A program made the position numbers and the translations under genes. The notes under the pieces were generated by a model, which was not told where the DNA came from, did not search any database, and was given only the letters and a program-made list of their open reading frames with translations. Positions 1-64,000 of a stretch of DNA of 64,000 nt are shown piece after piece (within the stretch, counting starts at the first letter, position 1; each line of letters opens with the position of its first letter). This DNA is from Simmondsia chinensis (Eukaryota > Streptophyta > Magnoliopsida > Caryophyllales > Simmondsiaceae). Where the stretch lies: NCBI GenBank assembly GCA_018398585.1, contig JAGTTD010000016.1, positions 24,537,212 to 24,601,211 of the forward strand. The letters run 5' to 3'.

Positions 1-985
1 GCCTCCAAGGGCTCCCGCATAAGAAGAGTCTAGGGGGGTAGATATACGCAACCTTTCCCCTTCAGGGAGTGACCCTGAAGAGAGGCTGCTTCCTAGGACC
101 CACAACCTAAGAAGCTGGTCCATAGCAATGAGCAAAAGACCTGGCAGTAGGAGAGCATCAAAGCATAAGTAGGCAAAACACATGGCGAGCAAAACACAGA
201 CTCAAAGCAAGCGACATCTGACACAAATCAACAGATAAGATAAAGATCAGGATAGAGATAGAGGATAGAGATAGGGAAAAAGAATAGTGGGCGAGTAGCA
301 AGTATCAGCTCATGAGGGCCAGCACACAGCCTACGTGCGCTAAGAGGACCTAGCACTAGTAAGCTGGAATATCCTACTCCAACCGGAGCATCTAATACCC
401 CTATGCTAACCCTTCATTGGGCTCTATCTAAGGTCATATCCTCCCGAAGGTTTAGGTGGGTGAGGTCTTGTCAGATCGTCTCAAGCCATCTCTTCTTTGG
501 CCTGCCTCTGCCTCTGCCTCTTCTGCCTAGAGTAGTAAGGGGCTGTTCGCATCTCCTTACTGGAGCGTTGTCCGGTCTTCTTCTAACATGTACGAACCAC
601 CTCAGACATTACTCCCTCAATTTATCTTCAATGGAGGCTACGATAATTTGCCTCTTATGATGTCGTTTCTGATTCTATCCTTCCTTGTGTGTCCTCACAT
701 TCACCTCAGCATTCGCATCTCCGTTACCTTCATCTTGTGTGTGTGCTGTTGTTTCATCGCCCTACACTCCGCCCCATACGTCATGGCTGGCCTCACAATC
801 GTCTTATAGTATCTTCCCTTTAAATTCAAGGAGAACTTTCTGTCATAGAGTACCGCGGAGGCCATCCTCCACTTATGCCATCCCGCTTTGATCCTGTTGC
901 TAACATCCTCGTCCACTTCACCATTATGCTGTATCATGGACCACGAATACCTGAATCTCTCCTTCTTCGATATGGCCTCAAATCC
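1..985 (-). mobile_element. RTE-type LINE, 3' portion (5'-truncated)
   Basis: Read on the minus strand, this is the last part of a plant RTE-like non-LTR retrotransposon: the C-terminal part of the reverse-transcriptase ORF (about 985 to 400), a 3' UTR, and at 1-130 a conserved 3' tail that runs off the window edge. The same coding region and tail occur on the plus strand at 55.3-56.0 kb, and the tail alone is fused to 5S rRNA sequences at 37.6 and 44.5 kb. The element stops abruptly near 985, as expected of 5'-truncated LINE insertions. No target-site duplication can be tested because the 3' end is outside the window. Confidence 0.8.
403..985 (-). pseudogene. RTE LINE reverse transcriptase C-terminus, decayed
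   Basis: The minus-strand reading has the family's C-terminal signature: GYYKTIVRPAMTYGAEC-like text (here YKTIVRPAMTYGAECRAM), then QQHTHKMKVTEMRMLR. This region follows the RT palm and thumb in plant RTE LINEs. An open stretch of 78 codons runs from 937 to 701. Just after MRMLR the frame is lost, and the downstream part can only be followed across several stops and frameshifts. The intact counterpart at 55.3 kb continues as WMCEHTRKDRIRN, which helps place the break. Catalytic residues lie upstream and are not present. The copy is non-functional. Confidence 0.8.
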
Positions 986-3113
986 AATCTTGATTACAAG
1001 ACATAATGAATTATTTAGTATAAATTTTTAGACTAATTTGAACAACAAATTTAACATGCATGTGACTAGGCCACTCATAAGCAAATTGCTCAATATATTA
1101 GAATTAGCTTATTTTAAATTACAATATAGAAGATTAATTAAAATATAATATATCCTCTAGCATAATCATCTATAGACGAATTCATTACATGATCAAGCCA
1201 TGCCCTAAGTTGAAATATTTCCTATAGTCATTTAAAAAATCCGGTTTGTTCGAGTTGCTTTTGGGTCATTATGGGTCCTTGCAACCAAACCCTTGACCCT
1301 GACTATTACAAAAATTTACAAAGTGAAGGTAACAAGTTCGATCGAGGTTACAAACTGAAACCTGCAAAAGAAGAAAGACAACAAAGAACAATGGAAGAAT
1401 ACCAAATATAACGTGGTTTGGACCCCAAAAACATGGTCCTTTTTCACTAACACTAGAGAAGTCCCTACAGTAGTCTCTTTTATATTGCAAATACACATTG
1501 ATTACCAACTGATAATATAAAAGCTACAAAAAAAAAATTAGGCTTCTAAAGTAGAAACCTCGTAGCGCAATCAAGGATGACAAGAGTTGTATATCATAAC
1601 CACCATAGACATACATAGAATGGGAGTAGCAGTTTTTGGGATAGGGTTTGGAAATCATTAATGAAGAACTGAGGAAGACAGAGAAAAAATAAAAATAGAA
1701 AATAGTAAATGTTTTCTCTTTCCTCAAAAAAAAATGCAAAAAGGGTTACCTTATTGTAAATCATTACCGCATATCAATCCTTTGTATTTGCTTTAAGCAA
1801 ATGAAGCTACAATTGCACCTACCCTTAGATAAAAAGGAAAACTAAAAGCACAAGTACATTGTAGAAGAATTGAAGGGTTTTTGTATATCAGTGCTAGGAC
1901 CCTTTTCTAAGCCTCGAGTCTCTTTAATTTGTAGACTAATAAGTTAATCTTGCTCCTTGCTTGGCACTGATTCCATCCTCATTCTTCCTTAAAACTCCCA
2001 TGATCTGCTTAGGCTGAACTCTAGCATTTGAAACACATGTTTGAAGTCCAAAACCTTTTTCTCATTTTCATCAACTTCTCTGTAGTTTTGTACAAGGCCG
2101 AGGTCTTATTCTATTGCATCTGTTATTTTCCTTGAATCAAGAGTTACTTTTTCAAGAGCACTCCTTGCAGCTACCTCAACCTCGAGCTTGAATCATAACA
2201 ATTGCTTCAAACGACTACTTTTCAAGGATTAGTTTATGTACTTCATTAATCAGAACAACCTCGTCCATCAAACCATTGTATTCACTAGCTATCTTAATGA
2301 TCTTTTCACATGACGGCCACTCGCCTCATTAAAAAAAATCTCATCATTTCAGTCCCTAGAGTTTGCTAGGTAAAAAATGGCCCCTTTATTTATTAGAAAA
2401 TACTCGAATTTATGGCAATGAAAAGTTGATCAGACTGCCAAAGACTACAAGGAAGTCGAAGAGGCATAGTGACAATAAAGGTCGCCTGCTTTCATGAGTT
2501 CACAAATATTGCATCCTTTGGAATGAAAATCGTTCGCCATTCTTCTTGCTTCAAACTCTCCTTTCTTACCCTAGCATCTAAACTGCTCTTTCCAAACACG
2601 TGCACTTGCTATGTTCTTTTGAATTCTTACTTTACTTCTTTCTATTTCTATCAAATCAACTCCTGATTTACCAAAGTCCAAATAGAAAAGTGGGTTTTCA
2701 TCTCTAGTGCACGAGCAAATAGCCTAGTTGAGCAGTTTATACAGTTGGTTTAGGCTGACAACATTGTTTGCTGACCAACTACCAATAGCAACCGATTTGA
2801 TCCACATTGAAGAGGTCTCCTCTTTTTAGGAAGGAGGCTCTTCTTTGAGTTCTCTGACTCTAATGATGCGTCTGACTTTCACCTGTGCCTAAGTTCCTAA
2901 ACTCCCAGACATTTTTCCAAACACGCTGGTATCGCCATTAGTAAGGTATTCCCCTCAAGAAAGAATGGGGGAAGGCCTCCCCTCTGCAAAGATGTCTCAC
3001 CTTTCAAAGGCTAGAGCTTTTAAGCATGGAATTACATCAAGTGGTTTGAGCGCCTTCATCCTAAGCTCAATGGCAAGTGGAAAAATCTTAGGATCTTCAA
3101 GGCCATTGATCAT
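986..3113. other. No gene recognised
   Basis: This is AT-rich sequence with only short chance ORFs. The stretch near 1,400-1,450 contains a 'gtggtttggacccc' motif resembling text near 5,500 and 60,530, so some of it is probably old repeat. The last few hundred bases (about 2,950-3,113) are probably part of the older LINE sequence into which the LTR element at 3,119 inserted. Confidence 0.4.
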
Positions 3114-3118
3114 CTCTT

Positions 3119-3568
3119 TTATGCAGCCCGATAATTGAGGGATGGGGCTTGGCAGCTTGATAGCTTGTCATTATCCTAGGTAAGGCAAGCTACGAATGAA
3201 TGCAACTAGAGATACGCGGTTAAAGATATAGCTGGAGGAGTTTGTCATCATATAGGATACTTAGTAGTAGGTTATAGATAATTATTAATATTTATTTGTA
3301 CTGAGTTTTAAATCTTTTATTTATCTTTTATCTTCTAAGTCTTTTAGGTTAGATAAGTCTTCTCTATTTGAACAAGAGGAAGACTAGGATTAATTGAGCT
3401 TTCATAATTTTCAAATTTGATTATCAATTTTCTAGGGTTTTCTCTTTTTTGATTGTGAGAAATTGAGCCACTTTTTCCCCCTTGTTTTTATTATTTTCGT
3501 AATAAAAGTTAACGAGAAGACTGTTGGACCTTTCTGTTTCCATTAATTTCCACTTACGAGCTGCATCA
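3119..3568 (+). repeat. 5' LTR of short non-autonomous element
   Basis: 450 bp. It begins TTATGCAGCCC (a mutated TGATGCAGC) and ends GCTGCATCA. The first and last nine bases of the family LTR are inverted complements, as expected of LTR termini. It aligns along its full length with 4287-4732, including the shared 'agcttggaggag'-like and 'ttgtgagaaattgag' blocks. Confidence 0.88.
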
Positions 3569-3570
3569 GT

Positions 3571-3582
3571 TGGTATCAAAGC
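3571..3582 (+). promoter_or_regulatory. Primer-binding site, tRNA-iMet type
   Basis: TGGTATCAAAGC starts two bases after the LTR end. It differs at one base from TGGTATCAGAGC, the complement of the initiator-Met tRNA 3' end used by many plant LTR elements, and in particular by the gypsy element at 6.6-12.1 kb in this window. Confidence 0.8.
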
Positions 3583-4286
3583 TCAGAACGACTTCTAAGA
3601 TGGCCGGTGGGCGATAGAGGTAGGTAGCCGTCGGAGACGTTTACAAGCGACACGTACAACGACAGACTGAGAGGAGATTAGAGGACTTGGAGGAGAAATT
3701 CTGACAAATTGAGTGTTGCTTGATTCAATTGGCGGCAAATCCTGAGAAGGCACCTAGGAATCCAGCCCCAACACCTGCCGACAGGGGATGATGAGGCTGA
3801 AACAGAGGAAAGCTTCGACAACCACCACCATCGATCATCTTCCTTGGCCACACGACCACCATCACCAACCAAACCAATCCCACAAAATCCGCTCCAAACC
3901 TTAACAATAACAGAGCCTATATTTAGCATATATGAGGAGTCCGATCTCGATTTATCTTCTCTACATATCTTTGATGAGCCCATCTATGATGAGGAGAAAA
4001 TAAAAAATATCGAGATCTTAGACCTAACTCCGCCATCAATGACCGCACTTCCACCGCCTCCATGGACACCAACTTTACCATTGGTACAACCTGAACCACA
4101 ACCTTTAGCTCCATAAAAAATTATCCACTCAACCCCCATCACAAGCACCAACTAATACAAGCCCACATCGAAGTGCTCTACCAGGACTCAAAATAAATCT
4201 CCTGGATTTTCTCCGTTGCCATAGCCAACCACCTTCAAGACTAAGGGGCCGAGTTCAAGGACGAATTCTCACCAACCCGAGGAGAA
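3583..4286 (+). pseudogene. Residual gag-like region of the short LTR element
   Basis: Right after the primer site, a charged, coiled-coil-like stretch can be read across stops (QRQTERRLEDLEEKF), resembling the N-terminus of gypsy Gag. Downstream, an open frame at 3844-4116 encodes 90 residues that are proline-rich and acidic (EPIFSIYEESDLDLSS, IFDEPIYDEEK), with no recognised domain. No zinc knuckle, protease or polymerase is present. The most economical reading is a gypsy-derived element that lost its pol and most of gag. A purine tract (4279-4286) immediately precedes the 3' LTR. Confidence 0.5.
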
Positions 4287-4732
4287 TGATGCAGCCCGAT
4301 AATTGGCAGATGGGGCTTGATAGCTTGGCATGATCCCAAGCGAGGAGAGCTACAGATAAATGCGGCTAGAGATACATGGTTAGATATATAGCTGGAGGAG
4401 TTTTTTATCTTTTAGGATACTTAGTTAGTAGGTTATAGATAATTATTAATATTTATTTGTACTTATATTTAAATCTTTATTTATCTTTTATCTTTTAAGT
4501 CTTTTAAGTTAGGTAAGTTTTCTCCTCTATTTAAACAAAAGAAAGACTAGGATTAATTGAGCTTTCATAATTTTCAAATTTGATTATCAATTTTCTAGGA
4601 TTTTCTCTCTTTCTCGGGTTGTGAGAAATTGAGCGACTTTTCCCCCTTGTTTCTATTATTTTCGTAATAAAAGTTAAAGGGGAGACGTTGAACCTTTCCG
4701 TTTCCATCAATTTCCACTTATGCGCTGCATCA
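4287..4732 (+). repeat. 3' LTR of short non-autonomous element
   Basis: 446 bp, starting TGATGCAGCCC and ending GCTGCATCA. It is the direct repeat of 3119-3568 and is followed at once by the CTCTT target-site duplication. Confidence 0.88.
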
Positions 4733-4737
4733 CTCTT

Positions 4738-5363
4738 CCTTGTCCATATTCATGGGAAATTCGGTGTAATTGTCTCAGCTAGTGGAGTGTTCATTGGTGC
4801 ATGCCAAGGTCCTTAAAGATTTATTTTGACGATGCCTCTCTTGTAATATTAGAAGGAAATTTCAAAAGAAAGCTTGGATATCTCTATCCTTTGTAATAGT
4901 TTGGTGCTCAGGGAATAAAATTGTGTTTGAAAATGGCTTTTGGTCTAAAGATGAGATTTTTCGAAGTGTGAAGATGTAGTTTGGTTTTTGGATAAAAGCT
5001 TGGCATGACAAATTTCCTTACTCCGCAGATGACATCTCTAGGAACATTGATTGTGTTAAAGAGATAGGTTCCCTCAAAGCTATTTCTGGTCCCTCTGCAT
5101 CCTACTTGTGCCTCGGAGATGTAATTGTTGTGCTCTTGCCTCATGTTACGTAATTCTTGTGCTTTCTCTATTTTGGTGTTAGGCTTTTGGTGATACAATA
5201 AAATTATATCTTTTGATTTTTCCTGTATTGCTACTTTTGTCCTTCTTTGGGGGCTGTGTCCCCTTTCTTTGTCTTTCTTTCTTTTAGGTTCCTCCCTATG
5301 GGACGCCAGTTCTTCTATTACGAGTTTCTAGTTTATTATCAATATATATATATATATATATAT
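4738..5363 (+). mobile_element. L1-type LINE, 3' end fragment
   Basis: In one plus-strand frame from about 4,870 the text reads KKAWISLSFVIVWCSGNKI, then VFENGFWSKDEIFRSVK and FGFWIKAW, with a stop between the last two. This resembles the C-terminal region after the zf-RVT domain of plant L1-like ORF2. It continues into a 3' UTR that ends in a (TA)n run at 5342-5363. The 1.6-kb LTR element inserted into this older sequence. No target-site duplication was identified. Confidence 0.6.
5342..5363. repeat. (TA)n microsatellite
   Basis: About eleven TA units, probably grown from the LINE 3' tail. Confidence 0.9.
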
Positions 5364-6619
5364 GCAAGCATATCAAATATGACTACCTGTTGGTGCTTAT
5401 CTTTAGAAATGGCTTAAGTTGATTTACAGCCCATAAGACTTAACACCGAAAGAACTTACAGCACAATAACAAAAGTAAAATGCTAACAACATGAAACCCG
5501 GATTTACATGGTTCAAAACCTAAAAAGATGGTCCTAATCGATAACTCCCTATTACTAGAGAAGTCAAGCCATTATTCAATGATATTTACAAGACTATAGA
5601 CCATATACAACGCATAAATGAATTACATATATCAAACCCTAAGCTTTAAAGTGTGAAACCTTACAAATTATCTAGATTTACAGGGCCTTCTCATCAAGAA
5701 ACCATGAATGTCAGAGCAAGAACAAGAAAAAATCTAGGATTAGGGCTAGGAGAGAAATGGAAAAGGAAGGCGAAAGAAGATAGAGAAAAAGTCAAGCAGA
5801 AAAATGAATTTCTCATTAGGTTTCTCTCTCTTTCTCTCTTTTTAATACCCGCTCCACCTCGATCCTATCGCAACCCTCAGAACAAATCTCAACCCTTCAA
5901 TGACAAGAAAGAGGACGGCCCATATGCACCCAAAGAAACACAAATCCGGCTCTCACTAGTACAAAACATGTCCCTGGGAAAATTTTGGATGGAGGACGTG
6001 GGGCAAGCGAAAGCCAAAGCGGTTCAACAGTTGCGGCCAGGGTAGTGGCATGAGCATGGAAATAAGCGTGTCAATAGGGGGTAAAACAAACGATGCCCCA
6101 AAAGGCACAGATCTCAAAATCAAAACCAAAATCCCCCTGTACTTTGAGTTATTTACCATTTGTGCCACTCAGTTAAGGAAAGACCAAGCGTCGAGTTTTG
6201 AAGATTCATAATATCAAGTTATGTGTTTTATAGTTAATAATAAAAAAATATTATACTCATTTAAATCCTAAGTCTTATTTAAGGGCGACTCGTTTGAGTA
6301 AATGAGCCAAATCAAACCGAGACCGACTCGGCTCGAAAGGCTCACAAGCAACCTTGTTTCTGATCTCACTAGCCCGCTCATTTATGGGCTCATGAGCCAG
6401 CTCTTCCTCCACCATTCATTATATTCTTTTTTCTGGCATTCAAATATTTTAGAATTTGGCCTTTTAAACCTTGTCTCACTGAAGGAGAGAGAAAAAAGAG
6501 ATAAGAAATACTAAAGAAAATGAAGAAGACAAAACTCCGTTTTTTGGTACTCTTCCGGGTCTTAAACTTGTTTATTGTTCATTTTCACTTTATTATTTAG
6601 TTAGTGTTTTCTCAGCCCT
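5364..6619. other. No gene recognised
   Basis: AT-rich intergenic DNA. An open frame at 5653-6045 (130 codons) is lysine-rich and has no recognisable domain, so I do not call it a gene. Text near 5,480-5,560 ('catggttcaaaacc') resembles repeat sequence near 1,410 and 60,530. Confidence 0.4.
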
Positions 6620-6624
6620 CTTTT

Positions 6625-7056
6625 TGATGCACTACACAAATTCACATAAAGATTGATAGAATGATAGATTGAAAGATAGAGATAGAAGAAGAGAAGAGAG
6701 AGAAGAGAAGAGAGAAGAAAGAGATTAGGGAAGAAGAATTGTATTAGATTTCACATAAAAAACCTAGCAAATACCTCTCCCACATATATATGGCGGCTAG
6801 AAAATAACTAATTAAAGGGAAATACAAATTAATAACTGAAAGCAGCAAAAGAAAGGGAATTCAACAGAAAATAGGTAAAGAAAACTGATATCATGTGCCA
6901 CACACGTGATCGCTGGCTGCTGAAGCTTGTGCGAGGCACGAGCGGTCCCTAACTGCCTCACGAGCTGCTCACGTGATCAGAACAGAACCCGCCAAATCCC
7001 GCCAAATCCCGCCAACTAACTTATGAATTTTTAAGTTGCAATTTTGAAGTGCAACA
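6625..7056 (-). repeat. 3' LTR of the gypsy element
   Basis: 432 bp. In element orientation it runs TGTTGCAC...GTGCATCA. It carries one extra 10-bp unit (cgccaaatcc) compared with the other LTR. A G/A-rich GAGAGAAGAG block near 6,690-6,730 is shared by both LTRs. Confidence 0.95.
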
Positions 7057-7068
7057 AAGCTCCCCCCT
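7057..7068 (-). promoter_or_regulatory. Polypurine tract of the gypsy element
   Basis: AGGGGGGAGCTT on the minus strand, directly upstream of the 3' LTR start (TGTTGC). It is the expected primer site for plus-strand synthesis. Confidence 0.8.
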
Positions 7069-7086
7069 AAAAATTCACCCTTGTCC

Positions 7087-10000
7087 TCAAGGGTGACAGC
7101 TAGGAAACTTCAATTTGAGGTCATAAAGATATTCCCATGTTGCTTCTTCTCGAGGTAGATTCTTCCATTGCACTAGGACCTTTGTGGCTGCCCGATTATT
7201 GCGTTTAACCAACATCCTCTCAAGAATCTTCTCTGGAACTCTCCTGGGTACTTCTTCTAGAGAATCTGGAAGGGGAATAAACTCATCTGGGAGAGGACCT
7301 CTGTGTTGTTTCAGCTGAGATACATGAAAAGCGTTGTGTATTTGTGAAGTTGCAGGAAGGGCAAGTTTATAAGCCACCTTACCTATACTCTCAAGCACTT
7401 GGAAGGGACCAAAGTACTTAGGAGATAGTTTGTGGTTACTTCGATGAGCCACGGTCACTTTCCTATAAGGGTGTAGCTTCAAGTACACCCAATCTCCCAT
7501 CTTGAAACTTCGTTCTGATCTCTTCCTATTAGCCAATTACTCCATTCGATTCTGTGCTCGTTTCAGCTAGAATTTCAGAAGCTGAATCATTTCTTCCTTA
7601 TGTTGCAGACTTCGATCTACTACTTCTACCTGAGTTTCTCCCGGCAAGTAGGGAACATGAATAGGAGGGGGTTGATTATAAACAATTTCATAAGGGGTTT
7701 TTTTAGTAGAGGTATGCCAAGTAGTGTTGTACCACCACTCCTCTAAGGGAAGCCATCTACTCCATTGGAAAGGATGAGAACAGCACATATATCTCAAATA
7801 TGTCTCTAATCCCCGGTTTACAACCTCAGTTTGCCCATCGGTTTGAGGATGATAGGCCGTGGACAAATGTAGATCAACTCCTTGTATAGAAAACAGAGCT
7901 TGCCAAAATTCACTTTGGAACACAGGGTCCCTGTCACTTACAATGGTGCTTGGCATCCCATGGAGTTTGTATACTTAATCCATGAATGCCTGAGCAACAC
8001 CCAAAGCAGTGTAAGGATGGGATAAGGCTATAAAATGAGCTGCCTTGCTGAACCTATCCACCACCACAAGAATGACATCCTTGCCAAAGGATTTCGGTAA
8101 CCCCTCTATAAAATCCATCGACAAATCGGTCCACACCAGCTCCGGAATTGGCAGAGGTTGCAAGAGTCCAGGCAGTGCTGCATAATCACTCTTACAGGCT
8201 TGACAGACGTGGCATTGTTGAACATACTCCCTCACAGATCTACTCATCCCCTTCCAGTAAAAAAGGGACTTGAGTCTTTGCAGTGTAGCATCCATTCTTG
8301 AATGACCTCCTGCTGCTGAATTATGAAGCCATTGTGAGATTTTGGATCTGAGTTCTGCATCTTGCCCTACAACTAGTTTCCCTTTCCTTCTAAGCTGACC
8401 CTCTATCCAGCTATACTTGGGATGATCACCAGGCTGTTTGTTAATTTTCTGAATGAGCTCTTGTATGTGGGGATCCATCTGCCACGATAGTTGAATCAAA
8501 GGAAAGAGGTTGCTGTCCACTGTACTGAGAAGCATGCAGACAATTTGGTGACTGGAAATTCTTGACAAGGCATCGGCTACAACATTATCCTTGCCCTTCT
8601 TATACTCAATTACATATGTCAATCCCATTAGCTTTGACAGCCATAACTGTTGAAAGTACGTGTGGATCTTCTGCTCTAACAGATGTTTCAAGCTCTTCTG
8701 ATCAGTTTTAATCACAAAGGTGTTGTTTAACAAATACTGTTGCCACTTTTGCACAGCAGTGACCAATGCAAAGGGCTCCTTCTCATAAGCAGACAAGTTT
8801 TGATGTTTGGGGCTCAATGCCTTACTGAGATATGCTAAAGGATGTCTTGCTTGCACCAGCACTGCTCCTAGACCAGTGTTACATGCGTCTATCTCTATAA
8901 TAAAAGGCTTGGAATGATCAGGCAATGCCAAAACAGGAGCTGAGATCATGGCTATCTTTAACTGCTCAAAAGCTTTATGGCTATCTTCATTCCATCCCCA
9001 ATTATCCTTCTTCAAGAGTTCGGTAAGAGGTTTGGCCATCACACCATATCCCTTGACAAATTGTCTATAATAACCTGTCAAACCCAAAAAACCCCTTAGC
9101 TGTTTGATATTGGCCAGAACTGGCCAATTCTTGACAGCTTCAATCTTCTTAGGATCTGTGGAGACACCTCCATGAGCAATCACATGCCCTAAGTATTCCA
9201 CCTGAGAAGCTGCAAAGGAACACTTACTTTCTTTGGCAAATAACTGGTGCTGCTGCAGGACCTTGAACACCTCTTGCAGATGCCCCACATGCCTTTCAAG
9301 ATCAGTGCTATAAACTAGTATGTCATCAAAAAATACTAATACGAATTTCCTCAAGTAAGGTTCAAACACCGAGTTCATCAGGTATTGAAAAGTTGAGGGG
9401 GCATTAGTCAACCCAAAGGGCATAACTAGGAATTCATAGTGACCCACATGAGTCTTGAAGGCTGTTTTGTGGACATCTCCATGAAATATCCTAATTTGAT
9501 GATACCCTGAACGCAAATCGATCTTGGTAAAATATTCAGCCTGCCCCAATTCATCCAGTAATTCTTCCACCAAGGGAATGGGGAACTTGTTCTTGATTGT
9601 GGCTTTGTTAAGATCACGATAATCTACGCACATTCTCCAACCACTATCTTTCTTCTTGACTAACACAACAGCAGAGGCGAAGGGGCTAGAACTTGGCTGT
9701 ATATGTCCCTTAGTAGGCAATTCTTGAACCATGTCCTCTATCACTTCCTTCTGTAATGCTGGGTGTCTGTAAGGCCTCTTACTGATGGGTTCCGTTCCTT
9801 CTTTCAAGTGGATTTTATGATCAAAATTTGGCCTCACAGGAGGCAGTTGTTGAGGCTCTTCGAATAGCTGTTTATTCTGCTCAATCAAGTCGTGAATAAC
9901 TGCAGGAATTCTGTTGGCAGATTGCTTCTTCTGAACTCCTAACATCATTGAAGAAGGAAGTTTTGTCGGTCCAGGTGCTTGTACTGATAAAAGCGCAATG

Positions 10001-10146
10001 AAGGGTGTCTGTTGCAGAGCCTTAGCCAAGGCTTTCACTCCCACTGTCTTACAATTGTTAGTGAGATTTCCTTGCAATATGTGTTGGTGTCCATTTACAG
10101 TAAATGACATGGTTAACTCTCTAAAGTTGCAATGAATATCTCCCAA
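7087..10146 (-). pseudogene. gypsy pol: RT, RNase H, integrase, chromodomain
   Basis: Continues in the gag frame after a stop. The first open segment (7975-10146, 723 codons) contains the RT (DLRSGYHQIRI, MPFGLTNAPSTF, catalytic FFDDILVYS), RNase H (IEIDACNTGLGAVLVQ and the ADALSR end) and integrase, with an HHCC zinc module (GGHSRMDATLQRLK...CHVCQACK) and the first core Asp (WTDLSMDF). After a TAA, 7567-7956 carries the second Asp (VSDRDPVFQS) and the Glu region (QTEVVNRGLETY). A TAG and a TAA follow. Then 7087-7536 holds the GPY/F module (KYFGPFQVLESIGKVAYKL) and a chromodomain-like end (VLVQWKNLPREEATWE). Catalytic residues survive, but three internal stops break the integrase region. Confidence 0.93.
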
Positions 10147-10155
10147 GGTAGTTAA

Positions 10156-11595
10156 CTATTCAATTCCCAATACCATATCACAACCCCCTAAGGGTATTAG
10201 TAGGAAATCAGAAACATAGGTCTGCCCTTGCATCTTCCAGGATAAATGCTTACATTGCTTCATACAACTGAGATTACTCCCATCTGCTACAGCCACATAT
10301 ATGGAGTTCACTGCTTCTGTTGCACACTTAAGCTTGTCAGCCGGTTTAACATCCAGAAAATTCTGAGTTGAGCCTGAGTCAATGAAGATGTGGACAGGCT
10401 TCCTCTTCAATACCCCTGTAACTCGTAAAGTCTGATAGTTACTAGCCCCGGATAGAGCATGAAGAGATATGTGTGCAGTTGTCTCTACCAATTCACCCTC
10501 CTCAGTTTCAACTTCATCTGTTTCAACTTCCTCTAACTCCTCATGGTCAATTTCAATTACGAACAATTGTGGCCCCTTAGACTTACATTTATGCCCTTGC
10601 TCATATTTCTCATCACATAAATAACACAGCCCTCTAGCTCTTTTTTCCTGTAGCTCAGCCTTAGACAACACCCTATGAGGTTTGTTGATAGGGGAGTTCA
10701 GCTGTACAGATTGAGGACTGGGCTTGGGATTGCTGTTGACTCTGCCCAATGGCTGAGGAAATCTCGGTATGTTAAGTGTTGGTAGTAAGGGAGCTCTAGA
10801 AGCCTTTAACTGCTTGGCTAAGGCCTCAACCTTAGCTTCAGCTAACTTAGCTAAGCAAGTTGCGTGTTGCAAAGTAACAGGGTGCCTTGATCGAACCTCC
10901 AACTCAATGTCCTTCCTTAAACCTGCAAGGAAACAGTTCACTAACTGGCTCTCAGACAAGTCTGCCCTCAGAGCTATAGTATCAAACTTAGCAAGGTAAT
11001 CTGGCACTATATTCTCTTGCCTAAGGTTCATCAAATCAGCCACCGGGTCCTCAAAAACATTTCCAAACCTTATCTTCATCGATACTGAGTAATCAGCCCA
11101 ACTCACCAAACTAATGTCACCCCTATGTCTCATGAACTGCTGATGCCACTGAAGGGCCAGCCCCCTTAGGTGAATCGAAGCTAATCTAACCCGATCATGC
11201 AATGGTGTATTATCGATCACAAAGAATTGTTCACATGAATAAATCCATCCATTCACATCCTCACCATAGAATAAAGGAAATTCAATCTTACCTAACCTAG
11301 TTAAGTAAGCATTGTTACCCCCATTCACAGCTGCTGATGCTGTTGGAACCTCTGAAGCTGAACGATTCACCACTAGAGAGTTAGATCCTCCTTCTGCAGT
11401 TGCTCCTCGATCAACCAATAATCTCATATGCTGAGACATCTGCCTCATCAGCTCATTCATTGTCTGCATTGTATTTTTTATCTCACGCACCTCCCCAGAT
11501 AGGAATTCGACCCTATCATTGGTTGACTGCATCTGGCCAGCAAAAGATTCCTCAACCCTTCTAATTTCAGTCACCGATCTAGTGTTATCAGCCAT
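10156..11595 (-). pseudogene. gypsy gag-protease, ended by a premature stop
   Basis: The frame opens with ATG at 11595 (MADNTRSVTE), just inside the primer site. It encodes 479 residues: a coiled-coil-like N-terminus (about 5-60), a retrotransposon Gag domain (about 110-270, with LASIHLRGLALQWHQQF), and a CCHC-type zinc knuckle (CYLCDEKYEQGHKC). It then enters the aspartic protease with active-site FIDSGSTQNFL. It ends at LGIE followed by TAG, where relatives normally have Trp before the LxTLG motif. The next residues (LTTLGDIHCNF) continue in the same frame, so a single base change splits Gag-protease from RT. With readthrough the polyprotein would be nearly whole. Confidence 0.93.
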
Positions 11596-11631
11596 TATTA
11601 AGATTCAATTACCCACAGTCAGAGGAACGAA

Positions 11632-11643
11632 GCTCTGATACCA
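11632..11643 (-). promoter_or_regulatory. Primer-binding site of the gypsy element
   Basis: TGGTATCAGAGC on the minus strand, one base inside the 5' LTR. It matches exactly the sequence complementary to the 3' end of initiator-Met tRNA, the primer commonly used by plant LTR elements. Confidence 0.9.
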
Positions 11644-11644
11644 A

Positions 11645-12066
11645 TGATGCACTACACAAATTCACATAAAGATTGATAGAATGATAGATTGAAAGATAGA
11701 GATAGAAGAAGAGAAGAGAGAGAAGAGAAGAGAGAAGAAAGAGATTAGGGAAGAAGAATTGTATTAGATTTCACATAAAAAACCTAGCAAATACCTCTCA
11801 CACATATATATGGCGGCTAGGAAATATCTAATTAAAGGGAAATACAAATTAATAACTGAAAGCAGCAAAAGAAAGGGAATTCAACAGAAAATAGGTAAAG
11901 AAAACTGATATCACGTGCCACACACGTGATCGCTGGCTGCTGAAGCTCGTACGAGGCACGAGCGGTCCCTAACTGCCTCACGAGCTGCTCACGTGATCAG
12001 AATAGAACCCGCCAAATCCCGCCAACTAACTTATGAATTTTTAAGTTGCAATTCTGAAGTGCAACA
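11645..12066 (-). repeat. 5' LTR of the gypsy element
   Basis: 422 bp, TGTTGCAC...GTGCATCA in element orientation, next to the primer site. It differs from the 3' LTR at about eight scattered positions, mostly transitions. Confidence 0.95.
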
Positions 12067-12071
12067 CCTTT

Positions 12072-14540
12072 TGTTATCAGAAATCTCTCCATATTTTAAT
12101 GTTTTTTTATTATTATTGTTCCGTTTATGTGAATCAAATTCTTAATTTTTTTGTATTGCTTGTAGATGAGGTGACGGCGCGTGGAGGCGGCGGGAGGGGC
12201 TGGGGGCCAACAAGCAGGGTGGGGGATTAGGGTTAACGTTAGGATTATTTGGTTTTTTTTTTCCCCATTAATAAAAATTTTAAATATAATAGAAACCTAA
12301 AAACTTCTAATTCCACTGTGCTATGAACCGTCAAGAATATTGTTCATTGAATGAGTTTTATGATTTAGGTATCATGACTTTTTAATATATAAGGTACTGG
12401 GATTGTTGTTGTTGACTTTTTAATATATAAGGTACCTAAATACATAACAAATGCCATATGCAGAAGAGGACTTAATTGATAAGATTTTAAAAACTTCAAG
12501 TCATCTAAAAGACAAGCTTCTATTATTATTATTTTTTTTGGTCAGAAATCTAAAAGATAAAAACCTGAAAAAAAGAATTAATGTATATATATTCAAACTT
12601 TAGGATAATTAGGTGATTAATGGTCAAGTCTCAGGGTATAATTTTCCAATGATTTAAAGTGAGAGCATAAGGAGCCCTTATAGAAGGAAATTTAATAGAA
12701 ACTTATACACGTCTATTTATGATGTTTGGGTTCAGTGTGTTTATACATCATTTTGGAATTTTGTATAAGGTGGGTTTCGTTAGGACGAGCTGAACTCAAG
12801 CTCTAGCTTCATGCATGACTTGATATTCCCTACAAGATTAAGCAAACAGTTAGATGGGCCCATAAGGTAACCCACAGGGGACCCTCTGACACTCAAGTCA
12901 GTATCAATATCAAGTAATAATGAAGGCGGGCAAAAAATGGACATAATAGATATAAAATACTTAGCCTAAAAAGAGTAGGAGGCTTGAACGATTATTACTC
13001 TGGAGAGAAAATCAAGGAAAAGGAAGAAGGCGTGTAAAAGGGTATGGATGAGAATTGGGAGCTTCCATATAATTCTCCTCCTCCCTCCACTTTTTATCAT
13101 TCTTGAAGTGAGGGGAGGTGTCCTAGAGACCTCCCCTCTTGCCATGTGTCAGGAAAGTGACACACGGCATTACTCGGTCGTATTGACGCATTTGGTATTT
13201 TTGGGTTCGGCTTTTTAATTTAAGTCTAGTTTATTGTTATGCGATTTTATATACTAATTACCTACTCATTATATTTAAAGTATTGGGTCTATAAGTACCC
13301 GGCGTGTAAGTGCAGGGCAAGTAGGTATTGGGCGAGTATATACCGGACGTGTAAGTACTGGGTGAGCATATACCTAGCACCTAACCTAAAGTAAGTATTA
13401 CCTTCAATCCATCTATAACTAGCCGACCCATTTAAATTACTAGCCTAGCAAGACACCCCCTATATTATAAAAATGCAGTCCTACTTCGTGGGCAAACTTT
13501 GGTTTTTCCAAGTTCGGCCATGGAGCATATTACACGTCGGACTTTAACTATAGCTTGCTATTGCAAAACATTTGCCCGAGGGATGGAGGTATTCAGCGTT
13601 ATGCTTTAGTCCTTCATAGCTGTCATTCATGTGTGTTTTGGGCCTGACCCGAAGTCAATAAAGTGTATGACCTAAACAAGATGTGTAACAGGGGTATTTG
13701 ATGCTTAATGGGGTGTTTAAAACATTATTTACCTTAAGAGGACGTTTAGCCCATTAGGGATCTTAATAAGGTGTTTTATCTCTTTGCTTGTGTTAATGGA
13801 GCATTTTTTTATTTGTGTAGAAATCTTTAAAAGAATATGAGCCTCTAAGGCCTTTTGGAACTTAGAGTATTTAAAGCATTTTGCTCCTTTACTCCTACAA
13901 GCGTTCATAGCGATTTGGGCTCTATGTGATAAGCATGTAAGGATATCACCATCTTGAATAGACACTAAGTATATGCACATTTAGTTAGTAACACCCATAA
14001 AGCAGCGAGTATGATGCATTTGGCTCAAGTTACTTTGATAAGCAACGCACGCCAGGATGAGGTTAAAGTGTACAGTAAGTTGCGTTGCTTATTTTACCAC
14101 CAAAGTGAATAGTATTTAATATACCTTAATGAAGTCAATTTGGTGAGTATGCCCTAACATTCTAGAATCAAGGATGATGAAAATGTCATACCGATCCGAT
14201 ATGGACGAGCATGTCACGGATATAACTGTCATGTAAGTAGACAGAACATATATCATGGAAAACGAATATCTTTTAAACCTACAGATCCTATGTAATAAAC
14301 TGTAAGTCATGTGTAGTAAATGGAAAGTAGATAATGGTGCTTAGTGTATCATCCTTAGATAACCCTCAAGCGTGTCATGTTGATGAGTATTACACTCGTT
14401 AAGGGTGGTTGCACTAGGGTGGAACACGGTGGTGGGTATTGCGCCCATTGCGGGTGATTGCACCAGGACAGACCATGGTGATAGGTATTGTACCCATTGT
14501 TGGCAAAAAAAATAACTTTAATGCGAATTGTTGGGTTCAC
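12072..14540. other. No gene recognised
   Basis: AT-rich intergenic DNA. A region near 13,280-13,380 has loosely repeated 'ggcgtgtaagt / ggcgagtatatacc' text. Near 14,400-14,500 there are two diverged copies of a 'gggtattgcgcccattg' unit. No ORF with a recognisable domain was found. Confidence 0.4.
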
Positions 14541-16736
14541 AGTTCTCAACTATGATCACAACAAAGGGCACCTATTAGAACACTTAAAGTAGGAGACACT
14601 TCTCTCTACCTAAGCCTTGGTTGGAGAGTCACGCTTTGTGACACCTCACATGCAAGAGGTCCCAGGAATAGAGTTATCTCTAGAAATCCCTTTCCTCTAG
14701 TACCGATTATTGGGATGAATTTTAAAAATTTTCCCTAATTTTATAAAGTTTACGCAATAGAAGAGGTTTAGAATTCATAATTCTAAACCTATGGTTGATT
14801 TAAAATTCCTAATTTCAAATCTAAATATTTAAATTCATAATTTAAATCTACAGATCTAAATTCTTAATTTAGATCTACAGACCTTTTGCTCTAATACATT
14901 CATCACAATATATAAAACTAAATAGGCATAATAACAATACTGTAAATAAATAGAAAAGTGAAAACTAAATGAAGAAGGAAAGAAAACATACCTAGATTTG
15001 CTCCAAATAAAGAAAACCAAAAAATAATAATAATCTTCAACAGAAGAATACCAAAATGAAGACCTGCGATCTTCTACGCAATGACCTTAAGCTGTCTAGA
15101 GGATGGGCTCCGAAAATATTAAACTAGGAAAGAAAAACTTCAACACAAATTTTTCTCCTTAATTAGGGTCCCTGGAAGTCAATAATTTCTAGAACTCTTA
15201 ATTTAGAACTGATGCCAAACCTTTGGAATAGGTACCTCTATTTATAGTAGGCTACCAGAGCGAAAAATAGCAAAAATGTTCAATGTAGGATTCGCACTGT
15301 AAACAACTAAACGCAACATTTTAATCAAATACACAGACGAAATGCTAGGTTTCATTGCACAAGTTCACACGTGTGTTTTCTTCTTATTTTACTCGTGTGC
15401 CATGTGTCGAGCCTTGATTGGGCCAAACGCGAGCACAAGGATACCCCTTGGGATGTCCCAGCGTGCGCAGATCCGAAGCACACGGATCCAGACCTTTGAA
15501 CGTGTATTTTGCAATTTTTTTCTTGTTTTGTTTCCCACATGTAAAAAATTCATCCTATGAATTTTAATTTTTAAAATTATTTTATTTTATAATTTTTAAC
15601 TTTTATTCATATCATAAATAATGTTTGACAAAATTAAATTTACTCATCTCATGAATAAATAATTCAACTCATGAATTCCTTAATATTTTTCCAATGGCAA
15701 TAAATATCGAGGCTTGCGCAAGGACCTCAAGGACAATTTAAATCTAGCTCCAAATGGGTTAAATTATCTTATGATATAATTTAATTACCATTTAATGAGA
15801 CTTAATTCTACTAAATAAATCTCAGTGCACTCCAGACTTAAACTATTTATTCAATATTTCCCAAATAGACTTTATTAATGACAACAATCCCTCTACTGGA
15901 TGTCCATGAAACAGGATAAATATAACTACTACCGTTATCCTTCTCGTAGTTTCTCCATTAGTTACCGACTCGTCCTTCACTGAACAATTCATTTATACTT
16001 GAATATATTCACGGTATAAATTTCAAATATCAAACACTTTGATTACTTTAGCCAAAGTTTCCGATCTATTCAAATATTTGCAAATCAACTAAGGGGACAT
16101 TTGTATCTCATAAGAGACTGTAGATTCCCTATTGAATACCTGATGCTTGTCACACTTCACGCCGCTACCCAGTGTACATGGGAATTCAGTCATGCATTTA
16201 GACCTTACTTATAGTACACTAAAGTAACTAACGCTCTATGCACAAGTCTAGAATACCCTCAGGATTTAGAGTCATCGTTCAAACAGTACAACATGAATCA
16301 CTCATCTTTGATATTAGTCTAGAAATAAGCAACTTACATGGTCCAACTCAGTGTGCCAATCTTATTAAGCACACCAGCCTAACACTTTTGGATCATCATC
16401 CACATGACCAAGACAAGTCACCTAAAGTGTCACGTTATAGTCTTAGCATACAAGTGGTCCAAGCTTGTCTTCGACTACGAGTCTTTCAAACAACAATCCA
16501 TACCATTTGTTCCAAGTATATATGTGGGTTAATCTCATAAACCATTTAGAACAAACATGTAAATCGTAGTATGAGGGCTATACTCATCTCATGGATGTTT
16601 CCAAAAGGAAAATTACATGCAGTATAAATACTCGCTTACACAGACTTAACAAGGAAACGACTAGAACTTCAATTTTATTCTTTAATAAAATAATATTAAC
16701 AGAATAAATCTAAATTTTTGGACACTATTCCTAACA
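14541..16736 (-). repeat. Ty1/copia LTR and adjoining sequence, decayed
   Basis: The boundary at 16736 is clear: on the minus strand a purine tract (GTGAAAGAT) meets TGTTAGGAATAG, the usual start of a plant copia 3' LTR. The LTR runs to lower coordinates; a TATA-like box (TATAAATAGAGG on the minus strand, about 15,233-15,245) fits a U3/R junction. The far end is not resolved and 14,541 is only a rough limit. Diverged blocks of the same LTR occur on the plus strand from 31,169 ('tctcttttgagatagagatatccccttgag'). Confidence 0.55.
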
Positions 16737-17744
16737 ATCTTTCACTTGTCCTAAATCCAATTTATGACAAGCTTTATACCCCTCTCTTTTGTGCACAATC
16801 CAAAAGTCTATTGGGTCAATTATTCTATTTGAACTAACATGCCCTCTATGCAGCTTCTAAAGCTACAACGTATTAAGCCTCTACGGTGAAGTCAACAATA
16901 CAATACTGCTTGACATTCCTCCCACTAATGGTTCCTACTCTAAGGGTAAAGACGTGCCCAGATGTCGTACGTCTAGCATCTCTATCTGACTAAAAGTCAA
17001 ATTCCTTATAGCCAACTCGAACTAGCTCACCAAATCATACAACTAATAACACCCCTACATCATTCCCAATGAGTAGTATATCATCAATGTACAATACTAA
17101 GAAAGTCACTACTTTCTCTGGATGTCGTTTGCACATGCTTGGTTCGTCAACCAATTGCACAAAACTATAAGACTTAATCACTCCGTTGAATATAATATTC
17201 CATGAGCGTGATGCTTACTTCAGTTTGCATACCATATGCTCCTGATTTTTGCCAATGAAACTATCTGGTTGCATCATATAGATGTCTTCTTCAAGACGAT
17301 CATTCAAAAAGGGTCGTTTTGACTACCATTTGCCAAATCTCATGATCAAGCGCAATGGATAAGAGTATCCTTATGGACTTTAGTATGGCTACCGTTGAGA
17401 AGGTCTCATCATAATGAATTCCTTCCTTTTGGGTAAAAACTTAGCAACCAGTCTTGCTTTAAAAGTCTCTACCTTCCTGTCCACTCCTCTTTTCCTCTTG
17501 TAGACCCATTTACCACAAATGGGCTTAATGCCAAGGCACCTCTACAAGATTCCAAACCTGATTAAAACACATAGATCCTAACTCAGATTTCATTGCTAAG
17601 ACCTATTGGTTAGCATCCTTGTCTTTAACTACCTCATTGTAGCTGAGAGGATCAGATTCAATGTCACGGCTAACAATTAAGGCTCCCGCCATGAACCTAT
17701 TAAGCGCCCTAATAGTAGGTGCATTATACTTGGTAAGTATGTAT
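16737..17744 (-). pseudogene. Ty1/copia RT-RNase H region, decayed
   Basis: Minus-strand pieces are clearly copia reverse transcriptase: CGKWVYKRKRGVDRKVETFK near 17,490, VKTTFLNDRLEEDIYMMQP near 17,290, and the catalytic block YIDDILLIGNDV at about 17,059-17,093. The RNase H part runs down to the purine tract at 16,737 and contains the 'ggaaccattag' block also found at about 30,920 on the plus strand. Stops and frameshifts break every frame. Gag, protease and integrase are not recognised upstream. Confidence 0.8.
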
Positions 17745-17846
17745 CCTTTCCTTTTTCTTTTTTTCTTTTTTTTTTTTTTTTTTGTTTTTTGAGCAATAGA
17801 AATCACACTTGATGATACTAATGTCTTTTAGACTTGAATTGATACC
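17745..17846 (-). mobile_element. Very short retroposed insertion with poly(A)
   Basis: About 102 bp starting (plus strand) with a long T-rich run, i.e. a minus-strand poly(A) tail. It is flanked by the exact 14-bp direct repeat tggtaagtatgtat at 17731-17744 and 17847-17860. This looks like target-primed reverse transcription of a short LINE or mRNA 3' end into the copia relic. The source transcript is not identified. Confidence 0.6.
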
Positions 17847-18444
17847 TGGTAAGTATGTATGTCCTATAATCTTTTAGGTGAAAGCATCCTGAACCTAAGA
17901 GGTCATTATGAGGCACACACATACCTACTTTATGTGGTTCCAACATTATGACGTATTCTGCAAACTAAACTTGTAAAGTCTCTAATAACTACTGGAAGGT
18001 GGGTACTCAGGAATGCTCTAGAGTGTAAGCCCTTACTCTCGATAGAGGATGTCTTACCACCCCTACATTCCTGAAGGTGAGTCTATCAGGTGTTTAGCCC
18101 CACACCACCACTAAGGCTATAGATTACTTTAAGAGCATGGAGCTCATCCTTAACATTGTGGTAGGTCAGTGTGACCATCAAGGGAGCAGGCCCACACCAC
18201 AATAAAAGGCTCTGGACAGCATTGATAGCATAGAGCTCAACCTCAATATCATAGAAGGTTTAGCAAATCCTTAAGCCCAAAACAACATTAGCTCAGAATG
18301 GGCTAGGGTGGCTTAATCACAACTTTGCAAACTTAGCTTTGTTTGACCCATTGAACATCGACAATAACTTCCGACATGGGTATCCACGAAGATCAAGATT
18401 TACAAGTGGGCTTAAGCCCCATTCCCTATGCTTTATCACATCCC

Positions 18445-18590
18445 GCCTTCTTAAGAGGCTCTTAAACATGCATCGCCTTCTTAAAAGGCCTTTATTATAA
18501 GTTGCCTTCTTGAAAGGCCTTTAGTATAAGCCACCTTCTTAAAAGGCCTTTGGATGTAAGTCGCCTTCTTAAAAAGCCTTTGGATAAAGG
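18445..18590. repeat. Short tandem array, five units of 29-30 bp
   Basis: Five imperfect units begin at 18445, 18475, 18504, 18533 and 18563, each starting with (g)ccttcttaaaaggcc. The core is close to palindromic (aaggc...gcctt). It lies in decayed retroelement DNA. Confidence 0.85.
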
Positions 18591-19215
18591 ATCTTCCAAC
18601 TAGTCTCACTCCTAACTCAAGTGAGATCTCACATGTCTTTCGAAACCACAACTAAGGCAACATGCCCTTCGCTTGCCAAACCCATTAGGTGTCCAGTGCC
18701 CACACCATCCTTAACAGACTATGCATAGGTTAGCATCAAGCTCAACCTTCACAACTAGCATTATGGCACTATACATATAGCAAGACAGTACTTAAGATGG
18801 CCACTACCAACATTGATCAAAAGTTTCTCTTACCCCCACATCGAGGCATCTGTAACGAGCTATTAAACAACCAGCTGCATAGCCTGTCAACTTCTATAAA
18901 GGAGAGTACAACACAATAGTGGAGCACATATCATATAAATAAAATCATGTCTCCACCTCACTCAAATAGTACACGTAGTTGGCAAAGCAGTTATATATTG
19001 TGAAATATCAATTTCACATACAACCAAAAGAGTGAAACTTTATCATTCGACTCAACTAGATCGCCATCGGTTAGTTTAGAGAAGACCATAATCCACAAAG
19101 TGTATCCTTCAAACTATGACAACTCACGCATCCGCAAAGCTCTCAGGTCCAGTGCTAGCATCATCAAGCTATTCACACTAACTTTGGCCATCACAATAAT
19201 ATTTCCACTATAATT

Positions 19216-19389
19216 AATTTTCATAAGCTAGCTATAACTAGTGAACATCGGTGGAACCACAATAACCACAAGAGATTATGGCTAGACAACATATCTCATA
19301 AAACTATTCAATTTTCATAAGCTAGCTATAACTAGCGAACATTGGTGGAACCACAAGAGATTATGGCTAGACAACGTATCTCATAGGCT
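19216..19389. repeat. Tandem duplication, about 94-bp unit
   Basis: Copy 1 (19216-19309) and copy 2 (19310-19389) share aattttcataagctagct, then 'ggtggaaccac' and 'agagattatggctagacaac'. Copy 2 lacks a short 'aataaccac' piece. Confidence 0.85.
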
Positions 19390-20889
19390 GGTGCTCATAA
19401 AACTCCCACAAGGAAATGTCTAACTACATTTCCAAACTATTTAATTTTTCTACCTAACAACTCAGACTTTAACGTCAATTTAATAGTGCAGGTTTAAGAG
19501 GTGTATCCCAAGATACAGCTCATCAATAGGCTTAAACACATAGTCATTAGTAGTATAGTTCTTATTGAAATTAGACACCCAATTGGCATCACAATATCTC
19601 TAATTTAAATAGGGAGTCTATTACAAAGTAGAACTCAATCCATAGTACTTTACTAGTACAGTAACTATTTGATTATATCACTTCAATACTCATCATTTGG
19701 ATTAATGTATATAGGCTAGATCTACCATTGATATATGATATACCAGTACGAGTGTTGTGTTATTCATCAAATAATAATGCTATGAATCATTTTAGCATAA
19801 TTAGCCCATGACACAATATCACTTTTTCTTCTTTCGAAGTGAACACTAGGGTCATATAGCATGTCATCAAAATGACTAAACTCTCTAAGGATTTCTTCAC
19901 ATAATCAAGAGTTAAACCTTCCAGGTGTTCCAGTGTTTTTCACAATAAATATCACATTGGCCTCACATAGGTCATTGACATAAAAATAAACCTAAGAAGG
20001 ACTTTGTAACATTTACTACATTCATACTCTTACCAAAATTAGGCAAATCATCAACATGATTATCCACATATTCAGGCATCACCATAAACAAATTCATATA
20101 CTTTCTCAAAATAGGTGCATTTATGGTTTCATAACGTCATCAAGGGTTTTAGGTTTTTCCTGCAATAGCGACGTGATTACCCAAAAACAAAATGTTGATG
20201 CAAAAGATAGAAACATAGTTGGGAAAAACTTACTGTAACTAGAGACCTCCATACTTATGGGTAGTGGATAACAGAAACATAACCTTTTTACATGAAGCTA
20301 TTTTAGACTAACTGAATCTAAATCCAGTTTGCACATTTAACCATAATCCATACTATTCCTTTTATAATTCAAAGAAAACCCTTAAATTACATCACAACCC
20401 AAGGTGTTTCGCACAGTTATAGGGTCCTTGAGTTTACTTTTGGATGAGCAACAAAAGTGGAAGATCCGCTGCACTCTCCACCGCCTCCCCGTCTCAGCAT
20501 CAAAAATCTAGATCATGAATAATATATGCAATAAAACAATTCAACAAGCTACCATGTGGCAAGTATTGGTGCTCAAAACGATCGCAAAAAGATTATGGTC
20601 CATTAGCTTTCATGCAGCATAACTACTTGGAGTTCCCCATTGCCCCAAAGTTGTTTATGCTCTTGCATCGATACAACGGGACCAATCGGCATTCAACCTC
20701 CAGGGCTAACACGACATCCATCATTGTAGTGTACTCTAGAGCGAAGGATTAGAATAAGTCACAATAACTTGGAAATTCGAACAATACTGAAATGGGATAT
20801 AACCAAAAATGAAGAGATGGAGAAGTGAGGTTGAGTGAGAGAGAGAAGATGATAAACAGGCTTTTCTTTTATCTGTACTTTTTGAGGAG

Positions 20890-23805
20890 TAGAGGTGGCC
20901 AGGGGCCGGGCCTAGCCCACCGACCGGCGGCTGCCCCGCCCCTCCTTTTGTGGTCCAAACCCTTTTGTTTTCAATTTAATATAACTTGTAAAAATACAAA
21001 ATACACATTGGTTTTGTCCAAAAAATAATTATAATTTATTGATGATTAATATAACATACAAATACAATACAATATAATCACAAATAATGGTAAATATAGC
21101 TAATAAAATAAAATGTGCCATAAATTATTAACAAATACAACTACACCATTTAAAATTGTAAATATATTCCATAAAAAAATACTATAGAGAAATAGAATTA
21201 CAATAATATGAATAACTTAGTCTAAGCAGGCAGGGGTTGGTGCGCCGGAACTTGACGTATCGGTAGTACGGTTGTCTTCATCCTCGCTCGATGAACCCAA
21301 CTTCAGCTGGTCTTGCTCCCTATGCACTGCTTGCTGCCAGTCCTTCATGTACACTGACATTTCCAAGTTGGACGATGATAGCTTTGCTCTTTTGGTTCCA
21401 AGCAACTTGGGTGTGCTACTGAAGACACCGGACACGCTTGTATATCCCGTGCCATGGTGGAAAGCATGAGAGATTGGGTTTGATTGGAACACCGTCATTG
21501 CAAAATATCAAAGTGTGGACTCGCCGGTGTCGAGAAGAACTGAAGCATAGGCGAGCGCAAGTAATAATCTAACTCGTCACATGATGTGGGATTTTTTTTG
21601 GGCTTGAATCCGTCCAACATCTCCCACGTATATGATTTTTCTCCGAAACTACAACTAGATATGGAAGAACCATGTGATGTGAAAGAAACGTGTGGATTAT
21701 CAGCTGATAATTTGTGATACAAGGAAAATAATTCATGTAAATTGGCATCGACTTCCGCAATAAAAGATGTGTCATCAAAAGTTGGATTTAATTTTTGGTA
21801 AAAAATTTTGCAAACAATTGCAAACATGTAAGTTTATAACGGGGATCCAAAATGGTGCAAAACAATAAGTAAGAGGTAGTTCAAAATAACATTTAACAAA
21901 TTTTGCCTTCATTGCGGCAATAGAGGCCTCCAACACGGAGTTAGATTGGTTATCTGACATCCAAGCAACAATTTCTATCACTCTAGATATTGCTTGTGGC
22001 ATGGTAGGATAATAACAACCAAAAAAAAAAGTCACAAGGTCTCTAAACATACAAAAAAATTTACAAATTCCGCTAATTGTATCCCAATTTACTGTGTTCA
22101 AATTAAAAGCCCTTCTGAACGACTATCCTATACAAATTCAATTAATATATCTTTATAGGATAGTAATCTTTCTAACATGTCTACTGTTGATGACTACCTA
22201 TTTTTTGTATCTAATTTAAATTGTATATATTGAATACCATGCGTGTCACAAAGATTTTTAAATCTTTTTCTTCTAGTTTCGGATGATTTGATTGCTATAG
22301 TTACTTCTCTTAAACACTAAAGAGAAGTTCGTATTAGCTCCAAACCATTAGTTACCATTAAATGCAAAAAGTGAAAACATTTTCCACCTAACATGGGTCT
22401 CATGTGCTCAATTAATTGTTTTACAGATGCGCTGTTGTTTGTAGCGTTGTCGAAAGTAATGCTAAAAATTCTGCGCTCTATCTCCCACTCTCGGCATGCC
22501 TCCATAGTGGCACCCATGATTATCTCAGCAGTGTAGGGATAATCTACATGGCAAAAATGAATTATTCTTTTTTGCATAATAAAGGAAGAATCTATCCAAT
22601 GTGCCATTATACGCATGAAAGGCACACCGTGTTTCAACCTCCATGTGTCGGACATCAACGAGAACATGCTCGTGTTCATCCTAAAAATGTCTACAAGCTC
22701 ATTTTTTATTCTATAAAATTCTTTAAATACGTCTCGCTTGAAAATGTTCCAAGAAACCCTTACGATGACGGGGTTTAATGCGTTTTGGCAATACCGGAAG
22801 AATCTAGGGTCTTCGCAGGTGTAAAATAGCTTTTCAGCCCCAATGACATATCTTACTAATTCTCGCCTATTGTTTTCTTGTGAAAACCTAAAGCTATCAA
22901 GCGCACCGGTCACTTACTGTACTAAATGTTGTTGGGATCTATCTGGGTCTAGTTCGAGGCAGCTTATCACTAGATTTCTTTTTTAACGTGCCTGTCTCAT
23001 CACCACGTGAATGACTAAAAACTTTCGGGGGGTCACATAATTTACAATATGCTTTATTATGTGCAAAATCTAGTGTAAAGTACTTCCATACCTCACTAGT
23101 ATTATGCCTACTACTAGTGGTGGCGTGGGTTTCAATCTTGGTGTTGGTGGGTGTGGGTTCTTCTTCGATTTGTAAAGTTTGAGCACCCCCGATTTAGGAA
23201 AATTCTGGTCATGGTAGTACTGTTATTGCTTCTCTCAATTTAAAGTGTCTGTATAGGAAGGTGACGGATCAGGTTCTAAAAATGTTCGCTCCCGGATATT
23301 AAGTTCGACAACTGGTCCTAGGAATTTTAGGCGGTCTTGAATAGCTTGAACTAGATTTACATGCTCCAGATGAAGATGAATTGTGTGCCATGTTAGTATT
23401 ATTGATTATTAATTAAAAAATGCAACTAAGAATGCAATTTCTATAAATAAAAATGACAAATAAATAAAATTTCGATACTAAATTTATTGAAGCGAAAACT
23501 AAAATTTGAACTTCTACGAACAAAACAAATTGCAACTTCAAACTTAAAAAATTTAGAGCAAATTTAGAGCAAATGTAGAGAAGAGAAAATTGGATTGAAA
23601 GATTGTTGTGATGAAATGAGAAATTTTGATTAGTATTTATAGGAAAAATTTTATTTATTTATTTATTTTATTTTGAATTACCACACCCCCCCCCCCAGCC
23701 GTTGGGGGGCAGGCCTAGTCTGGGCCTAGCCTAACCTGGGTAAGGAAGGACAGGGCCGGGCCCCGCCCACTGGCCCCCTCTATGAGCAGTATTCTAGCCA
23801 CTTTA
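20890..23805 (-). mobile_element. hAT (Ac-like) DNA transposon
   Basis: A 2.9-kb element with GC-rich ends in an AT-rich setting. The left end is TAGAGGTGGCC followed by GGGGCCGGGCC-type repeats; the right end has GGGCCGGGCC repeats and finishes GCCACTTTA. Such ends, TAGnGGTGGC plus subterminal GGGCCGGGCC, are typical of plant hAT elements. It contains a broken hAT transposase on the minus strand. No convincing 8-bp target-site duplication is visible (ttgaggag and gagagcaa flank it), so the exact ends are tentative. Confidence 0.8.
21217..23391 (-). pseudogene. hAT transposase, broken by stops and frameshifts
   Basis: A plausible start is ATG at 23391 (MAHNSSSSGACKSSS), a serine-rich N-terminus. 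Around 23,060 the text KYFTLDFAHNKAYCKLC is the second half of a BED zinc finger. The catalytic core follows at 22317-22913 (SDTWRLKHGVPFMRIMAHWI, RIIHFCHVDYPYTAE, SITFDNATNNSASVKQL, GGKCFHFLH), matching Ac/hAT cores with an Asp in the ITFDNA block. Then come 21775-22101 and 21495-21827 (CDELDYYLRSP...FDIL, the start of the dimerisation region), and 21217-21498 (KLLGTKRAKLSSSNLEM, YMKDWQQAVHREQDQ), the hATC end. Frame changes and stops separate these blocks, so it cannot encode a working enzyme. Confidence 0.88.
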
Positions 23806-24355
23806 GAGAGCAAAAGTCAATCTCCCTGCACGGCATTAGTTGAGACATATCAAGTAAAGTTGGATAGATATCAACTCAGTGGGGGAGATAAATCAGGGAA
23901 AACAAATGCTATTAAATCTTTGACCAAATCATGGAGTATCAATTAACTAGTTTTTCCACATATTTCGCCACGAAAAAATAAAATCTGAGACAAAAAAAAA
24001 AAAAAAGTTGGATTGGAATATAAAATCCGAATTTACTAATTCTCTTATGTGGACAAATTCCCACAACAACACTTGAAAATTTTTAAAGCACACCCAATAC
24101 TAATTGCTATTTAATTTTAGAAACAGCTGCATCTTTGGATTACATATTAGACATAATCCATCTCTTGCACATTTAAAATTAAAAAGCTTTTTAAAATGTA
24201 ATATCCTTGATTATGTTTTTAAATAAAAATTAATTCTATCTATTAAATTTAACACTAACATTCCCTCTTTATTACATATTAAATTTGATGTATAACGATT
24301 TGCAAAGTTTAAGGGGTTATTTAGGGGTTATTTTTAAATTAATATGCACGGGATG

Positions 24356-24391
<36 letters not shown>

Positions 24392-26099
24392 TATTTGCCA
24401 AATGACAAGAGAATAAACTTTCATTCAACTAACTGAAAGAGAAATTCAAATACAAGGAGTATCACAATATCCAAAAGGCAAAACTAAGGGCCTCAATGCC
24501 TACAAAGGAAAACAAATCAACTCCAGGTCTGATTAATAAAAACTTTCATAAGATCATTCTCATTATGTGAAAATCACTTAAAAGATGCCTATTATGCTTG
24601 CTCCAAACATTATAAACTACAGTAACCGACACCATTCCTTTTATTCTACTCAGCCATTTTTAGTTTTTGACATGAGACCCAAACGAATCAAGAATGTTCG
24701 AAAAATCACAAGAGGGAGGAATCACAAAATGTTTAGTAGTAATTGTTGGGAAAATGGAAGACTTAAGGTCAACTTAGGAAAACTTAGGGTAAACAGAAAA
24801 CTAAAAGAAGTGGAAAGAGATTACCGCCCCATGGAATAACCACTTCCTTAAAGTCGATTTTGCCCCAACACCGGAACACACTAGCCTTTTGACAATCGAC
24901 TCACAAGATTAACGCGGTGACCGTATTACCCGTATACTCGAGGGCTATGGTATGGGAAAGCCTCGAACAATTCCCAGCAAGAGATTTGACAAAAGTGCGT
25001 AGAAGGGAGAGAGAGAACGGATGTTTTGTTTTTCTGTATGTTGAGAATGGCCTGTCAAATCTTTTATATAGATAGATGGAGAAGGCACTGAATTTATTGG
25101 AGAGAATATAAAAAGTCTAATGACTGCATTAACCTACCAGTTAAAAGAGCATTAATCCTGCCAACGGCTAGGAATATTCTGACAAGTTTATTCCTCCAAC
25201 GACTAGCAAAACCCAACAGAAAAATATCTCTCGGAAATAAAACATGCCCACGCCCACGCCTGCCACCCGAGTCTGGCCCAGGACGATGGGCGGCGCGCAC
25301 TTGCGTGTGGTCCGTCCTAGCTCCAACAACAACTTACCAAGCACAGTGGATGCTAGGATATTTATACAAGGTTTAATGCTCTCTCCAAATCAATGTGGCA
25401 CACGATAAACAAGGGAAGTGTTGGGTGTGAGGCTCATTTATCCATGTGGGATATACTATTACATGACATTTGGGGGGGGGGGGGGGGAGGGGGGATTGAG
25501 ATTCGGACATCGGGCTTTGGTGTGGCACATAAAGCTCACTACCAGTGAGCCCCTCAGGGAACCTCAAATAAAGATTATGATGGTGAAACGAGGATAATGG
25601 ATGAGCGCATGGATGATGAGTTGTGGAAGGCTATTACACGCCTCTTTCATCTCTCATTTCCTTTTTGGAGCAATAATCCTTCAAGCCTTTTATTTCTTTT
25701 AAGCTAAGTATTTTTATGCTTATTTTAACTATTAAATAAGACTCAAACTAGTCTATTTATTGAAGATTAGCCCCTTTATCGTGTCCTCTTAGAGGCTTCA
25801 TCCAAGTACTCTGGTATTTTATGTCTATTATGTCTATTTATTACCTGCCTTTATTATTATTCATAAGATCAATACTGACTTGAACATTGAAGGGTTCCCC
25901 CGTGGGCAACCCTACGGGCCCCTCTCACTATTTGTTTGATCTTGTAGGAGATATCAAGTTAGGAGTGTAGCTAGAGGTTGTGTTCAGCTCATCCTAACGA
26001 ATCTCGCTTCATATCGAATTCCAAAATGATGAATAAGCACACTGACTCCAAATATTATAAACAATTTCTATTCAAGATTTGCATTTTCTCAGCATATCC
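23806..26099. other. No gene recognised; old LINE tail and simple repeats
   Basis: AT-rich DNA with a (GTAT)n microsatellite (24361-24391) and poly-G at about 25,469-25,488. Just right of the microsatellite (24,395-24,540), the minus strand ends in 'gaatgaaagtttattctc', which resembles the 3' UTR of plant L1 elements; the fragment is too short to be sure. No ORF with a known domain was found. Confidence 0.4.
24361..24391. repeat. (GTAT)n microsatellite
   Basis: About seven GTAT units, at the possible 3' terminus of an old LINE fragment. Confidence 0.9.
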
Positions 26100-29000
26100 T
26101 CAATCTTTTACTACCAATTCCACTCTTATGTTTAATTTTCCCTGGATAATGGATAGTAGTGTGCCCTCTTATATGACTAATAACCCAGGTCTTCTCACAT
26201 CTCTTACTCCTTATCACGGTCTTGATAAAATTTTGGTAGGCAATGGTGATTCTTTACGTATCGCTGGGATTGGCTCTGGCTTCCTCGCCACTCCTGGTGG
26301 TCATTTCAATTTATATAATGTCCTTTATGTTCCTGATCTTTCCACAAATTTACTACCTATTCGTTAAGTCTGCCAAGATAATCATTGTCTTTTAGAATTT
26401 GAATCAGATGGTTTTTCTATTAAAAATCCTAAGACGGCATCTACCATAATTCGCTGCATTAGTACGGGGCTTCTTTTCTCAGTTCCTAGGTTGTCCATCA
26501 CTCATGGTTCACTCGTTGCTTCCACAGTCACACCATCCCTTTGGCATTGTCGTCTTGGTCATCTTGGGCAACCAATTTTGTAATCTTTAGTTAAACACAA
26601 ATTATTTCCTATTCCAGTTTTGATTCGGAGGCTAGTCTTTGTCAGGCTTGTCAATTGGGCAAGCATAGTCGTCTACCATTTCAGAAGTCAGTGTCCAATA
26701 CTTCTAAGCATTTTGATATTGTTCATTCGAATGCATGGATATCTCTTGTTTTCAGTTTTAGTGGTTATAAGTATTATTTGCTTCTTTTGGATGATTATTC
26801 TCATTATTTGTAAATTTATCCTATGCGCATCAAGTCTGAGGTGTTTCATCTATTTGTTGAATTTCAAAATCTCATTCTGAATCAATTTAGAACAAAAATT
26901 AAGCAGTTTCAATGTGACAATGGACGTGAATATATTAATCGCGATTTTAATGCTCTATTTGCTTCACGAGGCATTCATAGTAGGGTATCATGTCCTCACA
27001 CTTCTGAACAAAATAGGAAAGCTGAAGGTCTGCATAGAACAGTTGGGAATATGATGCGTTCCCTCTTATTTCAGGCTTGTGTGCCCTTAGAGTTTTTGGG
27101 TTGAGGCTATCCTTTTGGCTGCCCATGTCATTAATCTTTTACCTTCAACGATTATTAAGAAAAAGATACCCTTTCAACTGCTTTACAAAAAGAAAGCAAC
27201 ATTTGATCACTTGCGTATGGTTGGGAGTGCTTGCTATCCTAATTTGAGTGCCACCACTCTACACAAATTGGCACCCCGTTCATCGTTGTGTGTGTTTTTG
27301 ATATATCCTCTGCATCATAAGGGGTATAAGTGTCTCAATCTATCTACTGAGAAAATTATCATTTCTAGACATGTTGTCTTTGATGAGACAGATTTTCTAT
27401 TTGCAAGGCTGGGTGAATTTTCTCAAAACACTATGAAGCAACTTCACGAAGTGTTCTTCGATTACTTTCAATTCACTGACCCGCTTGCATCAGACCACCA
27501 ATCGCGACTGGTTCCTATCACTGTAGGATCAAGAATAGGGCCAGACTCGGCCTCAACCAACTCATCCATGCCAATTCCACCTGCTACTCTGTCACCCACG
27601 CTGCTATCATTACCCTCCTCGCCAACCGCAGATGTTCAGGAGCCCGTGTCATGGGCTCTGCCTCTTCTGGTCTCCACTTCCATGATTACTCTTTTGAAAG
27701 TTGGTATTATTAAGCCTTTAATCAAGCCTTCTCTGATTGTTCATTGTACTTTACTAGATATTCCATATTCTTATAAGCAGGCTCTTAATGATGATCATTG
27801 ACGGAATGCTACGCTTAATGAGTATAATGCACTTCTCCAGAACGACACATGCACTTTTGCTCCTCGGCCGGATAACTTAAATGTAGTTGGTTCGGAATTG
27901 ATTTTTCGTGTCAAGCAAACTCCCATAGGTGTTGTTAAGCGCTATAGAGCCTGACTTGTGGCATAAGGATTCACTCAAAGGCATGGTATTGATTATGATG
28001 AGACTTTTAACCTGTTGTTAAGCCTACTACTGTTCGCACTATGTTAGTTATTGCTACTTCTCATTGTTAGCCTAACATATATATATATATATATAATGCT
28101 AATTTTCCTAATTATGTGTGCAAGTTGGATAGGTCTCTTTATGGGCTCAACGTGCCTAGTATAACCGGTTTGCCTCCTTTTTGCTTCATCTTAATTTTAT
28201 GAGCTATAAATCAGATTCTTCAATGTTTATTCTATGTAAGGGTGTTGATATGGCTTTTTTATTGGTCTATGTATATCATGTAGCACTTAGAACCTCTTCC
28301 TCTACTTTACTTCACAATTTGTTGCATGGCTTACACCGTGAATTTGATATGATGGATTTAGGATGCCTAAATTATTTCCTTGGGATTTCTGTAACTCATT
28401 CTTGTCGTAGCCTTTTTCTTTCTCAAGCTAAGTATGCTCATGATTTGCTTGATAAGAATAATATGCTTCCGTACAAACCAGTGGCAACACCTACAAATTC
28501 AAGGTACAAGCTCTCTAGTGAAGATAGTGATTCTATATATGATCCTTCTTTATACCGCAGTGTTTTTGGTGCTTTATAGTATCTTACTTTCACTCGCCTA
28601 GATATCTCTTATGCTATTTAGTAGGTGTGCCTCTTTATGCATGCCCCACGTCGTTCTCATTGGGTTGCAATCAAGTGCATTCTTCACTATATCGAAGGCA
28701 CTTTAGATCGTGGATTGATCATCTCTTCTTCTTGTATTCACCAACTTGTGGCTTATTCAAATGTGGACTGGGCCAGATGCCCTAATACCCGCCAATCTAC
28801 ATCGGGTTTTTGTGTTTATCTTGGTGGTAATATTATTTCATGGTCTTCCAAACAACAACCTATTGTTTCTTATTCTAGTGCCAAGGCTAAGTATCATGGT
28901 GTCATTAATGCCGTTTTTGAATGTTGTTGGCTACGTTCCCTTCTTGGTGAATTAGGAATTTTACTTCCCAAAGCCACTTTAGTATATTTTGATAATGTGT

Positions 29001-29236
29001 CTCCCACTTATTTGTACACTAATCCAGTTCAACATGTTCACAAGAAGCATGTAGAGATTGACATTCATTTTGTTCATGAACTTGTTCACTTGGGCCTTAT
29101 TTGTGTGCTTTACATTCCTTCTTCACAACAGATTGCTGACATCTTCACTAAAAGCCTTCCACGTCATCTGTTTCTTCAGTTTAAGACCATCTTCGCATCC
29201 AGTCTTATTCTTGCTTCAATTGAGGGGGAGTGTTAG
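26100..29236 (+). pseudogene. copia pol: protease, integrase, RT, RNase H
   Basis: The protease begins near 26,145 as WIMDSSVPSYMT, where relatives have DSGA, so the catalytic motif is altered. GAG-preintegrase text (SLWHCRLGHLGQP) lies near 26,550. The integrase has FQCDNGREYI and SEQNRKAEGLHRTVGNM near 26,910-27,050. A short frame break follows, then AAHVINLLPSTI and the post-core YKCLNLSTEKIIISRHVVFD (to 27,390). The RT starts near 27,800; where the YVDD catalytic box belongs, near 28,268, the sequence reads VYVYH. RT ends in DMMDLGCLNYFLGI. RNase H follows (28625-29236), with TSGFCVYLGGNIISWSSKQQ and the C-terminal VHKKHVEIDIHFV and ADIFTKSLP. Confidence 0.9.
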
Positions 29237-29371
29237 ATTATACATGTAGTTATGATTATTCCTATATATAGGCCTGTTGGGCTCTGTCTTGTATAGTAGC
29301 CTCAATCTTGTAGAAGCCCAGCATGTTATTGCTATTCCTCATTATTTTACAATATGAAATCTTGAATTTCA
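29231..29371 (+). repeat. 3' LTR of the copia element, approximate
   Basis: Starts TGTTAGATTATACATG immediately after the purine tract. The end is set at the first good CA (cttgaatttca), giving about 141 bp; a longer LTR is possible because no second copy is available for comparison. Confidence 0.5.
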
Positions 29372-30038
29372 TTATAAGGAAAGTTTGACATAAAAAATTA
29401 TTGAATTATTTAGATAATTTAAAATAATCCTGTGTTGAACATATAATATGATTAGATGTTTGGTTTTATTTTATTCTAATAAGATTAGAAAAATGTTTCT
29501 TTATTTGTTTGTTTATTTTTAAGAAAAAGGCCAGACAAATAAATAAAAATTAGGCTTGAGTAATGTTATTCAAATTTGTCATATAACTTTTTTACTTGTG
29601 TTGGATATGTTAAAATAGTTAAATAGTATGTTTAATGTGAATAAAATTTAAAGTCTATTTAATTATGCCAACCTTATGAAAGAGTTTTATTTCATTGAAT
29701 GGGAGAATTTTCAAATAGGTTTAATATGGCTTAAAATTTAATATTTCGATTAGATCAAGATGATGGTTTTCAGTAGTAGGTTCCATTACTACAAATAGTG
29801 CCGTAGAAAGGATCAACAATTATTATTGAATGTCGTAATATTCATATAATGAGTCAGGTCTATATATCAAAGGTTTATTATAGAGGAGGTTTTTTGAATA
29901 ACCATAAAAGCAGATATAAGCTTGTGTAAGATAAAATAATGGTATGAGATATCATATCTCAATAACATATAGCTCAGAATATGGTTGATGCATTAGCTAC
30001 TTTTAAAAGTTGTACTAAGTCAAGGAAGCCTAGGTGTA
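29372..30038. other. No gene recognised
   Basis: AT-rich flank between two copia remnants, without recognisable coding sequence. Confidence 0.4.
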
Positions 30039-30313
30039 GTGGATAGGATGGTAGAGACTTTCAAAGCTAGGCTGATGACTATTAAAGCAATGCATCTAGA
30101 GGGGCCGAAAGCATTACAACGGTAGATATCCAATGGCTGATGTCGACATCCTTAATGGTTAAAGCAATGAAATCTAATTTAAAATAAATGTATTCTAATT
30201 AATTCTGGAAACCTCTAGAGGGGCCGAAAGCATTACAACCATCGGATCAACATGGGTCTAAAAAAAAGAGTGGATAGGACGGTAGAGACTTTCAAAGCTA
30301 GGCTGATGACTAT
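30039..30313. repeat. Interlocked direct repeats of 44 and 26 bp
   Basis: A 44-bp sequence starting gtggatagga is present at 30039-30082 and 30270-30313 with one mismatch. Between them, a 26-bp sequence starting tctagaggggccgaaagc occurs at 30095-30120 and 30214-30239. The layout suggests a local duplication, or an insertion with long duplicated flanks, next to the copia relic. Confidence 0.85.
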
Positions 30314-30335
30314 GGATTATACCCAAAACCAAAAG

Positions 30336-31168
30336 GATTTGTTGTGACAAGACCTTCTAGTTAGTAGCTATTATTAAATCCATAAGGATACTCTTATCCA
30401 TTATATCTCAAAATGATAAGATATGACAAATGGAAGTCAAGATGACGTTTTGTGAATGGTTATCATGAGGAAGATATCTACATGATACAACCAGACATGT
30501 TTATTGCCAAGAATCAAGAGCATAAAGTATGTAAACTAATGAAGTCCACTTGTAGAATCGAATAAGCATCTTTTCATTGAATAGCAAATCCAATGAAGCT
30601 ATCAAATTCTATGAATTTGAACAAATGGTTAGTGAACCATATGTATACTGGCAACTTTACAAGAGAGTAGTGAACTTTCTAAGTATTGTATGTGGATGGA
30701 ATTCAACTCATTTAGAATAATATAGGACTGCTATCAAATTTTAAAGTTTGACTGTTTATTTAATTTAATTTGGAAGACCAAGGAAAAGGCGACTGTCTTT
30801 TATAGGATCAAGCTTTTGCAAGGTTGTAAGAAAGGATGTAGTATTTATCATATTTTTCTTATTTTAATAAGGATTCTAGAAGTTTGACGCCAGAATTCGT
30901 GTTTACCTTTGGGGTAGGAACCATTAGATGGTGAAATGTCAAGCGATCTTGAATTGCTTTAGTTCACTATGAAAATCAAATACTTGACAACTTGAGAAGT
31001 TGTGTAATAAACTTATTAGCTCAAAATGATCTTCTTGGATCCAAAGTTTGTGAGCGATAGAATGACATAGTGAGGTACCATATTGAAATTGTTATAGCCA
31101 ATTAGTTGGCAGATTCCTTGGAGATAGTTATATTGCATGGATAAAGAGGTTTAAGACAAGTGGAAGAT
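30336..31168 (+). pseudogene. Ty1/copia RT-RNase H relic
   Basis: The plus-strand text is parallel to the minus-strand relic at 16.7-17.7 kb. Shared blocks include 'gatatctacatgatacaacc' near 30,472 (the region before the YVDD box), 'ggaaccattag' at about 30,918, and a purine tract (GTGGAAGAT) at the LTR boundary near 31,160. Every frame is interrupted. The two relics therefore come from one copia family inserted in opposite orientations about 14 kb apart. Confidence 0.7.
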
Positions 31169-32100
31169 TATTGGAAGCAGTGTTCTAAAAACCAAATTAT
31201 TTATTTTACAATTAATAATGAATAAAATTGTTTTATTTACTTATTATCTAATTGTGCTTTACAAGTCAAACTTGCGCGTAAATATCTTTTAAAGCATGCT
31301 ATAAGACGGTCGTAGCCCACAATGACATGTCAATATCTGATTAGTTGCTCAGGGAAATTGAATCATGAATAGTCTTAAATCAAAAGTTGTAATGTATTGT
31401 CGAAACAAGTCATAGTCGATGATAAATTTCAATTAATTATTTGCTTAAGACTACACTATGATATGTGAGACAACTTGCCTAAGACTTGTGGATAAAGATC
31501 CAAAAATATCATATTAATTTTTTACAACAAGAATGCAACACTAAATTGGACCACTTGAATTATTTATTTCTTAACTACTATTAGAAATAAATAATTCTTT
31601 TTATTAGGCGATGACTCTAAATATTAAGATTGTCTTAGTCTCGTGCATGTAGTGTGTGATACTTTGATATACTGAGGTGTCATAGAGCAACCTAGATCCT
31701 TTGTCTATTAGGTGACAGCATATTGTAGCGAGAACTAATATAGGAAATATATAATCTCTTTTGAGATAGAGATATCCCCTTGAGTAGTTTTACAAGTGTT
31801 GTAAAATTTGAAATTTTTAGGGCCAAAGTACTTCAAGTGAATATTACTAAAACTAATCCAATAAATATATTTCTGTTTCATGGAACTTTTCAGAAAGTGA
31901 AAATCGAGAACTTAAGGAAGAGCTATGAGAATTACAACGATAGTAGTTTAAGTTATTATTTCTCATGTATATCTAATAGAAGGGTTGATCTTTCATATGA
32001 TTGCAATTTATGAATTCTTGATCGGTTATGAGCTAGAATTAAATTGTCTTGAAGGTTCCTTCATAAGCCTAATCAAATACACTATTTGAAAATATTTATA
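31169..32100 (+). repeat. LTR of the second copia relic, right end uncertain
   Basis: Begins TATTGGAAGCAGTG after the purine tract (a mutated TGTTGG). Internal blocks around 31,740-31,800 match the LTR region on the minus strand near 16,100. The right boundary is not resolved. Confidence 0.5.
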
Positions 32101-32458
32101 TAAATTCGTGAGATAAATTATTTAGTCATGATTTAAATAAATTGTATGTTAAAAAAAAAATCAAGTGATAAATTTATACATGCAGAAAGAGCCAGAAACA
32201 AAAAAAAAAAAAAAGAAAAAAAGAAAAACGTGGAATAAAAAAAATTAAAAATATCATCCTCGTGTGCGGCCCAAAACGAGGCGCTATGGGCCCACATCTT
32301 CTACCATGCAAATCCCTCCAGCAGACTTGATAGGAGGTTTTTCTTAGAGATGTAAGGAGAAAGATAGATTTACTTGTCAAATTTAGGAGGATCTAGCCAT
32401 TCATGTTGTATTATTCGATGAAGTGACATACGAATTTTCTTCTTAGAGACCCTTGAAC
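32101..32458. other. No gene recognised
   Basis: AT-rich spacer with two A-rich runs (about 32,151-32,165 and 32,199-32,230). Confidence 0.4.
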
Positions 32459-33696
32459 TTTTTTTCGGATAATTAGCGACAAAGCCGCAAAATATAACAA
32501 GCAACTCGAACAAGCGAGGCCTAAGAAAACCCAAATAAACTCGGAAAAAAGAAACACAAAATAGAAACTCGAAAAAATAGAAAAACGATAAAGAACACTA
32601 CAAAGCTATATCAGCAATAGTCAAACACGATGCAGCAACCCTGTCTACCACTTCATTTCCTTTAGTGAAAAACATGAGATACTTTAATACTCCACTAAGA
32701 ATTGTAACATATCCCAGATGTTCTCAATTATAGTTTTGATTTTCCAAGGGGATTGGTATCCATAATGCATGACTCAAATTATCGTAAGATTATCACCTTC
32801 AATACGCACCCAATTTAATCCCATATTTGGAAACTTTTTAATTCCTTCCCTAGCAACCCAAGCATCTATTAAAAGAATCGGAGCATACCCGATGATTCTA
32901 GACTCATAGTTGAGAACTCTTCCAAGAGTAGTGCGAGTAATATACCCATATGTTGAGTGCTTGGCTCTTTTTGACCCATCATAGTCAACTTTAGCCTAAT
33001 CTGTTTCTAAAAGGACCCATTTTGTCTAATATTTAGGCCTAGTTTTCCTACTAGCAATAGGCTGGGAATTAAAACCTAAGCTTGAACTGTTCCTAAGTTG
33101 CCATTCAACAAACATTTTATTGACTTGAATAATGATGCTACCATGATTAAATTCCTTACCTTTGAATACAACAATATTTCTAGGTTACCATAAAACCCAG
33201 AAAACAGTTATGACTTCTTCAAGTCTATATGTGTTGTTTTGCCTTCTAGCACCATAAATCCTGGAGCCAATGATGAATCCCTAAATATGGGGAAGTTGCC
33301 TAATACCTCCACGCCAAAAGATTAAGACATAATATTGCCTATTGAATGGGCACTAAAAAAAAAAAAAAAAAACAAGTAATCTACAATCTCTTCACACTCT
33401 TTACAACGCGCACAAATTATGGGAATACTCAGGCATCTAAATACAAGAGTGGAGCATGTAGAGAGTGTGTTATGGCATAATTGCCAAAGAAATAGCTTAA
33501 CTTAGGAGCCACATTATCAACTTTTCAATTTATTTGAAAGGCCAGATATTTCTATTCTCCCATTAGAGGGCTTGAGCAACCCAACTGACAAACTTTAGTA
33601 AAAATTTGCCATTAGACCCCAGCAGAAACTATCAGACCCGTGCATGTAAGAAATCAAAGTGCCCAAAACAAGAGGAATAAGGCTATACAGAATAAC

Positions 33697-33960
33697 TTAC
33701 TTCAACTCGTCACATTTCCATCGCCCTCTATCAATGAAATCAACTACTCTCAATTGAGGGTCCTTATATAGATGACCATCTTCTACCAAGTTAGCTAATG
33801 GAATAGGAGCGCACCAAGTATCAAACCAAAAGAAGATACGGCTCCCATCTCTTAGCAACCATCTAATGCCTTTACAGAGAACTTCACGATAAGCTGTAAT
33901 ATTTTTCCATGCCCTAAGAATACTTAGGCTTAGCCACATAGTCAAAAAAAACAAAAACAA
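33697..33960 (-). pseudogene. L1 ORF2 fragment, region before zf-RVT
   Basis: An open stretch of 87 codons with WKNITAYREVLCKGIRWLL and GSRIFFWFDTWCAP, characteristic of plant L1 ORF2 between the RT and the zinc-binding domain. The apparent start Met lies in the A-rich tract left by the adjacent SINE insertion and is not a real start. Confidence 0.8.
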
Positions 33961-34117
33961 AAAAAAAAAAAAACTTTATGTTGAACAACTAGCTCGTAGC
34001 CTAGTGGTAAGGCACCCGGTTGCCGTGTGAGAGCGCCGGGGTTCGAGCCCCACTAGTGACCCCCTCCCCTGTCTTTACCAACATAAAAAAAAAATAAATA
34101 AAATAAAATAAAAAAAA
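33951..34117 (+). mobile_element. tRNA-derived SINE inside the L1 relic
   Basis: A head with RNA polymerase III boxes (A box TAGCCTAGTGG at about 33,998, B box GGTTCGAGCCC at about 34,040, 30-40 bp apart, as in tRNAs), a short body and an A-rich tail (from about 34,084). It is bounded by a perfect 15-bp duplication, acatagtcaaaaaaa, at 33936-33950 and 34118-34132. The L1 text resumes on the far side, so the SINE is younger than the L1 relic. An A-rich stretch between the left duplication and the head (33,951-33,973) is unexplained. Confidence 0.88.
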
Positions 34118-34226
34118 ACATAGTCAAAAAAAGGTCTTGATGTTGTAAGTATTAGCTCTCATCAATCGGGTCCAAAGGCCATTAGACTTCTTGTGTGATT
34201 GGGGAATGCATATCGTATCCTTCCTA

Positions 34227-34898
34227 TTTTTTACTGAAACCACTTATATTTAGGTACAATTTCAAAACTTCATCTAATTTTTCTAATTTTTTAAAGTTAC
34301 AGCTAAACTTTTAAAAGTATTCAATGTCACACCTAATGCTGACACCGTTAACTTTCCGCCAAATGAAATGCCGCATTTTGGGGAATAAATGCATGAAAAC
34401 ACTAAGTTTAACTTAATTAAATTAAATTATATTAAGTAACATATTTTACAAATTACAAAATTACCCTTCACCTCTAAATTTGTAAAATTGTTAAGGATTT
34501 AGCATGCCGTTACAACCTTTTGCAATAAAAAAAATTTAGAAATATTTTTTATTTGTACCATTTTAATTCATTGAAAAATCCAAATTATTATACAAAAATT
34601 TCTAAAAATTCAAAAAAAAAAAGGATAAAAATTTAAAAAAAGTTGAAAAAATAATCAAAATTTTCCAGACTAGCTATGAGTCAGGGGAAAACCCCAATTA
34701 TTTCAAACAAGAAAGTCGATTTTTATAAATCAAAAACCAAGAAAAAAAAAGTCATATTGAGGGTAGTTTGATAATTTTCTATTTATTTTAACGGAAAGTT
34801 AATGGTGCTAGCATTAGATGTGACTTTGAAAAATTAGAAAAGTTAGGTGATTTTCTGAAACCGTACCTAAAAAATAGATGGTTTTCAGTGAAAAAAAA
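34227..34898. mobile_element. Long inverted-repeat (MITE-like) element
   Basis: The outer segments, about 34,227-34,370 and 34,790-34,898, are imperfect reverse complements over more than 100 bp: left 'ttactgaaacc...ttaggtac', 'gtgacaccgttaactttccg'-like; right 'cggaaagttaatggtgctagc...ctgaaacc'. Transcription across it would give a long hairpin. No target-site duplication was recognised. Confidence 0.75.
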
Positions 34899-35154
34899 CC
34901 TCATATATTTATAAGTTATATTTTTCGCATATTGGCATTAAAACCTTAATTAAGAATTAGGGTTTTGGAATAAAAAATTAGCATTAGAATTTTTTGAAAA
35001 TTTTGTTTTACTAGGAAACACTTATTAGACACAACACAGGATTAATAAGCCCTACTTGTATAACAATTACAAGACTCTTCTCCTTATCATGTTTGATGTA
35101 GTTGAGACCGAGAATAGCTCAATCAAGACAAGCTAAGGAGCAAATGGAGCCCAT

Positions 35155-35318
35155 CACAAGGGTGTCTCAGTTGGTGGCATCTCCTACTCATGCGGTAATC
35201 GTCCAGAGGTCAGGAGTTCAATAATCGCTGAGAATGCACCTATAACTTAACTGCTAATGGGGATTGTAGGCCTCCTCATGGGCTGGGGTTTACTGGGCCA
35301 ATCTAGGTTCCTCGTTAC

Positions 35319-35351
<33 letters not shown>
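35155..35351 (+). mobile_element. tRNA-derived SINE with a long poly(A)
   Basis: A-box-like TGTCTCAGTTGG (about 35,162) and a degraded B box (AGTTCAATAATC, about 35,215), followed by a body rich in 'gggcc/gggctggg' and an uninterrupted tail of about 32 A (35320-35351). It is a different family from the SINE at 33.95 kb. The target-site duplication is not evident. Confidence 0.7.
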
Positions 35352-35355
<4 letters not shown>

Positions 35356-37254
35356 GCAGCGCTTGGACAGTTGGAGGCCTATCTGGGCCGACAATGGAGC
35401 ACTGCATGGGCCTAGGGCCGTGAAAGCGAGGTCCTAGGGAATGCACTGATGGGGCCGAATGGAGGGGTTTGGAGCGGGCTTGAAAAGCACCCTCAATGAG
35501 GCCCATGTTGAAAATGAAGGCCCAAGTAGGGTAGGACGAGCATGCCAGCCATCTACCCGTACAAAGGCAATGCAGGAAATAAACACGGGAAGCAAAATTT
35601 TATGAAAAGTACGGATTTTGCCTTTTGGTTAGTTGGCAGAAAATAGGTACAATGCAGGAAGTAAAAATTACTAAATAATTCTCAATTCCTTCATAACATA
35701 GGAAGTAATTTACCTAACCCTCATATAAGTTTTAATTCCTTTGTTTTTAACTAACCTCCCCATGGAAGTTCTATTTCCCATTCTCACGACCAAACATTTT
35801 TTATCTACTTCCTGGGAAGTCGGACACATGAATTGAATTCTCAAAAAATACAACTTCTCATAGGAGTTCCCAGCGGAATTGGCCTGGATTCAAGTTTTCC
35901 ATCCCAATAGGACATGTGAATAACACCAGAGAGAGCCTAACATACTTTGGGCCCGGTTGATGCCCTCTGGGTATGCAATCAAGCTCAAGGCTAACGCAAA
36001 GCTACTCTCCTAATCCAAACGACCACTGAAACTTTGGGTTCAGCTGATGCTTTCCTATCCTTAAATCTCAAGGATTGTTTTGAGCCGAGGAGCAAAGGTT
36101 CAGGTTTCTCAAGTAGAAGCCTATCCAAGCCCTAGGATTTTGGTGTTGGACCAAGGAAAAATCCATTCTCAGACCAACTAGCCCCTACTAACCCAACTAT
36201 GTCATTTAGTAAGTTCCTTTGGCCTTTAGAGGTCTTGCTCGCCCTAATCTTAATATCGTTCGGGTCCCCAGTCCTCACATTGGCCGTGTTGGGGGTACTC
36301 ATTCGATGGATCGTATCTAATGGTAGGGAAGCTTGACCTTAACTATCCAACCTCTTCCCTTACTGCCACCACCAATCCATCATAGGCTTCAGACTATCTA
36401 AACAGGATAGATTTGGCTCCTACGACTATCTGTCTCGTGACATTCATAAGACAACCCATTTTTCTTTCTGTAACATTACTAAGCAACTTTCCATCGAAAT
36501 GTGCATGTCTCTAATGTCAGTTAGTCTTTGGGTTTGTCTCGCCCCTCGCATACTTTGGCTATTTAACCACCATATCCTTACCTCTAAGAGGAACCATTTA
36601 GATTACTAGTGGCCTTCCGAGCTGCAACTCTTTGGTTAAACCTAAAATATCCAAAGAGGATAGGTTTGTCTAAAAACATACACGTCCTCCATCATCCCAA
36701 GGCCATTGAAAATTGTCCCGAGCCATCTATAATTCATGCTAGCATGTATATTATCAACAAATATGGCACGGAGGTTATGATTCATGCTTGTAGGCCAATT
36801 TTCACAGTCCTAAAAGGTTCGGGGTTGGTGGGTTCTATGCGAGTTGAAGGATGCTTAGAAGGTGTTCGAAAAATGCCTCAAAGAGAAGTGAGAAATGTAG
36901 AGGTCCCGGCCGCGAATGGCAATGAGGTGAGTTTGGATGAATAAGAAGGAAGTAAAGAAATAAGGGCAATAACAGCAATAATAATACCAATCCAGTGCTT
37001 TAAAAAGCCTCCCACTAAAACACAGAAGTGGAGAAATAAGGGTATCGGAGGAAAAGTACTCGATGAAGGAGGAGTAACACAAGCTATGGGTGACAGCAAC
37101 AAGGAGATACGAGATGGGGTGGACGGGCAGTGACTCGATAGAAGATGGCCAGGGCCGTAGCGGAAGACGACCGATGGTGGAGGACGATGCCTATAACAGC
37201 TTAAACATAATAAAAAGAATAATTATAATTGTTTTTCTTTGTCATATATTATGG

Positions 37255-37256
<2 letters not shown>
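35352..37256. other. No gene recognised
   Basis: An ORF of 111 codons at 36609-36944 (plus) has no domain I recognise, and its surroundings (36,870-37,200) are locally less AT-rich, so an old gene fragment cannot be excluded. Otherwise this is intergenic sequence. Confidence 0.35.

Positions 37257-37310
<54 letters not shown>
37257..37310. repeat. (AT)n microsatellite, about 27 units
   Basis: An uninterrupted AT run of about 54 bp. Confidence 0.95.
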
Positions 37311-37313
<3 letters not shown>

Positions 37314-37622
37314 AGCACGATGGCAATGTATTTGTTTTACTTAATACTACCATGCATTTTCTCAAACATGTTACTTTCATCTCACAAGCCACTAATTTTA
37401 ATTTCTTCGGGTTTTTTTTTAATTTATGAAATTGTAATAATATGATTCAATATTTGTACCATAACTATCATCAATATTTGTACCATAACAATCTCAAAAG
37501 AAAATATTTTTTTGAGAATGATCACTAGCTTGGAGGATAAACGTCATAGGGTAGGCCACCAACTTTTTCTAGTAACGCGGGTTTTAGACCACACTAACAA
37601 AATTAAAGTAACACAAGTTCAA

Positions 37623-37897
37623 AACAAAAAAAGCAACATTCTCAATGCCCCAAGAGCTCTCGCTTAAGCAGGGCCGGGGGGTTTTTTTTTTTTTGGGGGG
37701 GGGGGGGGGGGGTACGCACCCTTCCCCTTTCAGGATGTTATCCTGAAGGAAGGCTGTTTCCGAGAACCCCCAACCTAAGGGGTGCAACACAAAGACTTCC
37801 CAGGATATCACCCATCTTGGTACTGCTCTTGCCCAAGCACGCTTAACTTCGAAGTTCTAATGGAATCCAATGCTTGCATGTTTGTACCCTTTTAGGT
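37623..37897 (-). mobile_element. 5S rRNA-headed SINE, copy 1
   Basis: A minus-strand 275-bp element bounded by the perfect 10-bp duplication acaagttcaa (37613-37622 and 37898-37907). Its first 120 bp (37778-37897) are 5S rRNA-like from the first to the last nucleotide, including the A-box text AGTTAAGCGTGCTTGGGC; the C box is mutated (GATGGGTGATATCC). The remaining 155 bp match the 3' tail of the RTE-type LINE seen at 1-130 and 55.9 kb (TTAGGTTG, then CGGAAACAGCC and CCTGAAAGGGGAAGG), here expanded by C and A runs. It lies about 880 bp downstream of the DUF1666 stop codon. I interpret it as a SINE3-type element using the RTE LINE machinery. Confidence 0.88.
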
Positions 37898-37907
37898 ACA
37901 AGTTCAA

Positions 37908-38774
37908 GACACACAAGGAAAAAAAAGCACAATTAGATAAAATACAGTCGTATAAACTATAACGTATCAATTTGCAAAAGAAGACATACCCGGTTTGTAC
38001 TTTAGCTCTGCCGATAATTATCGGAAAAAAAAAAAAGAATAAACGCTGTTTGGGATCTTCAATCTTAATAAACTGTATACATATAAATTGCTCAAAAGAT
38101 TACTGACGGTGTATGATCTCTCTATATATTATACAACAATATGTTTATTCTATACAACAACATATACATATTTATACAAGTATTATGATAAAGTCGAAGC
38201 GTAAATAGTAATCCTAATATTATCTATACATGGAAGAAACCTATGTGCATAACAAAAATCGCTTGCCCTACTCATGCTTTAACCACCTCAACCAATCGAC
38301 CACAGCAAAAATATCTTAAAAGGACATTATATTTAAAATATTATGCAAGAAAAGCCATAATATTCACCATATACAGAATAAAATAGGCAAAATTTATTTT
38401 CTCAAATAAAGTTAAAAGTAAAGTTTAGGCCCTTTGTATCCTTCTTTTTATTTGTAATTTTTGCTTTTCTGAAAACTAAAATCCAAGTTCTGAAAACTGA
38501 TATTTCTTGTTTTTGAGTCCCTGTTTCCTAGCACAGTTAAAAATTCAAATAGGAAAACATAAACAAGAACAAATCGATTTCAAAACATTGATTTTTGTTA
38601 CTCAAAACTTAAAGCTACAAACCGAAAGTATATGTTCATTGTGTTTAAAAAAAAAACAAGTTTAGCTTTCTTATATATATAATAAACATTATGTCTTTTT
38701 CGTTAAGCTTCTCGAAAACAATGCCCTTTTAAGATATCTTTGCCGACCAGAAGAAGAAAACATCCCTCCCTCAA
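37908..38774. other. No gene recognised (downstream of DUF1666 gene)
   Basis: Contains the presumed 3' UTR and terminator region of the DUF1666 gene next to 38,774. About 38,420-38,620 holds 'ctgaaaactaaaat / gttttcag'-type palindromic text like the MITEs in the gene's introns. Confidence 0.4.
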
Positions 38775-41700
38775 CTATGAACACGGAAACAGCAAAAAAG
38801 AAGGTTCTACGCGAATTTTCTTCCCTAGAAAGTTGATTTTGCTAAGTTTTTCGGTACACCAAATTAATTGGTCAGAAGTGACCCTTGACATATTCAGAAC
38901 CCTCCAAACCAATTTCATATCAACTTGTGAAAAGAAATATAAGACGTGGTCAGAGTTGTCTTCCTCATGATGCTTTTGAAACTTCCTTAATATGCATTTT
39001 TCACTCTTTACCAAGTCTTTCAGCTTCTTTTCCTTCTGCATGGCCATGACAAACTAGGTCACTTTCACACTCAACAATAAAAATAGAGGTCTGTTTGGTA
39101 TCGTTTTCGGGTTCTTGCTTTTTGGGTTTCGGCAAAACTGAAAACTAAGAGACTATTTAGTATCGTTTTGTGTGTGTAGTTTTTGATTTTTTTTTTTTTT
39201 TTTTTTTTTTGAGGGGCTGAGATCCATATTTCGGAAACGGAGTGATTTAGATTTTTGGTTCCTTATTTTCAATTTTTTCCTAGTTTGACTGACAACTAGG
39301 TCACTTTCACACTGAACAACATAGAAAAAAGCTTATTTGGTATCATTTTTTGCCTATAGATTTTTGGGTTTTGAGTCACATAACTGAAAACTAGGTTTTT
39401 GGTTTTTAAAAGAAATGAAAACCATATTTCGAAAATGGTTTTTCACGTTTTTGGTTCCTTGTTTTAGTTTTTCCTACTTAAATTGAAAGCTGAAAATAGA
39501 AAAAATTATTTTCCAAACCTAGTTTTAGTTTCTAAGAAACCAAAAGGGATATCATACAAGGCCCAAGTTTTCGCTATAAGTTCTTTATTCTTTGAGTGAA
39601 AACTGAAGACAGGAAACTAAAAATAAGAAAAAAAAAAATCATTTTCAAAATTTAGCTCTTGAATTTTCAAAAGACAAAAGCGGTAAGTAGAAAACGTGTT
39701 TTATTTATGGGAGACGGGGGGACCTGTTCCGGTACAATGTTTTGAATTCTACTTTCTTACAATTCCACCAGAATTATTTATCTAATGAATTTTGAATTTA
39801 TTGTGGAATTCCTTTTAAATCTAAATTTATTCGATCAACCGATCTATATATAGTTTACTCATAGAATATATGGGTCCAATGAACCCGTGTTAGATCGACC
39901 AAAACCGGAAAATTTTTTGTCTGAACCCAACCCAAATTATGACATGATCTAACGTGGGTCATGACCCGAGTCAAACAAGCATTGTGCAATGACTTAAGAC
40001 TCGTTTCTTCACCCGAGTCATGAGGTAACTAGTGAAAGATCGAGACTAGTTTTGTGGACAGTGTTATCTAAAATGCATAAATATGGTATTTTATTTACTA
40101 TAATATATTTATAAATGTATTTATATTTTACAACTATTAATTACAATTAATACTTGTGTGATTATCTATTCAAATTTTGCAACTATGAAGTTCAAAAGTA
40201 ATTTATATTCCCTTTAAAGCCCCAATGTTATCAGTGTGGCTCATTGTGTAACATCCCTGACACTGCAACTGTAATAGTTACGCAACCATGAACCACGATA
40301 TGTGTCCATGGTGCCAAACTGCGGATCCAAAATTCGGATCATACATTTCCAAATCAAAGACATTGATTCAATGCATCAAAACACGTGCTCAACAAGGATG
40401 GCAATGGCACTCGAACCTATCAGATGTCCCATTCACCCAATCCATTTTATGGCACATTTAGATGCAAAAAATAGGCTTAGATTTCGAGACTAATAAATGA
40501 GTTTCGGAAACTTGACCCAAATTCGACCTATTTCCATCTCTAGCACTAAAGCAACAAACTCATCAAAAATCTAACCTTTTGAAGGGTGGATTGGACTTCC
40601 ATCAAAAGCTTGTTGTCTGCAGGATTCTGCAGTACGACGTTAGGCCCTCTTCGACACCTGGAATTCCCGTCTTGGGCTTCTTTATCTTTTCGAACAAACT
40701 GCCAAAATACGCGTATCGATTCTTCAACGATTTCCACTAGCATTGAACTTGTTATCGCGTCTTTCGCTCTCCCCATTCTCTTCTCCTTCTTTCTATTGTC
40801 CTCTGCAATGAAGCACAACACGACATGATAGTGAGCCATGAATTTTACTTCGGGGTCTTCTTCAAACAGCTTAGAATTATCTATATAAATTCAGGTGAGG
40901 TTTTAATTAGTAAGCAATTGACATTAGCTGAAATAGCTCACTATATTTACATGTTATGCTTAGCTTATCCTATTTTTTTCGATATTGGACAACACTTTCT
41001 AATTTACATGAGGGACCTTAAATGTTTTGAAACATATGCAATAAACTAATGTTGTCATCTTTTAGCCAATTTTAAGGAACCAATTCTTCCAGAAGTTTAT
41101 GTCAATGGATAAAGGCTTGTGAAAGGTTATATATTCTAATAAGACATGTCAGGCAAATGCCCATTGGCCTCTAAACGTGAATATTACACACGTCCATCTC
41201 ATACCTTGTGCTTCAATATGTTAGTTTAAGAATGTGGCTATCAGGATTCAAACCCGTGACCTCTTGATCAATGAGGCTCTGGTACCATGTGAAGGAATCA
41301 GCCCCCTCAAAAGTTCAAACCGGTGGTTTTATAGTCCAAAAACCAAAGTAGAATTATTATGATGAAAAACATGGTTCTAAAATAGGGAAATTGACGAGAA
41401 TTTAGGATATTCATAGGTACAGAAGACTTTTGTTTCAATCTTTTGTCAAAAAGGGGTAGTATGTTAAAAAAAAGAGGATAAGAAGAGCAATATGTTTCAT
41501 AAATACATATAAGAAGCAAAAGAGTTTAGCTAAGTCTTTATGCCTACCTGGCTAGTCTGATCAAGATTGAGACTGATAGACCCCTTCAAAACATATCGTC
41601 CAAATCAATGAAACTTTTGAAACCTACTATTTCTTTTCTGGCAAAATCAACCAAGCCTACGTGGTCACGACATGTTGATATTGATTGAGTTAGTTAGAGG

Positions 41701-44700
41701 AACCAAAGCGTCATGAAGCAGCAAAGAGAACTAACCTCGTATAACGGGAACTTGGAGTAAATTACGAAGCGCACATCGATTCCTGACATAATGTTGGACT
41801 CTAGGGCCTTGAAATGGCTCGTCCTCTACAAATCTATGTAGAAGAACCTGAAACTGCTGGAACTCTTCCGCGACTTCATTGTAACTACGTACACTATGTG
41901 GATCAGAATCCCATAACTCGAGCGCCTTGGCATACTCCCAACTTAGGAATTCCCAAGACAAGCACATTTGTCCCACGTAAATCATCTCGAGATCACTCTC
42001 CAAGTCTCTCGAGAATCTTACCATTCGCTTTTGTACTTCTGATGATTTGGGCTTGCAAGGCCAACAATCTAGGGAGATAATCGTTGATATCATTGGCGTT
42101 GCTGAGATTTTCATGTTTGTTGATTGGATCGAGTTCTTACGCCGAAGAAAGTCTGCATATATAATTCCGTGAATTGAATAAGCAAGCACGGACATGTAAT
42201 TGTCATTAAGGATCTGTTTATTTCGACAAAAATATTTGTTTATCTCAATTTCTATTGTTTCTTTGCATAATTTCATAGCAAAAACCACGAATATGGAAAA
42301 TATTCTCCTTCAATGGGGGGAATTCACTTCCTTTCAACGAAAAGGGAAAACATTTTCCTTCATAGAGGAAAAAATGTTTCCATCGTAATATCACATCACA
42401 TGCTTCACTTCAAACTCAATTTGGCCAAGCATAGCATCATGCAAATTAATAAAATCAAACCATTTTATTTAACTAGAAAGATTTAAGAAAAATTTATTTT
42501 TAAATGAAAATATTCTATGGAAAAAGGTTTTCTAGAAGGAAAATTTTCTCCGATGAACCAAACGGAGCCCAAATAATGAAAATGAGTCAAACTATCACAT
42601 TGCGAGCATGCAATTTCGAGATCTGTGACTGCAATCACGTTGAAGTACCAGGTGTTGCAGATGCTACATTCACAGTCAATCACGTTTTTCTTTTTTCTAA
42701 ACGAGATATAGGTTTCCATTGAATCACATTTACAATTAAAAAAAATTGAATGAAAAGTACCTATTTATTAATTTCAATATCCCTCTGATAATCTCTTCAA
42801 ACCAATCTAAAGGTACTTTTTTTTTTTTTTTTTGATAATTACCAATCTACAAGTATGTGTCGACAAATAAACACATACATACATATGACGGGGCCATGAC
42901 AAAAGCATTGTCACATAACAGTCAATATCATAACAGCTAACTCAAAATTTGGCACTTAACAATCATTATGTTACACAACACGTCCCCTTGACTCTAGGTT
43001 TACAACTACAGTCTGGCAACAATCGAGACCAATTATGTTACATCTTGTGCAACTCTACAATCGCAACTGCGATTTAAAACCATGATGAAAAGTGGGTTAA
43101 AAGCAAAATTCAATAGTGAGTTAATTAAGGGCTGAAAGAAGAGGCCATAATTAGTCACTTTTCCACAAAGCATAGCCAAAAAGTAAGCACTCATGAACCT
43201 AAAAAACACACTTTCTACTGCAACAAATATTTTTTGCATTTAATTAGTATTACAGTTAGGATAAAAAGGTTCATTCAAATAAAGAAAATATATTAAATGC
43301 CATAAACTTTATGTGGAGAGTGGTCGGCTAAAGAAAGGCATAACTGTTTATAGAGAAAGTCAAGGCAAAATTAGTCAGACATGCACAGAAATAAACTGAA
43401 AGCAACCATTAAAGAAAAAGTAATGATGTTTGCTGTCGTTTTTAGTTTATATTTTCTGGTTTTGAAAAATTAAAAATCAGGTTTTGAAAACAATTTTTTC
43501 TTTCTTTTTTTTTTGGTTTTTTTTCCATTAGAAAAAGGCAGGAAAAAAAAAATCATGACTCGAACATAGTTTTTCATTTCTCAAAAGCGAATCAATAGAA
43601 ATATAAAGCAATAACAAACAGACCCTAATATTATACAAAGAAGAGTAAATATTGTTAGAAAAACAAGAAATGAATAAAACAATCAGTATAGCATTGGTCC
43701 CTCAACTTTTTCCGTGTGTACACATCACTTAATTTTATATGCTAAGTGAATCCCTCAACATACGTATAATTATCCTTATTAAAAGCTCTACCAACGACTA
43801 GCAACACCTATAAAGACAACATTTACCTCCACAGAAACAAAGTTTGACTTCTTATCACGTCAACTTCAATTAGGCAAATTCACAAACCGAAACAAAACTA
43901 TATAAGTAAATAATTTTCCTTAGCCGAACAAAAGAAAATTTTGAAGAAAAAACTAATTTTATTTGGAAATATTTTGAAAATAAAAAGTAACAAAAGGGAA
44001 AATGTCTACCGCATAAAAAAGGCAAGTTAGGTCTAAATTCAATTGAATTTAGTGGATAGTGAATCTTCAACTAACTTGAATACTTTTCAAAGTTGGGGCC
44101 TTAAGAAATTATCAAAGATGTCAATTTTCATGCCTTTTTTGTGGAATCTCAGTGTGTATGCAGGGAAAGCCCACTTCACCAAAAAAAGAGTATGAAAGCT
44201 TGCCAAAACATTTTTTTATGTATCCGAAAGCTCCTTGTACTTTGCTCACTATGTCAAATTAGTCCTATGGTGAAATTGAAGTTAAGTTCTAGTCATGTCA
44301 GATGCAACACAAGCTCACCTATCGACCTAATTCAAACTCACTCATAACTCGACTATTAAAACTCTTGTTGTGTACTGAACATCATTTTACTCTTGGACTT
44401 AATTGATACAGTACAAATTATAGAAGGATAAATCAACACAATTAAAAGTATAAGGACTAAAAAGCAAAAGCAATATTCCCAGTGCCCTAAGGGCTCCCGC
44501 CTAAGCAGGGTCGGGGTGGGGGGGGGAAGATTGTACACAGCCTTCCCCCTTCACCCTCAAGAGAGGCTATTTCCGAAAACCCCCAACCTAAGGGGTGCAA
44601 CAAGAGGACTTCCGAGGAGGTCACCCATCTTGGTACTAATCTCGCCCAAGCACGCTTAACTTCGGAGTTCTAATGGGATCCAGTGCTTGCGTGTTGGTAC

Positions 44701-47399
44701 CCTCTTAGGTAATTGAAAGTATAAGGATTAAACTAACATAATGGGTAAAGTACATGGACCTATAACATAAATAACCCAATTTTTCTAATTATCAATCTTT
44801 TTTTTAATCACATTATTCAACATCATTTCAAGTAAGTGATGCTTCTCGCCTATACCAACTAACACAGTTAACTTCATAATTAGGTGCACCCCCCACCAAT
44901 TGCTTCTATTCTAACATCTTTAATGAAAGTGCATTGGATTTTTTAGCGATAAAAAGTTGCTTTCAAGCCCTATGTTTACAAAGATTTGAATGAAAAGCAC
45001 CACAACCAATAATTTTAAAGCTCTTTTAATAGTTTAGATATGTAAGCACTGTTATAAGCATGTTATAACATGAGAAACACTCCATAATTTATTAATGACT
45101 AGTAGATATAATAACCAAAGTTAAAACAAAAGATGAGTGCTTATTGATATTTTAAACTCAAGTTGTTTATTTTCCCTCTTAAATTATTTGAAAATAGGCC
45201 AAAATGCCTGCAAAGGGCACTTAGTAAGAGAAAAGGGTTAGAAACGACTTTGTATTTCATAAATACATGAAAAAGTAAAAAAAAAAAAACCAAGGGCAAA
45301 CATTAAGAGGTCTCAATTGTACAGTAACAGGCTCTATAGATCGTCTTATGCAAAGCCGAAGATACTAACAAGCATAAAACCAAATAGAGACCGTTACATG
45401 ATAGATTTTGAGCTAACTGTTATACGATTGGTATCAACACTTTCCCATTGGCCTTCATAATGTACATATGATGTATTTTATTTATTAGAAAATGTCTACA
45501 AATGCATTTACTGGCTGAACACAATCAAAGGAGTACGAATGAACGGTTGCATGATTATCATTTATATTTTTTGCAAGTTATAAGCAACTTATGAAAAAAC
45601 TCAACATCATCTGCAACCCATTATAGCAAATACACGACATCACAATGCAACCATGAACTGTGATCTGATTCCATGACAGCTCGTAAATAAATCAAGAGAG
45701 ATTAGCAAATTAGCAAAGAAACTGACCTAGAGCATACTTCTTTTGATAATTGAGGATGTCAAATTTTCTCATCCTTTCTCTGTAGCTCTTATAGAACTTG
45801 TGCAGCTCACCAATGGTACCTTCATTCTGAAACTTCTCATCTATCTTCCATGGCTTCAAACCATCCATTATCTTTGGTGACTCGGATTCTTCTAGAATAG
45901 TAGGAAGCCCTATCGCCCTCACCTTCTTTATCTCCATTTTCAACTGATCTACTAAATCTTGATGCTCCCACAAGCTCTCGAGCTCGTTCGCATCCTCAGG
46001 ATTCGAACCCGACATTTCCTTTGGATTCTGGTTTGTCCTCAAAGTTCCATTTTGCTCATTTTCTACATGGACTTCAATGTTTTTAAGTTCGTTCAATATG
46101 TCCTCGTCTTCATCATCAAAATCATCAGTTTCATACCCTTTGTTCAAATTTTGCAACTCTATATCTTCTTTTGACATAGCAGCCTCATCGAATTCGACTT
46201 GTTTAGTATCAAATTCGTTCTCGAAATCGCTATCTGACAAAAACCCATCACTAATAGAATCGATAAAAGAGCTTCTCAAGGAGAATTTGCTACTAGAAAA
46301 AATGGACTCAGAATCAGAATATGATGATACTATTGACTCGTCTTCTTCAACAACAACCTCGAGCTTCTTCATACCCTCTTTATCATTTCTCAAATCACTC
46401 ATTAGCCCATCTTCTTTCTCACAATGATCCACAACAAAGTTCTCATTCGCATCACAATTAGAAACTAATACCTCCGAATCGATTTGCAACTCATCTTCCT
46501 TGGCCAAAATCTCATCACTTACAATCCTATGAACATTGTGAAGAGAATTATCATTTGATTCTTTGTATGAGCCTTTATCAACATCAGGATTCGAAACTTC
46601 TGAATGCTCTTGGGAATTTTCATGATCATCACAATGTTTAATCTGATGAGCTTCATCATTAAGAGGGTGTTCATCATTTTCAACCGTGCTAATGAATTCT
46701 TCATAGGTCGGAAACCGAAATTGGAGAAAAGACTTGGGTTCCTCTCCTTCATTTGAACCCTTTGAATCTATGGGTTCCTCTCCTTCATTTGAACCCTTTG
46801 AATCTAAACTACTAATTTTGGCTCCCTCTTTTTCATCAAACCCAGAAAAATTTGAACCATTTGAATCAAAAACACCATTCTTGGATTCCATCTTCCCTTT
46901 GATGCTGTATGAATCACTTGAATAATCTGTTGGTTCAAGTGCCTGCGAATTGGAGCTTCGCTTTCTATAAATGTAACTGTCCCAGAATCTGCAGTTCAAA
47001 ACAGAAAATTATAAGATTGGAATTCTATGAACTTGCATACATATATGTATAATTGAGTTAAGTTTATTCAAATTGGTGCCTCTTCTTTTCTTAATTCAAA
47101 ATAGTCCTAATGTTTGTAACCGTGTTTAAATTAGTCCATTTATTTCGTTGTTTAAAATAGTCCCTCACCGTTCGGTGAATAACACTAGGAAAATTAAAAG
47201 ATGAGAAACTAATATGAAAAACTTAAAAACATTAGAGACGACCCGAATATATAACTCAAGTATAATCAGAAAATTGAAAGCTAAAGTACCTGAACAGCCA
47301 ATGATTGAACACGCCAAAGAGGGTGGTAAACGCAGAAACCCACAAAACCCTAAAAAAGAAAACAAATTTCCGGGAAAACAAACCCCAAAATGATCCCAT
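38775..47399 (-). CDS. DUF1666 family protein (annotated elsewhere as 'ribosomal protein L34Ae'), five exons
   Basis: Plant-specific protein of unknown function; the ribosomal name is not supported by any motif here. Coding exons: 47290-47399, 45727-46988, 41736-42152, 40576-40802, 38775-39035. All introns are GT-AG, phases agree, and the sum is 2,277 nt (758 residues plus stop). The start is ATG at 47399 (MGSFWGLFSR), giving a hydrophobic N-terminus (residues about 12-37, with AFTTLFGVFNHWLFR), possibly a membrane anchor. Exon 2 is acidic and Ser/Glu-rich (residues about 40-400) and ends in the conserved LPTILEESESPKIMD and ELHKFYKSYRERMRKFDILN. Exon 3 has SDLEMIYVGQMCLSWEF, NEVAEEFQQFQVL and LRNLLQVPVIR; exon 5 has YFFSQVDMKLVWRVLNM and ends RVEPSFLLFPCS. 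All conserved blocks are intact, so it is probably functional. Intron 2 (3.6 kb) hosts several transposons. Confidence 0.93.
39053..39560. repeat. Duplicated MITE-like segment in intron 4 of the DUF1666 gene
   Basis: Starting 18 bp upstream of exon 5, the text ctaggtcactttcacact occurs at about 39,054 and again about 242 bp further on. Each copy is followed by 'tttggtatc(g/a)ttttt' and a 'ctgaaaacta' palindromic stretch. The outer ends look like hAT-type MITE ends. This is a tandem or double insertion of one family. Confidence 0.65.
42816..42840 (-). mobile_element. Ultra-short LINE 3'-end insertion in intron 2
   Basis: Only AATTATC plus about 17 A on the minus strand. It is flanked by near-identical 15-bp direct repeats (accaatctaaaggta at 42801-42815 and accaatctacaagta at 42841-42855). 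AATTATC is the terminal sequence before the poly(A) of the L1 at 32,459 and nearly that of the element at 49,620, suggesting aborted reverse transcription of the same family. Confidence 0.55.
43428..43626. repeat. MITE-like palindromic segment in intron 2
   Basis: Inverted 'ttctggttttgaaaa / ttttgaaaacaa' text and an end reading aataacaaacagaccc, resembling the 'ggtctgtttggtatc' end at 39,090. It belongs to a family with several copies near this gene. Confidence 0.5.
44232..44758. mobile_element. MITE in intron 2, split by a 5S-headed SINE
   Basis: The left end (tccttgtactttgctcac, then tatgtcaaattagtcc) and right end (reverse complement: ccatgtactttacccattat, then gttagtttaatcc) are inverted repeats of about 35 bp. 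The interior at 44459-44710 is the inserted SINE. A relative with the same ends lies at 51283-51748. Confidence 0.7.
44459..44710 (-). mobile_element. 5S rRNA-headed SINE, copy 2
   Basis: A 252-bp minus-strand element, flanked by a 19-bp duplication with two mismatches (aattaaaagtataaggact at 44440-44458 and aattgaaagtataaggatt at 44711-44729). The first 120 bp (44591-44710) are 5S rRNA-like over the full length of the gene. Both internal promoter parts are preserved: A box AGTTAAGCGTGCTTGGGC and C box GATGGGTGACCTCC. The last 132 bp are the RTE LINE tail (TTAGGTTGGGGG, CGGAAATAGCCTC, GGGAGCCCTTAGGGC), ending GGGAATATTGCTTTT. Head length, start base and junction are the same as in copy 1. It sits in the same orientation as the host DUF1666 gene, nested in a MITE. 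Confidence 0.9.
46736..46807 (-). repeat. Perfect 36-bp in-frame tandem duplication in exon 2
   Basis: Units 46736-46771 and 46772-46807 are identical, doubling the 12-residue string containing DSKGSNEGEEP in the acidic region of the DUF1666 protein. Confidence 0.95.
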
Positions 47400-47903
47400 T
47401 TCTCAAACAAAATCAAACTGGGTATCAAACAAATCCAAGTACAAAGTCAATTTCATTTGAAATACAAGCAACAACAACAAGAGAATAAAACAGGGGAGAC
47501 CAAAAAGGAGGGTTTTTAATCAGTCAAAATCTGAACTCATAACCCCTTTGAAACATAACCCAAATCTAACCCATTTGAGAATAGACTTTGTAACTTGATA
47601 AAAAGCGAAACTTTAGGGTGTAGAGAGAGAAAAAGAGGTGAAATTTGACCTAACTGAAAAGAGAGAAAAGAACTTGTCAGCAAACTGAGAGTTGAACAGA
47701 GTTATCTGCAAAAGTTGAGAAGTTTAAGGAGGTTGCTTAGGCGAATTCTAGAGATCATTTATAGTAATTTTGACTTAGAAATGCCATTTTTTGAGGAGCT
47801 AAATTTGAATGGAGATCCGTCTGTTTGATGATGATTTCCTCTCTGCCTCCACAGAGGAAGAGAGGGAGAGAGAAAGATGAGGGTTTTGATAGGGGGATTT
47901 CGT

Positions 47904-47911
47904 CTATATAT
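47904..47911 (-). promoter_or_regulatory. TATA box of the DUF1666 gene
   Basis: CATATATAG on the minus strand, about 505 bp upstream of the start codon. It is followed about 30 bp later by a CT-rich stretch (ctttctctctccctctcttc), usual at plant transcription starts. This implies a 5' leader of about 475 nt, which may contain an intron. Confidence 0.55.
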
Positions 47912-47919
47912 GCTTTGGC

Positions 47920-49609
47920 TGAATACTTGGCTATGAAAAAAATAAGAGTTATATAACATTATATTTATATACTTCATAAAATTATAAAGTAAAGAACTTG
48001 AATTAGTGTTCAAAAAAAAAAAATTTGAATTGGGGTTTAGAGGCTTTTAGATATGAAAATACTTAGCAATAATATATAAAAAATATAATATTTGATATGT
48101 TTTATCCCTTTTTTTTTAAAGGGTATTTGGCAAGCTTCATTTTTTTTTTTCCTTGTGACCGGTTTAATAGTAACTTGAATAGTTGAACTCGGTAGTGAGA
48201 TTGTAGGGATTGTCAGTTTAACCCAATCAATAACAAAGTCGGCTCAAATAAATAAGAAGTCAACTTGGCTCGAATATGATTACTTAGCAAAATAACCTTT
48301 TGGAAAACAATGATGTTTTGATTAAGCAATTGAGGAAATGATGCCATGCAAACGCACGCAAGTTCGAGCTCAAGCTCAATGTGGTTGCTGAGGAGCGAAG
48401 CAAATGTGGGCCTTAAGGACAGCTGCGGAAGAGATGGACACATGGGAAAGGAAGATGTTGCCTCTCAATAGACTTTGTCTTTAGTGGAGATTTAGCATAA
48501 TGTAAGGAAATTAAAATTTGAAGAGACTAAGCTTGCTTGCATAAATCTTAAGGAAGACGTTGCCCCTCAATAATGGCATTGTGATTCAAAATTGCTTCCG
48601 CAATTCAATCGGAGTGCCGGTAACGGCGCTCGAGTTTAACTTGTGCCATTGTTTCAAGATTTTGACCGCCAAACCTCAATCTTGATTAATTTAATCTTGG
48701 ATTAGCATCCCAAATTGGTTCACTCCACTCTAATATTGTTATGTTTGATATTGATTGAGTTATCTTGGGCCATGGTAGCCAGGCCTCGCACCTGATTAAA
48801 TCAAATTTAAGATAGGCTACCAAGCTTCCAAACCTATATCTACATTCTTAACTTTTGAGCTTTCGAGGTAAGGTATTTGAGGATTGTTTCGCATTACGAC
48901 ACTCCAATTGTCGCTCGATTTGGGACCTTAACCTTTATTTTTGTTCAAATATTACATAATTATGTTAGTTTGCTTAACTGGAGTGTTGGTAAAATCAACA
49001 ATTGTTGCAAACCAAAGTTAGACATGCCAAAAAATACCAAAAATTATACAAGTGATTGGTTGAAGTCAATCACACGGGTCTCTAACTTGATTTACCCCCT
49101 AAGCATGGTAAATCTATTTAAAAGCCCTTGGATGCATCTAGCAAAAAAATTGGTCAAATAGAATCAATAACAAGCTAAAATCGGATCGGTAATTGGGATG
49201 AGTACAGCTAAGTGCTTCTAAACATGTTTGTTTTCTCTCTCTTTATTTGTGCAGTTCTTATTTCTTTTTTTTGTTTACCCCCTTCCTCTACTCAATTGTA
49301 ATTGTACGTAAATAGGAACATTAATACTTAGAGAAGGGGAGATGAACACAAGAAGTTGTTATTGGAAGACAAATTTTTTTTTGGGCTAACGAAACTTTAG
49401 TAATCGAGGTTTTGGTGAATTAATTTGTTTATTTTATAAACTTTACATTTAAATTTTTGGTCTAACTGTTATAACGAAAGTGATCTTCTATTCCAAATCC
49501 AGTGTGTGGCCTCCCTTTCTAACACAAGATATTATCTTTCCTACATATGATATGAGTATCATCTTATTATCATATGATGCCACCCTTTTATATAATCAAG
49601 TTGAGTAAT
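47920..49609. other. No gene recognised
   Basis: Intergenic DNA upstream of the DUF1666 gene. Near 48,445-48,570 the text 'gaagatgttgcctctcaata' recurs once with changes. No coding signal was found. Confidence 0.4.
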
Positions 49610-49619
49610 GATCAATTTT

Positions 49620-50792
49620 TTTTTTTTTTTTTTTAATAATTAGCGACAAAGTTATACAAAACAAGCAACTCGTAATAACAAGCCCTAAGTCAATTGTATA
49701 TAGACGAGGAACAAAAGCAACAAAAACAATACAAACAGGATTACAAGCAAAAACAGACAAAGCGTGTATACTAAAAGCCGCAACCACCACTGGAGAGGAC
49801 TCGGAGGTAGGAACAAACTAGAAGACAAGAAAAGAGAATAGCCAAACCCTAATTTATTAAAGCAATGAGCTCAATAGTAATCGATTCATCACTATCAAAT
49901 TTCAGCCCTAGCCTTTTCTCAATCTCTCACGAGTGCTTTGCGGCAAGAAGCTTAGCAACATCCTTAACATTATCACCCTTTTCACCAAATTCCTCTATTT
50001 TTGTTTGCCATAGGCCTTGGTTGATCTCTTCACGCTATTCTCCGGTAACATATCTTTTAGAAAGTCTTGTATGTCCCCGCTTAGCTTGCTCTTTCATCTT
50101 GTACTTCAGGGCTCTCCTACCCTTTTTTGACGCAGTTAAATTAGGGACTTGACATCCCACCACCACTTTTTTGCTTCTCTCCCCTGCTTTGCTAGACTCC
50201 TCCATAAACGACAGCGGCATCGAAAAATTTATGGGCGAACTTTCATCTAAGTGTGGGGCTCTTGCAGAGGCCGGAGGCTCGAAACCCTGTGGCTACTCAG
50301 GCTTGAAGGACCTTAAGTCATTATTACTAACGGCGTCCTGGGCTTCATTCTCCTGAGAAGATGTCTTATCATGAGGCCCAACTATTTTGGCCACATCTTT
50401 CTCAAACCATGGAAGGTATTGGTTTGCTCAAACTTCCTGGACATATGAATAGGAAATAGGCTGGAGGTAAGGAGGTAGAAGAGATGAGTGTGGGAAATGA
50501 CAATCCCAAGCCCATTTTCCGATAAACTGTATATCAACATGAAGTGCAATCTGGCTCATACCTTGCTTGACAAATCCGTCCCATCATTCCCTAACGTTGA
50601 ACAGGGTACTAGAGAGTACCTACAAACTCCCAAGTCACCTGTTGTCTGCTCACGTAAAGAGAAAATGTTTGAGGGATGTGTTACTAGAGTGCTGCAAGCT
50701 CTGGCTTCTTGTGCATGCAAAAAAGATGTGGCATGTTCCCTTGATAATCTGGCAGAGACAATAAGAGCGACGTCTTTAGGCGATTAGTCTGG
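49620..50792 (-). mobile_element. Non-autonomous LINE-tailed retroposon, 1.17 kb
   Basis: It ends on the minus strand in GTCGCTAATTATT plus a long poly(A), a 3' UTR closely related to that of the L1 relic at 32,459 (shared 'gagttgcttgtt' and 'tttgtcgctaattat'). It is bounded by gatcaatttt at 49610-49619 and 50793-50802, so it seems complete rather than an internal piece. No RT, endonuclease or RNase H can be found. An interrupted frame precedes the 3' UTR (see the separate entry). Confidence 0.65.
50035..50591 (-). pseudogene. Interrupted ORF of the LINE-tailed retroposon
   Basis: A single minus-strand frame from about 50,557 to 50,035 reads MSQIALHVDIQFIGKWAWD, then WFEKDVAKIVGPHDKTSSQ, and ends with a basic part (KKGRRALKYKMKEQAKRG). 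It is interrupted only by one TGA and one TAG, and the C-terminal 61 codons (50035-50220) are open. The basic C-terminus and position before a LINE 3' UTR would suit a Gag/ORF1-like RNA-binding protein, but no known domain is recognised. Confidence 0.45.
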
Positions 50793-50802
50793 GATCAATT
50801 TT

Positions 50803-50941
50803 GAATTACTCTCTTTGACGAACACCACACGAAATCCTCCGTTAACCTAAACTTGGACCATCTTGTGAATAAAAGATGGGAAGTATGTGTCGATAAGGAC
50901 CCTGAGTTTTTTTTGGTTGAAGTAAAAAAAAAATTTCTAGG

Positions 50942-50976
<35 letters not shown>

Positions 50977-52598
50977 ATGGTCCTTGAGTTTTCCTCATCG
51001 ACAAAACAATGGGTCATAAAAAGGAATAGAGAAGAAAGGTTCAAATTGATACACGAAAATTGTTCAAAAAACAGGGTAAATGTATAAAATTTTCTTGTTT
51101 TTTCTAGTTTATTTTCAAATTTTTTAATTTATTTTATTTTTTAATTAATTTTTTTTATCAAATAATTTAATTTATTTGTAAGGGAGTTAAGTGTTTGATT
51201 TTATTTATGAGGAGAGTTCTATTTTTAATGGAAAAAAAAAAGAGTTTTTTTGTAATTTATCAAAAAAGGGGTTATTTACATAAAATATTCCTGTACTTTT
51301 TTTTATTGTGTCAATTTAGTCATTTTACTTCTAATTGTATTAATTTAGTTCTTCTAGAATTTATAATGTGTCAATTTAGTGCTTTAGTCAAATTCAAGTT
51401 AAATTATTAAAGTAATTTTTTTAACAGCACAAGCACATTGATGCAAGTATCCACTACGAATAAATCCATTGACTCACTTTAACTCAATCCATGGTCAAAC
51501 TGTTAAAAGTTTCTTTAAGAACTTAATATAAATTTTACTATAAGGACCAAATTGACATAATTTTAATTATAGAGGGACTAAATTGATATAATTTAAAGTA
51601 TAAAACTATTAAAAGTTTCATTAAGCACTTAATATAAATTTTACTATAAGAACCAAACTAACATAATTTTAATTATAGGGGAATTAAATTGACATAATTA
51701 AAAATATAAGAATTAAATTAATACAATATAAAAGTACAAAAATATTTAGTATAAATAATGAAAAAGAAATAGTACATGAAGACAATCTCATTTTCTTGTT
51801 TGATAATGAAAAAAGAAAAGAAAATGTGTCACCCATAAACACACGCGTATACTATTGAGAAGAATATTAGCCATACGTGTGGTCCTGTCTCCATTTGACG
51901 TAAATAATTAGAAAAAAGAAAAAATTATTTCAAAAATTTAGTTTTTAATTTCTCATAAAATAAAAAATTATAACATAAAATAATATAAAATATGCCTCTA
52001 TATATATCAATAATATTTGTACGCTATTTTTATAACAACAGAGACAAGACAACAATCCAAGTGTAACAAGGGCTTCCGATGAGTAAGGTTTAGAAAATAA
52101 GATGTAAACCGTCTTATCCGACGTTTAAATGTTTAAAAATATTTCTTTTCTCAATAACTTCAACAATCTTTTTTTCATAACTTTTTTTTACCTGATTTAG
52201 GAAATTGATTTTACTATTTCAATTTATATTAGATTGAAGTTGAAAATGTCAATTCATCCTAATGGTGGAAATAATTTTGCTTGATTGTTATTTGTAATAA
52301 ATGTATGAGAATGATATAAATAAGGCGAAAACGATATCTACCAAACTAAAGGAAGCCTTTATTTGATAGATTACAACTATTTCTTACATCTTCTTTTATA
52401 AAGAATGTATTACATATAAAGAAATATATTATCGTTGTGGCAACTCATAGAGGAATTTCGTAATTATTATTCATTATAAGTCATATTATTACTTTGACCG
52501 TAATATCTATTGTCATATATGTTGTTATTATTAGGACAAAAAAGATTACAGTAAGAATAATGATATGACTAATAATAAATACTAGCCACAAATTTTTA
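50803..52598. other. No gene recognised; MITE and A/T runs
   Basis: Very AT-rich. Contains poly-T/poly-A runs at about 50,907-50,976 and a MITE listed separately. Confidence 0.4.
51283..51748. mobile_element. MITE with internal tandem duplication
   Basis: Ends are inverted repeats (aaatattcctgtactttt left; aaaagtacaaaaatattt right) extending into 'attgtgtcaatttag'-type text. Inside, a unit with 'cttaatataaattttactataag' recurs after about 107 bp. It shares 'gtactttt...tgtcaattta' ends with the MITE at 44232-44758. Confidence 0.65.
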
Positions 52599-52603
52599 TA
52601 AAG

Positions 52604-53031
52604 TGATTCAGACCCACCTCAGCCTTTGGCGTGTTTCGGGGCGAATGGGTCTTGGTAGGTGGATCATGGCGAGATGAGTCAATTGGCCGAATGGAGAGAG
52701 AGATGCGGTGAAGATAAAATTTGACTTATACTAGGATGAGATTTATATTTCAGATTTTATCTAGTTTTTATATTTATCTTTTGGTATTTTATTTATCTCT
52801 TAGAGTTTGACTTGGAATCAATTAGCTCCTCTATAAATACAAGAGGAAGGAACTTAGATTGTTTGATGGTCCAAGTTTAGAATTATTTTGAAGAATACCT
52901 TGTTTCTCCTTTTCTTGGGTTGTGAGAAATCGAGTCTATCTTTCTTCTTTGTTTTATTAGCGAATTAATAAAATTAAAGGAAAGACCATTAAACCTTCCT
53001 TTTTTTAAATCTTCCACTATGTACTGCATCA
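52604..53031 (+). repeat. Solo LTR, same family as the 3.1-kb element
   Basis: 428 bp from TGATTCAGACC to TACTGCATCA, with the perfect duplication TAAAG at 52599-52603 and 53032-53036. It shares 'cttgggttgtgagaaat', 'aattaaaggaaagacc' and the ending with LTRs 3119-3568 and 4287-4732. It formed by recombination between the two LTRs of a former insertion. Confidence 0.88.
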
Positions 53032-53246
53032 TAAAGTTGGTCGAATATTAGTTTTTGTTTTTTTACTATGATAATAGTATATACTCAATCTTTTGGCTGA
53101 AATTTCTAAATTATTGAAGCGTGATGTTTCCTTCGGAATGTCGGTTATACTGTCAAAGTCATGACTCATGCACATGTAAATTTCTTCAACATTTATTTTC
53201 AATCTTTTTATATCGAAATATATTTAAATATAGGAAAATTATTACG

Positions 53247-53661
53247 TAGGTATCATAAGGTTTGACAATTTATCACTTAGATATCTTAACATTAAATATA
53301 TGCAAATTTAATAATTTACATAATTACAATAATATATTATACATATAAGACATGCCAATGCTTTCAAAAGAATATTTAGCTTGTTCAAAAAAAAAAAAAT
53401 ATTTAGCAAATTACGATAAAAAAATCATCTAATATTGATGTAAACTACCTATGTATATTGCAAAAATCATGTGTATTGTTAGCATTTTTTGGCAAAAGAT
53501 CAACAAATTCTCATGATGATATACCAATATATTATCATAATCATATTTTATTTTAGCAGTTTCTAACAAAAATCTATCGTATTTCAGCAAACGAGTACCT
53601 CATAAAATTTGCAAACTTCAAATTATATAAGTGATAAAATGTTTAAACTTCAAATTACTTT
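53247..53661. mobile_element. Inverted-repeat element, copy 1
   Basis: The left end (ggtatcataaggtttgac, then aatttatcacttag) is the reverse complement, with changes, of the right end (ataagtgataaaatg, then tttaaacttcaaatta). It shares internal text ('ataagacatgccaatgcttt', 'caaaaatctatcgtatttcag') with copy 2 at 55068-56167. Confidence 0.65.
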
Positions 53662-53689
53662 ATTATATATACTAAAATATTAGAATACG

Positions 53690-54275
53690 TAGGCTGCATT
53701 TGGTTTAGTTTTTTAACAGCTTAAAGCCGTGAAAAAGCTCTTTTTGACTGCAGGACTTACGTTTGGTTGGGAGAAAAGATCTTTATATGTCTTTTTCACA
53801 GCTTAAATAGAAAGATGAAAAGCTGTTTTATAATTAAGCATAAAAAGTTACAAAACTGGATCTTTTTTATAGTTTATTTTAGAGAAATGCTTTAAAAATA
53901 TTATATTAATATTAAATCTTTACCACCGTAACCTACTTTTACTTCTTCTCACCACTTCCACTGACCACCAAACCTTTTATAGTCATGGGTCGCTACACTG
54001 ACCACTTTCCACTACCATGGCTAACTATTATCATGCTTCTCTCTTAGATACTATAATTAGATAATTTATATTATTAAGTCATTTTTGTGATTATAGTAGA
54101 TAAATTACTTTTTTAACTTATATTGAAATGCTTTATTCTGTAAAAAAGATATTTCTGTATTACACAACTAAACACTTCACCGTAAAAAGATACAGTTTTT
54201 CAATGGACAGATCTTATTGAAATAAATAAGCTGAAAAAAGATAAGTTAAAATAAGGTGAACCAAATGCACCCCTA
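53690..54275. mobile_element. MITE-like element with TGCATTTGGTT ends
   Basis: The left end taggctgcatttggtt and right end aaccaaatgcacccta are inverted repeats; the interior is rich in 'ccacc/gtggt' text. A larger relative lies at 56339-58245. A TA dinucleotide on each side is the only duplication seen. Confidence 0.7.
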
Positions 54276-55067
54276 GATGGTAAGTAGACGAATCTTAGAG
54301 AGCCTAAATGATAACTTCCTTTATATATATAATATATAGTAAAACTTATTAAATAATAAAAACACGTTTTTTATTCTCAATAGCCATGAATCATGACGTG
54401 ATAGGGATTAGCCGTCGAGTTTCTTGCATCTTTTTTATCAATGATATAAACAATTGTTATCGAACTGTAGTGAAGCGAATTGTCGAGGATTAATAAATTA
54501 CATATTAGTATCATGAGATGTAATATATTAATTTTTTAATTTAAATTTTTAGAAATAATATTTTAGTATAAATGATATATATTTAATAAATATTTATCCT
54601 ACTTTTTTTTATTAATAATTCACGATATAGCTGTTCATGTGTCAGACGAGAGTAATAGCGAGGGAATATAACATACCAACAAATAACAGTGAATTTAACA
54701 CTTTTTCATGCCGACATTTGGACTATTTTATATATGTATCTTTTGGACTAAACAATTATTTCATAAAGTTTATGAACTAAGAAATTAATACACCAAGGCT
54801 AAGGATACTAATATGTATTATTGTATGAAAAAGTTTAATTTGATATTGATTCCGGTTTACTTATTTACTCATTTGTATATTTGTATATTTATTCAAGTTG
54901 AATTTTTTTTTATTTTTTTACTTAAAATGATCTTTTAATAATTATTTTGAAATAAAATCGGTCCATAAATTAGTTATTACCTAATTTAAACATTTAGTGA
55001 CATATAGTTTTTGGTTTAATGTGACGTCATGTAAGATTAGTAAATAAAAAATTTGAGAAATTATTAT
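54276..55067. other. No gene recognised
   Basis: AT-rich spacer between repeat elements. Confidence 0.4.
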
Positions 55068-55282
55068 TTAGGTACCTTGAGGTTTAACCAAGTATCATCT
55101 AGGTATCCTGACAATTCATTATATATAATAATGTACCTTGAGATTTAAATATTTTTCGCTTAGATACCCTATATTGAAATTTGAAAAGTTTTCGTAAGGA
55201 TCGGGATGATTTTATACAAAAAATGCTAATGTGATACATGATTACGATAATATATATAAGCCACATCAATGTTTTCAGTAAG

Positions 55283-56006
55283 ATGGTATGGGGCGGAGTG
55301 TAGGACAATGAAACAACATCATACACAAAAGATAAAGGTGGCAGAGATGAGGATGCTGCAGTGGATGTGTGAACACACAAGGAAAGATAGGATCAGGAAC
55401 GACGTCATAAGAGGTGAATTAGGCGTGGCCTCCAATAAGGATAAATTAAGGGAGCAACGTTTGAGGTGGTTCGGACATGTTAGGAGGAGACTGAGTACCG
55501 CTTTGGTCAGGAGATGTGAGCAGCCTCATACTACGCTAGGTAGGAGAGGGAGAGGTAGGCTAAAGAAGAGATGGTTGGAGACGATCAGACAAGACCTCAC
55601 TCACCTAAACCTTCGGGAGGAGATGACCTTAAATAGAGCCCAATGGAAGGCTAGCATAGGAGTAGCAGCTGTAGTGGAGTAGATTTGGGTAGTCCAACTT
55701 CTATGCTATCTCTAGTATTCTAGGCCTTTAGCGCACTTATGTGCGATCTGAGCTCCTGATTAACTAGTTATTCATTAGCTTATTTACGATCTGCTATGTC
55801 TATGCCTTTATTTGCTTAGCTTTGCCCTGCTTATATGCTTATTGACTCTTGTGCTACCAGGTTGCCAGGCTTCATTGCTGCGAACAAGTTTTTCAGGTCG
55901 GGGGTCCTCGAAAACAGCCTCCTTTCTGGGCAACCCCCAGACGGAGGAAGGTTGCGTACATCTACCTCCTAGACCCCGCATAAATCTACATTTTTAAAAA
56001 AAAAAA
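55283..56006 (+). mobile_element. RTE-type LINE, 5'-truncated, with poly(A)
   Basis: Contains the terminal 130 or so codons of the LINE ORF, a 3' UTR, the conserved tail (55,895-55,985: ggtcgggggtcctcg, aaaacagcctcc, gaaggttgcgtac, ccgcataaa) and an A tail to 56006. The truncation point is at the GAECR motif. The tail is the same unit that forms the 3' half of the 5S-headed SINEs and the tail of the LINE at 1-985. Confidence 0.85.
55284..55682 (+). pseudogene. RTE LINE reverse transcriptase C-terminus, open to the natural stop
   Basis: The frame is open from the truncation (WYGAECRTMKQHHTQK) through RMLQWMCEHTRKDRIRN, LREQRLRWFGHVRRR and RRGRGRLKKRWLETIRQDL to the TAG after AAVVE. This is the usual C-terminus of plant RTE LINE proteins. 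It is a gene fragment without catalytic residues, but it has no internal stop, so the insertion is fairly young compared with the copy at 403-985. Confidence 0.85.
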
Positions 56007-56822
56007 TTAAATTCTAATAAAAATACTTATATATTATCGCAATTATCTTTTACTTCAGCACTTTTCAACATAAATCTATCAAATATTGAAAGAAGGGTAT
56101 CTAATTAATAAAATTATAATACTTTAAGGTATCTAAGTGATAAATTTTTAAATCTCAATATACTTCATTGTATATTTTAAAACGTCCGGAACCCTAACTC
56201 ATGGTATCTGTTTTACAAATTTTAGCACCACGTGGCACTATTACTACGTCACCAATACTCCAAGTAGGTACTCGGTTCAAGGACTAATTTTGTTTCATGA
56301 GAATTGTTAAGGACCAATTTTAAACAAATCAGGGGATAAGGGTGCATTTGATTTAATTATTTTTCTCATTAATTTTTTAGTTTATCTGTTTTAATAAGAT
56401 ATGTATCTTTTTTAAGATGTGGTATTTAATTGTGTAATGTAGAAAAGCCTTTTTATTTTCAAAATAGAGTATTTATATACATAATCTAAAAAGAACTTAA
56501 TTATTATAATGATAAAAATGAACTTAACAATATAAATCAATCAATAGTGGTTGGCCTGGGTGAGGGAGTGGATCATGGTGGTGCCGAACAACAATGATAG
56601 ACGATGGCAAGCCTTCAGTGATGGGTGGTATTGTGGCCAATATATTGATGATCAACGAGGGGTGCTCAAAAATACTTGTTGCTGACATAACTGTTAAGGA
56701 AAAAGCAGCACAATGGTGCCACTTTACAACTTTCCTAGGCTTTCATGTTCGCTATTGCTACTGCTTTATTGTTGCTTGCATGCCTAGTACTGCTTTATTT
56801 GACTTGACTTCTACTTTTACTT

Positions 56823-56863
56823 TTTTTTTTTTTTTGAACAGTAAGATGCCAGAGGCCAAAATA
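56823..56863 (-). mobile_element. 41-bp retroposed insert with perfect 17-bp duplication
   Basis: A run of T (a minus-strand poly(A)), then gaacagtaagatgccagagg and a few more bases. It is flanked by gacttctacttttactt at 56806-56822 and 56864-56880. This is a very short LINE-mediated insertion. Confidence 0.75.
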
Positions 56864-56917
56864 GACTTCTACTTTTACTTGATTCTATAAATATTGTTCC
56901 CCTTTTTTGCTTTTACG

Positions 56918-57055
56918 GTTGGAGGTCTTTCAGAAATAGCCTCCCTTTAGGGTAGCATCCTGTAGGTGTAAGGCTACGTACATCTCACTCCTCTTAAACC
57001 TTGACTTGGCGGGAGCCTTTCAGGCATTTTGAGTTTGTTGCTGCCACTGTTGTTG
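56918..57055 (+). mobile_element. RTE LINE/SINE tail fragment
   Basis: Plus-strand text ggttggaggtctttcag, aaatagcctccctttaggg, taaggctacgtacatct, cgggagccttt, ending in TTG-rich sequence (gttgctgccactgttgttgtt). This is the same 3' tail as in the RTE LINEs and 5S-headed SINEs. No 5S or tRNA head precedes it, so it is a severely truncated copy. Confidence 0.7.
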
Positions 57056-57167
57056 TTAAGGAGGACTGATTATGTTGATAGAGATACACCATAGCGACAG
57101 CAAGTTATGGTGAATAATGACGAAGGTTGACCATGGTGGTGAGATGAAATCATATATGAATGGCAAT

Positions 57168-57846
57168 TGTTATGATCTGAGAATTCAAGGATTGAGCTAT
57201 ATTTGGTTAAGTGGCCGATTCGTTCTGTGTGCTGCTGCTGTTGTGATGTTCTGGTGCATATGGGTCTATGGTTGCTGTTCTGTACTGAAATAACGTTAGC
57301 TTAGTAGCTGCTTTGTAATATTCTTAGTTGCTGTTAGTTGTTGATTAGTTTAATAAAGATGTAATAGCATTAGTTAGCTTAGTTCAGTAATGCATTCCAT
57401 AAGCTGCATTAGTGTGCCTTAGCTTTAGTTAGTAGCTGTTGCATTGTATTGTAATAAGCTGCATTGGTCACCTGCATTGTAAACCTGCAGTGAGCGAGGC
57501 AGGTCTAGTCAGTTAGGTGTTGATGTGTTTGGCGCCAATTAGCTTAAGTGGTTGTTAAAGTTAGTTACAAGATAGATATTTTAGTTAGTTGATTAGGAGC
57601 TTATGTCTAGGTTCAATGTAATAGATTGCTTATAAGTAGTTGCTTCAGCTGTAAATCTGATCATTCAATCAAATATCAACAAAATATCTCATTTGAGATC
57701 AACCTTCTCTCTCTCATCTAACTCTCTCTACTTCTCATCCCTAATTCTCTAATTTCTCATCTCAATTCTCTTCTTTCTCATCTCATACTCTCAATCTATC
57801 CCTATTTTACTTAGCTTACGTTTGTGATTCAATCACGAACGTAACA
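57168..57846 (+). repeat. Solo LTR, unrelated family
   Basis: 679 bp from TGTTATGATCTG to GAACGTAACA, flanked by a perfect GCAAT at 57163-57167 and 57847-57851. A TATA-like 'cttataagtag' and CT-rich downstream text fit an LTR promoter. No internal region or second LTR is present. The strand is assumed. Confidence 0.88.
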
Positions 57847-58245
57847 GCAATCCATGGTGGTATTAGGCCACAGTGGTCAATGATGGGAGTGCATCATGGT
57901 GGTGGCTAGTGATAAATTAAGTGGTAGCCATAGTGAAAGGCTGATATTAAATTGTAGTGGTTAGGGCAAATCTTGATAGTTGTTAGTCATGGTAATAAAG
58001 AGTGTTGAGGGCAGCAAGTCGTGGTGGTAAAAGAGGTGATGAAGGGTGTGGGTGGTGATGGGAGTGAAAGTCGATCACTGCGGTAAAATTAAAGGCCAAA
58101 GTGTTTTAAAAAAACCTTTCTGAATAAGACATGAAAAGCATCAAATTTTGTATCTTATCTTATTTTGTTGTAAAACGACTATTCATCTTCCTATAAGTTT
58201 TGAAAAACATGTCAAATGATATTTTCTTTCAATCAAACACAAGCT

Positions 58246-59029
58246 AACTTGAATAAACTGGTATTTACAAGGAAACATTAGAGTGAATAACTCCATACAG
58301 TCTAAATTTGAAGTCCCACATGGAAAACATAAAGAAAGAAACATAACTTACAATACTGAGAGTTATTCACCTGTCTTATGGGAGACCATGAATTTGCTCT
58401 AGAGTTAATTCAACCTAGTCGGTCTTGGACTCTCAGCACTCACTCCATATAACTATGCAATCTCATGTCATTGAGTCTTAAGTAATGATGTCGGTACTAT
58501 AGTATTTGCCTGAGATTTACTATGTTGTACTTAAGTCTAGGTAACGAAGCAGCTGTTGGCGATAGGATTGCATCGTTTGCTCGAGACTAGATGTGCGAGT
58601 GCAAAGCTATGTCTTATAATAGATCTGGCAATTATTGACTCGACTCGATAGATTGACCCGAAACCAAATCAGGGTTAGAGTCAAAGGTTGGATGACCCTA
58701 ACCCAATATGACCCAAACCCGAACAATCCAAAATTTCTTGGTTGGGTCGGGGAGACCCTATGGCTATTAGACTTCCAATTCGGATTTTAGAATCTTATGC
58801 TTCTACAATCTCATAATTGTAGATCAATCCCTATTCTAAATAAAATCTTAATTTTGTAAAATCTTATAATTCGTTGATTTTGAAGGAAACTAATGGATGA
58901 GATCATAACACAATTACCAACACATACAAATAAAAAATTTCAAAATAAAAAATTCAAGCATGTATTATAAACGAACTATGACCTTGGCATCGCTACAAAT
59001 CTTGCAATGTTTGGAATCCATGATCATAC
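58246..59029. other. No gene recognised
   Basis: Intergenic DNA between the MITE-like nest and the gene fragment; no coding signal. Confidence 0.4.
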
Positions 59030-59214
59030 CTTTCACTCAATTCTTGGATGGATTTCGAACTTTCATACTGCCTTAAGTCGACTTCTGCAAGCTACTTGCC
59101 CGTGGTGATGATTTTTTGGAAGAGGATTTCAATTTGATCCTTAACCTTCTCTGGTAATTGCATTTCGGCAGAGCTTTCAGTAGTAGCGGCAATGGGAGCT
59201 TTTCGTGAAGCCAT
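59030..59214 (-). pseudogene. Gene 5'-end fragment with in-frame stop
   Basis: ATG at 59214 in good plant context (aaggaaATGGCT) after a CT-rich leader (59,215-59,400) typical of plant 5' UTRs. It encodes MASRKAPIAATTESSAEMQL, continues VKDQIEILFQKII, then TAG at 59092-59094. The same frame goes on coherently (LAEVDLRQYESSKSIQELSE) up to a good splice donor (AAAG|GTATGA, exon end 59030). I do not recognise the family. It may be a duplicated first exon decayed by one nonsense mutation, or a 40-residue peptide gene. Confidence 0.45.
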
Positions 59215-59467
59215 TTCCTTGCCTTCTTGGTTCGAAAACAAGCTATACCAATTGGTTTTGATCCGGAGTGTTTTCTAGGGGGAAACGCAAAGAAGCGAAG
59301 AAGAAAAGGGAGAACGAGAGAATGAGGGAGAAATTCCGATGAAGAAAGAGGAAGAATTAGCGAACTTAGGGAGAAGAGAAAGAGGGAGACAGAGAGAATT
59401 GAGGATGAAATTCAAAACAATTTGGATTGATTAATGTCAATTATAAGTAAATTATAGGGTCATTTAC

Positions 59468-59938
59468 ATTTTAATATCTCGACGTTTTTGAAAATAATAA
59501 AAAGGACCTTGACATTTTTAAATTATTAAAAATGCCTCTAAGTTTTTGTCGTAATAATTATAAGGCCCCCAAGTTTTTGTCTCATTAATAAAAAAGCTTC
59601 TTTTTGAGGTGATGATGTCATTTTAAGTGGACAAACCTGATGTGACGTCTGTGTTTTTATTAATGCTACAATAAAATGCCAAAAATATCCTTTAATAACT
59701 ATCATCTAAAATTTTCTGCTTATAAGGTAATAATAAGGGTGTTAAAACGTACTTTAGGTCATTTTATTATATCATTAATAAAAAGCAATTGTTACGTCAG
59801 CTCTATCGATGGAAAATACCGTCGTCACGCTTGAGAGGGGCCTTTTTATTGATATGACAAAAACTTGGAGGCCTTTTTAATAATTCAAAAAGTCAGGGTC
59901 CTTTTTTATTATTTTCAAAAACGTCTAGATATTAAAAT
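59468..59938. mobile_element. MITE-like element with about 85-bp terminal inverted repeats
   Basis: The left end attttaatatctcgacg, then ttttgaaaataataaaaagg matches the reverse complement of the right end (ccttttttattattttcaaa, then acgtctagatattaaaat), extending through 'acttggaggc(c)ttttt'. The interior is about 300 bp and non-coding. Confidence 0.8.
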
Positions 59939-60802
59939 ATAAATAATCCAAAATTATATGACGAAAGGGAAAATTAAGCAAAAAACCAAAAAGTACCAGA
60001 CTTTGGCGCCCGACGGCCATTGGCGCCATTTTCCAGTTTGAAAGCTAGTTATTCAATTTACATAGCTTGATCCAATTTTTGCATTTTTGGGTAGATTACC
60101 TCGTTAATCACAACGATCCAAGCTCAATTTACACATTGCTAACTAAATTTGATTGATTTTAAGGGTTTGACTGATAAAATCATAACAAGTTTTGGGCTTA
60201 TTTTCAAGTGTCAGCATCGTGCTAATATCTAAGTATCCTTATCTAACTCATGATTTTTATGACGAGTATGAGAATTTGGTTAAATGGATAGTATGAGAAT
60301 TTGGTTAAATGGATAATGTAGGTGGATACAGAATTAGAATTATACAAGGAGAGCAAGGGAGGTGACTTGGGATACAAACAGTGCTCTCTCTGAGAATCCT
60401 CTCAAGAAAACAATATGCTTTCTTGTACAATTCCAAATGTTAAGGACTGCTCACAAGCACTGAACCTTAAATTGAAATAGCAAACATTAATAAAGCGAAT
60501 TGGGGGCACAATTAAGACATCGTTTTTATGTGGTTCGGACAAAGCCTACGTCCACTGAAGGGGAGCAATATTTTCACTATATAAATCATGGTATGTAACA
60601 ATGTTTCATTCACACTCTATCTATCACTGTTTTCTTTCCTTGCTCTCCTGCCATACTAAGCATAAGAGGATCATATTTATAGACCTCTACAATTATAACA
60701 CTCAGGAGCCCAAGAGTTACCATCAAAGGCCTCAATAATTCCAATCGTAAATATGGTTGTTTGGGCGACCATCAATCTCCATAACCAACAAGAGCAGCCA
60801 TG
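59939..60802. other. Downstream of DEG8; no gene recognised
   Basis: Includes a perfect 25-bp tandem duplication (agtatgagaatttggttaaa... at 60265-60289 and 60290-60314). About 60,440-60,740 contains 'tatgtggttcggac' repeat-like text. The 3' UTR of DEG8 should lie just below 60,803. Confidence 0.45.
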
Positions 60803-63153
60803 TCAGGAGCTTGTTTCCTCGAGATTTATTGGCAGTTCTCGAGTCTCGTTGTCCCTCTCGATCTTCAAGGTAACTTCATCTCCGACATTGTAGTCGTCCA
60901 AAGCCCTGTATAAGTCAGCTCGCTTCCTAACCTACATATTCAACATAAAACACCATACTGTTAAAATATAAAATCATTATTCAGTCTTCACCTAATAGTT
61001 TAACCTTTTGAAATAGTTCGTTCGTTGACACGATTGTACAACTTCTTTGGTAGAGAGGGCACATGTTCGAATCTCATGAGTCCCCCACTTAATATTCAAT
61101 ATAATTCAAGTGGGCATTATACAAACTTCAACTTGATGGACAATTACATGTGCAGGGCATTGCTAGAGTATAAAACCATTCACGAATCTTCATCTGACCG
61201 CATAAACTTTTGAAATAGCTAATACCTTCATAGAGACTACACATTCTTGGCTACCTCATACCTGCACCAACAGGAACAGGAATGCAGGTGGAGGGGGGCG
61301 GGCAAGCACTCGCAAAAGTTTTAAAGCTAGATATGTTGATGGAGCGTCTATATTGCTATATATTAGACAAAGAAAATAGAGTTCTCCACCTTTACTCTCC
61401 ACAAACTCGCATAAATCAAGAGAATATAGTTTAATACATAAATATTTTCTTCCAACGATACATTTAGTGAACAAGTCATTTAATAAGGCCACAAAAAAGA
61501 ATCCGTCTACAATAGGTATTTTTACTCAAACAAATAATTGGTTGAATCGTGGTTCACATAAGCATGACGCGCAATGACTTCTAAGCTAGACATCCTTACC
61601 AAAGGGTTACAGTACTTCCATCAGGGGATTGGAACAAGGATCTCTTTCCATGAAGCGTCATTTGGGAGGGTGTTTTAACACTGGACCAAGATCTGACTTG
61701 CAATGTCAAATATTGATAAGAACATTTAGCTCGCAAATTGTAGAAATTTCATCGTTTCGTGTTAATCTTGTATTTAATTATGCGACGATGTTGAAAGGCA
61801 AATGATCAAATGTTAAAATTTTGGGATAAAGTTCAATGACAGTTGCTTGGCGTGTTTCTTTCATCATGCATTCCTAATGCTCTCTACCTATTTATATCAA
61901 ATACTTGAAATAACTATGGCATAAGAATAGCTTTCCTCAAAATTAGAAACAGATGATCACGTAAGGCCATTACATAACAGACAAATATATAAAAATGATC
62001 TCATGATTAGTTGAAAAGTTACATGTACTTTCGCAATGGCCAATCATTTGGGGCTACTAATGGGCTCATGGGCCCAAGCTTACCCTTTTGCAAGTAGAGC
62101 GACCACAGCTTTCGATTAGTCGAGGTGCATGTAAGTTGGCTTAGACACCCCATTTACCCAAAAAGGGGGAAAAAAAATGTAATATCCCCTAATGCATATA
62201 CAGTATACCTACAAACGCATCTTCAAGATAAATACAATTTTAGTGGCATAGAAGTTAATAATTACATGGTTGCTCATAAAAACTTTCATAAAAGCAACTT
62301 ATGTTCTGTTAGAAAACTCAATGGATCACCATAACCCATTACATAACGTCCACGACAACCTACTTCTGAGACATTGGACCATGACCGTTACAAATGAAAC
62401 TTCATACTTGCTTAAAGGTAAGGAGAGAGAGCTTACAGGCTTGTTGTCCACTCCAACAATGACATCGCCAATTATAATATTACCAGCAAAACCTCTTATG
62501 GTTGGATGTAGTCCCACCTTCGCGGCTAAACTATTTGCTGGAACCTACAACACCACCGACAAATTGGTGTATGCTTCCTTGAATAATGCAGATCATCATG
62601 AACATTTACACATAGTTTTAATTGCAAATGTACTGCATACTGAATAAATTGGCATACAGCTTCTAAGAAAAGCAGTTCCTTTCGTTTGGCTTAAACGAGA
62701 AGGGGGTTTTGTTACAAAGATTATGCATGTGTCTGGAGGCTCAATTGGCTTTTTTCCAAGATTTTTTTAATTTTAGTCTAATTTATAAACGTAATTATGA
62801 ATAAGCATACTCGTATATATGGACTTTGAAAACAGTAATTGCGTACAAGGAATTATCATTTGGAGTTAAACAAAGGGGGGCTATTTACCTGGATTTGAGT
62901 ACGAGAATCAGAAGACTCGTACCTGCAAACTCGGTTATTCTCTAAGATTTTTTTTTTTTGGGTCTTATTTGAAGCACCAAGGTGCCATACAAACACTTAA
63001 AACTCTATCTGACATAGGTTGTTTAAAATAGAATGGAAAGTCGAAGTAACAATAAAAAGGACATACCTGCAACACAAGGGCTCCATTTCGAACATTCAGT
63101 TGATTTGCTACCAAGTCAGGTGCAATATCAACATTCAAGCCAGCTTGCAAAAC
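60803..63153 (-). CDS. DEG8: DEG8-type chloroplast Deg/HtrA protease, last three exons
   Basis: C-terminal part, essentially the PDZ domain, of a Deg serine endopeptidase; in Arabidopsis DEG8 acts in the thylakoid lumen with DEG5 in photosystem II repair. Exons 63067-63153 (29 codons), 62437-62544 (36) and 60803-60931 (43 with stop) are all phase 0 with GT-AG introns. They read NVDIAPDLVANQLNVRNGAL, SLAAKVGLHPTIRGFAGNII and IGDVIVGVDNKP, then RADLYRALDDYNVGDEVTLK, ending NLEETSS. The protease domain with the His-Asp-Ser triad is encoded upstream, outside the window. The presence of a PDZ domain argues for DEG8 over DEG5, which lacks one; DEG1 has a different PDZ sequence. There is no sign of decay. 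Confidence 0.88.
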
Positions 63154-64000
63154 CTAAAATAGAAATTTCTTGCATTATCAATCGCAACAAGGAAATGGTT
63201 GCTTTTTAAATTCAAAAAGAAATATGATGAATAAAAGAATTTACAAAATACTGAAACCAGGATATCCTCAAACACATACAGAGCAAATCAAACCAGACCA
63301 AACAAAAATTATAAAAAACATCTGGTAAAATAAGGCCCTCCTATCCTTCTAAAAATTAACCAAAATTATGTCAGCAAATCGAAGCTTTTATCCAAGCAAC
63401 CACTACTACCAGAGCCTCAAAGAAGCTTTTATCCAAAAAGATCCTGAAAAGGTCACCTTATCTATAAGTAACTCATTTGTGTGTCATGATTTTCAAAAAT
63501 CATTGCATTTCTCTATAGCCAAATACACTAGAGAATTGCAATTTTATCAACCAAGAATAACAATTTAATATCCTTCCTCTTCCCCTATCCCGTCAAATTT
63601 GATCAAAAGGACAATTTCACCAGATCTTAGATACGCCCATTTGCCAGAAAAGTGAGAATAACCATCACCACAAATACCAGCGGATATAGCAAAATAAATG
63701 TTCAGGTGTTTTCCTATTCCAAAAGCACCTCACATAGATTCCTAGATTCCAAGAGACGCCACCCTATAAAGGTCTCTATTTTTGCAGGCAGTAATGTGTG
63801 TTAAGCCTGTCAAGGAGTAAAAACCACAGGAAGGCTTTGATTCTAAAAGTTGACCGCCCAGATATGGAAAACGGATTCACCAATAGAACCGCAATGACAA
63901 CTTATTCGCAAGCAGACACACCAGAGCAAACTATATGGATTTTTTGGGCATTAATTTTATCATTGGGCTTTCCACAATAATGATGAAATGCAAGAAACAA
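63154..64000 (-). other. DEG8 intron (upstream exons beyond window)
   Basis: Follows the acceptor TTTTAG at 63154-63159. No text of the protease domain (such as NSGGPLLD) is found on the minus strand here, so this is presumably all intron. Confidence 0.55.

Follow-up and report, generated by a model that had tools for sequence, protein, structure and literature searches.

Two probable copies of a plant SINE with a 5S rRNA-like head and an RTE LINE-type tail in Simmondsia chinensis

Two related insertions on the minus strand of a 64-kb stretch of Simmondsia chinensis DNA (the window) are very probably copies of a plant SINE, in which a 5S rRNA-derived promoter head for RNA polymerase III (Pol III) is joined to the 3′ recognition tail of a LINE of the RTE clade. 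Judged from the sequence, the best reading is that of a 5S SINE mobilised by an RTE LINE, putatively transcribed by Pol III and carrying a rebuilt 5′ leader. The first base, the 5S-like head, the head/tail junction and the 3′ tail are common to both copies. When the elements were searched against the 64-kb window with blastn, two copies were found. The proposal of a SINE family rests on these two copies with their shared derived features. The copies, their parts and the related LINE pieces are given below.

37627..37897, minus strand: proposed SINE copy 1, 271 bp by the longest-duplication parse
37613..37626, no strand: target-site duplication of copy 1, 3′ side, 13/14 identical
37898..37911, no strand: target-site duplication of copy 1, 5′ side, 13/14 identical
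37886..37897, minus strand: leader of copy 1, first 12 nt, non-5S (Rfam and alignment)
37779..37885, minus strand: 5S-like head of copy 1, element positions 13-119 (Rfam, 47.5 bits)
37627..37778, minus strand: RTE-type tail of copy 1, with an internal poly-C/poly-A expansion (blastn and alignment)
44462..44710, minus strand: proposed SINE copy 2, 249 bp by the longest-duplication parse
44440..44461, no strand: target-site duplication of copy 2, 3′ side, 20/22 identical
44711..44732, no strand: target-site duplication of copy 2, 5′ side, 20/22 identical
44699..44710, minus strand: leader of copy 2, first 12 nt, non-5S (Rfam and alignment); pairs with the junction at 44586-44596
44592..44698, minus strand: 5S-like head of copy 2, element positions 13-119 (Rfam, 70.4 bits)
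44462..44591, minus strand: RTE-type tail of copy 2 (blastn and alignment)
1..1027, minus strand: LINE_A, 3′ part of a decayed LINE assigned to RTE; broken frames, then the tail (111-1), cut by the window edge
55260..55985, plus strand: LINE_B, 3′ part of a LINE assigned to RTE; open frame 55260-55682, tail from about 55895
56917..57059, plus strand: LINE_C, tail assigned to RTE, ending in a TTG-rich stretch

Limits and surroundings of the two insertions

Each copy is flanked by its own target-site duplication, as the preliminary description of this DNA had held. The duplications are of 14 nt in copy 1 (13 identical) and 22 nt in copy 2 (20 identical), and both abut the first base of the element exactly. 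Random flank pairs from the window, which were free of the requirement to touch the 5′ end, scored at least as high in 3 of 2000 cases for copy 1 and in 0 of 2000 for copy 2. The minus-strand orientation and the 5′ ends proposed earlier, at 37897 and 44710, were borne out, and the duplications do place the 5′ end at the same base in both copies. The 3′ limits proposed with them (37623 and 44459) were moved to 37627 and 44462 by the longest duplication. Comparison of 600 bp on each side of copy 1 with those of copy 2 gave chance-level pieces of resemblance only (best E 0.19). Since each copy has its own duplication and the flanks are unrelated, the copies are separate insertions and not one segmental duplication, which upholds the earlier claim of two independent events.

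5S sequence in plant retroelements is best known from Cassandra, according to PMC7215508 and PMC10853983, and the copies might be degenerate pieces (solo LTRs) of Cassandra or of another LTR element containing 5S. Such an explanation is extremely improbable. A repeat search of the window (minimum 40 nt, seed 14) gave no LTR pair, in line with the earlier statement that LTR features are lacking, and the sole direct-repeat family over the copies is the copy pair itself (D3). The Cassandra primer-site motif TGGTATCAGAGC occurs five times in the window with at most two mismatches, but at least five occurrences were obtained in 33 of 100 shuffles; the nearest match lies 952 nt from copy 2 and has two mismatches. 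LTR elements of the Cassandra kind make 5-nt target-site duplications, whereas 14 nt and 22 nt are seen here. A LINE tail, moreover, makes up the other half of the element.

Copy 2 lies in sense orientation between two coding segments of a gene for a DUF1666-domain protein (41731-47008, minus strand), and is probably intronic. Frame 41731-42309 of this gene matches the domain at E 9.4e-42. The relatives of frame 45710-47008 carry DUF1666 as well, and the named ones among the 120 relatives listed are from flowering plants. Several of the best relatives of this frame, from Nepenthes, Amaranthus, Saponaria, Bienertia and Ancistrocladus, are Caryophyllales, which makes this order likely for the host; the best named match in another search was from Sesamum.

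Several other features were observed in the window. A Gypsy-type LTR retrotransposon is present at 6625-12066; its two repeats, 6625-6924 and 11645-11944, are 99% identical, and positions 11632-11643 form a perfect TGGTATCAGAGC primer site. A 106-bp unit occurs twice head-to-tail at 51497-51708 (89% identical), and 3155-4686 holds a set of direct repeats spaced by about 1160 bp (81-94% identical), which resembles a tandem duplication. The open frame 22317-22913, which appears to resemble a piece of a hAT-type transposase, gave no Pfam match.

The 5S-like head and the LINE tail

Two gathering-score Rfam matches were obtained in the whole window, each to 5S rRNA (RF00001) and each inside one copy: 37889-37779 in copy 1 (47.5 bits, E 8.9e-7) and 44704-44592 in copy 2 (70.4 bits, E 8.1e-13). 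Element positions 13-118 align without gaps to a plant 5S reference sequence, which also served for the difference counts. Box A lies at element positions 50-61 in both copies (37837-37848 and 44650-44661), and box C of copy 2 lies at positions 80-92 (44619-44631), 18 nt beyond box A. Both boxes of copy 2 fit the motifs printed in PMC7215508. In copy 1 box A is intact, and box C is altered and no longer fits the motif. The boxes keep their 5S distances from the first base of the element. Copy 1 is probably dead.

The heads of the two copies agree at 103 of 118 positions. Downstream of the leader (position 13 onwards), seven differences from the plant 5S reference are shared by both copies, and the private differences number 11 in copy 1 (nine of them transitions) and three in copy 2. 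The shared differences, together with the leader and the junction, point to one master element for both copies. Two one-off chimeric retrocopies would need no SINE master, the LINE enzyme having switched template to 5S RNA on two occasions. LINE enzymes can produce template-switch chimeras, and only two copies are seen. However, the junction, the non-5S leader, the first base and the seven differences from the plant 5S reference are the same in both copies, and a pair of one-off events is accordingly judged very improbable.

The tail had been described as the 3′ end of an RTE-type LINE, and this identification holds, as the tail recurs three times in the window, twice behind RTE protein remnants. 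Blastn of the elements against the window placed these further tail copies at 111-1 (minus strand), 55895-55959 and 56917-56981. In LINE_A, decayed frames such as 1027-701 (minus strand) precede the tail, and the coding regions of LINE_A and LINE_B are mutual repeats (I2, 84%; I3, 87%). In a five-row alignment, clear similarity of the tails begins at about CTTAGGTTG, immediately after the 5S end. The tail of copy 1 is 80.6% identical to LINE_A over 67 nt, and 76.9% identical to LINE_B and to LINE_C over 65 nt each. Copy 2 is 71.4% identical to LINE_A over 112 nt and 86.5% identical to LINE_C over 37 nt, and gave no blastn match to LINE_B. At identities of 71-86%, the LINEs in the window are all too distant to include the actual partner. 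The poly-C/poly-A expansion in the tail of copy 1 corresponds in copy 2 to just a shorter C run.

The LINE_B frame, when searched against proteins, matched 66, of which the best named ones are from Nicotiana and one carries PF00078. Among these relatives, some from Cuscuta, Solanum and Stephania bear the name reverse transcriptase or endonuclease-reverse transcriptase. In Pfam the same frame gave a match below the cut-off only (DUF5358, E 0.085). The RTE assignment therefore rests on the protein relatives, on the C-terminal sequence of LINE_B, which appears to be that of the family, and on the TTG-rich end of LINE_C; by these characters the LINE pieces are assigned to the plant RTE clade. TTG or TTGATG repeats are reported at the ends of plant RTE LINEs (PMC3747384).

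The two copies show three of the features by which SINEs in general are defined, namely a head from a small RNA gene transcribed by Pol III, a 3′ tail shared with a LINE, and flush target-site duplications of variable length. Copies were also sought in sequence collections without plant genomes. Three pattern scans of viral contigs gave 0 matches, and so did a strict junction pattern in genome contigs. A looser junction pattern matched 14 genome contigs, all 14 titled as bacteria; about 12 matches are expected by chance for 20 specified bases and 26 gap lengths on both strands of 257 billion bases of even composition. The 14 bacterial loci were rejected as copies of the element and attributed to chance, the best E by blastn being 0.25 among the matches listed.

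The 5′ leader

In the preliminary description the head was 120 bp of 5S beginning at gene position 1. That extent has to be corrected: bases 1-12 are replaced, and the element is 5S-like only from base 13. The leader of copy 2 reads ACCTAAGAGGGT and that of copy 1 ACCTAAAAGGGT, with one base different between them, where the plant 5S reference has GGATGCGATCAT. Independently of this reference, the Rfam match ends 6 nt (copy 2) or 8 nt (copy 1) before the 5′ end of the element, and after the first few bases near this end 6 and 8 positions of the model, respectively, are skipped. Since the leader equals in length the 5S stretch that it replaces, the first base lies at the Pol III start distance from the boxes. 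This explains why the start had been read as 5S +1; of that reading the start-site distance stands, and the 5S identity of the first 12 nt does not. An origin of the leader from the flank of either insertion was ruled out, as the duplications are flush and different from each other.

The leader of copy 2 is the reverse complement of ACCCCTTAGGT, which spans the 5S/LINE junction, with one extra A. Leader and junction pair over 7 + 4 bp with one bulge. The pairing partner is partly LINE-derived; the pairing thus arose after the fusion of 5S and LINE, or is due to chance. Among all 65536 8-mers, 50 contain at least seven contiguous bases of the junction complement. In a sample of 18258 12-mers from the window, 25 pair with the junction as strongly as the leader of copy 2, and 372 as strongly as that of copy 1. 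When random 8-mers were placed before GGGT (20000 draws), the pairing of copy 2 was matched by 2.75% of them at uniform composition and by 1.1% at AT-rich composition; for copy 1 the values were 25.7% and 15.5%.

Folding of the heads gave a similar picture. The copy 2 head has a closing helix of 7 + 4 bp (11 bp) and folds at -40.2 kcal/mol (z -1.96), with 7 of 200 shuffles as stable. In copy 1 an outer helix is kept, but the fold as such is unremarkable (z -0.35), with equal stability in 69 of 200 shuffles. Because copy 1 has lost much of the pairing, the case for a paired leader rests on copy 2. When the full-length RNA of copy 2 was folded from its seventh nucleotide on, it did not exceed shuffles in stability (z -0.54; 63 of 200 as stable) and showed no 5S-type domain. 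In all three folds that began at 44704 or 37889, this one included, and thus omitted 6 or 8 nt, stability was likewise within the range of the shuffles (63, 126 and 171 of 200 as stable).

The leader also bears on the source of the head. The SINE might be real and its head derived from a Cassandra LTR instead of a 5S gene, with the leader and the shared 5S differences inherited from Cassandra. In favour of such a source, the seven differences from the genic plant 5S reference are common to both copies, the 5S stretches of Cassandra LTRs are mutated and branch apart from genic 5S (PMC3095306), and Cassandra is widespread in plants (PMC10886601). The leader, however, pairs with LINE-derived bases, and in a flank taken from Cassandra such pairing would be a coincidence. 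A Cassandra-derived head is considered unlikely.

5S boxes drive transcription by Pol III via TFIIIA and TFIIIC. In the proposed cycle of the 5S SINE, these factors would bind the internal boxes, and Pol III would start at a fixed distance upstream, corresponding to the first base shared by the copies, and stop in the T-rich tail. The RTE LINE protein would then recognise the tail and, by target-primed reverse transcription, copy the RNA at a nick in the target. The LINE enzyme is described as being recruited to this reaction by the LINE tail that a SINE RNA carries (PMC3747384). Pairing of the leader with the 5S/LINE junction would rebuild the terminal helix of 5S in a shifted register. As to how the leader arose, a speculative and rather doubtful proposal is that first-strand cDNA synthesis ended close to 5S base 13, whereupon the cDNA folded back and used its own junction as template. 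It is also a matter of speculation whether Pol III began, at the fixed distance, within foreign DNA that adjoined a 5′-truncated 5S copy, in which case the pairing may have been selected or be accidental.

Relation to known elements and implications

The nearest design found is that of springhare Ped-1, which also combines a 5S head with the tail of an RTE-clade element (BovB), as listed in Table 1 of PMC3747384. Ped-1 is a rodent element, likened here by the description of its design, and an independent origin is presumed. SINE3 and other 5S-headed SINEs of fish and moths likewise join a Pol III head derived from 5S to a LINE tail. In fish and other vertebrates, the tails of SINE3 elements or DeuSINEs are of the CR1 or RSg-1 type (PMC3747384), in contrast to the RTE type seen here. 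In the broad sense of SINE3, that of a 5S-derived head with box A, intermediate element and box C, the present element is included, copy 2 with boxes A and C and copy 1 without an intact box C. In the narrow vertebrate sense, which according to PMC3747384 asks for a CR1-type tail, it falls outside, the tail being shared with the RTE LINE pieces of the window.

Among plant elements, the TS SINE of tobacco resembles the present copies in its tail, which is almost the same as that of an RTE LINE, with TTG repeats at its end (PMC3747384); its head is tRNA-derived, unlike the 5S head described here. Another plant group, the Angio-domain SINE superfamily, is distinguished by a 3′ Angio-domain of 37 bp. 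Cassandra is a plant retroelement that also has a 5S-derived Pol III promoter (PMC10886601 and PMC7215508). It is an LTR element with a primer site, whereas the present copies have no LTR pair and end in a LINE tail. In a literature search mainly of openly accessible papers, no 5S-headed plant SINE was found, and the family may already have a name, for example in Repbase or SINEBase. Plant SINEs are stated to derive from tRNAs in PMC9033089. PMC3095306 places 5S-homologous sequences among SINE3 'including plants', and cites the Cassandra paper for that. AnnoSINE searches by structure for tRNA-type boxes A and B and drops candidates nearly identical to Rfam RNAs (PMC8825457). A plant SINE with a 5S head would suggest that the tRNA-only rule for plant SINEs is partly a search bias.

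A wider reading would make this the first 5S-headed plant SINE family, independent of animal SINE3, with a founder that rebuilt its 5′ end by cDNA fold-back, so regaining a closing helix as well as the exact start distance for Pol III, and with such SINEs as a possible source of the Cassandra 5S. Taken as a whole, this is unlikely. An origin of Cassandra by insertion of a 5S SINE into an LTR has been speculated upon (PMC10886601), and a 5S plant SINE would be a concrete plant candidate for that founding step. The leader, in turn, would provide a testable case of a SINE acquiring a new 5′ end without a change in its start-site distance.
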